Of a stretch of DNA of 64,000 nt, positions 1 to 64,000 are shown in pieces. Source of the stretch: Gemmobacter lanyuensis. Lineage in GTDB: Bacteria > Pseudomonadota > Alphaproteobacteria > Rhodobacterales > Rhodobacteraceae. The notes beneath the pieces are model-generated. The model was given only the letters and a program-made list of their open reading frames with translations. It ran no database searches and was not told the origin of the DNA. The stretch lies in the NCBI RefSeq assembly GCF_014652355.1, contig NZ_BMYQ01000009.1, positions 1 to 64,000 of the forward strand, given 5' to 3'. The stretch's first letter is position 1; each line of letters opens with the position of its first letter. The position numbers were made by a program, and so were the translations under genes.

Positions 1-138
1 AAGATCGTCGACTGGTACATGGACGGCAAGGTCGAGATCGACAGCATGATCACCCACACCCTCCCCCTCGACCGCATCAACGAGGCCTTCGACCTCATGC
101 ACGAAGGCAAATCCATCCGCGCCGTCGTCGTATACTGA
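1..138 (+). CDS. frmA: S-(hydroxymethyl)glutathione dehydrogenase, C-terminal fragment
   Basis: Only the last 45 codons lie in the window; the gene begins upstream of base 1. The visible end (KIVDWYMDGKVEID, then a THTLPLDRINEAFDLM motif and a final RAVVVY) is the conserved C-terminus of class III zinc alcohol dehydrogenases. These oxidise S-hydroxymethylglutathione to S-formylglutathione with NAD. The next gene encodes a Gfa-type formaldehyde-activating enzyme, which supports this specific class over other alcohol dehydrogenases. A hairpin follows the stop, so frmA and gfa may be only partly co-transcribed. Confidence 0.9.
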   Translation, partial: KIVDWYMDGKVEIDSMITHTLPLDRINEAFDLMHEGKSIRAVVVY

Positions 139-152
139 CGGCCATCCAATAC

Positions 153-182
153 CGACCCCGGCATGAAGCCGGGGCGGTTTTT
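153..182 (+). terminator. Rho-independent terminator after frmA
   Basis: CCCCGGC (156-162), a 5-nt loop and GCCGGGG (168-174) are followed by CGG and five T. It ends two bases before the gfa ribosome-binding site (GGGAGG, 185-190), so it could act as an attenuating terminator between the two formaldehyde genes. Confidence 0.65.
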
Positions 183-196
183 CAGGGAGGACTTCA

Positions 197-757
197 ATGA
201 CAACAGTGACTTTGCACCCTGCGCTGGACAGCGGCCTTGCGCCGACGGACCCGGCCTTCGTCGGCGGCACGCTGGTTTGTGCCTGCACGGATCGCCCGGT
301 CCGCGTGCGGGTCGAGGGCCAGGTGGCGCATAACCATGCCTGCGGCTGCACCAAATGCTGGAAGCCGGACGGCGCGGCCTTTTCAGTGGTCGCGGTGGCG
401 CCGATCGACAAGGTGACGGTGATCGAGAATGGCGACAAACTCGCCGTGGTTGACGAGAGCGCGCTGATCCAGCGCCATGCCTGCACCTCTTGCGGCGTGC
501 ACATGCATGGACCGGTGACCCGCAAGCACCCGTTCCAGGGGCTGAGCTTCCTCCACCCCGAGCGGTTCGAGGAAGCAGGCTGGCAGCAGCCGGGCTTTGC
601 GGCCTTCGTGTCCTCTGCCATCGAGGGCGGTGTGGCGCCGGAGGCGATGACCGAAGTCCGCAGCCGCCTGCGCGATCTGGGGCTTGAACCCTATGACTGC
701 CTCAACCCGGGTCTGATGGACTATATCGCCACCTGGACGGTCCAGAACCGCGCCTGA
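197..757 (+). CDS. gfa: S-(hydroxymethyl)glutathione synthase (glutathione-dependent formaldehyde-activating enzyme)
   Basis: The 186-residue protein matches the Gfa family in length and order of motifs. It binds zinc through cysteine clusters: CAC near residue 28, CGCTKCW near 50, and [10 protein letters not shown] near 96-105. It joins formaldehyde to glutathione, giving the substrate of FrmA, whose gene is immediately upstream. The ATG at 197 has GGGAGG eight bases ahead. Gfa and FrmA together make the standard glutathione-dependent formaldehyde detoxification route of Rhodobacteraceae. The Gfa reaction may in some organisms be a glutathione-carrier function rather than true catalysis. Confidence 0.93.
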
Positions 758-763
758 TTTCCC

Positions 764-800
764 TACCCTGCCCGCAGACATCCGTGCTGCGGGCAGGGTA
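764..800. terminator. Long inverted repeat between convergent genes, likely bidirectional terminator
   Basis: TACCCTGCCCGCAG (764-777) and CTGCGGGCAGGGTA (787-800) form a perfect 14-bp stem with a 9-nt loop. It lies between gfa (+) and the carboxymuconolactone decarboxylase-like gene (-). It has no strong T tract on either side, so strength is uncertain, but its position fits a shared transcription stop. Confidence 0.6.
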
Positions 801-808
801 CCGACTGC

Positions 809-1237
809 CTAGCTGGCTGACCCGTCATGGACCGAAATGCTCGGCTCCAGCGGTTCCGCCCCCACGACCTCGGCCCAGACCTCAAACCCGTGCTGGAAGG
901 CCACAACCCCGGCTTCAGGCAGGGCGATCTCGATCGCCTCGAGAATCTCTTCGGGGCTGACCCCCAGATCCAGCGCAACCCGAATATGGCTGGCGATATG
1001 GCCCGGCGCGGCCCGCAGCACTGTCAGACTGGTGATGAAGCAAAGCTCTTTCGTGGCCCGGCTCAGCCGCCGCGGATTGGTATAGGCTGCCGCCACCAAC
1101 CCGTTTGCGGCCTTGAGCACCGGGAGGTCGGCCCGCGCCATCAGCTTGTGATAGGGCAGCACATAGCCCCGCGTCCGGGCCATCTGGTCGATGTAATCCT
1201 GCGCCTCGGCCAAGGCAGCATCCTGATCCTGGGTCAT
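809..1237 (-). CDS. Carboxymuconolactone decarboxylase (CMD)-family protein
   Basis: The 142-residue protein has the all-helical CMD/AhpD-like fold signature: a KELCFITSL helix, a GHIASHIRVALDLGVSPEEI segment and the closing EIALPEAG helix. It lacks the CxxC pair of AhpD peroxidases, having a single Cys in KELC, so thiol peroxidase activity is not indicated. Substrate is unknown. The ATG at 1237 was chosen because AGGAG lies 8 bases upstream; the longer frame to 1318 runs into the operator. The gene is divergent from glmS and shares its 162-bp intergenic region, including the LysR-type operator. It may therefore belong to the methylaspartate regulon. That link is inference. Confidence 0.75.
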   Translation of the reverse strand: MTQDQDAALAEAQDYIDQMARTRGYVLPYHKLMARADLPVLKAANGLVAAAYTNPRRLSRATKELCFITSLTVLRAAPGHIASHIRVALDLGVSPEEILEAIEIALPEAGVVAFQHGFEVWAEVVGAEPLEPSISVHDGSAS

Positions 1238-1299
1238 GTGAAACTCCTGCAATTTTGTGGATCGTGATCTGCAGCGCCTTCCGGTGCAAGCCCACAAAT

Positions 1300-1336
1300 A
1301 ATAAGGCTTACTTATCATTTAATAAATACAGATAAC
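1300..1336 (+). promoter_or_regulatory. Predicted LysR-type operator upstream of glmS
   Basis: AATAAG (1300-1305), 5 bases, then CTTATC (1311-1316) form a palindrome containing the T-N11-A signature of LysR-type regulator boxes. A third half-site, GATAAC, follows after 14 bases (1331-1336) and ends 64 bases before the glmS ATG. The same arrangement stands in front of the mesaconase gene at 9201-9236. The AT-rich stretch stands out sharply from its GC-rich surroundings. The likely binder is the LysR regulator at 6570-7517. Confidence 0.7.
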
Positions 1337-1399
1337 TCTTTTTGACCCTTAAGGCGCCCTCGGATTATCCCGCCTTATCCACGCAAGGGAGGAATCGCG

Positions 1400-1879
1400 A
1401 TGGACGAAGCCGCGCGCAGCTACAAGATCGTTCTGGGGGTGATCGGGGCAGACTGCCACGCGGTCGGCAACCGCATCCTGACCGCTGTGTTGACGCGCGG
1501 CGGGATCGAGGTGGTCAACCTTGGCGTCATGGTCAGCCAGGAAGAATTCATCGAGGCCGCGATTGCCGAGGATGCGGGGGCGATCCTCGTGTCGTCGATC
1601 TACGGTCATGGTGAACTGGATTGTCAGAATTTCCGCGCCCGCTGCGAGGAACGCGGTCTGGGCGACATCGTCCTTTATGTCGGCGGCAACCTGGTGATCG
1701 GCAAACAGGATTTCGCGACCGTCGAGGCCCGTTTCCGCGAGATGGGTTTTGACCGCGTCTTCCCGCCCTCGGTCGATCTGGAGCAGGTGATCGGCCTGCT
1801 GCGTGCCGATATCGACGCGCGCCGCCCGATGGCGCTGGGGCACAACTCGGGGCGCTTTGTCGTCGAAGCCCGAGCGTAA
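1400..1879 (+). CDS. glmS: Glutamate mutase (methylaspartate mutase) sigma subunit, cobalamin-binding
   Basis: This 159-residue protein is the B12-binding subunit of glutamate mutase, which rearranges L-glutamate to (2S,3S)-3-methylaspartate. The base-off/His-on cobalamin motif DxHxxG is D18-C-H20-A-V-G23, so H20 is the expected cobalt ligand. The LVSS..YGHGE strand (63-72) and GGN turn (95-97) are further family landmarks. It is slightly longer than the clostridial protein (about 137 residues). The ATG at 1400 follows AAGGGAGG. It opens a five-gene operon with glmE 14 bases downstream. The predicted LysR-type operator lies 64 bases ahead of the start. Confidence 0.93.
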
Positions 1880-1893
1880 GGGGGGGGGAAGCG

Positions 1894-3342
1894 ATGACCG
1901 AGATCGAAAACCGCATGCTGTCGGACGCCACCTTTCAGGCCGAACGGGCCGAGGTTCTGAAAACATGGCCCAGTGGCGGCACGGTCGATTTTGACGCGGC
2001 CGTGGCGGTGCAGGCGGCGCTGCCGCCCGAAAAACGCTTTGCCCTTGCGCTGGCCGAGGCCGATGCCGAGGGGCGCACCCTGCTGCAGCCTCGCGCCGGG
2101 GTGGCGCTGATCCGCGAACACGAGGCGCTGCTGAACGGCCTGTCGCCCTATTGCGATGTGCTGCCCACCACGATCGACGCCTATACCCGCCACAACCGCT
2201 ATGCCGAGGCGCAAGAGGGGATAGACCGGTCGCGTGCGGCGGGCACATCGCTTCTGAACGGGTTTCCGGCGGTCAATCACGGGGTCGATGGCTGCCGCCG
2301 TCTGGTGGATGCGTTGTCAAAACCCGTGCAGGTGCGCCACGGCACGCCCGATGCGCGGCTTCTGGCGGAAATCACGCTCGCGGCAGGGTTTTCCAGCTTT
2401 GAGGGGGGCGGGATTTCCTACAACATCCCCTATGCCAAACATGTGCCGCTGGAACGGTCGATCCGCCACTGGCAGTATTGCGACCGTCTGGTCGGCCGCT
2501 TTGAAGAGGCGGGGATCCGCATCAACCGCGAACCCTTTGGCCCGCTGACCGGCACGCTGGTTCCGCCCTTCGTCAGCCATGTCGTCGCCATCGTCGAAGG
2601 CCTGCTTGCGCTGGAGCAGGGCGTGCGCTGCCTGACGCTGGGCTATGGGCAGGCGGGCAATCTGGCGCAGGACATCGCGGCACTGCGGTCGCTTCGGCGG
2701 TTGGCGAACCATTATTTCCTGAATGCGGGCTTTACGGATTACAAGCTGACCACGGTTTTCCATCAATGGATGGGCGGCTTCCCCGAAGATGAGGCGCAGG
2801 CCACGGCGGTCATTTGTCTGGGCGCGCTGGTCGCGCGGCAGGCGCGGGCCACCAAGATCATCGTGAAAACCCCGCATGAGGCCGCGGGCGTCCCGACGCT
2901 TGAGGCCAATCAGGCCGGGCTGAAGGCCACGCGGCAGATGGTCAACATGATTTCGGACCAGAACCGGGTCGACAGCCCCGACATCCAGACCGAAATTGAC
3001 GTGATCGAGGCCGAAGTCCATGCCGTGATGCGCGAAATCCTGCGGCTTGGCCGGGGCGATGTGGCCCGCGGCATCGTGCAGGCCTTTGCCTCGGGCGTGA
3101 TGGATGTGCCCTTTGCCCCGGCGCGGGCCAATCTGGGCAAGCTCACCCCGGTGCGCGACAACTTTGGCGCCATCCGCCTGTTTGACGCGGGCCATGTGCC
3201 GCTGCCTGATGATGTGCTGGCCTTCCACCGCGACAAGATCGCCGAACGCGCAAGGGCCGAACGGCGCGAGCCATCGTTCAACATGGTGGTTGATGACGTG
3301 CGGGCCATTTCGGCCAGCAAGCTTGTCGGCCGCCCCGCCTGA
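1894..3342 (+). CDS. glmE: Glutamate mutase epsilon subunit (catalytic TIM barrel)
   Basis: At 482 residues it is nearly identical in length to the clostridial catalytic subunit (483). Substrate-binding arginines are present at R67 (QPRAG), R99 (TIDAYTR) and R148 (VRHGTPD), and the glutamate at E170 (FEGGG). These match positions known for glutamate carboxylate binding and catalysis to within one residue. It pairs with GlmS to form the adenosylcobalamin-dependent mutase. No GlmL reactivase gene lies between glmS and glmE, unlike many anaerobes. The stop is followed by a 27-base gap to mal, so co-transcription is very likely. Confidence 0.95.
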   Translation: MTEIENRMLSDATFQAERAEVLKTWPSGGTVDFDAAVAVQAALPPEKRFALALAEADAEGRTLLQPRAGVALIREHEALLNGLSPYCDVLPTTIDAYTRHNRYAEAQEGIDRSRAAGTSLLNGFPAVNHGVDGCRRLVDALSKPVQVRHGTPDARLLAEITLAAGFSSFEGGGISYNIPYAKHVPLERSIRHWQYCDRLVGRFEEAGIRINREPFGPLTGTLVPPFVSHVVAIVEGLLALEQGVRCLTLGYGQAGNLAQDIAALRSLRRLANHYFLNAGFTDYKLTTVFHQWMGGFPEDEAQATAVICLGALVARQARATKIIVKTPHEAAGVPTLEANQAGLKATRQMVNMISDQNRVDSPDIQTEIDVIEAEVHAVMREILRLGRGDVARGIVQAFASGVMDVPFAPARANLGKLTPVRDNFGAIRLFDAGHVPLPDDVLAFHRDKIAERARAERREPSFNMVVDDVRAISASKLVGRPA

Positions 3343-3369
3343 CCCTCGGACTGAAGCTACGGTATCCCC

Positions 3370-4605
3370 ATGAAAATCAAGAATGTCCACCTCGCCCCCG
3401 GCTATTCGGCCTTCTATTTCGATGATCAGGCCGCCATCAAGGCGGGCGCCCGGCAGGACAGTTTCGTCTATACCGGCGGCACATTGACCCCCGGCTTTGA
3501 TCAGGTGCGCCAATGCGGCGAAAGCATCTCGGTCATTCTGGAGCTGGAGGACGGCCAGCTGGCCGAGGGCGATTGCGCCGCGGTGCAATATTCCGGCGCG
3601 GCGGGGCGCGACCCGCTGTTCACCGCGGCCCGTTTCATCCCCGAAATGCAGGCCACGCTGGTCCCCTGGCTGATCGGCCGCGATGTCAGCCGCTTTCGCG
3701 ACAATGCCGAGGCGCTGGAGGCCCTGCCCGCCCCCCTGCATACCGCGATCCGCTATGGGCTGAGCCAGGCACTGTTGGAGGCGACCGCCCGTGCAACAGG
3801 GCAACAGAAATATCAGGTGGTGGCCGATGAATGGGGCCTGCCCCGCGACCCGGCGCCGCTTGCGCTCTTTGGGCAAAGCGGGGATGACCGCTATGCCGCC
3901 GTCGACAAGATGATCCTCAAGCAGGTGGCGGCCCTGCCCCACGGGCTGATCAACAATGTGCCGCAAAAGCTCGGCGAAACGGGGGGTAAGCTTGCGGAAT
4001 ATGTGTCCTGGCTTTGCCATCGCATCCGCAGCCTGCGCCGCGATCCTGCCTATCAGCCGGTGCTGCACATCGATGTCTATGGCACGGTCGGGCAGATCTT
4101 CGACAATGATCCCCAGCGTATCGCGGAGTATCTGACCACGCTGGAAAAGCGGGCCGAGGGGTTCACGCTTTACATCGAAGGCCCAGCCGATGCCGGATCG
4201 AAAGAGGGGCAGATCGCGCTTCTTGCCGCGATCAAGGCCGCGCTGGCCGCCAAGGGCAGCCATGTGCGGATCGTGGCGGATGAATGGTGCAATACCTATC
4301 AGGACGTCGAAGATTTCGTCGCCGCCCGTTGCTGCGACATGGTCCAGATCAAGACGCCCGATCTGGGCAGCCTGCACAACACCATCAACGCGGTCCTGCA
4401 CTGCAAGGCCAATGGGGTCGAGGCCTATCAGGGCGGCACCTGCAACGAGACCGACATCTCGGCGCGCGCCTGCCTGCATGCCGCCATGGCCACACGGCCT
4501 GAACGGGTGCTGGTCAAACCCGGCATGGGCTTTGACGAAGGCATGACCATCGTCGCCAATGAAATGAACCGCATCCTCGCGGTGGCCGCGCGCAAGGTGG
4601 CATGA
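3370..4605 (+). CDS. mal: Methylaspartate ammonia-lyase
   Basis: This 411-residue enolase-superfamily enzyme removes ammonia from 3-methylaspartate to give mesaconate. All known active-site residues align with a constant offset of three from the Citrobacter amalonaticus enzyme: H191, metal ligands D235 (HIDVYG), E270 (YIEGP) and D304 (ADEW), and the base K328 (QIKTPD). That makes the assignment very firm. Its ATG is preceded only by a weak Shine-Dalgarno. The stop overlaps the start of the CoA-transferase gene by four bases (ATGA), indicating translational coupling. Confidence 0.96.
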   Translation: MKIKNVHLAPGYSAFYFDDQAAIKAGARQDSFVYTGGTLTPGFDQVRQCGESISVILELEDGQLAEGDCAAVQYSGAAGRDPLFTAARFIPEMQATLVPWLIGRDVSRFRDNAEALEALPAPLHTAIRYGLSQALLEATARATGQQKYQVVADEWGLPRDPAPLALFGQSGDDRYAAVDKMILKQVAALPHGLINNVPQKLGETGGKLAEYVSWLCHRIRSLRRDPAYQPVLHIDVYGTVGQIFDNDPQRIAEYLTTLEKRAEGFTLYIEGPADAGSKEGQIALLAAIKAALAAKGSHVRIVADEWCNTYQDVEDFVAARCCDMVQIKTPDLGSLHNTINAVLHCKANGVEAYQGGTCNETDISARACLHAAMATRPERVLVKPGMGFDEGMTIVANEMNRILAVAARKVA

Positions 4606-5747
4606 TGCAGACCGGTTTCAAACCCTATGAGGGGCTTCTCGTCGTCTCGCTGGAACAGGCCGTGGCGGCACCGCTGGCCTCGTGCCACTTTGCCGAAGGC
4701 GGGGCGCGGGTGATCAAGATCGAACGCGACGGGGTGGGCGATTTCGCCCGCGCCTATGACAGCGCGGTCAAGGGTGCGGCCTCTTATTTCGTCTGGGCCA
4801 ACCACGGCAAAGAAAGCCTCTGCCTGGACATCAAGGCGCCAGAGGATGCGGCCCTGCTGCATCGGCTGCTGGAAAAGGCGGATATCTTCATCCAGAATCT
4901 CGCACCCGGGGCGGTCGAACGGGCGGGCTTCGGGTCTGACGTGCTGCGGGCCCGCCATCCCCGGCTGATCACCTGCGACATCACCGGTTACGGCGACAGT
5001 GGTGATTATCGCGACATGAAAGCCTATGATTTTCTGGTGCAATGCGAAAGCGGGCTGGTCGCGGTGAATGGCGCCCCTGGGCATCCGGGGCGGATCGGTG
5101 TTTCGGTCTGCGACATCGGGGCCAGCATGAACGCCATCATCGGGCTGCAAAAGGCGCTGATCGCACGCGGGATCACCGGCAAGGGCAGTGGCGTCCAGGT
5201 CAGCCTGTTCGATACGGCAGCCGACTGGATGACTGTCCCGCTGATGCATAGCGATTATGCCGGAAAGGCCCCCCAGCCGGTGGGGCTGCATCACCCTTCG
5301 ATCGCGCCCTATGGCGGCTTTGCCACTGCCGATGGCGAGATGCTGGCGATCTCGATCCAGAATGAACGCGAATGGGCCAATCTCTGCACCCAGGTCTTTG
5401 GGCGGCCCGAACTGATCACCGATCCGCTGTTTTGCAGCGCGGCCGCGCGCGTCCGCAACCGGCGCGACACCGACGCGCTTGTCGCGGCCTATTTCGCCGC
5501 GCATAGCCGAGCGGAGCTGGAAAAGCGTCTGCGCGCCGCGGCCATCGCCTATGGGGCAGTCAATTCGGTGGCAACCTTTGCCCGACATCCGCAGCTGCGC
5601 CGTGTGCCCGTCACCCTGTCCGACGGGCAAGAGGCCGCGCTTGTCGGCCGACCGACCCGGCACAGCTTTGATGCAGACTGCCCGCGCTTTGGCCGTGTCC
5701 CGGCTTTGGGCGAACATAGCGCCGCCATCCGGGCCGAATTCGCATGA
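4602..5747 (+). CDS. Class III (CaiB/BaiF-family) CoA-transferase, probably for citramalate or mesaconate
   Basis: The 381-residue protein has the family III CoA-transferase fold. The catalytic aspartate is D143 in KAYDFLVQCESGL, equivalent to D169 of formyl-CoA transferase. Such enzymes move CoA from a donor such as succinyl-CoA to a carboxylic acid. Placed between a mesaconate-forming enzyme and a CitE-like lyase, the expected product is citramalyl-CoA, with mesaconyl-CoA as the alternative. It overlaps the gene on each side by four bases. Family assignment is firm; acceptor acid is inferred from context. Confidence 0.88.
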   Translation: MMQTGFKPYEGLLVVSLEQAVAAPLASCHFAEGGARVIKIERDGVGDFARAYDSAVKGAASYFVWANHGKESLCLDIKAPEDAALLHRLLEKADIFIQNLAPGAVERAGFGSDVLRARHPRLITCDITGYGDSGDYRDMKAYDFLVQCESGLVAVNGAPGHPGRIGVSVCDIGASMNAIIGLQKALIARGITGKGSGVQVSLFDTAADWMTVPLMHSDYAGKAPQPVGLHHPSIAPYGGFATADGEMLAISIQNEREWANLCTQVFGRPELITDPLFCSAAARVRNRRDTDALVAAYFAAHSRAELEKRLRAAAIAYGAVNSVATFARHPQLRRVPVTLSDGQEAALVGRPTRHSFDADCPRFGRVPALGEHSAAIRAEFA

Positions 5748-6613
5748 CACCGGGGCGCAGCTATCTGTTCACGCCCGCGCATCAACCGCGCCTGCTGGCC
5801 CGCGCCCATACGCGCGGCGCCGACGTGGTGCTGCTGGATCTGGAAGACAGCGTGCCTCTGCCTGAAAAGGCGGCGGCCCGCGCGGGCCTTGCCGCGGCAG
5901 TGGCGGGGCTGGTCGCCCATGGGGCAAGGGTGGCAGTGCGGGTCAATGCACCGCTTGGCCTCTGCATCCGCGATATCGAGGCCGCCTGCCTGCCCGGTGT
6001 CGAGGCGGTGATGGTCCCCAAGGCGACCTCCGCGGGCCAGATCACCGCTTTGGCCGCACATCTGCGCGACAGCCTGCACAGTGCGGCCCTGCCCGCTGAC
6101 CAGATCGCCATCATCGCGCTGGTCGAAAGTGCCGCCGGATTGCAGGCCGCGGCCGCAATTGCGCGGGCCCCGCAGGTTGCGGCGCTGGCCTTCGGCCCCG
6201 AGGATTTCAGCGCCGATTGCGGGCTGGTTCCCGGCCCGGATACGCTCGCCGTTCCGGCCCAGGCGCTGGTTCTGGCCGCAAGGGCGGCCGGGATCGGGGT
6301 TCTGGGCCTGCCTGACAGCCTTGCCGAAGTGGTTGACATCGATCGATTTGCCACCGCCGCAGGGCTGGCACGGCGGATGGGGTTTGATGGGGTGCTCTGC
6401 ATCCATCCCGCGCAGGTCGCGGCGGTGAACGCAGCCTTTGCCCTCAGCGAGGCAGACCTGCTTCAGGCGCAGCAGATCGTGCAGGCCGCGGAAGCGGCAG
6501 CGGCAACGGGCGCCGGGGCGATCCTGTTGAACGGGCGCATGATCGACCCCCCGGTGGTGGCGCGCGCCCTCAGGCTTCTGCGCCAAAATCAGGGCCAAAC
6601 AGCCCCTGCATGA
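5744..6613 (+). CDS. HpcH/HpaI (CitE-like) CoA-ester lyase, probable citramalyl-CoA lyase
   Basis: The 289-residue protein belongs to the CitE/malyl-CoA lyase family. Visible landmarks are the LDLEDSVP strand (D32-L-E-D), an Arg in RVNAP, the metal-binding glutamate in ALVESAAGL and the AFGPEDF loop. It should cleave citramalyl-CoA to acetyl-CoA and pyruvate, ending the pathway. A beta-methylmalyl-CoA lyase role is the alternative. The gene starts within the end of the CoA-transferase gene. Its last 44 bases overlap the 3' end of the convergent LysR gene, so the two transcripts are mutually antisense there. Confidence 0.85.
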   Translation: MTPGRSYLFTPAHQPRLLARAHTRGADVVLLDLEDSVPLPEKAAARAGLAAAVAGLVAHGARVAVRVNAPLGLCIRDIEAACLPGVEAVMVPKATSAGQITALAAHLRDSLHSAALPADQIAIIALVESAAGLQAAAAIARAPQVAALAFGPEDFSADCGLVPGPDTLAVPAQALVLAARAAGIGVLGLPDSLAEVVDIDRFATAAGLARRMGFDGVLCIHPAQVAAVNAAFALSEADLLQAQQIVQAAEAAAATGAGAILLNGRMIDPPVVARALRLLRQNQGQTAPA

Positions 6614-7517
6614 TCGCAGGCCCCTCGGTCCGGACGAAATCGACAAACTGCCGTGCGGCGGGGCCCGGGGGACGGCGGCTCAGATGCAGGACATACCAGT
6701 CGCGCAGCTGTGGCATGCCTTCGACCCGCAGCACGGCCAGCTTCTGCGCCTGACGCTCCAGCGCGATGGTATGGGCGGAAATGAAGGCCAGCGCCATATT
6801 GGCCATGACCGATTGCTTGATATTGGCATTGCTGTCCATTTCCTGCGCGCGCGGCAGGGGCAGGTCGGCCGCGCGGAAGAAATGTTCATGCACCATCCGG
6901 GTCCCCGACCCCGGCTCTCGCACCAGAAACGGCATATGTACCAGATCCCCCCGGCGAATGCGACGCGCACGCGCCAGCGGGTGATCGGGGTGGCTGATCA
7001 GCACATAGGGGTGCTTGGCGAATTGGTGGGCCGTCACCTCGACCCGGCTGGGCGGGCGCCCCATGAGCGCCACATCCGCCCGGCCCGCCTCAAGCGCGGC
7101 AATCACCCCTTCACGGTTGGCGATGCTGATCTGAAGATCGGCCTCGGGGTGACGTTTGCGGAATTCCTGCATCAGCTGCGGCCCGAAGTTCCGCGCGGTT
7201 GACACCATCGCCACACGCACCTGGGTGTCGATGCGCCCCTGCAGCGCCTCGACCACCTGCACCGCTTCGTGCAGGGTTTCGACCATCCGCGCCGCATAGG
7301 GCACAAGGGCCGTCGCCACCTCGGTTGGGCGGACGGACCGCCCCTCCTTTTCAAAGAGCGCGGCGCCCAGACATTCGCTCAGTCGGCTCATCTGCATGGA
7401 AACGGCTGGCGGGGTCAGGGAAAGCTTTTCCGCGGCGCGCAGAAAGCTGCGGCTTTCGACGGCGGCCAGAAAGATCTGCATCTGCCGCAGTGTGATCTTG
7501 TCGCCCGGATCGTCCAC
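6570..7517 (-). CDS. LysR-family transcriptional regulator of the methylaspartate cluster
   Basis: The 315-residue protein has an N-terminal winged HTH (about residues 9-68; the LTLRQ-like opening is ITLRQMQIFLAAVE) and a substrate-binding domain (about 95-300) resembling the CbbR branch. The start is GTG at 7517 with GGAGGGG a few bases upstream. It sits between the lyase operon (+) and the mesaconase gene, reading in the same direction as the mesaconase from 54 bases downstream of its stop, so the two are probably co-transcribed. It is the natural candidate to bind the paired T-N11-A boxes at 1300-1336 and 9201-9236. The inducer may be mesaconate, methylaspartate or a CoA ester; that is inference. 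Confidence 0.9.
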   Translation of the reverse strand: MDDPGDKITLRQMQIFLAAVESRSFLRAAEKLSLTPPAVSMQMSRLSECLGAALFEKEGRSVRPTEVATALVPYAARMVETLHEAVQVVEALQGRIDTQVRVAMVSTARNFGPQLMQEFRKRHPEADLQISIANREGVIAALEAGRADVALMGRPPSRVEVTAHQFAKHPYVLISHPDHPLARARRIRRGDLVHMPFLVREPGSGTRMVHEHFFRAADLPLPRAQEMDSNANIKQSVMANMALAFISAHTIALERQAQKLAVLRVEGMPQLRDWYVLHLSRRPPGPAARQFVDFVRTEGPAIMQGLFGPDFGAEA

Positions 7518-7571
7518 TCCGGCCCCTCCTGCATCTTGCAGTCCCGCTGTCGCAGACCCTGCCCCGCCCTG

Positions 7572-9137
7572 TCAATCGGCCAGCCGTGGCAGCCGGGTAA
7601 AGAAGTCATTGCCCTTGTCGTCGATGATGACAAAGGCCGGAAAATCCTGCACGCGGATGCGATAGACCGCCTCCATCCCGAACTCGGGATAGTCGATCTG
7701 TTCCACGCTGCGGATCACATCACGCCCCAGAACCGCCGCGGCCCCCCCGACCGACCCGAGATAGAACCCCCCGTGGCGCGCACAGCTTTGCACCACACCG
7801 GGCGCACGGTTGCCCTTGGCGATCATCACCCGCGAGGCCCCCTGCGCCTGCAGGTCGGGGATGTAGGGGTCCATGCGCGCCGCTGTCGTCGGACCGAACG
7901 ACCCCGAAGCATGCCCCGCCGGGGTGCGCGCCGGTCCGGCATAATAAATGGGGTGGTCTTTCACATAGTCGGGCAGCGGCAGCCCAGCGGCCATGCGGCG
8001 GGCCAGTTCAGCATGCACCAGATCGCGCGCGACGATCATGGTGCCCGACAGACGCACCGGGGTTGAAACCCCGAGGGTCGAGAGTGTGGCGCAAATCGCC
8101 TCCATCGGCTGATCCAGATCCACCGCCAAGGCGGCGGGCGGCACTGCAACCTCGGGCAGAAAGCGGGCGGGGTCGCGTTCAAGCGCCTCGAGCCAGACAC
8201 CCTCGGCGTCGATCCGGCCACGGATCTGCCGATCTGCGGAACAGCTGACCCCCATCCCGACCGGCAGGCTGCCACCATGGCGCGGCAGGCGGATCACACG
8301 CACATCATGGCAGAAATACTTGCCGCCGAACTGCGCCCCCAGCCCCATCTGCCGCGTCAGGCGGAGGATCTGGTCTTCCAGACCGCGGTCACGGAAAGGG
8401 CGGCCGGCGCTATCGCCGCTGTCAGGCAGGTCATCCAGCGCATGGGCCGAAGCCAGCTTGACGGTCTTGAGACAATGTTCCGCCGAAAGCCCCCCGACGA
8501 CAATGGCCAGGTGATAGGGCGGGCAGGCCGTAGTGCCCAGCGTGCGGATCTTTTCATCCAGAAAGGCCAGCAGCCGGTCAGGTTCCAAAAGCCGACGGGT
8601 TTCCTGGAAGAGAAAGGTCTTGTTCGCGGACCCGCCCCCTTTGGCCATGAACAAAAGATCCAGCGCCGCCCCTTCAGTGGCCTCGATCTCGATCTGGGCC
8701 GGCAGATTGGTGCCGGTGTTGCGTTCCTCATACATGGTCAGGGCGGCCATCTGCGAAAAGCGCAGGTTGCGCCCGGCCCAGGTGCTGCGGATGCCCGTCT
8801 CGATCGCGTCGCGCAGCCCACCCTGCACCAGCAGGTTCTGGCCTTTCTTGCCTGAAACGATCGCGGTGCCGGTATCCTGACAGCTGGGGAACGCACCTTC
8901 GGCAGCGATCACAGCGTTCTTGAGCAGTTCAAGTGCCACGAAACGGTCGTTTGCGGTGGCCTCGGGGTCATCGAGGATAGCCCGCAATTGCGCCAGATGG
9001 CCTGGCCGCAGCAGATGCGAGACATCGGCGAAGGCCTCGGCGGTCAGGGCCGTCAGGCTTTCGGCCGGCAGATCCAGAAAGGATTGCCCCGCGACATCCA
9101 CGACCCGCGGCTTTTCGATGGCCAGTTTCCGAAACAC
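7572..9137 (-). CDS. Class I fumarase-type hydratase, probable mesaconase
   Basis: The 521-residue protein is a class I (4Fe-4S) fumarase. The three cluster cysteines are C86 (PSCQDTG), C205 (TTACPP) and C299 (GVSCSAD). Their spacing of 119 and 94 residues is the same as C105/C224/C318 of E. coli FumA. In this cluster the expected reaction is hydration of mesaconate to (S)-citramalate, as known for FumD-type and promiscuous class I enzymes, although fumarase activity is probable too. The start is GTG at 9137, with a G-run and AA just upstream. Its own copy of the LysR-type operator ends 64 bases before the start. Confidence 0.9.
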
Positions 9138-9200
9138 AGCTTCCCCCCCCTGTCCGGTTTGCCACTGGCTAGCGGCGGCGACAGTGAAAGGTCAAGATTT

Positions 9201-9236
9201 CTTATTTTTTGAATAAACAGATAAGATAAACTTATC
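9201..9236 (-). promoter_or_regulatory. Predicted LysR-type operator upstream of the mesaconase gene
   Basis: Read on the minus strand this is GATAAG, 5 bases, CTTATC (9236-9220; a perfect 6+6 palindrome with T-N11-A), then 13 bases and AATAAG (9206-9201). The third half-site ends 64 bases before the GTG at 9137. Half-sites, order and distance mirror the operator in front of glmS. The remainder of the 306-bp gap 9138-9443 shows no other recognisable element. Confidence 0.7.
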
Positions 9237-9443
9237 ATTTTCTCTGTCGCAGCCCATAGCCTGCCTCGAAGGCCGCGCCACCAAACACAAGCATCGGTTG
9301 CAGCGACGGGCCGGATCGACCCATCCGAAAGCCTGTATTCGCCATGCCGATGCGACTCTAAAGGGCCGCAGCCCCGCGCCGTTTCAACTTGTGATGCATG
9401 GCGTTCTGCAAGAGCGCCCGCGCGGTGGTAGGGGAGCGATGCG

Positions 9444-9827
9444 ATGACGATGCAGTCCTTGGGGCTTTCAGGGCAATTGCGACAGGCGGATGCGGCGGCT
9501 TTGGCCGAACAGCTGCGCGGCCTGCTGGACGCCGCAGATGATAGTGGTGCTGTCGATCTGGGCCTGTCCGATGTGACCGCGCTGGAATTCGGCCCTCTGC
9601 AGGTTCTGGTCTGCGCGGCGGCCGAGGCCCGCAAACGCGGACTGAATTTCCGCGTGACCGCACCGGCAGATGGGCCGATCCGAAACGCCCTGACGGTCCA
9701 TGCCCTTCATGACGCCCTGACCATCTCCCCGGCCGATACGGCGCAGGATGCGCCCGACGCCGATCCCGCAGATGACCCGAAATCCGCCGCGTCCCGCGGC
9801 CGTCGCCGCCCCGCGGCCAAATCCTGA
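9444..9827 (+). CDS. STAS-domain protein heading the chemosensory operon
   Basis: This 127-residue protein has a single STAS (anti-sigma antagonist) domain over about residues 5-95 and a basic, Ala/Pro-rich tail. The phosphorylatable Ser of SpoIIAA-type antagonists is absent: the usual DSSGL loop reads EFGPL (48-52). It is therefore unlikely to be switched by a serine kinase. It is the first gene of the che operon, 7 bases ahead of cheY. STAS proteins in this position are seen in some bacterial chemosensory clusters, but the role here is not established. The ATG at 9444 follows GGGGAG. Confidence 0.75.
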   Translation: MTMQSLGLSGQLRQADAAALAEQLRGLLDAADDSGAVDLGLSDVTALEFGPLQVLVCAAAEARKRGLNFRVTAPADGPIRNALTVHALHDALTISPADTAQDAPDADPADDPKSAASRGRRRPAAKS

Positions 9828-9834
9828 GGATGAC

Positions 9835-10200
9835 ATGAGCAAGACGATTTTGACTGTGGATGACAGCCCCTCTGTGCGGCGCATGATTGCCATGACGCTG
9901 CAGGACGCGGGCTATAGCGTCATCGAAGCCGTGGATGGCGAGGACGGCCTGTCCAAAGCAACCAGCGCCCGGTTTGATGCGATCATCACTGACCAGAACA
10001 TGCCCAATCTCGACGGGATCGGCATGATCCGTGCACTGCGTCAACACCCGAACGGGCAAGGCATCCCGATCGTGGTGCTGTCGACGGATTCCGAAGACTC
10101 GCTGAAGCAGCAGGCGCGCGAAGCCGGGGCCCTTGGCTGGATGGTCAAGCCCTTCACGCAGGACAAGCTGCTGGCCGTGGTGAAAAAGGTGCTTGGCTGA
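9835..10200 (+). CDS. cheY: CheY single-domain response regulator
   Basis: The 121-residue receiver carries the acidic pair D9-D10, phosphoacceptor D53 (IITDQNMP), T84 and K105 (MVKPF), so it is fully competent for phosphorylation. The start at 9835 was chosen because GAGGATGAC lies ahead and the conserved MSKTILTVDD begins here. Its stop overlaps the CheA start by one base (TGATG). It is the likely target of CheA and of the DxxxQ protein encoded at the end of the operon. Whether it acts on flagella is unknown because no motility gene is in the window. Confidence 0.92.
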   Translation: MSKTILTVDDSPSVRRMIAMTLQDAGYSVIEAVDGEDGLSKATSARFDAIITDQNMPNLDGIGMIRALRQHPNGQGIPIVVLSTDSEDSLKQQAREAGALGWMVKPFTQDKLLAVVKKVLG

Positions 10201-12236
10201 TGAACGATGACATGGCGTCAATTTTCCGGGAAGAACTGCGTGATCTTCTGGAAAGCCTCGAACGGGGTCTGATGGACCTCAAGTCCCGGCCCGAGGATGC
10301 CGGGCTGGTGAATCAGGTCTTCCGGGACCTGCACACAGTGAAGGGCAGCGGCGCCATGTTCGGGTTCTCCGACCTTGCGGCCTTCATCCATGCGTTTGAA
10401 ACCGCATTCGACCGCGTCCGGTCTGGCAAGGTGCCGGTGACGCCGGACCTGATCCGCCTCGGCCTTTCGGCACGGGATGAAATTCCCGGTCTGGTCGATG
10501 GCACACCCGACCCCGAGGGTCGTCGCGACGGCATCCTGTCGGCGCTTCAGGTTCTGACATCGGGCGAGGTTGCGGCCCCGCCCCCGGCGACAGCGGCGCC
10601 TGCGGCCACCGAGGCGGCGGCGCCTTCAGCCCCGTCGCGATTGACCTTCCGGCTGACAGGGGCGGCGCTGGCGCTGGGATCGCGGCCGGAACTTCTGCTG
10701 AATGAACTGCGCGAACTGGGCGCCCAGAACATCAGCGCCGATCTGACCCGCCTGCCCGAACTGGCGGGCCTTGATGTCGATGCCTGCCATGTAGGCTGGC
10801 ACATGGACCTGCCCCCCGCCGTGTCGCGCGGACAGGTCGAGGATGTCTTCATGTTTGCGGATGCGGAATGGTCGCTCGAGACCGCCGCACCCGAGCCTTC
10901 CGCATCAGGGCTGCCTGCCAATGATGATGCGGAAGACGCCGCCCCGGTTGTGGCTCCCCAGGCCGAGGGGGTTGCCTCTGTGGCCCCTGTGGCCGGGGCG
11001 GCGTCCCCCGTTGTCCGGCGCGATGCGCCCCCGGCAGCTGCCCCCGCCGCGGCAGAGGCTGCCGCCACTGTCCGGGTGCCGGCGGAACGTCTGGATGCAC
11101 TGATGGATTCGGTGGGTGAACTGGTGACGGTCGAGGCACGCCTGACCGAACTGGCCCGCCAAAGCCGCGACCCCGCGCTCATGGCCACGGCCGAACAGGT
11201 GACGCGCCTGGCCGGGCGGCTGCGTGATGCGGCCATGACCATGCGGATGGTGCCGCTGCGGTCACTTGTGGCGCGGTTCCGGCGGTTGATTCACGGGCTG
11301 TCGGATACGTTGGGCAAGCCGGTGAACTTCGTCGTGATCGGTGAAGAAACCGAGCTGGACAAGACCGTGATCGAGAAGCTGGCCGATCCGCTCGTGCATA
11401 TCCTGCGCAACGCCATCGACCATGGCATGGAACTGCCCGAGGGCCGCGCCGCTGCCGGCAAGGAACCCGAGGGCACCATCGAGCTCTCGGCGGCCCATGC
11501 GGGTGGCGAGGTATTGATCCGCGTGCGTGATGACGGGCGGGGCATGAACCCCGAGGTGATCCGCGCCAAGGCCATCGAACGCGGCCTGATCACCGCCGAG
11601 GCCGTGCTGACGGAAAGCCAGATCTTCACACTTGTCTTCGAGCCGGGTTTTTCGACCGCCGAGGCGGTGACGGAACTGTCGGGCCGCGGGGTCGGCATGG
11701 ATGTGGTCCGCCGCACCATCGAAGGCCTGCGCGGGCGGATCGACATCGAGTCGGCCTTTGGCAAGGGCACCACGGTGACGCTGCGCCTGCCGCTGACGCT
11801 GGCCATCATCGAGGGACTTTTGGTCGAGGTCGCGGGCGAACGCTATACCCTGCCCATGTCCTCGGTGCAGGAAATCGTCGAACTGCCGGCTGACAAGCTC
11901 AAACCCAGCCGATCGGGCGATTTCCTCGATATCCGCGGGCATTTCGTTCCGTTCCTGCGGCTGCGCGGCCTGTTCAACTGCGACGGCATCGCGCCGTCCG
12001 AACAGAATGTCGTCATCCTGCAATCGGGCGAAGGCCGTGTGGGTGTCGTGGTGGACCGCATCATCGGCACCAACCAGACCGTGATCAAACAGATGTCCAA
12101 ACTGCACCGGCGTGCGCGCTGCATTTCGGGGGCCACGATCCTTGGCGATGGCTCGGTCGCGCTGATCGTGGACGTGCCCCAGCTGGTGTCATCGGGCCGG
12201 GCGCAGACCGAAGGTGGAAAGGAGGCCGCTGCATGA
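10200..12236 (+). CDS. cheA: Chemotaxis histidine kinase CheA
   Basis: The 678-residue protein has an Hpt (P1) domain with H45 in LHTVKGSG. A variable Ala/Pro-rich middle (about 120-290) contains a small folded segment that may be a P2-like domain. The P3 dimerisation helices (RVPAERLDALMDSVGELV) follow, then the ATPase with N-box LVHILRNAIDHG and G-boxes DDGRGMN and GRGVGMDVV, and a C-terminal CheW-like P5 domain. All kinase motifs are intact. The stop overlaps cheW by four bases. Confidence 0.95.
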   Translation: MNDDMASIFREELRDLLESLERGLMDLKSRPEDAGLVNQVFRDLHTVKGSGAMFGFSDLAAFIHAFETAFDRVRSGKVPVTPDLIRLGLSARDEIPGLVDGTPDPEGRRDGILSALQVLTSGEVAAPPPATAAPAATEAAAPSAPSRLTFRLTGAALALGSRPELLLNELRELGAQNISADLTRLPELAGLDVDACHVGWHMDLPPAVSRGQVEDVFMFADAEWSLETAAPEPSASGLPANDDAEDAAPVVAPQAEGVASVAPVAGAASPVVRRDAPPAAAPAAAEAAATVRVPAERLDALMDSVGELVTVEARLTELARQSRDPALMATAEQVTRLAGRLRDAAMTMRMVPLRSLVARFRRLIHGLSDTLGKPVNFVVIGEETELDKTVIEKLADPLVHILRNAIDHGMELPEGRAAAGKEPEGTIELSAAHAGGEVLIRVRDDGRGMNPEVIRAKAIERGLITAEAVLTESQIFTLVFEPGFSTAEAVTELSGRGVGMDVVRRTIEGLRGRIDIESAFGKGTTVTLRLPLTLAIIEGLLVEVAGERYTLPMSSVQEIVELPADKLKPSRSGDFLDIRGHFVPFLRLRGLFNCDGIAPSEQNVVILQSGEGRVGVVVDRIIGTNQTVIKQMSKLHRRARCISGATILGDGSVALIVDVPQLVSSGRAQTEGGKEAAA

Positions 12237-12724
12237 ATGTCCATGACCTGAACGCTGCCCGCAGTGTGACCCTTGTCACCATGTCGATCGGGCCGCAAAT
12301 GCTGGCGATTCCCGCCACCCAGCTGCGCGAGATCATTGATCCGCTGCCCATGACGCGGGTTCCCGGCGCGGGTGCCTTTGCCCCCTGGGTGCTGAACGTG
12401 CGGGGCACGGTGGTGCCCCTGGCCGATCTTCGCATTCCGCTCGGCATTACCGATCCGGGCCCCGACGACCGGCCGGAAGATGCCCGCCGCTTCATGGTGA
12501 TCGAGGTGGAAATCGACGGGGACAAGGCCACGATGGCCATCACGGCAGACATGGTACACGAGGTCGTCACCATTCCCCTGACCCGCATCGAACCCGTTCC
12601 CGCCACGATGCATTGGCCCGCCGATTACCTGCGCGGGCTGTTCAAAGGGAGCGACGGCTTTGTCCTGCTTCCCGACCTGTCCGCAATTTTCTCTGCCATG
12701 GCGCAGCGCCCCAGTGCGGCGTAA
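12233..12724 (+). CDS. cheW: Coupling protein CheW (first copy)
   Basis: The 163-residue protein is a single CheW domain with the family landmarks IPATQLREIIDPLPMTRVPGA and the NVRGTVVPLADLR strand. It links CheA to the receptor. It overlaps cheA by four bases and sits 15 bases before the MCP gene. A second, different CheW is encoded after the MCP, so the array may contain two coupling proteins of different affinity. Confidence 0.93.
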   Translation: MNVHDLNAARSVTLVTMSIGPQMLAIPATQLREIIDPLPMTRVPGAGAFAPWVLNVRGTVVPLADLRIPLGITDPGPDDRPEDARRFMVIEVEIDGDKATMAITADMVHEVVTIPLTRIEPVPATMHWPADYLRGLFKGSDGFVLLPDLSAIFSAMAQRPSAA

Positions 12725-12739
12725 CCGAGGGATCTGAAC

Positions 12740-14452
12740 ATGAAACTGACCATCAAAGCGAAACTCGCCGCAACCTTCCTGTTCATTTTCGCATTGTCGG
12801 GCGTTGCCCTTTATGTGGCGTTCCTCAATCTCAAGACCAGCAACGACACGATGCAGCACCTCATTGCCGAGGACGTGCAGGAGGTGCTGCTGGTCGAAGA
12901 CCTGATGACCCAGGAACTTCTGATCCAGATGCTGTCGCGCGAAGCGTTGATTTCCGGCTCGGTCTTCGATCCGGCGCGCGTGCCCCGCCTGAAAGCCGAA
13001 ATCACCCAGGCCCACGGCAAGATCGACAGCGATATGGAAAGCCTGCGCGCCTCGATGACCAAGGACGACATGTACCTTCTCGACTCCTTCAAGAAGTCGC
13101 ACGAGGAAACTGAAGAGCTGCTTGCAGAGGTCATGAAGCTTGATGCGGGCGGCAATGGCGATCAGGCCAATGACCTGCTGTTGTCCAAGGGCCGCATGGC
13201 CTTTGCCAAGACCTTCAGCACCGCCAAGGCCCTGCGCGGGGCTGTCGGGGACGATATGGAAGTCGCCGTCCGTGACGCCAACGACGCCTTCTTGGACACG
13301 CAGAAAACCCTGCTTGTCCTGATGGGCGCCACCTATGTCCTGTCGACCATCGTTGCGGCGGTGCTGATCCGCTCGATCTCGAAACGGCTCAATGCCACGG
13401 TGGAGCTTGCCCGTTCGGTGTCGGAGGGTGACCTGCGCAAGACCATCAAGGTCCAGGGCAGCGACGAGATTTCCAACCTGCAGACCACCGTCAACGAAAT
13501 GGTGACCCGCCTGCGCGACATCGTGGCCAGCGTCACCGTGTCGGTCCGCAATGTGGCCAATGGCGCTACGCAAATGGCGGCCACCTCGGAAGAGCTGTCG
13601 CAGGGCGCATCCGAACAGGCCTCCTCGACCGAAGAAGCCTCGGCCTCGGTTGAGGAAATGGCGGCCAATATCAAGCAAAGCGCCGAAAACGCGCTGGCGA
13701 CCGAAAAGATGGCCACGAAATCCGCGGAAGAGGCACGCAACAGCGGTCGCGCCGTGCATGAGGCCGTCACCGCCATGCAGACCATCGCCGAACGCATCAT
13801 GATCGTGCAGGAAATCGCCCGGCAGACCGACCTTCTGGCGCTGAACGCCGCCGTCGAAGCGGCCCGCGCCGGGGAACATGGTCGCGGTTTTGCGGTGGTT
13901 GCGGCCGAAGTCCGCAAGCTGGCCGAACGCAGCCAGACCGCCGCCGCGGAAATCTCGGCGCTGTCGGGATCGACCGTCCGCACCGCAGCCAGCGCCGGCG
14001 ACATGCTGCAAGGGCTGGTTCCGGCGATCGAAAAGACCTCGGCCCTCGTCACCGAAATCACCGTCGCCTCGCGCGAACTTTCGACCGGGTCGGCGCAGAT
14101 CAGCCTTTCGATCCAGCAGTTGGACCGCGTGACGCAGGAAAACACCTCGGCATCGGAACAGCTTTCGGCCAGCGCTGTCGAACTGGCAAGCCTTGCCGAC
14201 GAACTGTCTGAGACGGTGTCCTTCTTCAAGGTCGATGCCGTCGCCACGGACGAGGCCGCAACCGTCATGGCCGAAGCGCACAAGGCCCACAAGCACGCAG
14301 CACCCGCCCCCCGTGCAGTGCAGCCGGCAAAGGCCAAGGGCGCGACCGTATCGCAGAGCGTGTCGGACGGCGGCTTCGACTTCGATCTTGGTCCCGACAA
14401 TACCGATGCCGACGCCCTGGATGCCCGCTTCAAACGCCGCGAAAGCGCCTGA
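12740..14452 (+). CDS. Methyl-accepting chemotaxis protein
   Basis: The 570-residue transmembrane receptor has TM1 (about 8-30), an external four-helix-bundle-like sensor (31-189), TM2 (190-210), HAMP (211-263) and a cytoplasmic signalling domain. The hairpin tip at 358-390 is canonical ([21 protein letters not shown], with E and R contacts). No C-terminal NWETF-type pentapeptide for CheR/CheB docking is present. It is the only receptor in the operon and is flanked by two cheW genes, which suggests a dedicated, self-contained sensory pathway. The ligand cannot be read from sequence. Confidence 0.94.
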
Positions 14453-14466
14453 GAGGAGGGCCCCCC

Positions 14467-15012
14467 ATGACCACGATGACCGACGTTGTCACCTTTACCG
14501 TCGAGCGGGCACTCTATGGCGTGCCGGTTGATCGGGTACGCGAAATCCTCGACAAGCGCCCGATCGCGCCGATGCCCAATGCACCTGCCTATCTGCTGGG
14601 GATCATTGACCTGCGCGGGGACAATATCCCGGTCGTCGATCTGCGCATCCTTCTCGGCCTGCCCCAGGCCGAGGACACCGCCCAGACGCGCATCCTGGTC
14701 GCCCTGCTGACCGATGGGCGCCGCGAAGCGATCATCGGGCTTCGGACCGACAAGGTGATCGAAGTCACGCGTCTGGATGAAGATGTGCTGCGCCCGCTTG
14801 GCGAGGCCGAAATGCTGCGCTGGCAAGGGGCCACCATTGCCGGGATCGGGCGTCGCAACGGTGAGGTGGTCAGCGTCATCGACCTCGACAATCTGTTCGA
14901 GGGCGTGCCCCTTGGGGCCGGGCGCCGCCCCCACCCCACCCCCGAGGGGGCTGATGCCCTGCACGGTGAAACCCCTGTGACGGATGACCGCGTCGCCGAA
15001 GCCAGCCATTGA
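14467..15012 (+). CDS. cheW: Coupling protein CheW (second copy)
   Basis: The 181-residue CheW domain protein has the family landmarks YGVPVDRVREILDKRPI and GIIDLRGDNIPVVDLR, and a charged C-terminal extension (about 155-181). The ATG follows GAGGAGG. It ends on the first base of the cheR ATG. It differs from the first CheW in length and sequence, so it is not a recent duplicate. Confidence 0.92.
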   Translation: MTTMTDVVTFTVERALYGVPVDRVREILDKRPIAPMPNAPAYLLGIIDLRGDNIPVVDLRILLGLPQAEDTAQTRILVALLTDGRREAIIGLRTDKVIEVTRLDEDVLRPLGEAEMLRWQGATIAGIGRRNGEVVSVIDLDNLFEGVPLGAGRRPHPTPEGADALHGETPVTDDRVAEASH

Positions 15013-15872
15013 TGGACAGACCCCAGATGCAGACCGTCGGCACATCGCAGGGCACGGCAAGTGACCGCTTCCGTGATCTGATCCGCTCTCTCACCGGGAT
15101 CAACCTGCCTCCGGGCAAGGTGCCGATGATCGAACAGCGCTTGCGCCGTCGCGTGCTGGCGCATGAGCTGCCCGATACCGAGGCCTACCTGCGCAAGCTT
15201 TTGGAAGGGGCGCTGAAGGAAGACGAGCTGCGCATCGTGATCGACCTGATCACCACGAATACCACCAGCTTCTTCCGCGAGTCGGACCATTTCACCTATC
15301 TGCGCGACCACATCCTGCCCGAACATCTGACGAAATCGGCCCCGAACCGCGCCCGGCTCAAGGTCTGGAGCGCGGCCAGTTCCGAAGGGGCCGAGGCCTT
15401 CACCATCGCCATGGTCCTGGCCGAGGCGCAGCGCAGCGGCCGTGCCTTCGACTGGGCGGTTCTGGGCACCGACATCTCGATCCGCATTCTCGAAAAGGCG
15501 CAATCCGCCGTTTACGACGTGGACCAGCTGCAGACCGTGCCGTCCGATCTGGCCCGCCGTTACTTTCTGTATTCCGACGACCCGGCCCTTGCCCGCAAGG
15601 CCCGCGTCATCCCCGATCTTCGGCGCCGCGTGCAATTCCGGCGCCTGAACCTGATGGACAAGACCTATCCCGTCGACCGCGACGTGAACGTCATCTTTCT
15701 GCGCAATGTGCTGATCTATTTCGACGCGAACGACAAGGCCGGCGTGATCAAGCGCATGCACGAACACCTGAGCCCCGGCGGTTACCTGATCGTGGGACAT
15801 GCCGAAAGCATGGTGGTGCGCTGCGAGGGTCTGGTCCAGATCCGACCGACGATTTTCCGGAGGGTGAATTGA
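15012..15872 (+). CDS. cheR: Chemotaxis protein methyltransferase CheR
   Basis: The 286-residue protein has the N-terminal CheR helical domain (about 15-70) and a SAM-binding Rossmann domain. The TNTTSFFRESDHF motif and the late FLRNVLIYFD motif are standard. The SAM loop is unusual: where CheR normally reads a GEEPY-type sequence, this one has SSEGAEAFT near residue 120. The ATG at 15012 overlaps the cheW stop by one base; an in-frame TTG at 15009 is possible but less likely. It would methylate the adjacent MCP. Confidence 0.92.
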   Translation: MDRPQMQTVGTSQGTASDRFRDLIRSLTGINLPPGKVPMIEQRLRRRVLAHELPDTEAYLRKLLEGALKEDELRIVIDLITTNTTSFFRESDHFTYLRDHILPEHLTKSAPNRARLKVWSAASSEGAEAFTIAMVLAEAQRSGRAFDWAVLGTDISIRILEKAQSAVYDVDQLQTVPSDLARRYFLYSDDPALARKARVIPDLRRRVQFRRLNLMDKTYPVDRDVNVIFLRNVLIYFDANDKAGVIKRMHEHLSPGGYLIVGHAESMVVRCEGLVQIRPTIFRRVN

Positions 15873-16996
15873 TGTCAGCCCAAGCAACTGACCCGATCAA
15901 TGTTCTGGTGGTGGATGATTCGACATCGTCCCGCGTGATGCTGCGGCGGATCATCGAAAGCGATCCCAGTCTGCAGGTGCAGGCGATGGCGCAGGATGCC
16001 TATTCCGCCGCACGCCAGATGAAGGTCGCGCTGCCGGACGTGATCCTGCTGGATCTGGAAATGCCGGGGATGGATGGCATGACCTTCTTGCGCAAGATCA
16101 TGGAACAGCGCCCCATGCCGGTGGTGATCTGCTCGTCCCTGACGGAAACCGGATCAGAGCGCAGCCTTGAGGCGCTTGAGGCCGGGGCAGTGGATGTGAT
16201 CCTCAAGCCTTCACCGACCGATGAAGCCAGCCGCCAGGAAGCCACGATGCGGATCTGCGACGCCCTGCATGCCGCCGCGCAGTCCCGCGGCAAAGGGCGG
16301 CGTCCGCAGCCGCGCGTCACCCCGCCGCCGCTGATCCCCACACCAAAGCTGACGGCGGACGAGATTCTGCCGCCGCCCAACACGCTGAAGACCCTTCCCC
16401 TGACGGAACCGATCATCTGTATCGGTGCCTCAACCGGCGGGACCGAGGCCCTGCGCGAGGTGCTGTGCGCCCTCCCCCCGGATGCGCCCGGTATCGTGGT
16501 GGTGCAGCACATGCCCAAGGGCTTTACTGCGGCATTTGCCAAACGGCTCGACAGTCTTGCGGCCATCCAGATCAGCGAGGCCCGCGACGGGATGAGCGTG
16601 GGCCGCGGCGAGGCCATCATCGCGGCGGGCGACACCCACATGCTGCTGCGTCGCGCCAATAACGGCTATCGGGTGCAGGTCGTCGACGGCCCCTCGGTCA
16701 GCCGCCATCGGCCTTCGGTCGATGTGCTGTTCCGGTCGGGCGCCACGGCCGCCGGGCGGAACACGTTGGGCATCATCATGACCGGCATGGGCGATGATGG
16801 CGCGCGCTGCCTGGGCGAGATCAAGGCCGCGGGTGGCATGACGATTGCACAGGACGAGGCAAGCTGTGTGGTCTACGGGATGCCGCGCGAGGCCGTCCGC
16901 ATGGGACATGCCATGCAGACGTTGCCGCTCGATCGCATCGCGGCTGCCATCATGGGCTTTGCAAGACAACACCGACAGGCAGGAAGTGGCGTATGA
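15872..16996 (+). CDS. cheB: Protein-glutamate methylesterase CheB
   Basis: The 374-residue protein has an N-terminal receiver domain (phosphoacceptor D61 in LLDLEMPGMDG) and a C-terminal methylesterase. The catalytic triad is visible as S187 (IGASTGGT), H213 (VQHMPKG) and D309 (MGDDGA). It removes methyl groups from the MCP after phosphorylation by CheA. The ATG at 15872 shares one base with the cheR stop and follows GGAGGG. Its own stop overlaps the next gene by four bases, so translation is coupled through to the end of the operon. Confidence 0.94.
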   Translation: MSAQATDPINVLVVDDSTSSRVMLRRIIESDPSLQVQAMAQDAYSAARQMKVALPDVILLDLEMPGMDGMTFLRKIMEQRPMPVVICSSLTETGSERSLEALEAGAVDVILKPSPTDEASRQEATMRICDALHAAAQSRGKGRRPQPRVTPPPLIPTPKLTADEILPPPNTLKTLPLTEPIICIGASTGGTEALREVLCALPPDAPGIVVVQHMPKGFTAAFAKRLDSLAAIQISEARDGMSVGRGEAIIAAGDTHMLLRRANNGYRVQVVDGPSVSRHRPSVDVLFRSGATAAGRNTLGIIMTGMGDDGARCLGEIKAAGGMTIAQDEASCVVYGMPREAVRMGHAMQTLPLDRIAAAIMGFARQHRQAGSGV

Positions 16997-18699
16997 ACCA
17001 GACATTTCAGTTTTCGCGCCTGACGCTGCCCGCCCCCAAGCCGACCGCCGCCCCGATCGAGCTTCTGCGCCGCGAAGTGGAATCCACCTTCGTCGAGGCA
17101 GGCCGCAATCTGGAAGTATCGGTCGATGTGCTGCATGGCCTGCGCGGGCAGTTCACGCTTTTGGAACAGTCGCTTGGTGCCGAGCGCAGCGCGGAGCTGG
17201 GCCGCCTGATTGACGATGTGAACGGCCAGATCACCCATCTGCGCAGCGATTTTGATCAGTTCGGCACCGCAACGGATGCCCTGCGCGATGCCGTACGCGC
17301 CATCCGCACCGAAGTGGCCGAGCTGGACCGCGTGGTGCGCACCATCGCCAATGTTTCGATCAACGCGCGCATCCAGGGCAACAGCCTTGTGCCGCCACGC
17401 GCACAGGTTGCCGCCTTCATCGAACGGCTCGGCGCCATGTCGGACGAGGCAGAAACCATCCTGCATGAGGTGAATGACGCCATGTCCGGCGCCATGTCGG
17501 ACATCTCGGCCATGGAATACGAACATCAGGACATGCTGCAGGAATTGCGGCGCAACGTGATGCCGGCGATTTCAGGATTTGCGGGCACCTCGCGGCGGAT
17601 GCGCGACGGGCAGAAGGATCTGCAGATCGCGTCGCAAGACCTTGCTGACCAGATGGGGCAGATCTTTTCTGATGTGTCGCGTCTGATCGTGGCGCTCCAG
17701 ATCGGCGATTCCACGCGCCAGCGGCTGGAACGGGTGCAGGACACCATCGAACGCTGCGCCGAAGCCAGCCCCACGCAGGAATCGCTGCTGATCGAACTGG
17801 CCATCGGCCTTATCAACGGTGCGCGGGGCGATGCACTGTCCGAGGTGGGCGCCGCAGTTGTGGCGCTGGAAGACGTGAACGAACGCGCCCTGCGCACGGT
17901 GCGCGCGGCCTCGCAATCGGCCTTCGGGCGGCGGGCGCTGCGAAATACCAGCAATGGCGAGGCCGAACAGGCCGCGCTGAACAGCAGCCTTGAGGCAAGC
18001 CGCCAGCATTTCGCTGCCATGCAGGTGCAATCGAACAACGTGCATGACCGGCTGGACATCATCCTGCGCCACGAGGCGACGCTGCGCCGGATCGCCCATG
18101 AGGTGCGTCTGGCGGGGATCAATGCCGTCATCATTTGCGCGAAACTGGGCGAAGAGGGGCGCGCGCTGCGCGAATTGGCACAATGGTTGCGCATGCTGAC
18201 CGATGAAAGCGATGCGATCGTGCAGCGCCTTCAGGGCATCCTTGCCCATTCGCGGGAAATCATCCGCACCGTGGGCGAAGAACGCATCGGCGGCATGGAC
18301 CGCAGCCTTTCAGGCTTCATGGTCAATGCGGGCACCCTGGGCGCCATCATGCGCGATATCAGCGCCGCAATCGAGGCCACCTCGGCCAGCTTCAGCGGCA
18401 CCGCGCAGGTCTTGCCCGAACGCGTGGGGGCGGCCCTGCGTCTGCTGGGCGGGTTCCGTGGCCGCATGACCGCGCTTGACGGCTATGTCGCGGAACTGGA
18501 GGCCCGCCGCCTGCAGCTGCCCCCGCCTGCCCTGCCCCCCCAGCCCGGTTCGGAAGAGGAACTGGCCATCGGCGATCTGCGCGAACGCTATACCATGGCC
18601 CAGGAACGCATGATCCACGATGCCCTGCTGCTGCAGGTCATGACCGCCGCTGCACAGGCACCGGCCGCACAGGATGATCTGGACGATATCCTGTTTTGA
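16993..18699 (+). CDS. Chemosensory-operon helical protein with CheZ-like DxxxQ motif and MCP-like tip
   Basis: This 568-residue soluble, mostly helical protein is the last gene of the che operon. Three features stand out. D239-S-T-R-Q243 in QIGDSTRQRLERV has the DxxxQ spacing of the CheZ phosphatase active site. Residues 371-400 (core GINAVIICAKLGEEGRALREL) resemble the hairpin tip of an MCP. The protein ends in an acidic amphipathic tail (AAQDDLDDILF) like the CheY-binding end of CheZ, which closes with a DLLDSLGF-like sequence. No membrane segment is seen. I infer a CheY-P phosphatase that may also dock in the receptor array. A purely structural, receptor-like role is the alternative. The ATG overlaps cheB by four bases. 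Confidence 0.7.
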   Translation: MNQTFQFSRLTLPAPKPTAAPIELLRREVESTFVEAGRNLEVSVDVLHGLRGQFTLLEQSLGAERSAELGRLIDDVNGQITHLRSDFDQFGTATDALRDAVRAIRTEVAELDRVVRTIANVSINARIQGNSLVPPRAQVAAFIERLGAMSDEAETILHEVNDAMSGAMSDISAMEYEHQDMLQELRRNVMPAISGFAGTSRRMRDGQKDLQIASQDLADQMGQIFSDVSRLIVALQIGDSTRQRLERVQDTIERCAEASPTQESLLIELAIGLINGARGDALSEVGAAVVALEDVNERALRTVRAASQSAFGRRALRNTSNGEAEQAALNSSLEASRQHFAAMQVQSNNVHDRLDIILRHEATLRRIAHEVRLAGINAVIICAKLGEEGRALRELAQWLRMLTDESDAIVQRLQGILAHSREIIRTVGEERIGGMDRSLSGFMVNAGTLGAIMRDISAAIEATSASFSGTAQVLPERVGAALRLLGGFRGRMTALDGYVAELEARRLQLPPPALPPQPGSEEELAIGDLRERYTMAQERMIHDALLLQVMTAAAQAPAAQDDLDDILF

Positions 18700-18708
18700 T
18701 GCGGCAAG

Positions 18709-18729
18709 GGGCGCCCGTTCCGGGCGCCC
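18709..18729 (+). terminator. GC-rich hairpin at the end of the che operon
   Basis: GGGCGCCC (18709-18716), a 5-nt loop, then GGGCGCCC (18722-18729), ten bases after the stop of the last che gene. There is no T tract, so it is a possible stop or 3' stabilising hairpin rather than a classical terminator. Confidence 0.45.
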
Positions 18730-18830
18730 ACCCCGCAAGACCGTCGGTTCATGTCAGGTTTTGCCACCCTTGGGGCAGAGGATGGATTCGTCAGCGAATC
18801 GTTCCAAGTCCTTTTCCGGGGGTGTTGCCC

Positions 18831-19544
18831 ATGCAGATGAACCATGCCAGTTTTTCCCGGTCGCCCGACCTGCGCCGCGCGCTGAAACGGGGGCTTGCGC
18901 GTCAGGCCATCACACAGGCCACCCCCTGCAGCGCCGATCTGCCAGCGCTGTTGCGGACCGCTGCCGCGCTTCGGCCCAATCGCAAGGGGCTGGAACGTCT
19001 TGTGCTGCGCCTGCGTCAGGAGCCGGGCGTGGTGCGGGCCGCGCTGATGGCATCGGACCGGGGGGTAAGCCTGATCCTGCGCCTCGTGCGCAATGTGGTG
19101 GCCCGGGTCGAGGGGACAGAGGTCTTTCACGAAACCGGGCTCATTTACCTGCGGGCCCGCATCGCGGTGGAAGGCGGGCGGGTGGCTGTGCACCTTTCGG
19201 CAATCAGCTTTTGCCAGCACGCCCTGGAACGTCTGGTCGAACGTAGCCAGCGCCCACTTGACCAGCCGCTCCTGCCTGCCATCGACGCCGAGGTTCTTGT
19301 GCTGCTGCGGGACTGGGACAAGGACATGCTGATCGAGGATTCAGGCGATCAATACTACCGCGCCGCGGCGGGCGGGGTCTGGGCCGGCAGCCATGACCAG
19401 ATGGCGCTTGAAACCGATTGGGGCCTGACCGCCGCCGAACCCACGCTGCCGATCTTTTCGGTTCGGACCTTTCTGTCCGAAGCCGAGATGCGCCCCACGC
19501 TCTGGCTGCGCTGGAACGATGATCCGACCTGCCGGGTCATGTAA
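18831..19544 (+). CDS. Conserved-looking protein of unknown function
   Basis: I do not recognise this 237-residue protein. It is rich in Arg and Leu in the first half (RALKRGLARQ, ERLVLRLRQ). It has a hydrophobic, beta-like centre and a striking AISFCQHALERLVERS segment near residue 125, and it ends in an acidic-aromatic region (WLRWNDD). There is no signal peptide or membrane segment. Start at 18831 (ATG, with GGGGG ten bases upstream) is preferred over the longer frame, which runs back through the hairpin after the che operon. It stands alone, 131 bases after the che genes and 81 before the yhaO-like gene. Codon use matches its neighbours. Confidence 0.65.
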   Translation: MQMNHASFSRSPDLRRALKRGLARQAITQATPCSADLPALLRTAAALRPNRKGLERLVLRLRQEPGVVRAALMASDRGVSLILRLVRNVVARVEGTEVFHETGLIYLRARIAVEGGRVAVHLSAISFCQHALERLVERSQRPLDQPLLPAIDAEVLVLLRDWDKDMLIEDSGDQYYRAAAGGVWAGSHDQMALETDWGLTAAEPTLPIFSVRTFLSEAEMRPTLWLRWNDDPTCRVM

Positions 19545-19590
19545 AGCCAAGCACTTGCGCCCCCCGACGTTCGGCGCAACTCTGCGCGGG

Positions 19591-19610
19591 CATGTTGATT
19601 TCATGTTGAT
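19591..19610. repeat. Short direct repeat upstream of the yhaO-like gene
   Basis: CATGTTGAT occurs twice (19591-19599 and 19602-19610), an 11-base period, ending 15 bases before the ATG at 19626. It could be a regulator site overlapping the promoter or leader; function is unknown. Confidence 0.4.
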
Positions 19611-19625
19611 CACAGGACAAGTTTC

Positions 19626-20732
19626 ATGACGTTCAGGTTCTTGCATTCTTCAGACCTGCATCTGGGGCGGCCCTTTGGCGGCTACCCCGAAGCGATCCGC
19701 AACCGGTTGCGCGAGGCCCGCCATGGCGCCCTCGCCCGGCTCGCCACCGCGGCGCGGGACGGGGGCGCGTCGACCGTGCTCCTGGCAGGCGATACGTTCG
19801 ATGCCGAAACCCCCGCTCCGGAAACCCTGCGCCAAGCGCTGCGCGCCATGGGCGAAGAAGGCGATCTGACCTGGGTGCTGCTGCCCGGAAACCATGACAG
19901 TCTGGCCGCGACCGAGCTCTGGCGCCGCATCCACGCGGACGGGCCTGCCAATCTGCGCGTGATGACCGACCCAACCCCCCAAGAGATTGCGCCGGGCCAC
20001 TGGCTCTTGCCTGCGCCCTGCACACAGCGCAGTCCCGGCCGCGATCTGACCGAGACGATGTCGGCCCCCACCCCGGAGGGGGCAAGGCGCATCGGTCTGG
20101 GCCATGGCGCAATCCTCGATTTCTCTGGCGAGGAGGGGGCTGCCGGCATCATCCCGCCCGACCGCGCCGCCCGGTCTGGGCTAGACTATCTCGCCTTGGG
20201 GGATTGGCATGGCCAGATGTCGGTCGGCCCCGAAACCTGGTATTCCGGCACGCCCGAACCCGACGGGTTCAAGCATGACACCTCCGCCGCCGCCCTGATC
20301 GTGGCGCCGGGTCAAAGCGTAACCCGGGTCGAAACCGGGCAGTTCCGCTGGTGCAGCCCGCAGCTTGATTTGCTGCCCGGCGATGACCCTGCGGCCAGGC
20401 TGACCGCCGCCTTGCCGCAAGCGCGCGCCCGCGATCACCTGATCCGCCTGGCGGTGACGGGGCGCCTTGCGCTGTCGGACAGAGCGGCGCTTGAGGCAGC
20501 GATTGCCAATGTCGCCCCTGATTACGGCTGGTTCAGCGCCGATCTGGCGCGACTGGACGTTGAGGCCCTGCCCGAAGATCTGGATCAGATCGACCGTGCC
20601 GGCGCCCTGCGGCAGGCGGCCGAGACGCTGCTGCAAGAGACGCGCAATCCGGCCCTTGCCCAGGCGGACCGTGATCTCGCAACGGCAGCCCTGGCCCGGC
20701 TTTATTCCTTCGCTCAAGAGGTGCAGGCATGA
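19626..20732 (+). CDS. Metallophosphoesterase, YhaO/SbcD-like DNA repair exonuclease subunit
   Basis: The 368-residue protein has the Mre11/SbcD nuclease motifs in order: SSDLHLG (near 9), AGDTFD (near 58), PGNHDS (near 90), GHGA and LGDWHG. These coordinate two metal ions for DNA end processing. Its last four bases overlap the gene for a large SMC-like ATPase, the usual partner. The pair resembles Bacillus YhaO-YhaN more than SbcD-SbcC in length and motif spacing. Expected role is in DNA double-strand end processing or repair. Confidence 0.88.
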   Translation: MTFRFLHSSDLHLGRPFGGYPEAIRNRLREARHGALARLATAARDGGASTVLLAGDTFDAETPAPETLRQALRAMGEEGDLTWVLLPGNHDSLAATELWRRIHADGPANLRVMTDPTPQEIAPGHWLLPAPCTQRSPGRDLTETMSAPTPEGARRIGLGHGAILDFSGEEGAAGIIPPDRAARSGLDYLALGDWHGQMSVGPETWYSGTPEPDGFKHDTSAAALIVAPGQSVTRVETGQFRWCSPQLDLLPGDDPAARLTAALPQARARDHLIRLAVTGRLALSDRAALEAAIANVAPDYGWFSADLARLDVEALPEDLDQIDRAGALRQAAETLLQETRNPALAQADRDLATAALARLYSFAQEVQA

Positions 20733-23359
20733 AACTGCGCAGCATCGAACTGACCAACCTGCGCCGTTTCGCCGGCCAACGCGCCAGCCTGACCGGTATC
20801 GGCGATGGCATCACCGTGCTGTCGGAGCCCAACGAATTCGGCAAATCCACTTTTTTCGACGCGCTCCACGCGCTGTTCTTTGAAAAGCATCGCAGCACCA
20901 AGGCCCCGGTCAAATCGCTGCAACCCCATGCAGGCGGCGCCCCCGAGGTCATGGTCGAGGTCGAACTGCCCGAGGGGCGGTTCCGCATTTCAAAGCGTTG
21001 GCTCGGACGGGCGCAGGCGCAGGTGCAGGATGCCAGCGGTCGCCTGATCGCCCAGGCCGACGAGGCGGAGGCCTGGATCGACCGGCTCATGGGCGGGGAT
21101 CTGGCCGGACCGTCCGGGCTGCTCTGGGTGCGGCAGGGTCTCTTGGGGATCGAACCCGAAGGCAATAGCACAGACGAAAAACGTGAGCGCGAACGGGGGC
21201 TTGCGGCACGGCGCGATCTCTTGTCGTCGGTTGCTGGGGAAATCGACATGATGACCGGCGGGCGGCGCATGGATGCGGTGCTTGACCGCGTCTCTGATGC
21301 CCTCGGACGGCTTGCCACCGCGACCGGACGCCCCAAGGCCGGGGGTGTCTGGGCCGCAGCGCAGGAAGAAGCGCAGCGTCTGGCCGCGGAAGAACAGGAT
21401 CTGCAGCCCCGCGCTGCACGGTTGTCTGGTGATCTCGCAAAGCGGACCGAGGTGCAGCGCAATTTGGCTCGCCTGACCAACGCCGAGGATATGGCCGCCC
21501 GTCAGGCCGCGCTGCAACAGGCGCAGGCCGCCTGTCAGGCCGCCGAAGCGCATCAGGCGCGGATTGACCAGGCCGCGTCGCAACTGCGACTTGCCACCCT
21601 GGACGCCGAAGCTGTGGCGCGGGATATGGCCCGGCTGACGGCACTGCAATCGCGGGTGACGCAGGCGCGCGATGCCTTGGCCCGCGCGGAAACGCAGGCC
21701 GCGGCGGCACGGCTCAGGGCCGAAGATCTGGCGCAACGGGATCAGGCCGCGTCGGCATTGGCCGAGACGGCACATCAGACGACCCGCAGCCTGCGCGGCC
21801 AGCTGGCCCGCGCAACACAGGCGCGCGCCGCGCGGGCGGCAGAGGCGCAGGCGATTGAACTGCGCCGACGGGTTGAGCGCGCAACAACCCTGCAAGCCGC
21901 GCTGGACGGGGATCGCGCGCGCCGCGCCCAGATCACGGTCACGGCCAAGGCCCTGGCCAAGGCCGAGGCCGCGCAAACCGCGCTCGATCTTCTGCGCGCC
22001 CGTGCTGCCGTACAATCCGTCACGATCGAGGCGCATCCCGGGTCGGCCCCTGCGCGGATCGGCGATACCCCTCTGCCCCCCGGTCCGCAGCCGATTCTGG
22101 CAACGACGGACCTTATTCTTCCGGGGTTCGGGCAGCTCCGCATTGACCCCGGCCAAGGTCAGGGCAGCGACATGGCCGCCGCGATCGGCAAGGCCGAACA
22201 GGATCTGGAAAAAGCACTGGTCGCCTGCGGTGCCGAAAGTCTGATCCGCGCACGGCAAGGCCTCGCGGAAACGCAGCGCCTCGACGCGGCTATCGCACAG
22301 GCCGAGGCGCTTTTGCGTGAAGTGGCCCCCGAAGGCGCCGATGCGCTTCGTCAGGCTTTGGCACTGGCAGATCAACAGGCCCGCGACCTGCCCGAGGATG
22401 CGGGCGACCCGGAGGCGCTGACCGCAGCGCTGGGTCAGGCCGAACAGGCCGAAACCGAGGCACTGGCCGCGGCCAAGGCGGCGCATGAGCTTGCCGTTGG
22501 GGCCGGTGTGACCCATGCCGAGGCCGAAGGCGAACGGCGCACCGCCGAACGGCGCGCCGCCGAGGCGCTGGAGGAAGCGGGCGAGGCCACCGCGCTTGCC
22601 GCCCAGATCGCCACGCTTGGCGCGCGCGCCCCTGCCCTTGCCGCTGCGCGTGCTGCTGCCGCCGACCATCTGGCCAGCCTGCAGGCAGAGGCCCCCGACC
22701 TTGCAACGCTGAAGGCAGGTCTGGCACGTGCAAAAGGCGCCGTCGAACAGGCCGCCGCCGAGGAAAGCCGTTGTCGCGAAGCGCTTGCCAGCCTCAACGC
22801 CACGATTTCAGCGCTGGCAGAAGAGGGCATCGAAGAACGCCTCGCCGCCCTGGCCGATATCCGCGCCGAAGCCGAGGCCCGCGCGGGCCGCTATCAGGCC
22901 GAGGTTGCAGCGCTCAGTCGTCTCAAACGCGCGCTGGAGGAAGCCCGGGTTGAGGCGCGGGATGCCTATTTCCGGCCGGTCCTGCGGGAACTTCAGCCGC
23001 TGTTGTCGATCCTGCATCCCGGGGCACAGCTGGCCATTGATGACCACAGCCTTTTGCCCGCCACGCTGACGCGCAATGGCCAGTCAGAGCCGCTGGAAAT
23101 CCTGTCCGGTGGCACGCGGGAACAGGTGGCAGTGCTGACCCGCCTGGCCTTTGCCCGGCTGTTTGCCAATGCCGGGCGCCCGGTGCCCCTGATTCTGGAT
23201 GACGCGCTGGTCCATAGCGATGATGACCGGATCGAGGCGATGTTTACCGCGCTGCACCGGTCGGCGCAATCGCAGCAGATTCTGGTCCTCACCTGCCGGC
23301 AAAGGGCCTTCGCCGCGCTGGGTGGGACGCGGGCAGAGGTACGAGTAGAACAAACGTGA
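20729..23359 (+). CDS. AAA ATPase, YhaN/SbcC-like with long coiled coil
   Basis: The 876-residue protein begins with an ABC-type Walker A (SEPNEFGKSTFFDAL, about 32-46). A very Ala/Gln/Glu-rich coiled coil follows over about 180-740, and then the signature motif (LSGGTREQ) and Walker B (PLILDDALVHSD). The order is that of Rad50/SbcC. At 876 residues it is shorter than typical SbcC (about 1,050) and fits the YhaN branch. No zinc-hook CxxC is visible in the coiled coil. It would clamp DNA for the nuclease encoded just upstream. Confidence 0.87.
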   Translation: MKLRSIELTNLRRFAGQRASLTGIGDGITVLSEPNEFGKSTFFDALHALFFEKHRSTKAPVKSLQPHAGGAPEVMVEVELPEGRFRISKRWLGRAQAQVQDASGRLIAQADEAEAWIDRLMGGDLAGPSGLLWVRQGLLGIEPEGNSTDEKRERERGLAARRDLLSSVAGEIDMMTGGRRMDAVLDRVSDALGRLATATGRPKAGGVWAAAQEEAQRLAAEEQDLQPRAARLSGDLAKRTEVQRNLARLTNAEDMAARQAALQQAQAACQAAEAHQARIDQAASQLRLATLDAEAVARDMARLTALQSRVTQARDALARAETQAAAARLRAEDLAQRDQAASALAETAHQTTRSLRGQLARATQARAARAAEAQAIELRRRVERATTLQAALDGDRARRAQITVTAKALAKAEAAQTALDLLRARAAVQSVTIEAHPGSAPARIGDTPLPPGPQPILATTDLILPGFGQLRIDPGQGQGSDMAAAIGKAEQDLEKALVACGAESLIRARQGLAETQRLDAAIAQAEALLREVAPEGADALRQALALADQQARDLPEDAGDPEALTAALGQAEQAETEALAAAKAAHELAVGAGVTHAEAEGERRTAERRAAEALEEAGEATALAAQIATLGARAPALAAARAAAADHLASLQAEAPDLATLKAGLARAKGAVEQAAAEESRCREALASLNATISALAEEGIEERLAALADIRAEAEARAGRYQAEVAALSRLKRALEEARVEARDAYFRPVLRELQPLLSILHPGAQLAIDDHSLLPATLTRNGQSEPLEILSGGTREQVAVLTRLAFARLFANAGRPVPLILDDALVHSDDDRIEAMFTALHRSAQSQQILVLTCRQRAFAALGGTRAEVRVEQT

Positions 23360-23366
23360 AAAAGCG

Positions 23367-23396
23367 GACGCCCTTCCCAATCCCGGGTGGGGCGTC
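23367..23396 (+). terminator. Hairpin after the yhaN-like gene
   Basis: GACGCCC (23367-23373) and GGGCGTC (23390-23396) pair around a 16-nt loop that holds its own short C/G stem. No T run follows. It is eight bases after the stop codon. Confidence 0.4.
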
Positions 23397-23460
23397 AAGC
23401 ACACGACGGCTTCGGCAGCGTAAGCTGCGTCTTAGCTGTTGATCTTCTGGGAGGGAACCT

Positions 23461-23535
23461 TGGCAGCCCGTAGGGGAGTCGAACCCCTCTTCCCAGGTTG
23501 AAAACCTGGTGTCCTAACCGATAGACGAACGGGCC
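23461..23535 (-). tRNA. tRNA-Glu (anticodon UUC)
   Basis: On the minus strand the gene begins GGCCCGT (acceptor arm) and has a D-arm with GGTTAGGAC. The anticodon stem CCAGG/CCTGG encloses the loop TTTTCAA, so the anticodon is TTC. The T-arm is GGGGTTCGACTCCCC, and the 3' end is ACGGGCT, G, with CCA encoded (23461-23463). It is 75 bases long. It is a single tRNA gene on the strand opposite to the yhaN-like gene. Confidence 0.97.
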
Positions 23536-23615
23536 GCGGTTGGTGAAGCGGGTGATAGGCCAGCCGCCGGATGGGCGCAAGAGGAAAATCGCGCGCGCCC
23601 AACGATTTCTTCACA

Positions 23616-24419
23616 TTAGCGGTCGATTTTTTGCGCCATCAGGGCGATGGCCTTTTGGTAGACCGTCGCCGCGTTCCACGCTTCGATGACGGCGAAATTC
23701 GGCTCACCCTCCTGATAGCCAGCGCCGGGGCGCCACCCTTTTTGCGCAAAGAAATTGGCGGTTGATGCCATGGCATCGGCCTGATCCATCAGATCGACCC
23801 GGCCATCGCCATTGCCATCGACCCCATAGCGCAGGACGTTTCCGGGCAGGAACTGTGTGTGCCCAACTTCACCATGCTTGGCCCCAACCGAGTTGGTGGA
23901 GATCACGCCCTGATCAACCAGCATGAGCGCGGCAATCAGATGGGGTGTGAAATAGGCGGACCGGCGGCAATCGTAGGCGAGCGTCGCAATGGCCGAAACA
24001 ACATTGCTGTCCCCCATGAAATTGCCAAAGCCAGTTTCCATCCCATGCACCGCCAGCAGAACCCCGGCCGGAACACCATATTGGGCCTCAAGCGACTGAT
24101 AGAACCCCGGATTGGCCGCCTTCCGCTTGCGCCCCTGCGAAACGATGGCGTCGGCGCCGCGCACCTGAAGGAATTTCTCCAACGAGTATTTGAAGCTTTT
24201 CTGGTTGCGGTCCGCCGCGATTGTCCGGGTCGCATAGCTTGCCCCCATCAGGGCGGCCATTCCCCGCTCGCCCACGCCCGCAGCAGCGGCCTCTTGCGCC
24301 ATGACCGGTTTCCAACGGTCGAATTCGGCACCCGTATCGCTGCAGGGCGCGGCCCAGACGCTGCCGGCCATGCCCAAACTGGTAATTACCGCGCCAAAAA
24401 CCACTTTTGCCTGAAACAC
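23616..24419 (-). CDS. Lytic murein transglycosylase (MltB/SLT type)
   Basis: The 267-residue protein has a signal peptide (cut likely after SVWAA, residue 24) and a transglycosylase domain with catalytic E128 in HGMETGFGNFMG. The later GHTQFLPGNVLRYG segment is the family's substrate-groove motif; the usual IGxxQFxPS wording is altered to VGHTQFLPG. It cleaves peptidoglycan in the periplasm, making anhydro-muropeptides. There is no C-terminal peptidoglycan-binding domain, so it is the short form. It stands alone between the tRNA and the H-NOX pair. Confidence 0.87.
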   Translation of the reverse strand: MFQAKVVFGAVITSLGMAGSVWAAPCSDTGAEFDRWKPVMAQEAAAAGVGERGMAALMGASYATRTIAADRNQKSFKYSLEKFLQVRGADAIVSQGRKRKAANPGFYQSLEAQYGVPAGVLLAVHGMETGFGNFMGDSNVVSAIATLAYDCRRSAYFTPHLIAALMLVDQGVISTNSVGAKHGEVGHTQFLPGNVLRYGVDGNGDGRVDLMDQADAMASTANFFAQKGWRPGAGYQEGEPNFAVIEAWNAATVYQKAIALMAQKIDR

Positions 24420-24496
24420 TGCCAGAAACTCCTGTCCATTTCAGGCAGTCTTACGTCGAACGAACCGGGGCGCAAGCTTGGTCGCATCATGGCCCA

Positions 24497-25510
24497 TCAC
24501 ATCCGCGCCAGATCGGAAGGCGGGGCGTGGCGGCGGAGGCAGGCCCGCCCGGCATGTTTGGCGGCATAGAGCGCGCGATCCGCATCCTCAAGCATGATGG
24601 CCGCAACGGGCGGGGTGTAGAAGGTCGAGACGGTCAATCCGACCGAGGCCGCGATGCGGCAGCGATGGGCTCCGAAGGCGATCGGCTCTGACAGACGTTG
24701 AATGATGCGGCCGGCGATCTGTTCCAGCCGTATCGGATCTGCGGTGCCGTTCAGCAGAATCACGAATTCATCGCCGCCCACCCGGGCCACCACATCCGAA
24801 CGGCGCGTCTCCTCGACCAGCACACCGGCAACCATCCGCAGGACGTGATCGCCCGCCGCATGGCCCAAGGTATCGTTGACGGCCTTGAAGAAGTCGAGAT
24901 CGAGATGCATCAGCCCGAAGGGGGACGCCCCGTCGATTGCGGTCTGCAGGGCAAGATCCAGCGCACGGCGGTTGCGCAAACCGGTCAGCGTGTCGGTCAG
25001 GGCTTGTTCTTCGGCCTGCGTCTTTGCCCCCTGCAGACGAAGCGTCAGCCCGCGCAGCTCTTCGGTCACGGCAGATTTTGCCTCGACCACATAAAGCAGC
25101 TCCATCGCGAGATCGGTTGCCGCGAAATCCGCATCTGACAGTTGCAGATCGCGCACGGCCTCAATCACGCCAATCCCGAAAGACAGGTTCAGCAGCACCC
25201 CTTGCCCGGCCGCGAGCGGGACGGCAATGCCGCGCAATCCCGGTCCGGGCAGATGGGGTGAGGCCAGATACAACTTTACACCCGCGCGGTCGTGCAGCGC
25301 CGCCATATCATGCAGCCCCGAGGGTCGGCGCACCGCAAAATGTTCAAAAAACGCCTGCCCCAAGAGATCGCGCCCCAGAAAAAGGCGGCGCAGGGTAGGC
25401 CCGCAGCCGATGATACGGCTGTCCGATCCGATCAGCAGATGCAAGGGCATCAAAAGCCCCAGCGCCTCCGGGGCAAGGCAGGCGGGGCCCCCATGTCGCC
25501 GCATCACCAT
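24497..25510 (-). CDS. HNOBA-GGDEF diguanylate cyclase, partner of the H-NOX-like protein
   Basis: The 337-residue protein has an N-terminal HNOBA-like domain (MPLHLLIGSDSRIIGCG, about 21-140), a short helical linker (150-175) and a C-terminal GGDEF domain. The catalytic motif is GGDEF, preceded by DLDFFKAVND. The inhibitory I-site RxxD is kept as RRSD five residues before GGDEF. So it should make c-di-GMP with product feedback. The ATG at 25510 overlaps the stop of the H-NOX-like gene by seven bases (an internal ATG at 25504 is possible), so the two are made together. H-NOX proteins commonly control such cyclases. Confidence 0.87.
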   Translation of the reverse strand: MVMRRHGGPACLAPEALGLLMPLHLLIGSDSRIIGCGPTLRRLFLGRDLLGQAFFEHFAVRRPSGLHDMAALHDRAGVKLYLASPHLPGPGLRGIAVPLAAGQGVLLNLSFGIGVIEAVRDLQLSDADFAATDLAMELLYVVEAKSAVTEELRGLTLRLQGAKTQAEEQALTDTLTGLRNRRALDLALQTAIDGASPFGLMHLDLDFFKAVNDTLGHAAGDHVLRMVAGVLVEETRRSDVVARVGGDEFVILLNGTADPIRLEQIAGRIIQRLSEPIAFGAHRCRIAASVGLTVSTFYTPPVAAIMLEDADRALYAAKHAGRACLRRHAPPSDLARM

Positions 25511-26106
25511 CTCGGCGCCGCCACATTTTGTGCAAGATCGAAGGATCGGCCTGCGGAAAACGCGCCTTCGGCCAGGGTGATCGCGATTTCTTCCTGCCCG
25601 TCGGGGGTTTGCCCCCTGTGATCGACCACCGAGAGGGCGCCGTAATCATCCGCCATGGCCCGCAAGATCCCGACAAGAACATGGCCCGCCCCGGACAGGT
25701 CTGATCGGCAGAACAGCGTGTAGTCGGTGGGTGACCGATCCCGCAGGTCGAGCGCGAGCAAATCAGCATCCGGCAGGGCCAGACGCGCCCGCCCCGGCAG
25801 GTCTTCCAGAGATTGCAGGAAATCGGCATAGGTCGTTCCGCCGAACCGCAAAAGCCGCCTCAACCCATGCATATTGGGGTGAGACACCAGATAGCTGCCC
25901 AAATCCTCAAGAATGCTGTCGCGGGAGCGGCCGAGCAATTGGGTCGCCGCATCCAGCACCGCATCAGTCAGCACCGGATCATATGTCAGCATCGCCTCAA
26001 AGCTGTCAAAGCCGAGGCCCGCGCCACGCACCACCTGCACCCAGGCCCCTGCACCATAGGTATCACGCAGAAAACACTGGATCGACCGATTGATTAGCCC
26101 ATGCAT
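25504..26106 (-). CDS. H-NOX-like sensor protein lacking the usual proximal histidine
   Basis: The 200-residue protein opens with the H-NOX signature MHGLINRSIQCFLRDTYG and keeps the family length and helix order. Two key features are missing. At the position of the heme-ligating His (H102 in the Thermoanaerobacter protein, in an FL..MDEVH context) it reads FLQSLEDLPG, with P104. The YxSxR heme-propionate motif is degenerate (TLFCR, 130-134). H76 and H80 lie earlier and are the only nearby alternatives. It may bind heme differently, bind another ligand, or act as a heme-free partner of the adjacent diguanylate cyclase. The ATG is preceded by a weak GGGGG. Confidence 0.82.
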   Translation of the reverse strand: MHGLINRSIQCFLRDTYGAGAWVQVVRGAGLGFDSFEAMLTYDPVLTDAVLDAATQLLGRSRDSILEDLGSYLVSHPNMHGLRRLLRFGGTTYADFLQSLEDLPGRARLALPDADLLALDLRDRSPTDYTLFCRSDLSGAGHVLVGILRAMADDYGALSVVDHRGQTPDGQEEIAITLAEGAFSAGRSFDLAQNVAAPRW

Positions 26107-26166
26107 TTTGCCCCCCTGTCATCTCGACACAGGTTAGGGCCAGAGCTTTAATAAACCCTTTTCGCC

Positions 26167-27906
26167 TCAGGGCACCATCATCAGGTTCAGATCGGGCATT
26201 TGAAGGGCATTCAGCGGAACCGGGGCCAATTGCGGCACAGCCTGTGACTGCAGTTGATGCAGCAGGCTCAGCGCTGTGTCGCCTTGCGGCAGGGTCGCCC
26301 CCAGATTGACCACCTGGCGCCGCTGGATCTGGCCATCGGCCATGCCAAACGCCTCCATCCGCAGCCAGCCGTCACTTTCGCGCAACAGCACCAGAACCTC
26401 GGGGCCGGGGAATTGCGGGATGAAATCGGCGGTCATCATCACGCAGGGTTGCACGCCACCGGTGGCCCCGGCACGGCAGAGCCGCAGCCAATCTTCCAGT
26501 TCCAGCGCGGTCAGCGAAGCCAGCACCGCATCGCGCAAATCCGTCGCCTCGACCGGGCGTAGCGGCAGGGCCACCGCCAGATCCTGCCGGAGGTCCGACG
26601 CCGCGCGCGCCTCGGTTTCGGCAGGACGGCCGCGCGCGGCGAGCCTGGCAGCCAGCGCCTCTTGCCCCGGTTCCTGGGCGCGACGCTCCAGTTCTGCCAG
26701 CGCGGCAGCCCCCGGACGCCCCCATTCGGCCAACCCCTGCACATCCAGTTGATCGGCGGTGATCCGGCCCGAGTCGAGACGCGCGATCTGACTTTGCGTC
26801 GCCAGGGCTTCGGCGTTCAGGATCGGGGTCAGCAGCGCCACGGCAAGCGCCAGCAGCACAAGAGCCATCGTCACATTCGCCTGCCGGATCCGCCCGGCCC
26901 AGCCCTGACCGCGCAAGACCGCCAGCAGATATAGGCCGCCATAACCGAGCCCGAGCCCTGCAACACAGGCCGCAAAGATCCGGTCCGGCGTCCAGCCGTA
27001 TTGCACGGCACGCAGCCAGACCGCCCAGGTCCCCAGTGCAGCGGGCAAGATCAGAAGCCCCGCCATGATCCGCGCGGATGTCAGGATCAGGATGCTGCGG
27101 GTGGCCGTCGCATCGGATTTGTCGAGCGCCGAGGTCACAAGCGTGGCCCCGATGGCGGTAATGCCCAAAAGCGTGACCGCCGCAGACAGGGCGCCGAACA
27201 GGCGGTCCACCCCGCCGATGGCCAGGGCGACAAGAAACACCAGAAGCACAAGAAGCACCGGCGGCAGCAGCAGGCGCAACAGCCGCAGAACAAGATAGGG
27301 CGACACGGCGTCCGACAGTTCATCCACAACGGCAATGCCAAGGCCGAGCATCGCCCCGGTCAGCGCACTGCTGACCGCCCCCAGATCCATCAAGGTCGCA
27401 ATGGCCGTGACCCCCACCATCGACAGCAAGAGGTCCGACAGGAACAGCAGCAGATACACCAGCCCCACGAAAAGCCAAGCCGAGGCATAGCGGATCACGA
27501 TGGTCCAGGCTTCGGCGAACAGAAGCGGGTAATCGCGCCATCGTCCCAGAAGTGCCGCCACCAGAAACGGCAAGGGAACAAAGATCAGCACGAGGGCAGA
27601 CAACACTGGGATCGGCTGATCGAACATGGAGGATACGCTGTCGTAGCGCTGACTGGCCCAACCCAGCAACAGCGCGACCGCCACCGCAAGGGGGGCGGCC
27701 ACCAGACTGGCCCGGCCCAGACGCACCGGGCCTGCCATGCCAAGCACCGCGAAGGTGAAGACCACGGCAAAGGCAATCAGCACCAGGGCAGGTCGTTCAG
27801 GCAGCCAGTGGCGTTCCAGCACTTCGGACAGCGCATAGAAGGACAGGCCGGCAAGCCCGCCCACCGTGGCCATGGTCATCCGCTGCCGCGTGGCGCGTTC
27901 CATCAT
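26167..27906 (-). CDS. DUF4153 multi-pass membrane protein
   Basis: The 579-residue protein has about ten or more hydrophobic helices over residues 10-375, followed by a soluble domain (about 385-579) that is probably outside the cytoplasm. The hydrophobic pattern and the SAWLFVGLVYLLLFLSDLL segment match the DUF4153 family of unknown function. The ATG at 27906 follows GCAGGAGC. It is a single gene, convergent with nothing and spaced from both neighbours. Function cannot be assigned. Confidence 0.75.
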   Translation of the reverse strand: MMERATRQRMTMATVGGLAGLSFYALSEVLERHWLPERPALVLIAFAVVFTFAVLGMAGPVRLGRASLVAAPLAVAVALLLGWASQRYDSVSSMFDQPIPVLSALVLIFVPLPFLVAALLGRWRDYPLLFAEAWTIVIRYASAWLFVGLVYLLLFLSDLLLSMVGVTAIATLMDLGAVSSALTGAMLGLGIAVVDELSDAVSPYLVLRLLRLLLPPVLLVLLVFLVALAIGGVDRLFGALSAAVTLLGITAIGATLVTSALDKSDATATRSILILTSARIMAGLLILPAALGTWAVWLRAVQYGWTPDRIFAACVAGLGLGYGGLYLLAVLRGQGWAGRIRQANVTMALVLLALAVALLTPILNAEALATQSQIARLDSGRITADQLDVQGLAEWGRPGAAALAELERRAQEPGQEALAARLAARGRPAETEARAASDLRQDLAVALPLRPVEATDLRDAVLASLTALELEDWLRLCRAGATGGVQPCVMMTADFIPQFPGPEVLVLLRESDGWLRMEAFGMADGQIQRRQVVNLGATLPQGDTALSLLHQLQSQAVPQLAPVPLNALQMPDLNLMMVP

Positions 27907-27990
27907 GTTCAGCTCCTGCGCTTCCTCGGGATCGACCGATCCCGACCGGACCCTACCCCCGCCGCACAGGAAGGAAAAGGCGCAGCGGTG

Positions 27991-29526
27991 TCAGGCGTCG
28001 ACGGGGATTCCTGCCGCCTGACGGCGGTCGGCGACGAATTCTTCCAGCGCACCGCGGGCAGCATCTGCCATCGGCGGGGCAATACATTCCTCTAGCAAAC
28101 GGGGATACAGACGATGGGCACGTTCCGAGGACCAGACGGCACCGTCCTGGTGCCAGGCCTCATAAGGCCGCAGTTCCGACAGGAATGGGCGCGGGACGCT
28201 GCCGACGCGGTCTTGCGTCTGGCGCGTGCCGAAGAAATGTCCACCGGCGCCCACGTCGCGCAGAAGATCGAGCGCAAGCGCGGTGGGATCGGTCGCCAGA
28301 AGTCCCGCATCGCAATAGCGCTGAATGCCTTGCAGCATCTCGCAATCCATCAGGAATTTTTCGGGGCTGGCCATCAGCCCGCTCTCGAGCCAGCCCGCCG
28401 CGTGATAGATCATTGCACTTCCGGCCTGCAGCGCCGCCCAGACCGCGTTCGAGGTTTCGGCCATCGACTGCCCATCCGGCACCGGCGCATTCGACGGGGC
28501 TGATCCCCGCAGCGGAAGACCATAGTGACGGGCCATCTGGCCTGTCATCTGGGTCGCGCGAATGTATTCGGGTGTGCCATAGACCGGCGCCCCGGTCTTG
28601 AGATCGGCCGAAGGCGAAAGCCCGCCCAGCATGACAGGACAGCCCGGCTGGATAACCTGCAAAAGCGTGATGACGGCCAACCCCTCGGCCAGCGCAAGCG
28701 CAACCGCACCAGCCAGCGTGACCGGCGCCGTCGCCCCTGCCACGGCAAAAGGCGTGACGATCACAGGCTGGCCCTGCCGCGCAAAACGCATGGCGGCATC
28801 CAGCACCGCGCCTTCGTAGCGCAGAGGAGAGAGAGAGTTGATATTCGTGAACATGCGCGGTGCGGCCGCGAATTCACCGGGGGAAAGACCGGCGGCAAGG
28901 CGCACCATCTCCATCGCGTCTTCGGCCTGCGCGGCATTCAACGAATAGGCGTGACAGACCTTGTCGGTACGGGTCAGCATCTCGGCCATGCATTCGGAAT
29001 GACGGCTGGCGGCCGGCACATCCGCAGGTTCCACCGGGTAGCCGCCCAGGAAATGGATGCAGTTGAAATGCTGCGCAAGGGCCAGCATCTCGCGGAAGGC
29101 GGCGCGGTCGCCGCTGCGCTTGCCACGTTCCAGATCCCAGGCATTCGGCGCCGATGACACGCACCCGAACAGAAGATGCCCATCCCCTACCGGGATCGCC
29201 CGCGCCGGATTGCGTGGCGTGATGGTGAAGGATCGTGGCACCAGCGCCAGCTTTTCGGCGACAAAGGCCGGGTCGAACCGCACCGTCGTGCCCGTCACCC
29301 GACAGCCGGCGCGACGCAGCGCAAGGGCCGCATCCCCATTCTGCAGATCGACACCAATGTCCGCGAGAATACGCATCACACCCGCGTCCAGACGCGCCAC
29401 GCCCTCGGGGTCCAGCGGATCAACCGGGCGGTCGATCAGACGGGGAATCGACCAGGGCATCTGGCTGACTGCCGTCAGGGGCGGACGTGCCGCCTTGCCC
29501 CGCGTCGCTGTCTGTTCATCGGACAT
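27991..29526 (-). CDS. MttB-family (COG5598) methyltransferase, non-pyrrolysine type
   Basis: The 511-residue protein belongs to the trimethylamine methyltransferase superfamily. The frame has no internal amber codon, so it is a non-pyrrolysine member; some of these demethylate glycine betaine or other quaternary amines. Landmarks are the early LDAGVMRILADIG helix, the GG.P motif in FLGGYPVEPADVP and the late AGGHFFGT. No corrinoid protein gene lies nearby, so a methyl acceptor must be encoded elsewhere. The ATG at 29526 follows GGAGG; the longer frame to 29580 lacks a ribosome-binding site. Substrate unknown. Confidence 0.82.
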   Translation of the reverse strand: MSDEQTATRGKAARPPLTAVSQMPWSIPRLIDRPVDPLDPEGVARLDAGVMRILADIGVDLQNGDAALALRRAGCRVTGTTVRFDPAFVAEKLALVPRSFTITPRNPARAIPVGDGHLLFGCVSSAPNAWDLERGKRSGDRAAFREMLALAQHFNCIHFLGGYPVEPADVPAASRHSECMAEMLTRTDKVCHAYSLNAAQAEDAMEMVRLAAGLSPGEFAAAPRMFTNINSLSPLRYEGAVLDAAMRFARQGQPVIVTPFAVAGATAPVTLAGAVALALAEGLAVITLLQVIQPGCPVMLGGLSPSADLKTGAPVYGTPEYIRATQMTGQMARHYGLPLRGSAPSNAPVPDGQSMAETSNAVWAALQAGSAMIYHAAGWLESGLMASPEKFLMDCEMLQGIQRYCDAGLLATDPTALALDLLRDVGAGGHFFGTRQTQDRVGSVPRPFLSELRPYEAWHQDGAVWSSERAHRLYPRLLEECIAPPMADAARGALEEFVADRRQAAGIPVDA

Positions 29527-29643
29527 GTCGCCTCCACCGTCACTTCGACCCGTTGCAGCGCAGGATGACGGAAAGCCCATTGTAAGCAGACAATGTTTGC
29601 GACATTTTCGCGCCGCTTTCAGACCGTCTTGCGCCTTGCAGCC

Positions 29644-30339
29644 TCAGGCCGCGACCCTTTCGTCCAGCCAAGCGGGCAAACCGCCGATATCGGCAAGCAC
29701 CACATCGGCATGGGGCGCAAGATCGGCGGCGCCCGCAATTCCCGTCAGCACGGCCACGCGCTGCATGCCGGCGGCGCGCCCGGCCTCAAGATCATGGCGG
29801 CTGTCGCCCACCATGGCGACCTGTGCCGGGTCCAGCCCGGTCTGGCGGCAAAAGGCCAAAAGCTGCCCCGGCGCAGGCTTTGCGCCATGGCCCGAGTCAT
29901 ACCCTGCGACGAAGTCGAACAGATCCGTCAAATCATGGGCCGCCAGATGCGCGCGGGCCGGGCGCTCGGTGTCATTGGTGGCAAGCCCGATGACAAGGCC
30001 GCGGGCGCGCAACGATTCGAACAGCGGCCTCAGCGCCACGGCGGGCACCATCTGCGCCGTCGCCGCCACTGCATTCATCCGCGCCATCAGCGCATCTGGG
30101 GCATATCCCGGCAGGTAGGGCAGCAAGACTTCGGCAATTTCGGGGGCGGTCCCTGCGATGACCGGGCTTGAAGGATGGAAATCCTGCCGCAGGGGATCAT
30201 ACCCGATTGCGGCAGCCAGACGTCCCCTGAGATCGGCATCGGGGGTGATTTCAGCCAGCACCCGATCCGCCCAAAGACCCCAACTGCGCCGAAAATCGAA
30301 CAGCGTCCCGTCCTTGTCGAAGATCAGCCCCCGGATCAT
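29644..30339 (-). CDS. HAD-superfamily phosphatase, phosphoglycolate phosphatase-like
   Basis: The 231-residue protein has all HAD motifs: nucleophile IFDKDGTLFD (residues 6-15), motif II LATNDTE, motif III Lys in GAKPAPG, and motif IV VGDSRHDLEAG. The cap is the small helical type found in phosphoglycolate phosphatase and related enzymes. The substrate is uncertain. The ATG at 30339 follows AGGAGGGG. It lies 68 bases after the DUF3572 gene on the same strand. Confidence 0.85.
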   Translation of the reverse strand: MIRGLIFDKDGTLFDFRRSWGLWADRVLAEITPDADLRGRLAAAIGYDPLRQDFHPSSPVIAGTAPEIAEVLLPYLPGYAPDALMARMNAVAATAQMVPAVALRPLFESLRARGLVIGLATNDTERPARAHLAAHDLTDLFDFVAGYDSGHGAKPAPGQLLAFCRQTGLDPAQVAMVGDSRHDLEAGRAAGMQRVAVLTGIAGAADLAPHADVVLADIGGLPAWLDERVAA

Positions 30340-30407
30340 GCCAGCCCCTCCTGTGGTCTTGCCTGCACCTTGGCGCGGGCACGTCAGCTTGGCAAGCCCT
30401 GCGCCGG

Positions 30408-30689
30408 TCAGGTCCAATGCGGCCCCGCACCACCGGGCAGCAACTGGCGCGCCTGATAGGGCAGCTCGGGCGGCACGCCCGCAGCTTCGGCAAAGGCCAG
30501 AACCATGCTGTCGTCCATCAGCAGGAAATCCAGCACTGCCCCCAGAAATTCGGGCTGGGCAGCCAGACGGCGCAGATCATCGGGCGCCGCGCCTGTGGCC
30601 GACAGAAACTGCGGCAGCAGCTCATCCTGGCCCAACAGCCAGCCAAGGGCCTGAAGCCCAAGCGTTTCGGCGGATTCCTGCTTCATCAT
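30408..30689 (-). CDS. DUF3572 family protein
   Basis: The 93-residue acidic helical protein matches DUF3572 (QESAETLGLQALGWLLGQDELLPQFL). This family is found beside pleD in many alphaproteobacteria, as it is here (divergent, 119 bases apart). Two ATG codons stand in tandem at the start. Function is unknown. Confidence 0.85.
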   Translation of the reverse strand: MMKQESAETLGLQALGWLLGQDELLPQFLSATGAAPDDLRRLAAQPEFLGAVLDFLLMDDSMVLAFAEAAGVPPELPYQARQLLPGGAGPHWT

Positions 30690-30808
30690 GGGTCTTGTCC
30701 TGTATTTCCGCCCCGTCAGGCGTGTCGGTATTTAACAAATCGAAAGCATTTCTTAACCAGTTGCAGTAAAAGATGCGGGTATCCGGTAGCAAGTGAAACG
30801 GCAACGTA

Positions 30809-32191
30809 ATGGCGGGCACGATCCTCATCGTTGACGACGTGGCGACAAACCGCATCGTCCTGAAGGTCAAGCTGGGGGCGGCATGCTACCAGCCCCTGAT
30901 GGCCGCCGATGGCGCGGGCTGCCTGCGCCTCGCGCGTGAGGCGCGGCCGGATCTCATCCTCCTCGATGTGGCGCTTCCGGACATTCCGGGGGTTGAGGTG
31001 CTGCAACGTCTGCGCAGTGACCCGCTGACCCGCGACATTCCCGTGGTCATGGTGGCAGGGACGGCCGACCCCGCCTTGCGGCGCGCAGCCCTGCTGGCCG
31101 GTGCGGACGATTATTTCGTCAAACCTGTCGATGACGCCTTGCTGATGGCCCGGCTGCGCAACCTGCGTCGCACGCATGAGGCGCTGGCCGAACTGGGACA
31201 ACGGGGGGATACCTTGCAGGCGCTGGGTCTGGCCGAAGATCAGGCCGGCTTTGCGCGCCCCGGCACCATCGCCCTAGTCTGCGACCGCCCCGAAGAGGCG
31301 CTGCGCTGGCGGCGCGACATGGCCCCCCATCTGTCTGATCAGTTGCTGACCCTGCATCGGGAAGAGGCGCTGGCTCAGACATCAGGCCCCGATTGCCCGG
31401 ACATCTTCGTCATTGATGGGGATCTGGGGGGACGCGGCGGCGGCCTTCGGCTGATGTCGGAATTGCGGTCGCGGTCGGCCACGCGGCATGCAGGTATCGT
31501 ATTGCTGCATCCCGACGCGCGGGCCGATGATCTGGCCATGGCCTATGACATGGGCGCGAATGAGGCGATGGAGACCGGACATCCCGCAGCTGAACTTGCG
31601 CTGCGGCTGCGGGCGCTGCTTCGCCGCAAACACGCAGCCGACCGGCTGCGCGCGACCGTGCAGGATGGGTTGCGCCTTGCGGTCATCGATCCGCTGACCG
31701 GGCTTTACAACCGCCGCTACGCGCTGCCCCGTCTGGCGACCATCGCAGACCGGGCGCAGATGCTTGGCACCTGTTTCGCGGTGATGGTCATTGATCTCGA
31801 CCGTTTCAAGGCGGTGAATGACTGTTTCGGCCATGCCGGGGGCGACAGCGTGCTGGCCGAAGTGGCGCATCGGCTGGCGGAAAATCTGCGCGCCTCGGAT
31901 CTGGTGGCCCGCATCGGGGGGGAGGAGTTTCTGGTTGCCCTGCCCGACACCGGCCTTCCAGAGGCGCAGCAGATTGCCGAACGGCTGTGCCGCATGGTGC
32001 AAGAGGCACCGATTGCCCTGCCCGACGGGCGGAGCCTGTCGGTCACCGTCTCGATCGGCCTGGCGGTGGCGGCGGGGTCGAAGGTCGCCACGCAGGACGT
32101 GGCGCATATGGTGGACCGCGCCGACCGCGCGCTTTTGGACGCCAAGGCGCAGGGGCGCAATCAGGTGATGCTGGATGCAAGCGCCGCCTAG
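30809..32191 (+). CDS. pleD: PleD-type diguanylate cyclase response regulator
   Basis: The 460-residue protein has receiver 1 with D53 in LLDVALPDIPG and K in YFVKPVDD, a second degenerate receiver (about 150-275) and a C-terminal GGDEF domain. The active site is GGEEF and the inhibitory RxxD (RASD) stands five residues before it, so both activity and feedback are kept. PleD makes c-di-GMP at a cell pole during the cell cycle in Caulobacter. Position next to DUF3572 supports orthology. The ATG is preceded by only a weak ribosome-binding site. It meets the minus-strand ZraP-like gene with a 4-base overlap. Confidence 0.93.
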   Translation: MAGTILIVDDVATNRIVLKVKLGAACYQPLMAADGAGCLRLAREARPDLILLDVALPDIPGVEVLQRLRSDPLTRDIPVVMVAGTADPALRRAALLAGADDYFVKPVDDALLMARLRNLRRTHEALAELGQRGDTLQALGLAEDQAGFARPGTIALVCDRPEEALRWRRDMAPHLSDQLLTLHREEALAQTSGPDCPDIFVIDGDLGGRGGGLRLMSELRSRSATRHAGIVLLHPDARADDLAMAYDMGANEAMETGHPAAELALRLRALLRRKHAADRLRATVQDGLRLAVIDPLTGLYNRRYALPRLATIADRAQMLGTCFAVMVIDLDRFKAVNDCFGHAGGDSVLAEVAHRLAENLRASDLVARIGGEEFLVALPDTGLPEAQQIAERLCRMVQEAPIALPDGRSLSVTVSIGLAVAAGSKVATQDVAHMVDRADRALLDAKAQGRNQVMLDASAA

Positions 32192-32682
32192 CGGCCGTTG
32201 CCTTCGTCGTGATGACGGTCGTCACCATGGCCGCCGCGTTTCAGGCTTTGTTCCAGCCGGTCGGCAAAGGCCCGGCGCGCTTCGGGCGTCATCCGGGTCA
32301 GGTGATCGGCCAGCAGGCCCTGACCCATGCGGATCTGATCCACAAAGACCATGCGCTGCCCATCCAGCGCCGCGCGCAGGGCGTTGGCGTCAAAAGGTTC
32401 GGCGCGCAACACGGCCACCACTGCCGCCATGTCGCCCTGCATTCGGGCGCGCATTTCACTCAGGCCGGGGCCGCGTTCAAGAAACACGCGGCGCAGTTCT
32501 TTGCGGTCACTGTCATCCAAGGCGGCGGCATAGGGGCCAAAGCCCAGATCACGCCCCCCCTTTTCCGTCAGGGGCGGGCCTTTCAGGATCGCGCCCCCCA
32601 CCATCCCCAACACCAGCAGATTGACCGCGAGCGAGGCAAAGAACGCGCGCTTCCAACGCGTTGCGCTTGGCAGTTCAGCCAT
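32188..32682 (-). CDS. Periplasmic metal-sensor/chaperone, ZraP/CnrR-like
   Basis: The 164-residue protein has one N-terminal signal-anchor helix (about 11-33) and a periplasmic helical hairpin with LDDSDRKELRRVFLERGP. This is typical of the Spy/CpxP/ZraP/CnrR heavy-metal family. The C-terminus is His/Asp-rich (GGHGDDRHHDEG) and may bind metal. The ATG at 32682 has GGAGGGG seven bases ahead; a GTG at 32688 overlapping the previous stop is the alternative. It forms an operon with the sigma and anti-sigma genes, so it probably senses metal or envelope stress and signals to the anti-sigma factor, as CnrX does for CnrH. Confidence 0.82.
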   Translation of the reverse strand: MAELPSATRWKRAFFASLAVNLLVLGMVGGAILKGPPLTEKGGRDLGFGPYAAALDDSDRKELRRVFLERGPGLSEMRARMQGDMAAVVAVLRAEPFDANALRAALDGQRMVFVDQIRMGQGLLADHLTRMTPEARRAFADRLEQSLKRGGHGDDRHHDEGNGR

Positions 32683-32684
32683 GG

Positions 32685-33038
32685 TCACCCCTCCGAGAGC
32701 CAGCCGTCAAGGCTGGGAATAAGATCCACCTGTTCCACCGTCTCGGCCCCCTGCAGCGCCACCCGGATCGTGGTCACGGGCGCAGGCTGCACAAAGCCGA
32801 TCCAGACACCGGCGGCGGTCGCGGTGGCAAGGCCCGTTGCCGCACCGCCAAAGCCGAACACCCAGCGTGAAAACCGCGCCAGCAATCCGGGCGGCGCCAC
32901 GGCGGGTGCAGCCTGCACCACGGGGTCAGGTTGCAGCGCATAGGCATCTTCCAGCATCCGCGCCATGAAATCGGACGAGGCCTCCGCAGGGCGGGACCGC
33001 GCAGCCGACAGCAGATCGTCAAGTTCCTGCGGTGTCAT
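32685..33038 (-). CDS. Probable anti-sigma factor
   Basis: The 117-residue protein has a short acidic cytoplasmic N-terminus (MTPQELDDLLSAARS), one transmembrane helix at about 62-83 and a small periplasmic end. No zinc anti-sigma HxxxCxxC motif is present. It lies between an ECF sigma gene (31 bases upstream) and a ZraP-like gene. In such trios the middle protein holds the sigma factor at the membrane. The ATG at 33038 follows GGAG. The assignment rests on topology and context, not on a recognised domain. Confidence 0.7.
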   Translation of the reverse strand: MTPQELDDLLSAARSRPAEASSDFMARMLEDAYALQPDPVVQAAPAVAPPGLLARFSRWVFGFGGAATGLATATAAGVWIGFVQPAPVTTIRVALQGAETVEQVDLIPSLDGWLSEG

Positions 33039-33069
33039 TTCGCATCTCCAGACCATGGGCCGGCGCCTC

Positions 33070-33675
33070 TCATGCCTCTGCCCCTTCATCTTCATATCCC
33101 AGTGCCGCCCGCTGCCCCGACAAAATCGCGGTCAGCGCGCGTTTGCCCCGCGCCGTCAGGCTTTCGACCGCCTCGACGCCGATCTCCATGATTGCGGCGA
33201 TTTCGGGGTTCGTCATCCCTTCAATATGGCGCAGCACCACCGCCTGCCGCTGCCGGTCGGGCAGCTGGGCCAGCGCAGTATCCAGCGCCGCCATGCGGTC
33301 AGCCTCGATCATCTGGGCCACGGCACCCGGCGTTGCATCGGCCACCTCGGGCGCTTCGTCCAGCGCGGTCGCGGCGCGGCGCTGACGGGCGCGGTGCCGG
33401 TCGGTCACCAGATTGGTGACGACCCGGTAAAGCCAGGTCGTGACCTGCGCCTCACCCGCGCGCCAGTCCGGCGCGATTTTCCAAAGCCGCACCAGAGCCT
33501 CTTGCGCCACATCCTCGGCCTCAGCCCGGTCGCCCAGCAGACGCGCGGCATAGCCCAGCACCCGTGGCGACAGGCGCAGGACCAAGACCCGCGCAGCCGA
33601 ACGATCCCCCTGCGCATAGCGCGCCAGAAGCACTTCGTCAGAGAGATCGGTCAGATCGTCAAGCGGCATGGTCAT
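33070..33675 (-). CDS. ECF-type RNA polymerase sigma factor
   Basis: The 201-residue protein has sigma region 2 (about 20-85, with EAEDVAQEALVRLWK and the promoter-melting helix) and region 4 (about 135-185, LPDRQRQAVVLRHIEGMTNPEIA). There is no region 1 or 3. It heads the sigma / anti-sigma / ZraP-like operon, so it likely responds to a periplasmic metal or envelope signal. The start is ATG at 33675 or 33669; neither has a strong ribosome-binding site. Confidence 0.92.
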   Translation of the reverse strand: MTMPLDDLTDLSDEVLLARYAQGDRSAARVLVLRLSPRVLGYAARLLGDRAEAEDVAQEALVRLWKIAPDWRAGEAQVTTWLYRVVTNLVTDRHRARQRRAATALDEAPEVADATPGAVAQMIEADRMAALDTALAQLPDRQRQAVVLRHIEGMTNPEIAAIMEIGVEAVESLTARGKRALTAILSGQRAALGYEDEGAEA

Positions 33676-33749
33676 CAGAAGCCGAGCGTTACCTGCAAGC
33701 ATCCCCCCCGGCAAGACAGGCCTGCCGGAGGGGGTATCCCAACCACGGG

Positions 33750-34343
33750 TCAGTTCCCGGTGGTGCCACCATAGCCCTGGCCATGTTTGCCATGACCGCG
33801 GCCATGGCCATCGTCCATGCCGTGACCTTCGCCCATGCCATGCCCCATCATGCCTTCAGGGTTGGCGCGGGCGGCTTCCAGCTCGGCCTTGGTGACGGCC
33901 CCGTCGCCATCGGCGTCCAGACGGTCAATCATCTGCGCCCCCGGCCCCGGCATGGCCAGAAGCTCTGTCACCGAAACCGCGCCATCGCCATCCACGTCCA
34001 TCCGCTCCAGCATCTGGGGTGCCATCGCCTTGGCACGGGCCTCGGCCGCCTTCATATGCATCGCGGTCAGTTCCTCGGCGGTGATCTTGCCATCACCATC
34101 GGAATCCACGGCCTTCATCTCGGCCACGCGGTGGGCCTTGAATTCATCGGCCGTGATCTTGCCGTCCTTGTTGGCATCGACGGTGTCGAAGTCGAACATC
34201 GGGCCCATCATCGGCCCGCCCATCATACCCATATGGCCCATCATGCCCCCGTCGCGCATCCGATCGGCCAGCGCCGCCGACCCAAGCCCACCCACGAGGA
34301 TGGCGGCCAGGGCTGCGGTATAAGCAAAGCTGCGTTTCTGCAT
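33750..34343 (-). CDS. Periplasmic EF-hand protein with Met- and His-rich ends
   Basis: The 197-residue protein has a signal peptide (cut near ALADR, about 27) and four EF-hand loops in two pairs: DANKDGKITADEF, DSDGDGKITAEEL, DVDGDGAVSVTEL and DADGDGAVTKAEL. The N-terminal segment is Met-rich (MMGHMGMMGG) and the C-terminal tail is His/Gly-rich. Both suggest binding of copper or another soft metal besides calcium. The ATG at 34343 follows AGGAGA. It lies 74 bases upstream of the sigma operon on the same strand and is a plausible target or partner of it. Confidence 0.85.
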   Translation of the reverse strand: MQKRSFAYTAALAAILVGGLGSAALADRMRDGGMMGHMGMMGGPMMGPMFDFDTVDANKDGKITADEFKAHRVAEMKAVDSDGDGKITAEELTAMHMKAAEARAKAMAPQMLERMDVDGDGAVSVTELLAMPGPGAQMIDRLDADGDGAVTKAELEAARANPEGMMGHGMGEGHGMDDGHGRGHGKHGQGYGGTTGN

Positions 34344-34541
34344 CGTCGTCTCCTGCATCTAGCTTGCGGCGGCCTCTGCATGTCGCCGTCAGAAGGGAAA
34401 CGCCCCACAGTCGGAATTCCGTCGCAGATTTTTCAAACCGCCCAAAATTGCGACTTTACCGCGCATGTTTCGGCTTTGCTCTTTGCCAGCGCCCTCACCC
34501 GCCTTATTGTCTGTCGGTCGATCAAGGGAGTCTCGATCAGC

Positions 34542-34940
34542 ATGGATACGCAAAGCACACTTATGGCGGCGGAAGACGACCGGCCGCTGTGGCCCGCCCT
34601 GCGCCGCGGGTGGTGCCGGCAATGCCCGTCGTGCGGGTCGGGTCCGCTGCTGCGCGGCTATCTGAAGGTGCGCGAAAGCTGCCCCGTCTGCGGAGAGGCG
34701 CTGCATCATCAACGTGCCGATGATGGCCCGGCCTATCTGACCATCATGGTGGTGGGGCATATCGTGGGGCCGCTCATGCTTTGGGCCTTTACGGCATGGC
34801 GGCCCGATCCGCTGGTGCTGCTGGCGATCTTTTCGGTTGCCACGGTCGCCATGACCTTGTGGCTGCTGCCGCGGATCAAGGGGGGCTTTGTCGCCCTGCA
34901 ATGGTCGCGGCGGATGCACGGGTTCGGGCGTGACGCCTGA
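34542..34940 (+). CDS. DUF983 family membrane protein with zinc-ribbon-like N-terminus
   Basis: The 132-residue protein has two CxxC pairs near the start (CRQCPSCG and CPVCGEAL), then two transmembrane helices (about 65-85 and 90-110). This is the DUF983 layout. The ATG at 34542 follows AAGGGAG. The last 11 bases overlap the NUDIX gene. Function is unknown. Confidence 0.85.
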   Translation: MDTQSTLMAAEDDRPLWPALRRGWCRQCPSCGSGPLLRGYLKVRESCPVCGEALHHQRADDGPAYLTIMVVGHIVGPLMLWAFTAWRPDPLVLLAIFSVATVAMTLWLLPRIKGGFVALQWSRRMHGFGRDA

Positions 34941-35607
34941 CCTGCCCATCCGGCCCGCCGCCACGGTGATCCTGACACGACGCGGACCGTCCGGCCCCGA
35001 GGTGCTGATGGGCCAGCGCGGCGCCGGAGCGGCCTTCATGCCGTCGAAATATGTCTTTCCGGGTGGCGCAGTCGATGCAGGGGATGCCGCCGTGCCGCTG
35101 GCAGCCCCCCTGCCCGCGGAAACGCAGGCCCTGCTGGACGGCGGCGATCCCGCGCCCGAGGCCCTTGCCGCCGCCGCCATCCGCGAGGTGTTCGAGGAAA
35201 CCGGGCTTGCGCTGGGTCAACCCGGTGATTGGACCAGCCCGGTTCCGGCCGATTGGCTGGAATTTGCCGCGCGGGGCCTGCGCCCTTCCGCGGCGGGGTT
35301 GCAGCTTGTGTTCCGGGCGATCACCCCCCCAGGCCGGCCACGCCGCTTTGACGCGCGCTTCTTTCTGGCCGATGCCGCTGCCGTTGCGGGCGATCCCGAA
35401 GATTTTTCGGCCGCAGCGGATGAGCTTTCACATCTCCACTGGATCGCACTGGCCGAGGTGCGCCGCCTTGATCTGCCCTTCATCACCGAGGTGGTGCTGT
35501 CCGAAGTTGCGCTGATCCTGTCGGGCGGCACGCAACCCGGCGTGCCGTTCTTCGACAATGCCGGGGTGCGGCCGACCTTCCGGCGGCTCAAGCCTCAGAA
35601 CACCTGA
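34930..35607 (+). CDS. NUDIX hydrolase (NUDT7/8-like)
   Basis: The 225-residue protein has the NUDIX box core REVFEETGL (near 80-90) and an extra N-terminal insertion with FMPSKYVFPGGAVD. This pattern is typical of NUDT7-type hydrolases acting on CoA or nucleoside diphosphate derivatives. GTG at 34930 was chosen because the conserved N-terminus (PDLPIRPAATVILTRRG) begins here and it overlaps the DUF983 end in another frame, giving coupled translation. It overlaps the minus-strand lipocalin gene by 13 bases at its 3' end. Confidence 0.83.
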   Translation: MTPDLPIRPAATVILTRRGPSGPEVLMGQRGAGAAFMPSKYVFPGGAVDAGDAAVPLAAPLPAETQALLDGGDPAPEALAAAAIREVFEETGLALGQPGDWTSPVPADWLEFAARGLRPSAAGLQLVFRAITPPGRPRRFDARFFLADAAAVAGDPEDFSAAADELSHLHWIALAEVRRLDLPFITEVVLSEVALILSGGTQPGVPFFDNAGVRPTFRRLKPQNT

Positions 35608-36122
35608 AGCCGTTCCAGATCGTAGCCGTTCCATTCCAGGATCTCACGCGCGGCCTTCAGCCGGTCCGAGGGCAGCGGCCCGCCGCGATTGAGGATGAAG
35701 CCCATCGCCCCCGAGGGCGTGCCGATGACCAGCGTCCGCATATCCACATCGGCCCAGATCACCCACCAAGGTGCGGCCAGCGCAGTCGTGCCTGCGCCTT
35801 CCAGGATCAGCCGCCCCGGCGCTGGCAGCGCCGCGCGCCCGTCATAACCCTGCCGCTTGCCGCTGAGGCACAGATCGGCGCGGACCGGCACGGCCCCGCC
35901 CTGCGGCGCACCGAAGCGCACCTTGCCGGGTTTGCAGCCACCCGGTTGGGCGGTAAAGGCCGCAACCTGCGTCCAGTCGCCTTCCAGGGCATCGGGTTTC
36001 ATCACGGCATTTGAGTAGATCGGTGTACCGAGATCACGGAAGTTCAGATCGGTCGGCTCGGGCGTGCGCTGCAGGCAGGCGGCAAGCACCAGGAACAGCG
36101 GGATCAGTTTCAGTCGATGCAA
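35595..36122 (-). CDS. Lipocalin-like (Blc-type) lipoprotein
   Basis: The protein of about 175 residues begins with a lipoprotein signal (lipobox LAAC, Cys near residue 16). Its body has the lipocalin pattern: WWVIWADVDMRTLVIGTPSG and the closing NGYDLERLQVF. It should be anchored in the outer membrane and bind a lipid. The start is TTG at 36122, with AGGTGA six bases ahead. It overlaps the upstream lipoprotein gene by 13 bases, so the two are co-translated. Confidence 0.75.
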   Translation of the reverse strand: MHRLKLIPLFLVLAACLQRTPEPTDLNFRDLGTPIYSNAVMKPDALEGDWTQVAAFTAQPGGCKPGKVRFGAPQGGAVPVRADLCLSGKRQGYDGRAALPAPGRLILEGAGTTALAAPWWVIWADVDMRTLVIGTPSGAMGFILNRGGPLPSDRLKAAREILEWNGYDLERLQVF

Positions 36123-36664
36123 AGGGTCACCTGACGGCCATCGGCCTGTAGAATTGCGTTGCAGCCGAAAAGCGGCTTGATCGGGGCGCAGGTACCGGAC
36201 CGGGCAAGGCACAGTCCGTCACAATCGGTTTCCTTGCGGCAGGATTTGCCACCATCGCGGGTCTGAAAGACACAAGCCATGCGTTCACCCCCGGCCTGGG
36301 TCCAGCGGCCTTTCTGCTTTTCGCAGGCCAGCTGGGCTTCGGATTTCGGCGTAGGCGGGGCGGCGGGGGCCACCACCGGCGCGGCCACGGGTGAAGATGC
36401 GGCGGCGGGCGTTGCCGCGGGCAGCGGCGTTACCGCCTTTGGCACTGCGGCAGTTTGGGCGGCAGGTGGGGCGGCGGGCGTGCCGGGGCGGATGGGCGTC
36501 ACGGCCACGGCACTGCCTAGGATCGTGCCGGGCTTGGCCGTCACCCCCGCCGGGGCGGCGGGGGCTTGCGCGGGCGGGATGGCGGATTTGCCGCCCAATC
36601 CCGGCAGGGTCATCTGGCAGGCCGCCAGCCCCAGACACATGAGCAGCGCAACGATGACGCGCAT
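36110..36664 (-). CDS. Ala/Pro-rich lipoprotein with Cys-rich C-terminus
   Basis: The 184-residue protein has a lipoprotein signal with lipobox LAAC (Cys16). A low-complexity Ala/Pro/Val linker follows (about 30-105), then a C-terminal domain with seven cysteines (LACEKQKG, ACVFQ, SCRKETDCDGLCL, TCAPI, FGCN) that could form disulfides. I do not recognise the domain. The ATG at 36664 follows GGGGGGAAGGG. It is upstream of and overlaps the lipocalin-like gene, so the two probably serve the same envelope function. Confidence 0.75.
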   Translation of the reverse strand: MRVIVALLMCLGLAACQMTLPGLGGKSAIPPAQAPAAPAGVTAKPGTILGSAVAVTPIRPGTPAAPPAAQTAAVPKAVTPLPAATPAAASSPVAAPVVAPAAPPTPKSEAQLACEKQKGRWTQAGGERMACVFQTRDGGKSCRKETDCDGLCLARSGTCAPIKPLFGCNAILQADGRQVTLCID

Positions 36665-36755
36665 CGCCCTTCCCCCCGAAACACCCAACCCGAACGGCCG
36701 CCCCGTTCCTATGCCGTGGTCTTGGCCGCAAATGCCCCGAAAGGCAAGATCCGCC

Positions 36756-37793
36756 TCAGAACGGCGCGGGGTGGTCGCGGTAGAGCGCGGCGATCCCCGC
36801 CAGAACCTCATCCGACAGGCGCAGGTCTGCCGCAGCGATATTGGTCTTGAGCTGCGCCATCGTGGTCGCCCCGATGATCGGGATGCAGGGATAGGGCCGC
36901 GTCCGGGTGAAGGCCAGCGCCATCTGGCAGGGGTCAAGCCCATGGTCGCGCGCAAGCCCAAGATAAGCCGAAACCGCCGGGAAGACCTGCGGCGTGATCC
37001 GCCCGCCCAGTTCCGGGTTGCGCGACCGGCGGGTATGGTCGGGGATCACATCACCCGCATATTTGCCCGACAAAAGCCCGGTGGCAAGCGGCGACCAGGC
37101 CAGCAGGGGCATGTCCTCCATCGCCGAAAGCTCGGCCCAGTCGGTGTCGAAGCCGCGGTGCAGCAAGGAATATTCGTTCTGGATCGTGGCCATGCGCGGC
37201 AGGCGGTGTTCATCTGCCAAGCGCAGCCATTGCGCGGCCCCCCAGACGGTTTCATTCGACAGGCCGATCGCGCGGATCTTGCCCGCGGCAATCGCCACCT
37301 CGGCCGCGCGCAGGATGTCAAGCATCCCGGCAATGGTCGCGGCGCGGTCGGTCTTAGGGACGTAGTTCCAGTTCTGGCGGAAGTGATAGGACCCGCGGTT
37401 CGGCCAATGCAGCTGATAAAGGTCGATGTAATCGGTCTGCAGGCGGCGGAGCGAGGCATCAAGCGCGGTGTTGAACGTCTCGGCCGTCATCAGGGTGCCG
37501 GGGCGGATGATTTCGCCGGGCCCGGCCATCTTGGTGGCCAGCACCACGCGGTCACGCCCGCCCTGCGCGGCAAACCAGTTGCCGATGATGGTTTCCGTAT
37601 GCCCCACGGTTTCGGCGGTTACGGGGTTGACCGGATACATCTCGGCCGTGTCCCAGAAGTTCACCCCGTGATCCAAGGCATAGGCAATCTGCTCATGCCC
37701 CTCGGCCTGGGTGTTCTGGGTGCCCCAGGTCATGGTGCCAAGGCAATATTCGGAAACGGTCAGGCCGGTCTGGCCAAGCGCGAGCTGCTTCAT
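36756..37793 (-). CDS. Aldo-keto reductase (Tas-like)
   Basis: The 345-residue protein is an NADPH-dependent aldo-keto reductase of the Tas branch. The catalytic tetrad is visible as the Asp and Tyr of FWDTAEMYP, Lys in LATKM and His in YQLHWPNRG. The NADPH site is near IPIIGATTMAQL. The ATG at 37793 follows GCAGGAGAG. Physiological substrate is unknown. Confidence 0.9.
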   Translation of the reverse strand: MKQLALGQTGLTVSEYCLGTMTWGTQNTQAEGHEQIAYALDHGVNFWDTAEMYPVNPVTAETVGHTETIIGNWFAAQGGRDRVVLATKMAGPGEIIRPGTLMTAETFNTALDASLRRLQTDYIDLYQLHWPNRGSYHFRQNWNYVPKTDRAATIAGMLDILRAAEVAIAAGKIRAIGLSNETVWGAAQWLRLADEHRLPRMATIQNEYSLLHRGFDTDWAELSAMEDMPLLAWSPLATGLLSGKYAGDVIPDHTRRSRNPELGGRITPQVFPAVSAYLGLARDHGLDPCQMALAFTRTRPYPCIPIIGATTMAQLKTNIAAADLRLSDEVLAGIAALYRDHPAPF

Positions 37794-37963
37794 CGGTCTC
37801 TCCTGCTGTCGGGCGGAGCCTAGCGGACGCGGGGCGCTTGGCAAGGGTCAGCCGATACGCGGCGTGGTCACCGTGATGTGATTGCCTGGCCGTCTTTGCG
37901 TCAGATCAAGGCGAGGGCCTGCGGGTCGGCCAAGGATGGCCCCGCATTGGACAGGAGGCATTC

Positions 37964-38716
37964 ATGCAGATCACCTTCACGGGAAAGACGGCACTGGTGA
38001 CGGGCGCTGGCTCTGGTATCGGCGAGGCGATTGCCCTGCAGCTCGGCCAGGCCGGGGCGCTGGTGGTCGTGGCGGATCTGGATGCCGCCAAGGCCGCCGC
38101 GGTCGCTGACCGCATTGTCGCGGCCGGAGGGCAGGCGGTGCCGGGCGCGGGCGATGTGGCGAACCCCGATGTGGTCCAAAGCCTGATCGCCGAGGCAGTG
38201 GCCGCCGGCGGCAAGCTGGACCTGCTGGTCAACAATGCGGGCATCGGCGGGCCGCTGGCACCGCTGGGGGACTATCCGCTGGATGGTTGGCGCCGGGTGA
38301 TGGACGTGAACCTGGATGCCGTCTTCTACGGCATGCGCTTTGCGATTCCCGAAATGCTCAAGGCGGGCGGCGGCGCCATCGTCAACATGGCCTCGATCCT
38401 CGGCTCGGTCGGGTTTGCCAATGCGGGGGCCTATGTCGCGGCGAAACACGCGCTGCTGGGGCTGACCAAGGTGGCCGCGCTGGAATATGCCGCCAAGAAC
38501 ATCCGTGTGAACTGCATCGGCCCGGCCTTCATCGACACGCCGCTGCTGGCAGCCCTGCCCCCCGGCGCGAAAGAGGCGCTGGTGGCGGCCCATCCGGTGG
38601 GGCGGCTGGGGGTTGCCGATGACGTGGCGGCGCTGACGCTGTTCCTGCTGTCGGATCAGGCGCGGTTCATCAACGGGTCCTATCACCTGACGGATGGCGG
38701 CTACTGCGCGCAATAA
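37964..38716 (+). CDS. Short-chain dehydrogenase/reductase
   Basis: The 250-residue classical SDR has the NAD(P) motif TGAGSGIG (near residue 12), NNAGIGGP, the catalytic Ser in NMASILGSVG, and Y..AK as YVAAK. The acidic residue after beta-2 (VVADLDAAK) favours NAD over NADP. The substrate is unknown. It ends 69 bases before metG. Confidence 0.9.
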   Translation: MQITFTGKTALVTGAGSGIGEAIALQLGQAGALVVVADLDAAKAAAVADRIVAAGGQAVPGAGDVANPDVVQSLIAEAVAAGGKLDLLVNNAGIGGPLAPLGDYPLDGWRRVMDVNLDAVFYGMRFAIPEMLKAGGGAIVNMASILGSVGFANAGAYVAAKHALLGLTKVAALEYAAKNIRVNCIGPAFIDTPLLAALPPGAKEALVAAHPVGRLGVADDVAALTLFLLSDQARFINGSYHLTDGGYCAQ

Positions 38717-38785
38717 GGCCAAAAGCCCTTTTCCCTTTGCCGCACCGGCGTTAAACACGCCCGGCACGGCAAAGGGGACAGGCGC

Positions 38786-40504
38786 ATGGCACGGATTCTC
38801 ATCACTTCGGCGATTCCCTATATCAACGGGATCAAGCATCTGGGGAACCTTGTGGGCAGCCAGCTGCCTGCCGATCTTTTCGCACGCTACAACCGCGCCC
38901 GCGGACATGAGGTGATGTTCATCTGCGCGACCGACGAACACGGCACCCCGGCCGAACTGGCCGCCGCCAAGGCGGGCAAGCCCGTGGCCGAATATTGCGC
39001 CGAAATGCATGACGTTCAGGCCGAAATCGCGCGTGGCTTCCGCCTGTCCTTCGATCACTTCGGCCGGTCTTCCAGCGCGCGCAACCACGCCCTGACCCAG
39101 CATTTCGCAGGCAAGCTGGCCGACAATGGCCTGATTCGCGAAGTTTCGGAAAAGATGATCTATTCGGTCGATGACGGTCGCTTCCTGCCCGACCGCTATG
39201 TAGAGGGTACCTGCCCCAGCTGCGGCTATGACAGCGCGCGGGGCGACCAATGTGATAACTGCACCAAGCAGCTGGACCCGACCGATCTGATCAACCCGCG
39301 TTCGACCATCTCGGGGTCCACGAACCTTGAGCTGCGCGAAACCAAGCATCTCTACCTCATGCAGCGGGCGCTGAAGGACAAGCTTGAGGCCTGGATTGAC
39401 AGCAAGACCGACTGGCCGGTGCTGACCACCTCGATCGCGAAGAAATGGCTCCATGACGGCGATGGTCTGCAAGACCGCGGCATCACCCGCGACCTGCACT
39501 GGGGCATCCCGGTCAAGAAGGGCGATCAGCCCTGGCCGGGGATGGAGGGCAAGGTCTTTTACGTCTGGTTCGATGCGCCCATCGAATATATCGCCGGCAC
39601 CGCCGAATGGGCCGATGCCCATGGCAAGCCCGATGCCGAATGGGAACGCTGGTGGCGCACCGACAAGGGCGCCGATGACGTGACCTATTATCAGTTCATG
39701 GGCAAGGACAACGTCCCCTTCCACACTCTGTCCTTCCCGGCCACCATCCTCGGGTCGGGTGAGCCGTGGAAGATGGTCGATTACCTCAAGTCCTTCAACT
39801 ACCTCAATTATGACGGCGGCCAGTTCAGCACCTCGCGCGGGCGGGGGGTGTTCATGGATCAGGCGCTGTCGATCCTGCCCAGCGATTACTGGCGCTGGTG
39901 GCTGCTGTCGCATGCGCCGGAATCCTCGGATGCCGAATTCACCTGGGAAAACTTCCAGGCCTCGGTCAACAAGGATCTGGCCGATGTGCTGGGCAACCTC
40001 GTCAGCCGCGTGACCAAGTTCTGCAAGTCGAAATTCGGGGAAACCGTCCCCGCCGGTGGCAGCTTCGGCGCGCAGGAAACCGCGCTGATCGCCGATCTGG
40101 GCGCCCGCATCCGTGATTATGAGACCTGCATGTCGCAGATGGAGGTCCGCAAGGCCGCGGCCGAGCTGCGCGCGATCTGGGTCGTGGGCAACGAATACCT
40201 GCAGGCCGCCGCGCCCTGGAGCGTGGTGAAAACAGATCCCGAACAGGCGCAGGCGATGATCCGTCTCAGCCTGAACCTGATCCGCGTCTATGCGATCCTG
40301 TCGCAGCCCTTCATCCCCGATGCCGCTGCCACCATGATGGCCGCGATGGGGTCGGACGACTGGACCTGGCCCGAAGACGTGGGCGCGGCCCTGCGGCACC
40401 TGCCCGAAGGCCATGCCTTCACCGTGCCGGAGAACCTGTTTCGCAAGATCACCGATGAAGAACGCGCCGAATGGCAGCAGAAATTCGCGGGCGTCCGCGA
40501 CTGA
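38786..40504 (+). CDS. metG: Methionyl-tRNA synthetase
   Basis: The 572-residue class I synthetase has the HIGH-like motif in [11 protein letters not shown], a zinc knuckle ([17 protein letters not shown]) and the KMSKS equivalent in QFSTSRGRG. The variant signature FSTSR is common in this lineage. No C-terminal tRNA-binding (EMAP) extension is present, so it is the short form. It loads methionine on initiator and elongator tRNA. A strong terminator follows. Confidence 0.96.
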
Positions 40505-40515
40505 TCTGCAAGACA

Positions 40516-40541
40516 GGGCCGGTCCTTTGACCGGCCCTTTT
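40516..40541 (+). terminator. Rho-independent terminator after metG
   Basis: GGGCCGGT (40516-40523), a 6-nt loop and ACCGGCCC (40530-40537) are followed by TTTT. It lies eleven bases after the metG stop. Confidence 0.85.
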
Positions 40542-40766
40542 CGTTTGCCTGCTTGACTTTTGGCCCATCTGGCCCCATGTGCCACCCAACCGATACCGGG
40601 CCGCGTGAGCCATGATGGGGTGTCGGGCACAGGTTCCCACCTTCACGCAGGGGCGCCGCGGACCAAACGGCCGATGGGGATGCGCCCCGTCTGGCGAGGC
40701 TGGTTCGCCCCCTGAGCGGCCCAACCGGGCCAGAGACAGGCCCGCGCCTGTCGGAAAGCATTGCAT

Positions 40767-42173
40767 ATGTCCACCTTCGCAGACCTCGGCCTGTCGCCGA
40801 AACTCCTCAAGGCCCTTGAGGCCACCGATTTCACCACCCCCACCCCGATCCAGACGCAGGCGATTCCGCATGTGATGAAGGGGCGCGACCTGATGGGCCT
40901 GGCCCAGACCGGCACCGGCAAGACGGCGGCCTTCGGCCTGCCGCTGCTGCACCGTCTGCTCGACATCACCCATCCGCCGGGGCCGCGCAATGTGCGCGCG
41001 CTGATCATGGCGCCCACCCGCGAACTGGTGCAGCAGATCTACGAACACATCTTCACCTTCACCAAGGGCACCCCGGTCAAGGTGACCATGGTCGTGGGCG
41101 GCGCTTCGATCAACAAGCAGTCGGAACGTCTGGCCAAGGGCTCGGACGTGCTGATTGCCACCCCCGGACGCCTGATCGACCTGCTGGAACGCGGCGATGT
41201 CAGCCTGGAACGCTGCGGCTATCTGGTGCTGGATGAAGCGGACCACATGCTCGACATGGGGTTCATCCATGCCCTTCGGACCATCGCCAAGCACCTGCCG
41301 CACAAGCGTCAGACACTGCTCTTCAGCGCGACCATGCCGAAGGACATCGAAGAGATCGCGGAAACCTATCTGCGCGATCCGGTCCGCGTGCAGGTTTCGC
41401 CCCCCGGCAAACCGGCCGACAAGATCGTGCAGGGCGTGCATTTCACCCCGCAGGGCGACAAGGCCCGCCTGCTGGAAACCTATCTGAAGAAACACCCGGG
41501 CGAGGCGGCGATCGTCTTCTCGCGCACCAAGCACGGGGCCGACAAGCTGGCCAAGGTGCTGGTCGGCTGGGGCTTCAACGCGGGCGCCATCCACGGCAAC
41601 CGCAGCCAGAACCAGCGTGAGCGCACCCTGGCCGAATTCCGGGAAGGCGGGCTGGATGTGCTGGTCGCAACCGATGTCGCCGCCCGCGGCATCGACATTC
41701 CGACCGTGCGCCATGTCTATAACTACGACATGCCGAATGTGCCGGAAAACTATGTCCACCGCATCGGCCGCACAGCCCGCGCGGGCGCCGAAGGCTCGGC
41801 CGTGGCCTTCTGCGCCCCCGCCGAGATGGAAGAGCTGATGGCCGTGGAAAAGGTGCTGAAAAAGGCGATCCCGGTGATCGGCGGCGCCCCCTGGGCCATG
41901 GATATCGCCAAGGCCGCCCCCAAGCCGGGCCAAGGCCGTGGCCGTCCGCAAGGCGGCCGTCCTGGCCAGAAACCCGCTGGGCAAAAGCCCGCCAGCGCCC
42001 GCCCGCAGGGCGCCAAGCCCGAAGGCCGCCCGCAAGGTGCCAAACCGGCCGCAAAACCCGCAGCTTCCAAGGGCAACGGTGGCTTCAACGCCCCCCGCAA
42101 GACCGCTGGCGGCGCCAAGCCCGCCCAGGGCGGCAACCGCGGCCCGGCGCGCAGCACCAGCGCGCGCGGCTGA
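40767..42173 (+). CDS. DEAD-box ATP-dependent RNA helicase with basic low-complexity tail
   Basis: The 468-residue protein has all helicase motifs: Q motif TPIQTQAIP, Walker A AQTGTGKT, PTREL, TPGR, DEAD (VLDEADHML), SAT, and the late HRIGRTAR. The last 80 or so residues are a repetitive Gly/Pro/Lys/Arg/Gln/Ala tail (QGAKPEGRPQGAKP and similar), a likely RNA-binding region. It resembles RhlE/CsdA-type helicases used in ribosome assembly or RNA decay, often cold-induced. The ATG at 40767 was chosen over an in-frame TTG six bases before. Confidence 0.92.
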   Translation: MSTFADLGLSPKLLKALEATDFTTPTPIQTQAIPHVMKGRDLMGLAQTGTGKTAAFGLPLLHRLLDITHPPGPRNVRALIMAPTRELVQQIYEHIFTFTKGTPVKVTMVVGGASINKQSERLAKGSDVLIATPGRLIDLLERGDVSLERCGYLVLDEADHMLDMGFIHALRTIAKHLPHKRQTLLFSATMPKDIEEIAETYLRDPVRVQVSPPGKPADKIVQGVHFTPQGDKARLLETYLKKHPGEAAIVFSRTKHGADKLAKVLVGWGFNAGAIHGNRSQNQRERTLAEFREGGLDVLVATDVAARGIDIPTVRHVYNYDMPNVPENYVHRIGRTARAGAEGSAVAFCAPAEMEELMAVEKVLKKAIPVIGGAPWAMDIAKAAPKPGQGRGRPQGGRPGQKPAGQKPASARPQGAKPEGRPQGAKPAAKPAASKGNGGFNAPRKTAGGAKPAQGGNRGPARSTSARG

Positions 42174-42177
42174 CCCT

Positions 42178-42204
42178 GACGGGGGCGGCGCTGCCGCCCC
42201 CGTC
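42178..42204 (+). terminator. Hairpin terminator after the DEAD-box helicase gene
   Basis: GACGGGGGCGGC and GCCGCCCCCGTC form a perfect 12-bp stem with a 3-nt loop starting five bases after the stop. Only TT follows, so termination may be partly Rho-dependent. Confidence 0.65.
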
Positions 42205-42227
42205 TTCGCCGCCCCGGTCTTCGGTCT

Positions 42228-42683
42228 TTACGCCCCGGCCTCGTCTTCCAGATTGAGCTTCATCTCCAGCAGCACCTGCTGGATGGCCAGCGTCTCCCGC
42301 AGCAGACGCTTGGCCTCATTGACGGAAATCTTGCCGTCCCCGATGGCCTGATTGTATTCCGCCATCAGCATCCCGAAGCGCTGCGCCAAGGCCACCACAT
42401 CGGAATTGATCCCGTTCGACTGGGCATTGCGCCGCTCGCCATCATAGCTCAACGTGATGCCGCGCAGATCGGACAGCGCCGCCGTCACATGCGGAAACCG
42501 CGCCGCGGCCTCCAGCTGGGCCACCACATCGATGGGCATGAACCGGTCGGCATGTTCATCCTGATCCGAATAATAGCGCCCCAGCGTGGCCTTGGATTTG
42601 CCCGTCAGATCGCAGGCCGCCTCGATGCCCACGTCCTTCACCAGCGCTTCGGTATGCTTCTTCAGATACCCGCCAATCGACAT
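42228..42683 (-). CDS. Small protein with HTH-like N-terminus, unknown function
   Basis: The 151-residue protein starts with a helix-turn-helix-like region (YLKKHTEALVKDVG, then ACDLTGKSKATLGRYY, about 5-42). An all-helical acidic C-terminal half follows (about 90-151) with an EAKRLLRETLAIQQVLLEMK coiled-coil segment. It resembles phage-type regulators in the first part, but no phage gene is nearby. The ATG at 42683 was chosen because AAGGGG lies about ten bases upstream; a GTG nine bases earlier is possible. It is convergent with the helicase gene and divergent from the 385-bp gene-free stretch. Confidence 0.65.
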   Translation of the reverse strand: MSIGGYLKKHTEALVKDVGIEAACDLTGKSKATLGRYYSDQDEHADRFMPIDVVAQLEAAARFPHVTAALSDLRGITLSYDGERRNAQSNGINSDVVALAQRFGMLMAEYNQAIGDGKISVNEAKRLLRETLAIQQVLLEMKLNLEDEAGA

Positions 42684-43068
42684 CCGCCCCACCCCTTACA
42701 GATCCGGTCCCGCCCACGCGGGGAAAACGTATTTTCTTTTCCCATTAATCGGATGTCAGCCTTTTGTCATTCATATTCCAGTCGTGGAAGGTGCCACGAT
42801 GGTACGAGTGGCCGGTGTCCCCAGCACCGGCAATTGGGTGGGGGTCCGTCGTGACTGCCCTGCCGGGACGGGCCGGGGCAACCCGGTCCGCACGGCGGGC
42901 CCGTCAGCCCAGTCGAACGCCGCCACTGGCGCAAAGATCGCTTTACGATCACCCTGTTTCCTGTCCCGCGCCGGGGCGGGCCTGAAATGCTGTGTCGAGT
43001 TCGAGTGTCCGAAAACCCCCCGCAAGCCCGCTTGTGAAGAGGGGGCTTTCGCGTTACCTGCCGCCCTC
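42684..43068. other. Gene-free 385-bp stretch with successive hairpins ahead of tdk
   Basis: No credible reading frame with a start and ribosome-binding site is seen here. Several stems occur in a row on the plus strand: CGTGG/CCACG (near 42784-42799), GCCGGTG/CACCGGC (near 42811-42833), and a closing AAGCCC/GGGCTT (near 43024-43049) just before tdk. This could be a small RNA gene or a long structured leader of tdk. I find no match to tmRNA, RNase P RNA or SRP RNA motifs. Confidence 0.4.
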
Positions 43069-43647
43069 ATGGCCAAGCTCTATTTCCACTACTCCACCAT
43101 GAACGCGGGCAAGTCCACCGCGCTGCTGCAAGCCTCGCACAACTACCGCGAAGGCGGCATGCACACCTATCTGATGACCGCCAACGTCGACCGCCGCGCT
43201 GGACAGGGTCGCATCGCCAGCCGCATCGGCATCGGCGAAGACGCCGACACCTTCACCCCCGAAGATGACATGCAGACCAAGATCGCCACTCGCCTTGCCC
43301 AGGGCCCGGTCGCCTGCGTCTTCATCGACGAGGCGCAGTTCCTCACCAAGGCCCAGGTCTGGCAACTCGCCCGCGCCGTCGATGACCTCGGCGTCCCGGT
43401 CATGTGCTATGGGCTGCGCGTCGATTTCCAGGGCAATCTCTTCCCCGGCTCCGCCGCCCTCCTCGCCTGGGCCGATGAAATGCGCGAGGTCCGCACGATC
43501 TGCCATTGCGGCAAGAAGGCCACCATGGTCATCCGCCGCGGCCCCGATGGCCAAGCCCTGCGCGATGGCGAACAGGTCCAGATCGGCGGCAATGAAACCT
43601 ATGTCAGCCTCTGCCGCCGCCACTGGCGCGCCGCCGTCGGCGACTGA
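43069..43647 (+). CDS. tdk: Thymidine kinase (type II)
   Basis: The 192-residue enzyme has P-loop MNAGKSTALL (near 11-20), the Walker B-like FIDEAQFL, the lasso region with YGLRVDFQG, and zinc-binding cysteines (CHCGKKA near 141 and CRRHW near the end). It phosphorylates thymidine for salvage. The ATG at 43069 has a weak ribosome-binding site, which fits with control by the structured leader. Function complements the cdd-deo-upp salvage operon about 6 kb downstream. Confidence 0.94.
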   Translation: MAKLYFHYSTMNAGKSTALLQASHNYREGGMHTYLMTANVDRRAGQGRIASRIGIGEDADTFTPEDDMQTKIATRLAQGPVACVFIDEAQFLTKAQVWQLARAVDDLGVPVMCYGLRVDFQGNLFPGSAALLAWADEMREVRTICHCGKKATMVIRRGPDGQALRDGEQVQIGGNETYVSLCRRHWRAAVGD

Positions 43648-43724
43648 TCTCATTTTCTGTCGAAAAATATCCTCGGGGGGTGAAGGCCGCAGGCCGAGGG
43701 GGGCAGACAGCCCCCCTTCCCCGC

Positions 43725-44651
43725 TTACCCCCGGGCGCGCAGTGCGATCATCGAGCCCGCCGCCGCAATCAGCACCATCCCCGCCCCTGCAAGCAGGCTC
43801 AGCGTCTCCCCCCAGATCAGCCAGCTCCATAGCGCAGAAGCCGGCAGGATCACATATTCAAAGACCGACACCCGGCTCGCATCCGCCAGCTGATAGGCCT
43901 TGATCATCATTCCCACCCCGATCAGCGACCCCGCCGCCTGGATCAGCGTCCAGAAGTAGAAGGTGGTCGAAGGCCAGATCGGCCCCCGCATGACGAAACC
44001 GGCAGTCCCCGCGGGCGCCTCCAGCGGCCAGACCGTCAGCACCGCCATCCCCACCAACCCCAGCAGCCCCAATGCGAAGAAGAACCCGCCCAGCAGCGTC
44101 TCGGCCGTCTCATCGGCACACCATTCCCGCGTGGCGATATTCCCCAGCGCATAAAGCGCCCCTGCCAGCACCGGCAGCACGGCGGCAAGGCTCGTCCCGT
44201 CCAGCGCCTCGCGCCCCAGCACCATGACCACCCCGGCAAACCCGATGGCCACCGCCAGAATGCGCACCGGCCCGATGTGATGCCCATAGGCAAAGCGCGA
44301 AATCAGCAGCACGAAGATCGGCGCCGTGAACAGCCCCGCCGCAACCAGCGCAACCGGCAGAAAAGCGAGCGCCCCGAAATAGATCAGCATGGCACCGCCG
44401 TGAATCGCAGATCGCGCCACCACCGCCTTCAGGTTCACCGGCCGCAGCCGGAACCGCAGCGGCGCCATCAGCGCAAGCAAGATTGCCCAGGCCATGACAG
44501 CCCGCGTCGCGTGGAACTGCCACAGCCCCGCCTCGGCCGCGATGACGCGCACATAGTTGTCGGTAAAGCCGATCACCATTGCGTAAACCAGAACCATGCC
44601 TCCGGCCAGCAGGGTGCGGTCCGGTGTCGCAGTGATGTTAGCGGTGGTCAT
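43725..44651 (-). CDS. DMT-superfamily (EamA) transporter
   Basis: The 308-residue protein has ten predicted transmembrane helices in two EamA halves (about 15-140 and 165-300). Such proteins export or import small metabolites; substrate is unknown. The ATG has GAAAGGAAA upstream. It is divergent from the acyl-CoA synthetase gene, with 101 bases between. Confidence 0.88.
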   Translation of the reverse strand: MTTANITATPDRTLLAGGMVLVYAMVIGFTDNYVRVIAAEAGLWQFHATRAVMAWAILLALMAPLRFRLRPVNLKAVVARSAIHGGAMLIYFGALAFLPVALVAAGLFTAPIFVLLISRFAYGHHIGPVRILAVAIGFAGVVMVLGREALDGTSLAAVLPVLAGALYALGNIATREWCADETAETLLGGFFFALGLLGLVGMAVLTVWPLEAPAGTAGFVMRGPIWPSTTFYFWTLIQAAGSLIGVGMMIKAYQLADASRVSVFEYVILPASALWSWLIWGETLSLLAGAGMVLIAAAGSMIALRARG

Positions 44652-44752
44652 CGCGCAATTTCCTTTCGTGCTCTCTTTTCAATGGCACGCAGCCGCCGCA
44701 GACTGCCCGTCGGAAAACGACATATCCGGACCCAAACCGAGGAGGAACCGCA

Positions 44753-46408
44753 ATGGGATGGTTGGCCGATGAAACCGGACTGGAGAAGACAGCGGCGAAT
44801 TACGCCCCGCTGACCCCGCTGTCGCATCTGCGCCGTGCGGCCGAAATCCACGCCGATCGCATCGCCCTTGCCTATCGCGGCCGCCATGTGCGCTATGCAG
44901 ACTATATGCAGCGGGTCACCCAGCTGGCCGCGGCCCTTGCCGGGCGCGGCATCCGCCCCGGCGATGTCATCGCAACCCTCCTGCCGAATATTCCCGCCCA
45001 GGCCGAAGCGCATTTCGGCGTGCCCGCCTGCGGCGCTGTGCTGAACACCATCAACACGCGGCTGGATGCCGAAACCATTGCTTATATCTTCGGTCATGCC
45101 GGGGCGCGGATGGTGCTGGTGGACAGTGCCCTGATCCCGCTGGCCGAGGCGGCGATCCGCCGCATGACCAGCGTCGCCCCCCAGATCATCGAGGTCACGG
45201 ATACCGAAGCCGGGCATACCCCTTCGGGCCATTATCTGGGCTATGAGGATCTGGTTGCCGAAGGCACCCCCGATTTCGACTGGATCCTGCCGCAGGATGA
45301 ATGGGAAAGCCTTGCCATCAACTATACCTCGGGCACCACGGGGCGGCCCAAGGGCGTGGTCTATCACCACCGCGGCGCTTATCTTGCGACCATGGCCAAT
45401 GTCATCGCCTGGCGGATGCAGCTGTTCCCAAAGATGCTGACCATCGTGCCGCTCTTTCATTGCAACGGCTGGGTGCAGCCCTGGCTGGTGCCGATGATGG
45501 GGGGAACGCTGGTCCTGTGCCGAGATGTGAACGCCAAGGCGATCTATGACGCCATCGCGGATGAGGGCGTCACCCATTTCGGCGGCGCGCCCATCGTGCT
45601 GAACACGATCATCAACGCCCGCCCCGAAGACCGCCGTCCCTTTGACCATATTGTCGAGGTCTTTACCGCAGGCGCTCCGCCCCCTGCCGCGACGCTGGCC
45701 GCGATTGAACCGCTGGGCTTCAACGTGACCCAGGTCTATGGCCTGACCGAAACCTATGGCCCCGCCACCGAATGTCTGTGGAAGCCGGAATGGGACAGCA
45801 CCACGGGCGAGGATCGCGCCGCGCTCAAGGCCCGAACCGGGGTGGCGATGGCCATGCTCGATGCCGCCGCGGTGCATGACAGCCACGGCACCCCCGTGCC
45901 GCGCGACGCCGCCCATCTGGGCGAGATTGCCATGCGCGGCAATCTGGTGATGAAGGGCTATTACAAGAACCCCGAAGCCACGGCCGAAGCCTTCAAGGGC
46001 GGCTGGTTCCGATCCGGCGACATCGCCTATCAAACACCGGACGGCTATCTCAAGATCACCGACCGCGCCAAGGACATCATCATCTCGGGCGGTGAGAATG
46101 TCAGCTCGGTCGAAGTCGAGGGCGCGCTGATGCATCACCCGGCCGTCAGCCTCTGCGCCGTTGTGGCCAAGCCCGATGACAAATGGGGCGAAGTGCCCTG
46201 CGCCTTCGTGGAACTGAAGCCCGGCCAGACCGCGACCGAGGAAGAGCTGATCCGTTTTGCCCGCGCCCGGCTAGCAGGCTTTGCCACACCCAAGGCGGTG
46301 GTCTTCTGCGATCTGCCCAAGACCTCGACCGGGAAGATCCAGAAGTTCGAATTGCGCGCCGTGGCCAAGCTGATGGCACAGCAGCAACAGACCGCCCAAA
46401 GCGCCTGA
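44753..46408 (+). CDS. AMP-binding acyl-CoA synthetase
   Basis: The 551-residue protein has the ANL-superfamily motifs YTSGTTGRPKGVV (P-loop, near 185), the YGLTETYGP motif and the hinge DRAKDIIISGGENVSS. The closing PKTSTGKIQK holds the catalytic lysine. It activates a carboxylic acid with ATP and CoA. The sequence fits the medium-chain or plant-AAE-like branch; the exact acid cannot be read from sequence. The ATG follows GAGGAGG. Confidence 0.9.
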   Translation: MGWLADETGLEKTAANYAPLTPLSHLRRAAEIHADRIALAYRGRHVRYADYMQRVTQLAAALAGRGIRPGDVIATLLPNIPAQAEAHFGVPACGAVLNTINTRLDAETIAYIFGHAGARMVLVDSALIPLAEAAIRRMTSVAPQIIEVTDTEAGHTPSGHYLGYEDLVAEGTPDFDWILPQDEWESLAINYTSGTTGRPKGVVYHHRGAYLATMANVIAWRMQLFPKMLTIVPLFHCNGWVQPWLVPMMGGTLVLCRDVNAKAIYDAIADEGVTHFGGAPIVLNTIINARPEDRRPFDHIVEVFTAGAPPPAATLAAIEPLGFNVTQVYGLTETYGPATECLWKPEWDSTTGEDRAALKARTGVAMAMLDAAAVHDSHGTPVPRDAAHLGEIAMRGNLVMKGYYKNPEATAEAFKGGWFRSGDIAYQTPDGYLKITDRAKDIIISGGENVSSVEVEGALMHHPAVSLCAVVAKPDDKWGEVPCAFVELKPGQTATEEELIRFARARLAGFATPKAVVFCDLPKTSTGKIQKFELRAVAKLMAQQQQTAQSA

Positions 46409-46418
46409 TGCCCCGCCC

Positions 46419-46447
46419 AACCCATGCGGGTGCCGCCCGCATGGGTT
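46419..46447 (+). terminator. Hairpin after the acyl-CoA synthetase gene
   Basis: AACCCATGCGGG (46419-46430) and CCCGCATGGGTT (46436-46447) form a perfect 12-bp stem with a 5-nt loop. It is followed by GATG, without a T tract. Confidence 0.6.
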
Positions 46448-46512
46448 GATGCGGTTGTGACCCTGCGGCTTTGGCGTTAAGCTGCCGGGAAAAGGGGCAG
46501 AAAAGGCCATCC

Positions 46513-47538
46513 ATGCGCAGCACCGCGCTCACGCAATTCGCGAAACTGGAATCCACCGGCCTCTGGCGGGAAGCTCCGGAATTGCAGCGCCGCGAGGTGA
46601 TCGTTTCGGTTGGCGAAGCGTCGCTGACGATTTCCGATCCGCGCAGCGAAAGCGCCCTGTCGCATTGGTCGCTGCCTGCCGTGGAACGGCTGAACCCCGG
46701 CGAATTACCCGCGCTGTTTGCGCCGGGGCGCGACGCGCTGGAAACGCTGGAAATCGACGATCAGCTGATGATCCAGTCGCTCGACAAGGTCCGTGCGGCG
46801 CTGGCGGCGGCGCGGCCAAAACCGGGGCGGCTGCGGGGCAGCCTGCTGTTGGCGGGCACGCTTTCGGTGCTGGTTCTGGCCATCGCCTTCATCCCGGGGG
46901 CTTTGGTGGATCACACGGCTTCGATGGCCCCCCCTGCCACGCGGCTGGCGGTGGGTCGGTTGGCCCTGAATGACCTGAGCCTTGTGGCCGGCGCCCCCTG
47001 CAGCGATCCCTCCGGCCAAGCGGCGCTGGGGCGGCTTTCGACGCGGCTGTTCGGGCCGGGGGCGCCGCAGCTTGTTGTACTGCGCGACGGATCGGCACAG
47101 ACGCTGCATCTGCCGGGGAATATCCTGACCCTGCACCGCAGCCTGATCGAAAATGCCAATGGCCCCGAGATTGCCGCAGGCTACATTCTGGCCGAGGCGG
47201 AACGTGCCGCGCAGGCCGATCCGTTGAAGCCGCTCTTGCGCTACGCGGGGCTGCGGGCAACCTTTGGCCTGCTGACGACAGGGCGGCTTGATCCGGATGC
47301 GGTCACCGGCTACGGGCGCGACCTGCTGCTCGCCCCGGCCAGCGTGGTCGAGGCCGAACCGCTGCTGAAGCGCTTTGCCGCGGCGGGGCTGCCCTCCACC
47401 CCCTTTGCCCGCGCGGTGGACCCGACGGGCGAAACCACCCTGCCGCTGATCGAGGCCGATCCGATGGCCGAGGGCGAGATCACGCCCCTTCTGTCGGATG
47501 GCGACTGGATCAGCCTGCAGGCCATCTGCGCCGACTGA
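46513..47538 (+). CDS. Membrane-anchored protein of unknown function
   Basis: The 341-residue protein has a cytoplasmic N-terminal part (1-105) with a KVRAALAAARPKPG stretch and a single transmembrane helix (about 108-130). A periplasmic domain of about 210 residues follows. The segment NILTLHRSLIENANGPEIAAGYILAEAER is reminiscent of the helix region of M48-type peptidases, but there is no HExxH, so no activity is claimed. The ATG at 46513 lies shortly after the hairpin of the previous gene. I do not recognise the family. Confidence 0.7.
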   Translation: MRSTALTQFAKLESTGLWREAPELQRREVIVSVGEASLTISDPRSESALSHWSLPAVERLNPGELPALFAPGRDALETLEIDDQLMIQSLDKVRAALAAARPKPGRLRGSLLLAGTLSVLVLAIAFIPGALVDHTASMAPPATRLAVGRLALNDLSLVAGAPCSDPSGQAALGRLSTRLFGPGAPQLVVLRDGSAQTLHLPGNILTLHRSLIENANGPEIAAGYILAEAERAAQADPLKPLLRYAGLRATFGLLTTGRLDPDAVTGYGRDLLLAPASVVEAEPLLKRFAAAGLPSTPFARAVDPTGETTLPLIEADPMAEGEITPLLSDGDWISLQAICAD

Positions 47539-47550
47539 CCCCAAAAGAAA

Positions 47551-47583
47551 TCCCCCGGAACCTTGCGGCCCGGGGGAGGTTTA
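47551..47583 (+). terminator. Terminator after the unknown membrane-protein gene
   Basis: TCCCCCGG (47551-47558) and CCGGGGGA (47570-47577) are followed by GGTTTATT. It lies between two convergent genes and may serve both. Confidence 0.7.
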
Positions 47584-47618
47584 TTCTGCCCGTTTTTTGC
47601 TGCCTGCGACACCAACCA

Positions 47619-48944
47619 CTACCGGATGAAAGCGTCTCCGAACCCGACCGCGCGGGCCGCCGACAGCGCCGCACGCGCCGCACCGGCATCGGCAAAAGGA
47701 CCGGCCATGACCATCTGCAGCGCGCGCCCACCCTTGCTGATCTGGGCGCTGCCCACAGGCAGACCCAGCGCGCGCAGCCGCGCCTTAGCCCCATCGGCAT
47801 TCGACGGCACGCCGAAGGTGCCGACCTGCACGTAAAGCTTGCCTCCCAGCGCAGGCTGCGGAACAGCCATAGCCGCGGGTTTGGCCGCAACCGCACGCGG
47901 CTGTGTCTTGGTCGAGACCTGCACCTGCGGACGCACCACCACGACCGGCGCCTGCGCCGTCTGTTGCTGCAACCGGGCGGGCACCTGACGCGTCCAGATC
48001 TGATCCTGCGCCGCCTGCCCTTCGGCGGTGCCAAGCCCGCGATAGGGGTTGAGGCGGTCATCCTCCCACGCCAGTTTATAGCCTTGGGGCACGACAACAT
48101 CCGGCAAGGTTGCGGGGTTCACACCGACCACCGCGGCGACACCCGGCACCGCAGGCAACAGCACCGGATCAGCCACCGCACGGCCTACCTGCGCGGCGAC
48201 TTGCGCCCCGGCGCCCGGCGCATAGATCCCGGCGCCGCTGCGATTGTCCTCACCCATGGCGACCTTGGCATAGATCGGCGCGCGCGCGCCATCCAGCGAT
48301 CCGTACCCACGCGTGCACAAGACAGCGGAGCCGCCATTCGACAGCGCCACCACCTGCGCCACCGGGGCCGAGCTGTAGCAGCCGATCTTGTTCCCCGTTG
48401 CGCCCTGCGTCGCCGCCATGACCACCGGCTGCGGCGCCCGCACGACCGGGGCCTGCGCCATCATGACGGCAGCAGGCGGCGCGATTGGCGCAGGCAGCGC
48501 CTTGGCAAGTTCGGGCGAAATAGGCTTGGCCGGCGTCACCGCCCTAATTTTGGGCGGCGTGGTCAACGAAGCGACGGTGTCCATCGGCTTGCCGGTGGCC
48601 TTGGGGGCGGGGGGCAAGGGTTTCAGCGTCGCCACGACGGGGGCAGTATCGGCTTCGGGCAGGGGATCTGGCTCAACCGGAACAGGTTTTCCAAGCGTCG
48701 CAAGCGTCGGCGGATAGCCGCACAGCGCCTTGCGATCCCGGTTCACGCGCGGCACCCAGTTCACCGTGCCGTTCAGCCCCGCGCGCAAGAAAACGCATCC
48801 ACGGCTGTCCACATACATCTGGCCCTTGAAGCCTGCCGGGGGAAGTTCAGACGGCCCGCCAAGCTGCGACACCGTCTGTGCATGCGAAACAGTAACCCCG
48901 GCAACGGCCGCGAGGACCGCGACCGATACGATCTTACGAAACAT
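47619..48944 (-). CDS. SPOR-domain periplasmic protein
   Basis: The 441-residue protein has a signal peptide (cut near VSHA, residue 22) and an N-terminal region with conserved Cys (DSRGCVFLR and ALCGYPP). A long Ala/Pro/Val linker follows, and a C-terminal SPOR domain (about 365-441, LYVQVGTFGVPSNADGAKA). SPOR domains bind denuded glycan strands at the division septum. The start ATG at 48944 follows GGGGG. It is a cell-envelope or division-associated protein. The first half is not recognised. Confidence 0.83.
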   Translation of the reverse strand: MFRKIVSVAVLAAVAGVTVSHAQTVSQLGGPSELPPAGFKGQMYVDSRGCVFLRAGLNGTVNWVPRVNRDRKALCGYPPTLATLGKPVPVEPDPLPEADTAPVVATLKPLPPAPKATGKPMDTVASLTTPPKIRAVTPAKPISPELAKALPAPIAPPAAVMMAQAPVVRAPQPVVMAATQGATGNKIGCYSSAPVAQVVALSNGGSAVLCTRGYGSLDGARAPIYAKVAMGEDNRSGAGIYAPGAGAQVAAQVGRAVADPVLLPAVPGVAAVVGVNPATLPDVVVPQGYKLAWEDDRLNPYRGLGTAEGQAAQDQIWTRQVPARLQQQTAQAPVVVVRPQVQVSTKTQPRAVAAKPAAMAVPQPALGGKLYVQVGTFGVPSNADGAKARLRALGLPVGSAQISKGGRALQMVMAGPFADAGAARAALSAARAVGFGDAFIR

Positions 48945-49010
48945 GACTACCCCCTGTGGTATGGGCAGAATCATGCGACAGGATTGTTTTCGAGTAAAGG
49001 GGCTATCCCC

Positions 49011-49643
49011 TCATTTTGTACCGAACATGCGGTCACCCGCATCCCCTAGCCCCGGCACAATATATCCATGGTCATTAAGGTGCGAATCCAGCGAGGCCGT
49101 GACGATCGGCACATCGGGATGGGCCTCTTTCATGCGCTGCACCCCTTCCGGCGCGGCCAGAAGGCAGAGGAACCGGATATTCTTGGCCCCCGATTGTTTC
49201 AAAAGATCAATCGCCGCGACCGAGGAATTGCCGGTGGCCAGCATCGGATCGACGACGATGCAGATCCGCTCCTCCAGGTGGTCGGGAACCTTGCAGTAGT
49301 ATTGCACCGGTTGCAGCGTTTCCGGATCCCGGTACAATCCGACAAAGCCGACCCGCGCCGCCGGGATCAGTTCCAGGATGCCGTCCAGCAGCCCGTTCCC
49401 CGCCCGCAGGATCGAGATCAGCGCCAGTTTCTTGCCGTCCAGCGTGGGGGCGTCCATCTCCTGGATCGGGGTTTCGATCCGGGTGGTGGTCATGTCCAGC
49501 TCGCGCGTCACCTCATAGGCCAGAAGCAGGCTGATTTCCTTGAGCAACCGCCGGAACCCAGCAGTCGAGGTGTTCTTGTCGCGCATGATGGTCAGCTTGT
49601 GCTGCACCAGCGGGTGATTGACGACGGTCAGATGTTCAGCCAT
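49011..49643 (-). CDS. upp: Uracil phosphoribosyltransferase
   Basis: The 210-residue enzyme has the PRPP loop [10 protein letters not shown] (near 130-139) and the [11 protein letters not shown] motif, and ends in the family's [10 protein letters not shown]. It turns uracil and PRPP into UMP. The ATG at 49643 overlaps the end of the add gene by eight bases. It is the last gene of the cdd-deoA-deoB-add-upp operon. Confidence 0.95.
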
Positions 49644-50628
49644 GCGCGGCCTCCAGCGTTTTTGCGAGGGTTTCCTTGGTGTCCCTGTCACAGAAGGCTG
49701 CGTCAAGGGCGGTGCGGTTCAGCGTGGCGAAAACGCCCGCATCCCAATCAAAGGCATCGGCCAGCCGGTCCCATTCGCGGGTCAGGCTGGTGTGGAAGAA
49801 CGGCGGATCATCGGTCGAGACGGTGACCTTCACCCCCCGGTCGAAAAGTTGCCCGATGGGATGCTTGCGCCAGTCAGGGTAGATCCCCAGCGCGATGTTC
49901 GATCCGGGGCAAACCTCCAACACGGTGCCGCGTTCGGCCAGTTCATCGACCAACGCCAGATCCTCGATGGCCCGGACCCCGTGGCCCATCCGCGTGGGGT
50001 TCAGCGCCTTCAGCGTGGCGCGGATATGATCAGGGCCGCGCCATTCCCCGGCATGGGCGGTAATGCCCAGCCCAGCCTCGCGCGCGCAGTCGAAGGACCA
50101 GGCGAAATCGGCGGGCTCGCAGACCTTTTCATCCCCTGCAATGCCGAACCCAGTAACAAAGGCCCCCGCGGTTTCAGCGGCGCAGACGGCCACCTCGCGC
50201 GCCTTGTCTGGGCCGAAATGGCGGATCGGTGTCACGATCCCGCGCAGCGTGATGCCCATCTGTATGCGGGCGATGGCGGCGGCCTCTTCGATGGCATGAA
50301 GATATTCGCGCCAGGCGCCCAGATCCCGCCCGCCACAGAAATCGGGGGAAAGGAAGGTTTCGCCATAGATCACGCCGTTTTCCGCGCTTTGCTCCAGCAC
50401 GGCCAGCGTGAGGCGATGGTAATCCATCGGCGTGACCAGAACCGAGGTCGCGGCCTCATAGACCTTCAGGAAATGCCAGAAGTCACGATAGGCATAATGG
50501 CCACGCTCATCGAAGATGCCGGAAATGTCGATCTTCTTTTCCTGCGACAGGCCGCGGATGAAGGCGGGCGGGGCCGCGCCTTCCAGATGCAGGTGAAGTT
50601 CGATCTTGGGGTGCTGGCGCAGCGTCAC
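49636..50628 (-). CDS. add: Adenosine deaminase
   Basis: The 330-residue metal enzyme has the zinc ligands HLHLEG (near residue 13), the HAGEWRGPD motif with catalytic Glu, and STDDPPFF with the metal-binding Asp. It deaminates adenosine or deoxyadenosine to (deoxy)inosine. Start is GTG at 50628, chosen because AAGGAG lies eight bases ahead and the conserved [10 protein letters not shown] follows at once. It overlaps deoB by four bases and upp by eight. Confidence 0.92.
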
Positions 50629-51836
50629 AGAAAGCTCCTTCCCGGACCTTGGGACGGCAGGCCCAGATGGGCCGCGACGCTTGCCGCGACATCGACGAAA
50701 GCGCAAGGACCAATCTCGCCCACACCCAGCCCGGCGACCAGAACCGGCACACGTTCACGCGTGTGTTCCGTGCCATGCCAGGTCGGATCATTGCCGTGAT
50801 CGGCGGTGAAAACCGCCAGATCCCCCGGACGCAGCCGTGCCAGAAAGGCCCCGGCGCGGGCATCGAACCATTCCAGCGCGCGGGCATAGCCCGACACGTC
50901 GCGGCGGTGGCCATAGAGGCTGTCAAACTCGACAAAGTTCGCAAAGGTCAAGCTTCCGGGTTCCGCAGTGTCTATCAACCGGTCCAAATGATCGAAAAGT
51001 GCAGCATCATCTTTGCCCTTGTGCAGCTTGCCGATCCCCCGGTGGGAAAAGATATCGCCGATCTTGCCGACCGCATGGGTGGGGCAGCCCGCATCCTGCA
51101 CCCAGTCCAGCAGCGTCGGCGCTGGCGGGGCAATCGCAAAGTCGCGGCGGTTCGAGGTGCGGCTGAAGGCGCCCGGTTCGCCCACGAAGGGACGTGCGAT
51201 AACACGGCCGATCTTCATCGCATGCAGCGTCGGGGCCAGCCCCTCGCAAAGCGCGATCAACCGGTCGAGGCCAAAGCTTCCCTCATGCGCGGCGATCTGG
51301 AAGACGCTATCGGCCGAGGTGTAGCAGATGGGCCAGCCGCTCTGCATATGTTCGGCGCCGAGGCGGTCGATGATCGCGGTGCCGCTGTCATGGCAATTGC
51401 CCAGGATGCCTGCGACGCCCCCGATGCGGCAGACCTCGGCCACCAGCGTGTCGGGGAAGGCGGGAACTGTATTGGGGAAATAGCCCCAGTCCCATGGCAC
51501 CGGCACCCCTGCCAGCTCCCAATGGCCCGAGGGCGTGTCCTTGCCGCGCGACACCTCGGTCGCGGCGCCCCAGCGGCCCTGTGGCACGGCGCCAAGTCCC
51601 GGCGCGGTGACGCCCGACGCCAAAGTCAGCGCAGCCCCCAGCCCCAGGCCATCCAGCACGGGCAGACACAGCGGACCGCTACGCCCCTCCTCGGCCCGGC
51701 CCGCGGCGCAGGCGGCGGCGATATGGCCCAGCGTATTCGCCCCCGCATCCGTGCCATGGGCATCGCCGAATTCGGCCGCATCCGGCGCGCCGCCGATGCC
51801 GACACTGTCCATCACGATCAGAAAGGCGCGGGTCAT
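50625..51836 (-). CDS. deoB: Phosphopentomutase
   Basis: The 403-residue alkaline-phosphatase-superfamily enzyme has MDSVGIGG at the start, the KDTPSGHWE motif with the phosphorylated Thr, and the metal site TADHGNDP. It converts (deoxy)ribose-1-phosphate to the 5-phosphate. The ATG overlaps the deoA stop (ATGA). It links the phosphorylase to central metabolism. Confidence 0.96.
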   Translation of the reverse strand: MTRAFLIVMDSVGIGGAPDAAEFGDAHGTDAGANTLGHIAAACAAGRAEEGRSGPLCLPVLDGLGLGAALTLASGVTAPGLGAVPQGRWGAATEVSRGKDTPSGHWELAGVPVPWDWGYFPNTVPAFPDTLVAEVCRIGGVAGILGNCHDSGTAIIDRLGAEHMQSGWPICYTSADSVFQIAAHEGSFGLDRLIALCEGLAPTLHAMKIGRVIARPFVGEPGAFSRTSNRRDFAIAPPAPTLLDWVQDAGCPTHAVGKIGDIFSHRGIGKLHKGKDDAALFDHLDRLIDTAEPGSLTFANFVEFDSLYGHRRDVSGYARALEWFDARAGAFLARLRPGDLAVFTADHGNDPTWHGTEHTRERVPVLVAGLGVGEIGPCAFVDVAASVAAHLGLPSQGPGRSFL

Positions 51837-53146
51837 GCTGTCATCCTTTTGCGGACCAGCGCCGGGATCGACCCGGCCGCAGGGCCAATGTGGTAAGCCG
51901 CCTGCACTGCCGCCACGGCCCGTTGGGCGGCGTCATTGTCGGCGGCGTGAACGCGGGCAAGCGGTACGCCCCGATGCATCTGCATGCCCAACCCCGCAAG
52001 GTCAGAGAGCCCCACCGCCGGGTTCACCCGGTCGCCCTCTCGCAGGCGCCCGCCGCCCAGATGCACCACCACCTGGCCCAGGGCAAAGCCGTCAATTTCG
52101 GTGACAAAGCCCTCGGTCCGGGCCGGAACCTCGACCACCACGGGGGCAGCGGGCAGCCGGTCACGCCAGCGCTCCACGAAATCGGCAGGCCCACCCTGCG
52201 CGGCCACCATGCGGCCGAAGGTTTCGGCGGCGGCGCCGTTTTGCATCACCTGCCCCATCTGGCGCGCGCCTTCGGCAAGGTCGGGGACGAGGTCCGACAG
52301 CACCAGAACCTCAGCCCCGAGGGCTACGGTCAGATCCAGCAGGCGCGGGTTGATCTGGCGCGCGGTCAGCGTCTCCATCACCTCGATGACCTCAAGCGCA
52401 TTGCCCGCCGCCGAGGCAAGCGGCTGGTTCATATCGGTGATCAGCGCAGAGGTGCGGCACCCCGCCCCGTTCGCCGCCGTAATCAGCGCGTGGGCCAGCG
52501 CCTCGGCGCGCGCCATATCGGGCATGAAGGCGCCTGAACCGACCTTCACATCCAGCACCAGCGCCCCCAGCCCGGCCGCAAGCTTCTTGGACAGGATCGA
52601 GGCGGTGATCAGATCGATGCTTTCCACCGTCGAGGTAACGTCGCGGATCGCGTAAAGCCGCTTGTCGGCGGGGGCGATATCGGCAGTGGCAGCCACGATG
52701 GCGCATCCCAGATCGCCCACCTGGGCGCGCAGCTCACGTTCCGACAGGGCGGTGCGAAAGCCGGGGATCGCCTCAAGCTTGTCAAGCGTGCCGCCGGTAT
52801 GCCCAAGCCCCCGCCCCGACACCATCGGCACATAGGCCCCGCAGGCCGCCAGCGCCGGGGCCAATAGAAGCGACACGCAATCACCGATGCCACCGGTCGA
52901 ATGTTTGTCCAGCACCGGCCCGGGCAGATCCCAGCGCAACACATGGCCCGAATCCCGCATGGCCAGCGTCAGCGCCACGCGCCCGGTTTCGGACAGGCCC
53001 TGCAACAGCACAGCCATGGCAAAGGCCCCTGCCTGTGCATCGCTCACCGCCCCGCTGGCCAGACCCTGGGCGAACCAGCGCAGGTCTTCTGCCGCGGGCT
53101 GGCCGCCGTCGCGCAGGGTGGCAATGATGCTGCGGGCGTCGGTCAT
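51833..53146 (-). CDS. deoA: Thymidine phosphorylase
   Basis: The 437-residue enzyme has the family signature DKHSTGGIGD (near 81-90), the SGRGLGHTGGTLDKLE phosphate and pyrimidine loop, and KLAAGLGALVLDVKVGSGAF. It splits thymidine to thymine and deoxyribose-1-phosphate. The ATG at 53146 overlaps the cdd stop by four bases; the longer frame to 53290 is an artefact. Confidence 0.95.
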   Translation of the reverse strand: MTDARSIIATLRDGGQPAAEDLRWFAQGLASGAVSDAQAGAFAMAVLLQGLSETGRVALTLAMRDSGHVLRWDLPGPVLDKHSTGGIGDCVSLLLAPALAACGAYVPMVSGRGLGHTGGTLDKLEAIPGFRTALSERELRAQVGDLGCAIVAATADIAPADKRLYAIRDVTSTVESIDLITASILSKKLAAGLGALVLDVKVGSGAFMPDMARAEALAHALITAANGAGCRTSALITDMNQPLASAAGNALEVIEVMETLTARQINPRLLDLTVALGAEVLVLSDLVPDLAEGARQMGQVMQNGAAAETFGRMVAAQGGPADFVERWRDRLPAAPVVVEVPARTEGFVTEIDGFALGQVVVHLGGGRLREGDRVNPAVGLSDLAGLGMQMHRGVPLARVHAADNDAAQRAVAAVQAAYHIGPAAGSIPALVRKRMTA

Positions 53147-53535
53147 GCCCGATCCATATGTTCCAGCGTAAAGACGCCCGGCAGCAGATCGGCCACCGTC
53201 ATCTGGCGCGACAGGCCGTCGGTGGTGCACAGCGTGACCACCACATCCTGCGCTGCGAATTCGGCGATCTTCTGGCGGCAGCCCCCGCAAGGTGGCACGG
53301 GCGAGGGGCTGTCGGCGATCACCAGAATTTCGGCAATGCGCTGATCCCCGGCGGCAATCATTGCGGCAATCGCCCCTGCCTCGGCGCAGGTGCCTTCGGG
53401 ATAGGCCACGTTTTCGACATTGCAGCCGACATGCAGGTTCCCGGCCGTGGACCGCAGCGCCGCCCCCACCTTGAAACGCGAATAGGGCGCATAGGCATTT
53501 TCGCGCACGCGGGTGGCGGCTTCCAGAAGGGACAT
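53143..53535 (-). CDS. cdd: Cytidine deaminase
   Basis: The 130-residue short-form enzyme has the zinc site CAEAGAIAA (with catalytic Glu) and PPCGGCRQ, plus the substrate helix FKVGAAL. It deaminates cytidine and deoxycytidine to uridine forms. It is the first gene of the salvage operon. A perfect GACCA-AC-TGGTC palindrome lies 21-32 bases ahead of the start and is a candidate operator. Confidence 0.95.
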   Translation of the reverse strand: MSLLEAATRVRENAYAPYSRFKVGAALRSTAGNLHVGCNVENVAYPEGTCAEAGAIAAMIAAGDQRIAEILVIADSPSPVPPCGGCRQKIAEFAAQDVVVTLCTTDGLSRQMTVADLLPGVFTLEHMDRA

Positions 53536-53555
53536 GGCTTTGCTCCGGGCAGTTT

Positions 53556-53567
53556 GACCAACTGGTC
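53556..53567 (-). promoter_or_regulatory. Palindromic candidate operator of the cdd-deoA-deoB-add-upp operon
   Basis: GACCA-AC-TGGTC is a perfect 5+5 inverted repeat with a 2-base centre, 21-32 bases upstream of the cdd ATG. GACCA/TGGTC half-sites are typical of GntR-family regulators such as FadR. No regulator gene lies next to the operon, so the binder is unknown. Confidence 0.5.
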
Positions 53568-53676
53568 GGATTGTGCGGCAGGCGGGCGCGTTAGGCAAGC
53601 CGCGCCCTCGGGGCATTCGACAGGCGATCTTCGCCCAAACGTGAAGCAGTGTTGCACAAATCGGACGTTGTTGCCG

Positions 53677-53746
53677 GTCGCAAACGGCTGCAAAATGTCG
53701 GCCGAAAGCCCGGAAATGCCGTGTTTGCGCTAACAGTGACTTGCGT
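53677..53746 (+). promoter_or_regulatory. TGCAAA/TTTGC boxes upstream of maeB
   Basis: GTCGCAAACG (53677-53686), GGCTGCAAAATG (53687-53698) and GTTTGCGC (53723-53730) are followed by TAACAG-N4-TTGCGT (53731-53746). The prpE promoter has similar TGCAAA boxes and a TAACAG-N2-TTGCGT. The boxes are weaker matches than at prpE, so shared control by a PccR-like regulator is only suggested. Confidence 0.4.
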
Positions 53747-53791
53747 CGGACAAAGGGTAGTTTAGGGGTAAACAAAATTCCGGAGGATGCG

Positions 53792-56071
53792 ATGGAAGAG
53801 GCACGGCAGGACAACGCACGCCAGGCGGCACTGGATTATCATGAGTTCCCCAAACCCGGCAAACTGGAGATCCGCGCGACCAAGCCGCTTGCCAACGGCC
53901 GCGACCTGAGCCGCGCCTACAGCCCCGGCGTGGCCGAAGCCTGCCTTGAGATCAAGGCCGATCCTGCGACCGCAAGCCGTTATACAGCAAGGGGAAATCT
54001 GGTCGCCGTGGTGTCGAACGGCACCGCCGTACTGGGCCTTGGCAATATCGGGGCGCTGGCCTCGAAACCGGTGATGGAGGGCAAGGCCGTCCTCTTCAAG
54101 AAATTCGCCAATATCGATTGTTTTGACATTGAACTAAACGAACCCGATCCGGTGAAGCTTGCGGAAATCGTCTGCGCGCTGGAACCGACCTTCGGGGCGA
54201 TCAACCTTGAGGACATCAAGGCGCCAGATTGCTTCATCGTCGAAAAGCTCTGCCGTGAGAAGATGAATATCCCCGTCTTCCATGATGACCAGCACGGCAC
54301 CGCGATCGTGGTGGGCGCGGCGGCCACCAATGCGCTGCATGTGGCGGGCAAGCGGTTTGATGAAATCAAGATCGTCTCGACCGGCGGCGGGGCTGCGGGC
54401 ATCGCCTGCCTGAACATGCTGCTGAAGCTGGGCGTCAAGCGCGAGAATGTCTGGCTCTGCGATATTCACGGTCTGGTTTATGAAGGCCGCGAGATCGACA
54501 TGAACCCGCAGAAGGCCGCCTATGCCCAGGCCAGTGACAAGCGCACGCTGGATGAGGTGATCGATGGGGCGGACATGTTCCTCGGCCTTTCAGGCCCCGG
54601 CGTGCTGAAGCCCGAAATGGTCGCCCGCATGGCAGCGCGTCCGATCATCTTCGCGCTGGCCAACCCGACCCCGGAAATCCTGCCCGATGCCGTGCGCGAC
54701 GTGGCGCCCGATGCGATCATCGCCACCGGGCGAAGCGATTTCCCCAATCAGGTGAACAACGTCCTCTGCTTCCCCTTCATCTTCCGCGGCGCGCTGGATG
54801 TGGGGGCCACGCAGATCAATGACGCGATGCAGCTGGCCTGCATAGAAGGCATCGCCGCCCTTGCCCGCGCCACCACCAGCGCCGAGGCCGCCGCCGCCTA
54901 TCGCGGGGAAAAGCTGGCCTTCGGGCCGGATTATCTGATCCCCAAGCCGTTTGATCCGCGGCTGATCGGGGTTGTCGCCAGCGCCGTGGCCAAGGCCGCG
55001 ATGGAGACCGGCGTCGCCACCCGCCCGCTGAGCGATCTGGACGCCTATCGCACCAAGCTGAACGGGTCGGTGTTCAAATCGGCGCTTCTGATGCGCCCTG
55101 TGTTTGAGGCCGCCCGTCAAACGGCCCGCCGCATCATCTTTGCCGAGGGCGAGGATGAACGGGTGCTGCGCGCCGCCAATGCGATCCTTGAGGAAACGAC
55201 CGAGCGCCCCATCCTGATCGGCCGACCCGAGGTCATTGCGATGCGCTGTGAACGGGCGGGCCTGCCGATCCGCCCCGACCGCGATTTTGAGATCGTGAAC
55301 CCCGAAAGCGATGCCCGCTACCGCGATTACTGGGGCAGCTATCACGAACTGATGGCCCGCCGCGGCGTCACGCCCGATCTGGCGCGCGCGATCCTGCGGA
55401 CCAATACCACCGCCATCGGCGCCATTGCCGTGCATCGCGGCGATGCCGACAGCCTGATCTGCGGCACCTTCGGGCAATATCTGTGGCACCTGAACTATAT
55501 CGAGCAGGTCCTTGGGCGCGACGGCCTGTCGCCGCATGGCGCGTTGAGCCTGATGATCATGGAGGATGGGCCGCTTTTCATCGCGGATACGCAGGTGAAC
55601 CCGGTGCCGACACCTGAACAGATCGCACAGACCGCGCTGGGGGCCGTGCGCCATGCCCGCCGCTTTGGCGTGACCCCCAAGGTGGCGCTCTGCTCGCATT
55701 CCAACTTCGGCAATCTGGATACGGACTCGGGCCGCCGGATGCGCGCCGCGATGGAGATCCTGGACGCCGAGCCGCGCAACTTCGCCTATGAAGGGGAGAT
55801 GAGCCTGGATGCCGCGCTGGACCCGGAACTGCGCGCGCGGATGCTGCCCAACGCCCGGATCGAGGGTGCGGCGAATATCCTGGTCTTCGGCTATTCCGAC
55901 GCCGCCAATGCCGCCCGCAACATGCTGCGGATGAAGGCCGGCGGGCTGGAGGTCGGGCCGATCCTGATGGGCATGGGCAACAAGGCGCATATCGTGACGC
56001 CGTCGATCACGCCGCGGGGTCTTTTGAACATCTCGGCGCTGGCCGGGACGCCGGTTGCCCAATACGGCTGA
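53792..56071 (+). CDS. maeB: NADP-dependent malic enzyme with C-terminal phosphotransacetylase-like domain
   Basis: The 759-residue MaeB-type protein has the malic N-terminal domain (with SPGVAEACLEI and the catalytic Lys in the KAVLFKKFANID region), the NAD(P)-binding domain (TGGGAAGIACLNM), and a C-terminal phosphotransacetylase-like domain (about 430-759). That last domain usually has a regulatory role and no catalysis. It decarboxylates malate to pyruvate with NADPH formation. The ATG at 53792 follows CGGAGG. It is upstream of prpE and is a fitting outlet for succinyl-CoA-derived C4 acids made from propionate. Confidence 0.94.
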   Translation: MEEARQDNARQAALDYHEFPKPGKLEIRATKPLANGRDLSRAYSPGVAEACLEIKADPATASRYTARGNLVAVVSNGTAVLGLGNIGALASKPVMEGKAVLFKKFANIDCFDIELNEPDPVKLAEIVCALEPTFGAINLEDIKAPDCFIVEKLCREKMNIPVFHDDQHGTAIVVGAAATNALHVAGKRFDEIKIVSTGGGAAGIACLNMLLKLGVKRENVWLCDIHGLVYEGREIDMNPQKAAYAQASDKRTLDEVIDGADMFLGLSGPGVLKPEMVARMAARPIIFALANPTPEILPDAVRDVAPDAIIATGRSDFPNQVNNVLCFPFIFRGALDVGATQINDAMQLACIEGIAALARATTSAEAAAAYRGEKLAFGPDYLIPKPFDPRLIGVVASAVAKAAMETGVATRPLSDLDAYRTKLNGSVFKSALLMRPVFEAARQTARRIIFAEGEDERVLRAANAILEETTERPILIGRPEVIAMRCERAGLPIRPDRDFEIVNPESDARYRDYWGSYHELMARRGVTPDLARAILRTNTTAIGAIAVHRGDADSLICGTFGQYLWHLNYIEQVLGRDGLSPHGALSLMIMEDGPLFIADTQVNPVPTPEQIAQTALGAVRHARRFGVTPKVALCSHSNFGNLDTDSGRRMRAAMEILDAEPRNFAYEGEMSLDAALDPELRARMLPNARIEGAANILVFGYSDAANAARNMLRMKAGGLEVGPILMGMGNKAHIVTPSITPRGLLNISALAGTPVAQYG

Positions 56072-56143
56072 ACTTTTCGACCCGAAAGACAAAGGGGCGC
56101 GGTCCGGCACCGCGCCCCTTTTTGCTGCCGACTCAGCCCCGCA

Positions 56144-56255
56144 TCTGCAAAGCTGGAAAACTTTGCAAACTTCCCTGCATCGGTAGATTTATTTAAGGAC
56201 TTGCGCATATTTGCAAAAGTTTGCGACCACACGTGAGCAATATTCTGCAAATTTT
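56144..56255 (+). promoter_or_regulatory. Cluster of TTTGCAAA boxes upstream of prpE (PccR/ScfR-type operator)
   Basis: Five matches lie in the 276-bp gap before prpE: TCTGCAAA (56144-56151), TTTGCAAA (56162-56169), TTTGCAAA (56210-56217), TTTGCG (56220-56225) and TGCAAATTT (56246-56254). The known PccR site of Rhodobacter sphaeroides, which governs propionyl-CoA carboxylase, is TTTGCAAA-N4-TTTGCAAA, from my recollection of published work. The spacings here differ (a 2-base gap between 56217 and 56220). TTGCGT (56290-56295) and TAACAA (56314-56319), 18 bases apart, could be the promoter. Confidence 0.6.
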
Positions 56256-56347
56256 TTCCGACACGCCGGGCGCGCTACCGGTAACAGCATTGCGTGAACG
56301 CCCCTCCGTCGCGTAACAAAATCTCAGAGCGGAGGAGGATGCATACA

Positions 56348-58240
56348 ATGGCATACAAAGAGATTTACGAAAGCTGGCAAACCGACCCCGAGGGGTTCTG
56401 GATGAAGGCTGCCGGTGCCATCGATTGGGTCAAGCCTCCGTCTCGGGCGCTGAACCCGGACCATGCACCGCTGTATCAGTGGTTCACCGATGCTGAGGTC
56501 AACGCCTGCTGGAACGCCGTGGACCGCCATGTTCTGGCCGGGCGTGGCAACCAGCTGGCGATCATCCATGACAGCCCCGTCACCCATCTGCGGAAGGGCA
56601 TCACCTACAAGGAGCTGCAGACCCGCGTCGCAAGCCTTGCCGGTGCGCTGCGCGCCAAGGGCGTGGAAAAGGGCGACCGCGTCATCATCTACATGCCGAT
56701 GATCCCCGAGGCGCTGGAGGCAATGCTGGCCTGCGCCCGTCTCGGTGCGATCCATTCGGTCGTCTTCGGCGGCTTTGCGGCGAACGAACTGGCGGTGCGG
56801 ATCGACGATTGCAAACCCAAGGCGATCATCGCGGCCTCTTGCGGGATCGAGCCGAACCGCATCGTGCATTACAAACCGCTGCTGGACGGCGCGATCGACA
56901 TCGCCACCCACAAGCCTGATTTCTGCGTGATCTTCCAGCGCGAGCAAGAGGTCGCAAAGCTGGTCGAGGGCCGCGATGTGGCGTGGCACACCTTCCAATA
57001 TGGCGTGGAGCCGGCCGATTGCGTCCCGGTCGAGGGCGATCATCCGGCCTATATCCTTTACACCTCGGGAACGACCGGGGCGCCCAAGGGCGTGGTGCGC
57101 CATACCGCGGGCCATCTGGTCGCGCTGAACTGGTCGATGCGCGCCATTTACAACGTGGGCGTGGGCGATGTGTTCTGGGCGGCCTCGGATGTGGGTTGGG
57201 TCGTCGGTCACAGCTATATCTGCTATGGTCCGCTGATTGCGGGCTGCACCACCGTGGTCTTTGAAGGCAAGCCCGTCGGCACCCCCGATGCCGGCACCTT
57301 CTGGCGCGTGATGAGCGAGAACAAGGTGAAAAGCTTCTTCACCGCCCCCACCGCCCTGCGCGCGATCCGCCGGGATGACCCCGAGGGGCTGTTCATCAAG
57401 GAATACAACCTCAAGAACCTGCAGGCGCTGTATCTGGCGGGCGAACGTGCCGATCCGGACACCATCCAATGGGCGCAGAAACATCTGCAGGTGCCGGTGA
57501 TCGACCATTGGTGGCAGACGGAAACCGGCTGGGCCATCGCCGCCAACCCGCTGGGGATCGAGGAGCTGCCGGTCAAGCTCGGCTCGCCCTCGGTCGCCAT
57601 GCCAGGTTATGATGTGCAGGTGCTGGACGAAGGCGGCCACCCGGTCTCGCCCGGCACACTGGGCGCCATCGCGATCAAGCTGCCCCTACCCCCCGGCACC
57701 CTGCCGACGCTGTGGAACGCGGAAGAGCGGTTCAAGAAAAGCTACCTGACCCAGTTCCCCGGCTATTATGAAACCGGCGATGCGGGCTATATTGATGCCG
57801 ATGGCTATCTCTACATCATGGCGCGCACCGATGACGTGATCAACGTCGCGGGCCACCGCCTGTCGACCGGCGCAATGGAAGAGGTTCTCGCCTCGCATCC
57901 CGATGTGGCGGAATGTGCCGTGATCGGCGTTGCCGATCAGCTGAAGGGCCAGTCGCCGCTGGGGTTTGTCTGCCTGAAGAAGGGCGCGCAGACGAGCCAT
58001 GAGGATGTCGTCAAGCAATGCGTGCAGCTGATGCGCGACAAGATCGGCCCCGTCGCCGATTTCAAGCGCGCGCTGGTGGTGGAACGCCTGCCCAAGACCC
58101 GCTCGGGCAAGATCCTTCGCAGCACCATGGTCAAGATTGCGGATGGCACCGAATGGAAGATGCCCGCCACCATCGACGACCCGGTCATTCTGGATGAAAT
58201 CAAGACCGCCCTTCAGGGCATCGGTCTGGCCAAGGCCTGA
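56348..58240 (+). CDS. prpE: Propionate-CoA ligase (propionyl-CoA synthetase)
   Basis: The 630-residue protein matches PrpE along its length: a DPEGFWMKAAGAIDW opening, HSVVFGGFA, YTSGTTGAPKGVVR, the ASDVGWVVGHSYI motif and the catalytic PKTRSGKILR lysine region. It activates propionate, and acetate less well, with ATP and CoA. The ATG at 56348 was chosen because GGAGG stands ten bases ahead; an ATG at 56339 sits too close. TTTGCAAA boxes upstream point to control by a short-chain acyl-CoA regulator. Confidence 0.93.
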   Translation: MAYKEIYESWQTDPEGFWMKAAGAIDWVKPPSRALNPDHAPLYQWFTDAEVNACWNAVDRHVLAGRGNQLAIIHDSPVTHLRKGITYKELQTRVASLAGALRAKGVEKGDRVIIYMPMIPEALEAMLACARLGAIHSVVFGGFAANELAVRIDDCKPKAIIAASCGIEPNRIVHYKPLLDGAIDIATHKPDFCVIFQREQEVAKLVEGRDVAWHTFQYGVEPADCVPVEGDHPAYILYTSGTTGAPKGVVRHTAGHLVALNWSMRAIYNVGVGDVFWAASDVGWVVGHSYICYGPLIAGCTTVVFEGKPVGTPDAGTFWRVMSENKVKSFFTAPTALRAIRRDDPEGLFIKEYNLKNLQALYLAGERADPDTIQWAQKHLQVPVIDHWWQTETGWAIAANPLGIEELPVKLGSPSVAMPGYDVQVLDEGGHPVSPGTLGAIAIKLPLPPGTLPTLWNAEERFKKSYLTQFPGYYETGDAGYIDADGYLYIMARTDDVINVAGHRLSTGAMEEVLASHPDVAECAVIGVADQLKGQSPLGFVCLKKGAQTSHEDVVKQCVQLMRDKIGPVADFKRALVVERLPKTRSGKILRSTMVKIADGTEWKMPATIDDPVILDEIKTALQGIGLAKA

Positions 58241-58245
58241 CGGAA

Positions 58246-58274
58246 AAGGCCGCCCCTCGGGGCGGCCTTCTTCT
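58246..58274. terminator. Bidirectional terminator between prpE and nadK
   Basis: AAGGCCGCCCC (58246-58256) and GGGGCGGCCTT (58259-58269) form an 11-bp stem. T-rich flanks are present on both strands (CTTCTTT on +, TTTTCC on -). It serves the two convergent genes. Confidence 0.85.
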
Positions 58275-58282
58275 TTGCGGCG

Positions 58283-59038
58283 TCACATGAACTGTTCGTG
58301 GGTCAGGCGCTCTTCCAGACCATGGCCGGGGTCAAAGAGGATGCGGTGACGGATGCTCGGCTCTGACCGGATTTCCACGCTGGCGACATCGCGGAAGGAC
58401 CGGCTGTCGGCATCGGCCATCACCGGGCGCTTCGCGGCATCCAGCACATCAAACCGCACCACCGCCGATTTCGGCAGCAGCGCCCCGCGCCAGCGCCGGG
58501 GACGGAAGGCCGCCATGGCCGTCAGCGCCAACACATCCGACCCCATCGGCAGGATCGGCCCATGGGCGGAATAATTGTAGGCGGTCGATCCCGCAGGGGT
58601 GCAGACCAGCGCGCCATCGCAGACCAGCTCGGCCAGACGCTCGCGCCCATCGACGCTGATCTTCAACTTCGCGGCCTGCGGGCCTGCGCGCAGCAGGCTG
58701 ACCTCATTGATCGCCAGCGCATGATGTTGCCGCCCTGAAACGGTGGTCGCCATCATCGCCAGCGGGTTGATCACCGTTTCCTCGGCCGCGCGCAGCCGCG
58801 CCTCCAGCCCATCCTCGGAATAGGCATTCATCAAAAAGCCGATTGTGCCGCAATTCATGCCGTAAACAGGCAATCCGAGCGATTGCGTTTCATGCAGGGT
58901 TTGCAGCATGAACCCATCGCCCCCCAGGGCCACGATGATCTCGGCGCGCGTGACCATCTCGTCACCATAACGGGTCGAGAGGGCGGTATAAGCCGCGAGC
59001 GCAGCGGGGCTGGTGCTCGCGCGGAAGCTGATCCGCAT
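58283..59038 (-). CDS. nadK: NAD kinase
   Basis: The 251-residue enzyme has the GGDGFMLQTLH motif, the NCGTIGFLMN segment, NEVSLLR and the substrate motif TPAGSTAYNYSA. It makes NADP from NAD and ATP. The ATG at 59038 gives the short form usual in alphaproteobacteria; the much longer upstream frame has no homologous content. It is divergent from glyA. Confidence 0.94.
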   Translation of the reverse strand: MRISFRASTSPAALAAYTALSTRYGDEMVTRAEIIVALGGDGFMLQTLHETQSLGLPVYGMNCGTIGFLMNAYSEDGLEARLRAAEETVINPLAMMATTVSGRQHHALAINEVSLLRAGPQAAKLKISVDGRERLAELVCDGALVCTPAGSTAYNYSAHGPILPMGSDVLALTAMAAFRPRRWRGALLPKSAVVRFDVLDAAKRPVMADADSRSFRDVASVEIRSEPSIRHRILFDPGHGLEERLTHEQFM

Positions 59039-59240
59039 CGGGTTCTCCTCAGTCTGACGCCAGTCTTGGGATGCGACGCCGCCAATGACAAGAGCAGGCC
59101 GGGAGAGAACACCCAAAAAGTTTCCGATAGGCGACAAACGCTTCGCCCAAAGATGCCCTCGGGTCGCTTTCTGCCCTTCCCTGTCGCAAGGGGCATGGTC
59201 TAAATGCCGACGAATCCGCCGTTCCTCAAAGGAGACGCCC

Positions 59241-60533
<1,293 letters not shown>

Positions 60534-60551
60534 TCCGCAAGGGTCACGAAA

Positions 60552-60579
60552 AAGGCCCCGGATTTCCGGGGCCTTTTTT
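60552..60579 (+). terminator. Rho-independent terminator after glyA
   Basis: AAGGCCCCGG (60552-60561), loop ATTT and CCGGGGCCTT (60566-60575) run straight into six T (60574-60579). It is a textbook terminator, 18 bases after the stop. Confidence 0.93.
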
Positions 60580-60595
60580 CATGGGCAGGTGGGGC

Positions 60596-60967
60596 TTACA
60601 GTGTGCCGCGCCAGCGCAGCAACATCACCACCACACCCACGACGACCACAAGGCCAAAGGCCGCCTGAGCGGCGGTGGCGACAAGCAGGCTCCGCCGCCG
60701 CGCCGAGGCACCCAGCGGAACCAGATGGCGCACGGCGATGTCATAGGCCTCGGCCACGGCGGCCTCGTCAATCTGCATCAGAAGCCGGGGGTTGCGGGCC
60801 ATTTCCGATGCGGCGGCCAGACGATCGACCGCTTGGCGCACGCGGCGGGGCAATTGGCGCCGGGCGCGCCGGGCCTTGTCGGTCAGGGTTGCGCCGCGGA
60901 TCCTCAGCCGATCTTCCAGAAGCGCCGCTACGCGGTCTGCCATCTGCTGAATCGTCACTGCACCCAT
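60596..60967 (-). CDS. Small C-terminally anchored membrane protein, unknown function
   Basis: The 123-residue protein is basic and helical (QQMADRVAALLEDRLRIRG, then RRARRQLPRRVRQAVDRL). It has one hydrophobic helix near the end (about 94-118), suggesting a tail-anchored inner membrane protein. No domain is recognised. The ATG at 60967 has AGGTGA ahead. It is divergent from the alpha/beta hydrolase gene, 105 bases apart. Confidence 0.7.
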   Translation of the reverse strand: MGAVTIQQMADRVAALLEDRLRIRGATLTDKARRARRQLPRRVRQAVDRLAAASEMARNPRLLMQIDEAAVAEAYDIAVRHLVPLGASARRRSLLVATAAQAAFGLVVVVGVVVMLLRWRGTL

Positions 60968-61072
60968 AGTCACCTGCCTGAAATGAACCTGAGGTTGCAT
61001 CAGCTTACGCAGGGAACACCCGCCATTCAACACCTCTGGCGAGGGCCGCACCAAGCCGCTAAACCTTGGCCC

Positions 61073-61846
61073 ATGCTGAACATCCTGCGCCACCCCGCCC
61101 TCACCGTCTCTGACCTGCCGCCGCTGCTGATCGTGCATGGCCTCTATGGGTCAGCGCGCAACTGGAACGTCATCGCACGCCGCCTGTCGGAAACGCGCGA
61201 GGTGCTGGCGGTAGACATGCGGAACCATGGCGAGAGCCCGTGGTTCCCGACCCATTCCTACCCCGAAATGGCCGAGGATCTGGCCGAGGTGATCCGTGCC
61301 ACCCAGACCGGGCCGATCGATGTTCTGGGCCATTCGATGGGCGGCAAGGCGTCCATGACGCTGGCGCTGGCGCATCCGGGGCTGGTGCGGCGGCTGGTGG
61401 TGGCGGATATCGCCCCCGTCGCCTATCAGCATGACCAGACGCAATACATCACCGCCATGCGCGCGCTGGACCTGACCGGCCTGACCGGCCGGGGCGAGGC
61501 CGACCGCCGTCTGGCAGCCACCGTCCCGGAAGGGCCGCTGCGGGCGTTCTTTCTGCAGTCGCTCGACCTCAAGGCGCCGGGCGGGCCGAAATGGCGGCTG
61601 AACCTTGATGTACTGGAGGCCGAGATGCCCAAGATCGTTGGCTGGCATGACCCGCAGGGCCAGTTCGACGGGCCGACCCTGTTCCTGACGGGCGCCGAGA
61701 GCCATTATGTCAAGCCCGAGCACCGCCCGATCATCCGGGCGCTGTTCCCCAATGCCCATTTCGCCAAACTGCCGGGCGCGGGGCATTGGCTGCATGCCGA
61801 CAAGCCCCGCGAGGTCGAAGAGACGCTGCGCGTCTTCCTCTCCTGA
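61073..61846 (+). CDS. Alpha/beta hydrolase (YbfF-like esterase)
   Basis: The 257-residue protein has an oxyanion-hole segment HGLYGSARNW and the nucleophile elbow GHSMGG with the catalytic Ser. An Asp/Glu lies in the FLTGAE region, and the catalytic His is in GAGHWLHAD. It matches the YbfF class of short-chain acyl esterases. The substrate is unknown. It is convergent with the 59-residue membrane protein gene, with no gap between them. Confidence 0.88.
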   Translation: MLNILRHPALTVSDLPPLLIVHGLYGSARNWNVIARRLSETREVLAVDMRNHGESPWFPTHSYPEMAEDLAEVIRATQTGPIDVLGHSMGGKASMTLALAHPGLVRRLVVADIAPVAYQHDQTQYITAMRALDLTGLTGRGEADRRLAATVPEGPLRAFFLQSLDLKAPGGPKWRLNLDVLEAEMPKIVGWHDPQGQFDGPTLFLTGAESHYVKPEHRPIIRALFPNAHFAKLPGAGHWLHADKPREVEETLRVFLS

Positions 61847-62026
61847 TCAGCCCGCGATCTGGCGGGCCACGACCACGCTGACCGGCAGGGCAAGCACGAA
61901 GCCCGCCGCAGCCGCGATCAGAATGGCCTGCAGGGTGACATGGCCCAGCACAAGCGCCGCCACGATGAAGGCGCCCATCAGCGCGGTCGAGGCCATGGAA
62001 AAGATGATCATCGTCAAACGGGTCAT
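61847..62026 (-). CDS. Small 59-residue two-helix membrane protein
   Basis: Translation of the minus strand gives a 59-residue protein starting MTRLTMIIFSMASTALMG. It has two hydrophobic helices (about 5-28 and 32-52) and ends in VVVARQIAG. Similar small proteins of 55-60 residues are common in Rhodobacterales and Rhizobiales, with an LPVSWxVAKQI-like C-terminus. Some databases call them CTP synthetase-like, without support. The ATG at 62026 lies next to a weak GAGGTT. Function is unknown. Confidence 0.75.
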   Translation of the reverse strand: MTRLTMIIFSMASTALMGAFIVAALVLGHVTLQAILIAAAAGFVLALPVSVVVARQIAG

Positions 62027-62106
62027 GTGAACCTCACAGGGTCAGCGCGTCCGTGGAACAGATTGGCACAGGCCGCCCTGCCCCGCCTTGATCGGCATCA
62101 AACGGC

Positions 62107-62141
62107 AGAAAAGAAAAGGCGCGCCACGATGGGCGCGCCTT
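62107..62141 (-). terminator. Rho-independent terminator after ychF
   Basis: On the minus strand AAGGCGCGCC (62141-62132), a 6-nt loop and GGCGCGCCTT (62125-62116) lead into TTCTTTTC. It ends the ychF transcript. Confidence 0.88.
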
Positions 62142-62166
62142 GATCCTTGGGCCTGCGGGCTGTCGA

Positions 62167-63264
62167 TCAGCCATTGAACAGGAAGTGCAGCACGTCGCCG
62201 TCCTTGACCTCATAGGTCTTGCCCTCGACGCGGAACTTGCCCGCTTCTTTGGCGCCCGCCTCGCCATTGCCGGCGATGTAATCGTCATAGGCCACGGTTT
62301 CGGCGCGGATGAAGCCCTTTTCGAAATCCCCATGGATGACGCCAGCGGCCTGCGGGGCCAGCGTGCCACGGGTGATGGTCCAGGCGCGGGCCTCTTTCGG
62401 GCCAACGGTGAAATAGGTCTGCAGCCCCAGCAGCTGATAGCCCGCACGGATCAGACGGTCGAGCCCGGCCTCGGTCAGCCCCATTTCCTCAAGGAACATC
62501 GCGGCTTCGTCATCGGGCAGCTGGCTGATCTCTTCCTCGATCTTGGCGGAAATCACCACCGAAGCCGCACCCTGCCGCGCCGCCATTTCGGCCACGCGGG
62601 CCGACTGGCTGTTGCCTTCGGCGGCTTTCGATTCCTCGACGTTGCAGACGTAAAGCACGGGCTTTGCCGTCAACAGCTGCAGCATCCGCCACTGCTTTTC
62701 ATCATCCGCCGAAACCTTCACGGTGCGGGCCGGTTTGCCCGCATTCAGCACCTCTTGCGCGAGGGCAAGCAGACGGTCCTGATCGGCGCTTTCCTTATCC
62801 CCGCCCTTGAGCTTGCGGGCCAGGTTCGCGCGGCGGCGTTCGATTGATTCCAGATCGGCGAGCATCAGCTCGGTCTCGATGGTTTCGGCATCGGCGACGG
62901 GATCGATCCGGCCTTCCACATGGGTGATGTCGCCATCTTCAAAGCAGCGCAGCACATGGGCGATGGAATCGCATTCACGGATATTGGCCAGGAACTGGTT
63001 GCCCAGACCTTCGCCCTTGGACGCGCCGCGCACCAGACCGGCGATATCGACAAAGGTCATGCGCGTCGGGATGATCTGCTTCGACCCGGCAATCTCGGCC
63101 AGTTTGTTCAGACGCGGATCGGGCACCGCAACCTCGCCCACATTGGGTTCGATCGTGCAGAAGGGGAAGTTGGCCGCCTGCGCCGCCGCCGTGCGCGTCA
63201 GCGCGTTGAAGAGCGTCGATTTGCCCACGTTCGGCAGCCCGACGATGCCCATCTTGAAGCCCAT
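62167..63264 (-). CDS. ychF: Ribosome-associated ATPase YchF (Ola1 family)
   Basis: The 365-residue P-loop protein has GLPNVGKST at the start, the switch [16 protein letters not shown], and a TGS domain at the end (about 280-365, with [14 protein letters not shown]). The NKxD motif is replaced by NVEE, which explains the family's preference for ATP over GTP. It binds ribosomes and affects stress responses. A terminator follows. Confidence 0.95.
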
Positions 63265-63375
63265 GGCATTCCCCTTTGCAAATTCCCGCCGCTTCTAGGG
63301 CCGGGCGCGCGGAATCGCAAGCGTGGCTTGGGAAAACGTGCCAACCTTGCGGAACAGAGCGCATGAGGGGCCACC

Positions 63376-63780
63376 ATGACCACACATCCCTATCTGCATT
63401 TTCAGGGCTGCTGCGCCGAGGCGATGGCGGCCTATGCCGAAATCCTGGGCGGAACCGATCTGCGGATGCTGCCCTATTCCGCCATGCCGGGGGGCGACGC
63501 GCGACCGGGGGCCGACGGACGCATCATGCATGCCGAGCTTTCGCTGGGTTCAGGCCGCCTTATGGCCTCGGACTTTCCGCCGGGCATGGAAGGTGACGCC
63601 CAGGCGGCCGTGTCGATCATGCAGGCCGCGCCCGATGTCGGCACCGCCTCGGGCTGGTTCGACCGTCTGGCCGAAGGGGGCGCCGTGATCCAGCCCTTTG
63701 GCCCCACGTTCTTTTCGCCGGGCTTTGGCATGGTGAAAGACCGCTTCGGCACCCATTGGATCATCTCGACCCCGGCCTGA
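63376..63780 (+). CDS. VOC-family (PhnB/glyoxalase-like) protein
   Basis: The 134-residue protein has the PhnB-like pattern LHFQGCCAEAMAAYAEILGG and a closing DRFGTHWIIS. It has one VOC fold and possible metal or substrate residues, but no known activity. It lies 99 bases before trpA. Confidence 0.87.
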   Translation: MTTHPYLHFQGCCAEAMAAYAEILGGTDLRMLPYSAMPGGDARPGADGRIMHAELSLGSGRLMASDFPPGMEGDAQAAVSIMQAAPDVGTASGWFDRLAEGGAVIQPFGPTFFSPGFGMVKDRFGTHWIISTPA

Positions 63781-63879
63781 CCGGATTTTCGGGGCGATTT
63801 TCCGAGGCGCAGCGCGGGGTCTGTTGATTTCTGCGCCGCTTCACGGCACACCGGGCAGGACCGAGAGAGAGGACGCCCG

Positions 63880-64000
63880 ATGACCTGCCCCGCCACCCGC
63901 ATTGATGCAAAATTCGCCGCGCTGAAGGCCGAAGGCAAAAAGGCCTTCGTGGCCTATATCATGGGCGGCGACCCGGATTTCGACACCTCTCTGGCGGTGA
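63880..64000 (+). CDS. trpA: Tryptophan synthase alpha chain, N-terminal fragment
   Basis: Only the first 40 codons are in the window. The opening ([24 protein letters not shown], then [14 protein letters not shown]) carries the TrpA signature around [12 protein letters not shown]. The usual spelling is FVTLGDP or FITAGDP; this lineage has IMGGDP. The ATG at 63880 follows GAGAGAGGACG. The gene continues beyond base 64000. Confidence 0.92.

Follow-up and report, generated by a model that had tools for sequence, protein, structure and literature searches.

The window analysed here, a 64-kb stretch of DNA from Gemmobacter lanyuensis, carries a cluster of methylaspartate pathway genes, with a lysR gene inside the cluster and similar dyad-bearing motifs at its two ends, one ahead of glmS and one ahead of the mesaconase gene (mes). 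The arrangement raises the question of whether both motifs are operators of a single regulon and, if so, whether the neighbouring LysR-type transcriptional regulator (LTTR) is the protein that binds them. The locus would provide a precise candidate regulon and operator for an aerobic route by which glutamate is broken down and which has been little studied, and perhaps also for histidine breakdown, judging by the hut genes that lie beside the cluster in Gemmobacter fulvus. A search of the accessible literature, from which subscription journals were mostly excluded, found no study of LysR control of a methylaspartate cluster. On the sequence comparisons described below, we consider it very likely that both sites serve the LysR protein encoded at 6570-7517 as operators of a single regulon.

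The methylaspartate cluster

The products of glmS, glmE and mal all score above the curated cut-offs for GlmS, GlmE and methylaspartate ammonia-lyase (Table 1), which marks the locus as a methylaspartate pathway cluster. The mesaconase, CoA-transferase and lyase functions are probable assignments made from domains and context; the mesaconase gene scores above the cut-off of TIGR00723 (157.7 versus 145.15), whereas it falls below that of the full-length class I fumarase models (679.1 versus 1094). Because the gap between them is only 54 bases, mes and lysR probably form one unit, and the mes operator would therefore probably control lysR too, an autoregulation that we infer from this arrangement. 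The initial annotation had described the lysR gene as lying between the two sites; it does, but it also stands directly behind mes, probably sharing its promoter. The convergent 3' ends of the citE-type gene and lysR share 44 bases (6570-6613), and overlaps are also present in L036 (loci are designated L plus a number), G. fulvus and Ensifer.

Table 1. Coordinates of the cluster genes and of the elements of the two candidate operators in the window
Feature	Position	Strand	Remarks
glmS operator, dyad 1 (predicted recognition site)	1300..1316	+	AATAAG-GCTTA-CTTATC; T-N11-A / TAA-N7-TTA
glmS operator, half-site 3	1331..1336	+	GATAAC
TTGACC at glmS, predicted -35 box and probable half-site 4	1342..1347	+	Reverse complement GGTCAA
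glmS promoter, predicted weak -10 box TTATCC	1365..1370	+	17 bp 3' of TTGACC
glmS, methylaspartate (glutamate) mutase subunit S	1400..1879	+	TIGR01501, 195.9 bits (cut-off 135.8)
glmE, methylaspartate mutase subunit E	1894..3342	+	TIGR01503, 690.5 bits (cut-off 390.1)
mal, methylaspartate ammonia-lyase	3370..4605	+	TIGR01502, 544.9 bits (cut-off 286.15)
Class III CoA-transferase, probably citramalate CoA-transferase (context)	4602..5747	+	PF02515; scores with the listed NCBIfam models all below cut-off
CitE/HpcH-type lyase, probably citramalyl-CoA lyase (context)	5744..6613	+	PF03328; scores with the listed NCBIfam models all below cut-off
lysR, LysR-type regulator of the CbbR clade, proposed to bind both operators	6570..7517	-	PF00126, PF03466; 54-base gap to mes
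mes, mesaconase (activity assigned from context; class I fumarase type), leading gene of the probable mes-lysR operon	7572..9137	-	PF05681, PF05683
mes promoter, predicted weak -10 box CTAGCC	9167..9172	-	17 bp 3' of TTGACC
TTGACC at mes, predicted -35 box and probable half-site 4	9190..9195	-	
mes operator, half-site 3	9201..9206	-	AATAAG; dyad 1 to half-site 3, 13 bp
mes operator, dyad 1	9220..9236	-	GATAAG-TTTAT-CTTATC

Two sites with a common layout

The glmS-side site reads AATAAG-N5-CTTATC-N14-GATAAC (1300-1336, forward strand), and the mesaconase-side site GATAAG-N5-CTTATC-N13-AATAAG (9236-9201, reverse strand). Both contain the T-N11-A dyad of LysR operators, and both dyads also follow the TNA-N7-TNA half-site rule of the CbbR type, in the form TAA-N7-TTA. 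The positions, strands and letters reported for the two sites in the initial annotation were correct, and the T-N11-A that it saw in each was borne out by the sequence check; the operators are not identical, as it had called them, but differ in letters and share a layout instead. The dyad ATAAG-N5-CTTAT matches twice in the window versus not once in any of 100 dinucleotide shuffles; in the 4,034,309-base genome it occurs at three places, two of them the window sites, against none for the backwards-read control pattern. At both sites, TTGACC stands exactly 5 bp past half-site 3.

At either end, 63 bases separate the last base of half-site 3 from the start codon (ATG at 1400, GTG at 9137), which gives the 64-position distance that had been pointed out, but this distance is not conserved in relatives: across the accepted operators, half-site 3 and the beginning of the gene (or of the tblastn match) are between 56 and 131 apart. 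We therefore dropped the equal distance as a meaningful feature; it is incidental, and what is conserved is the spacing within the operator and from there to TTGACY.

The regulator and its co-occurrence with the pathway

Both LTTR domains are found above cut-off, PF00126 (HTH_1) with 68.1 bits and PF03466 (LysR substrate) with 153.2 bits. By sequence, the regulator belongs to the CbbR side of the LysR family, with a score of 264.4 bits against the CbbR equivalog NF045990 (cut-off 450). Within the genome, the RuBisCO superfamily (PF00016) is represented by a single match, whose 280-aa fragment is OiaX-like (562.9 bits, with a cut-off of 700), and the regulator is accordingly not a Calvin-cycle CbbR; the sub-cut-off score, together with the lack of RuBisCO genes beyond this match, rules out CbbR itself. 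The solved structures nearest by sequence are 5y2v (7.2e-44), deposited as a Rubisco operon transcriptional regulator and which we take to be CcmR/NdhR, and that of CmpR, 5z49 (4.9e-35).

Across the genomes of the family, the LysR tracks the methylaspartate pathway. A methylaspartate ammonia-lyase above cut-off is present in 5 of 394 family genomes (26 have any match), and a LysR orthologue of at least 64% identity in six, including all five of the former; further LysR matches at E 1e-50 or better among the 394 are of 43% identity or less. The sixth genome, G200, is outside the 26 with any methylaspartate ammonia-lyase match. Its lysR (63-64% identical) faces an isolated glmS-like gene in convergent orientation, and the only strong operator match in 18 kb (L170) precedes that gene, scoring 22.8 with the next best at 11.3. 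The GlmS-like protein (L170 9966-10451, reverse strand) is 40% identical and is without the cobalamin motif DxHxxG; it might be a sensor partner of the regulator.

Conservation of the layout in relatives

A scan of named genome contigs yielded at least 80 loci. The initial annotation had held that related clusters lacking the motif at both places would count against the regulon. The exact word ATAAG-N5-CTTAT is indeed absent from the alphaproteobacterial loci among L032-L115, where the one match is in L101 (a MAG named uncultured Arenicella), but a degenerate layout is kept: a dyad, GRTAAN-N5-NTTAYC, followed after 14 bp (13 at the window mes site) by GATAAN and, 5 bp further on, by TTGACY. 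An exact-word operator search can thus falsely suggest loss in relatives while the half-site geometry stays.

A model of this layout was trained on six operators from three close genomes (the window, L033 and L036) and applied to 15 held-out regions. The upstream regions of L037-L043, L079, L087 and L098 had been looked at by eye before the scorer was written; they were outside the training set. Nine of the held-out regions (two each from L038, L039 and L041, and one each from L040, L043 and L087) belong to loci whose LysR has the recognition helix PPAVSMQM (PPAISMQM in L040), referred to as PPA-type, and all nine have the layout, eight with P = 0.002, the lowest value that 500 shuffles allow, and the mes side of L038 with P = 0.006. 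In the PPA-helix relatives, the same half-site geometry, with drifted letters, precedes both glmS and the mesaconase gene (or stands in the interval between the latter and lysR), which upholds the original proposal of putative LysR-type operators of one regulon at both pathway ends. Fits are poorer with other helices: L037 gave P = 0.002 and, on the mes side, 0.040, and L042 0.002 and, on the mes side, 0.024 (ASA-type helix), and the glmS sides of L079 and L098 (QPA-type helix, LysR 46-48% identical) have no significant site (P = 0.38 and 0.13). Scanning whole loci on both strands placed the best match in the glmS promoter region for 8 of 10 held-out loci, in one of them (L087) on the opposite strand; the two exceptions are L079 and L098, the best match of L098 lying in the lysR-glmS interval and facing lysR (17.2).

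Additional regions were fetched after the model had been fixed, from an Ensifer adhaerens plasmid (L131), a Rhizobium sullae plasmid (L132) and the G200 stretch (L170), and all five have the layout (P = 0.001 in four, 0.003 in one). Scored on the scale of the controls described below, they reach 26.9 and 17.5 (L131), 26.1 and 16.1 (L132) and 22.8 (L170); the lower values are those of the mes-side sites, and that of L132 is no better than the top control. In these two sites, the downstream part is weak, with best spacings to a -35-like hexamer of 4 and 6. On the mes side of both Ensifer and Rhizobium, the site is flanked by lysR and by a mesaconase-type gene that is only ~30% identical and in reversed orientation. 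Where lysR stands apart from mes, the regions upstream of it gave P = 0.001 in L043 (with an irregular 15 + 4 spacing), 0.031 in L087 and 0.099 in L040, and autoregulation in this arrangement is on that account not general.

The mesaconase-type genes that stand beside lysR in L131 (13481-14983), L132 (13503-14987) and L043 (13039-14475) are ~30-32% identical to that of the window; in these loci the mesaconase gene has apparently been swapped for a distant relative.

Controls and further sites in the genome

The controls were drawn from the 69 loci that remain of L044-L115 without L079, L087 and L098, mostly from related enterobacteria. Six had no glmS match and two had glmS less than 200 bases from a contig end, leaving 61 that were scored, none with a match to this LysR in the fetched stretch (tblastn, 1e-8). 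Their glmS upstream regions score at most 16.1, versus 18.2-30.3 for the nine held-out PPA regions. Five more loci, L133 and L140-L143, whose methylaspartate ammonia-lyase is 40-47% identical, gave no match to this LysR (L133 carries a different annotated one) and do not exceed 13.3 anywhere along their length. A class-level search found the enzyme at E 1e-60 or better in 4 of 385 genomes, own genome included; the four stretches from the three further genomes have enzymes 40-44% identical and no LysR match, and served as controls only.

Scanned at a threshold of 14, the window contains the two sites, at 31.9 and 36.4, with all other matches at most 17.9 and amounting to shifted-register or opposite-strand hits to the same two places. 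In its own genome, the 14-bp layout pattern with up to three mismatches finds the glmS site with none (the mes site, with its 13-bp spacer, falls outside the pattern) and three others with three mismatches each, which is chance level because the backwards control gives two. RTAA-N7-TTAYC is not enriched genome-wide, at 14 strand-hits versus 26 for its backwards control. Ten candidate loci, at nine places in the genome, score no higher than 15.6, compared with 31.9 and 36.4 for the window sites, and we claim no extra regulon members. The genome search for more ATAAG-N5-CTTAT sites that had been recommended did find one extra place (L003 1501-1515, on contig C14), across the ATG of a LysR-type gene, but it was rejected as a regulon member; that gene is perhaps OxyR-like, and the dyad perhaps its own site.

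Anatomy of the operator

Together, 19 operators from 11 loci, the window included, consist of dyad 1, a spacer, half-site 3, 5 bp and a hexamer. In 18 operators the tabulated spacer measures 14 bp, the exception being the window mes site with 13 bp; for the mes site of L039, the scorer prefers 13 + 6, and 14 + 5 is equal by mismatches. Half-site 1 retains its core T in 19 operators and its core A in 19; for half-sites 2, 3 and 4 the corresponding numbers are 18 and 19, 19 and 19, and 17 and 19. These counts are partly circular because the sites were picked by motif; most spacer positions are much less informative than the half-sites. This contrast, of conserved T and A in the half-sites with mostly variable spacers, argues for protein contact at the half-sites. 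The fits are not uniform: dyad 1 has three mismatches in nine positions at the mes sites of L039 and L041, and half-site 4 is weak at those of L038, L131 and L132.

The hexamer after half-site 3 ends in C or T in 18 of the 19 operators. TTGAC is also the ordinary -35 consensus, and its conservation is by itself no proof of a half-site; the textbook -35 box, however, ends in A, and the C or T here speaks for one. On the other strand, TTGACC reads GGTCAA, which is near GRTMA and so gives four half-sites, with dyad centres 31 bp (30 at mes) apart. We lean towards this reading of the -35 hexamer as a fourth half-site, which has the status of an inference because TTGAC is the usual -35 word as well. 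The three half-sites originally described are all present; they are probably four, with TTGACC the likely fourth. From TTGACC-17-TTATCC at glmS, simple arithmetic would put dyad 1 at about -69 and dyad 2 at about -38.

Proposed mechanism

The best reading of the locus is, we believe with good confidence as regards the regulon, that a LysR of the CbbR clade activates the methylaspartate pathway in its aerobic form. The regulator would control glmS-glmE-mal-CoA transferase-citE on the forward strand and mes-lysR on the reverse strand and, being probably in the mes unit, would also control its own gene; the pathway would run aerobically from glutamate via methylaspartate, mesaconate and citramalate to pyruvate and acetyl-CoA. 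Both operators contain the dyad GRTAA-N7-TTAYC and, ~31 bp on (30 at mes; three helical turns), a weaker, probable dyad GATAA-N7-TGACY, whose right half would be the -35 hexamer. A LysR tetramer would place one dimer on dyad 1 (~-69) and the other on dyad 2 (~-38), and a pathway metabolite would shift the second dimer so that RNA polymerase could use an otherwise poor promoter. PMC4730206 describes LysR tetramers that hold a high-affinity site near -65 and slide between weaker sites near -35 and -10 on effector binding, and PMC2942843, in its treatment of CbbR operators, describes TNA-N7-TNA half-sites in a recognition and an activation region; the window layout appears to fit both the standard LysR model and the CbbR operator rule. 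The locus is very probably a conserved two-promoter regulon with a well-known kind of switch. Activation is the probable sign of control; as for the effector, a C5 dicarboxylate, for example mesaconate, can only be guessed at.

The sign could be the opposite, with LysR binding both sites mainly as a repressor over the -35 box and a metabolite relieving the block. The downstream part of the operator overlaps the -35 box in both window promoters, and the related CcmR is described as a repressor in PMC3401165; the -10 boxes are poor, however, as expected for activator-dependent promoters, and we regard dominant repression as unlikely. LysR proteins usually have both states, so that the two readings differ mainly in which dominates.

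Less probable still is that the shared operators are genuine but bound by a regulator encoded elsewhere, the neighbouring LysR having another job. Counting the protein itself, 36 matches to this LysR are present in the genome, but the regulator has no close paralogue there (67.5 bits for the best other versus 682.4 for itself). Against this reading, moreover, the operator co-occurs with this LysR even in G200, which lacks the pathway, and is absent from the 61 glmS promoters without it, and the poorer fits are those of loci with another helix (ASA in L037 and L042; QPA in L079 and L098). We can hardly credit that the resemblance is an accident of two AT-rich islands, or the remnant of a duplicated promoter, with no specific binder: both islands are AT-rich within GC-rich sequence, T-N11-A alone is loose and the shorter dyad pattern is not enriched genome-wide, but the exact dyad is missing from all the shuffles, and the half-sites stay while the letters between them vary across several bacterial orders.

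Comparison with known systems

Binding of both sites by the neighbouring LysR, as preferred here, has a close parallel in CbbR, a sequence relative whose operators, as characterized in PMC2942843, likewise have TNA-N7-TNA within T-N11-A; the window protein differs in its score below 450 bits and in standing in a methylaspartate cluster, in a genome with no RuBisCO beyond the OiaX-like match. CcmR and CmpR of cyanobacteria, whose solved structures are the nearest by sequence, serve another pathway; CcmR responds to alpha-ketoglutarate and NADP+, according to PMC3401165. BenM, DntR and other tetrameric LysR regulators, as described in PMC4730206, have a high-affinity site near -65, activation sites near -35 and -10 and a sliding dimer, whereas in the window a single dyad of the activation type was recognised, in which the -35 box forms the right half, and the start is a predicted one.

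The glutamate fermentation clusters of clostridia and enterobacteria share glmS, glmE, mal and, as mesaconase, a class I fumarase or its two-subunit relative with the window. They differ in regulation, a putative GntR regulator being indicated and, for enterobacteria, a putative LTTR, according to figure legends of PMC4682846; the clostridial cluster in the same source has a putative citramalate lyase, in contrast to the CoA-transferase, CitE-type lyase and LysR of the window. This LysR has no match in the enterobacterial loci that we fetched (tblastn, 1e-8).

Helix types and half-site sequence

In L037 (Leisingera) and L042, the LysR N-terminus carries the recognition helix ASAVSMQM in place of PPAVSMQM, and these are the two Rhodobacterales loci with the poorest mes-side fits and with TCAG/CTGA-like sites. 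Half-sites with TCA or TGA are not confined to these loci, however, since a minority of the PPA-type operators (L033, L043, L087, L131 and L132) have them too. A tentative and rather doubtful reading is that the regulators form an undescribed LysR clade dedicated to aerobic methylaspartate metabolism in Alphaproteobacteria and a Marinobacter genome, whose half-site specificity has shifted in one branch, from mostly GRTAA with the PPA-type helix to TCAG/CTGA-like with ASAVSMQM; only two genomes have the ASA-type helix, which tells against it, as do the PPA-type operators with TCA or TGA. If true, it would amount to a naturally occurring exchange from which the LysR recognition code could be read.

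Neighbouring genes

The glmS-glmE junction (1879-1894 in the window; likewise in L033 and L036-L042) leaves no room for glmL, the mutase reactivase. Ensifer and Rhizobium have a gene annotated as glutamate mutase L between glmS and glmE, and many other loci have a gap of ~1.4 kb there. A CMD-family gene on the reverse strand (809-1237) could be under the glmS operator, but no claim is made, because it is matched only in L036 and the duplicate L032 among the loci searched.

A set of chemotaxis-type genes adjoins the mesaconase promoter (9444-17000), with look-alikes, by eye, of STAS, response regulator, CheA, CheW, receptor, CheR and CheB genes. At the other end, the gene at 197-757, beside the cluster, is 80% identical to gfa of G. 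fulvus; the window begins at contig base 1, near this gene, and its upstream neighbours fall outside the contig. On plasmid p2 of G. fulvus (NZ_CP076363.1; L130 1-6686), hutI, hutH, hutG and hutU, which convert histidine to glutamate, lie just upstream. The gfa-like gene here and the hut genes in G. fulvus suggest that histidine may feed the pathway.
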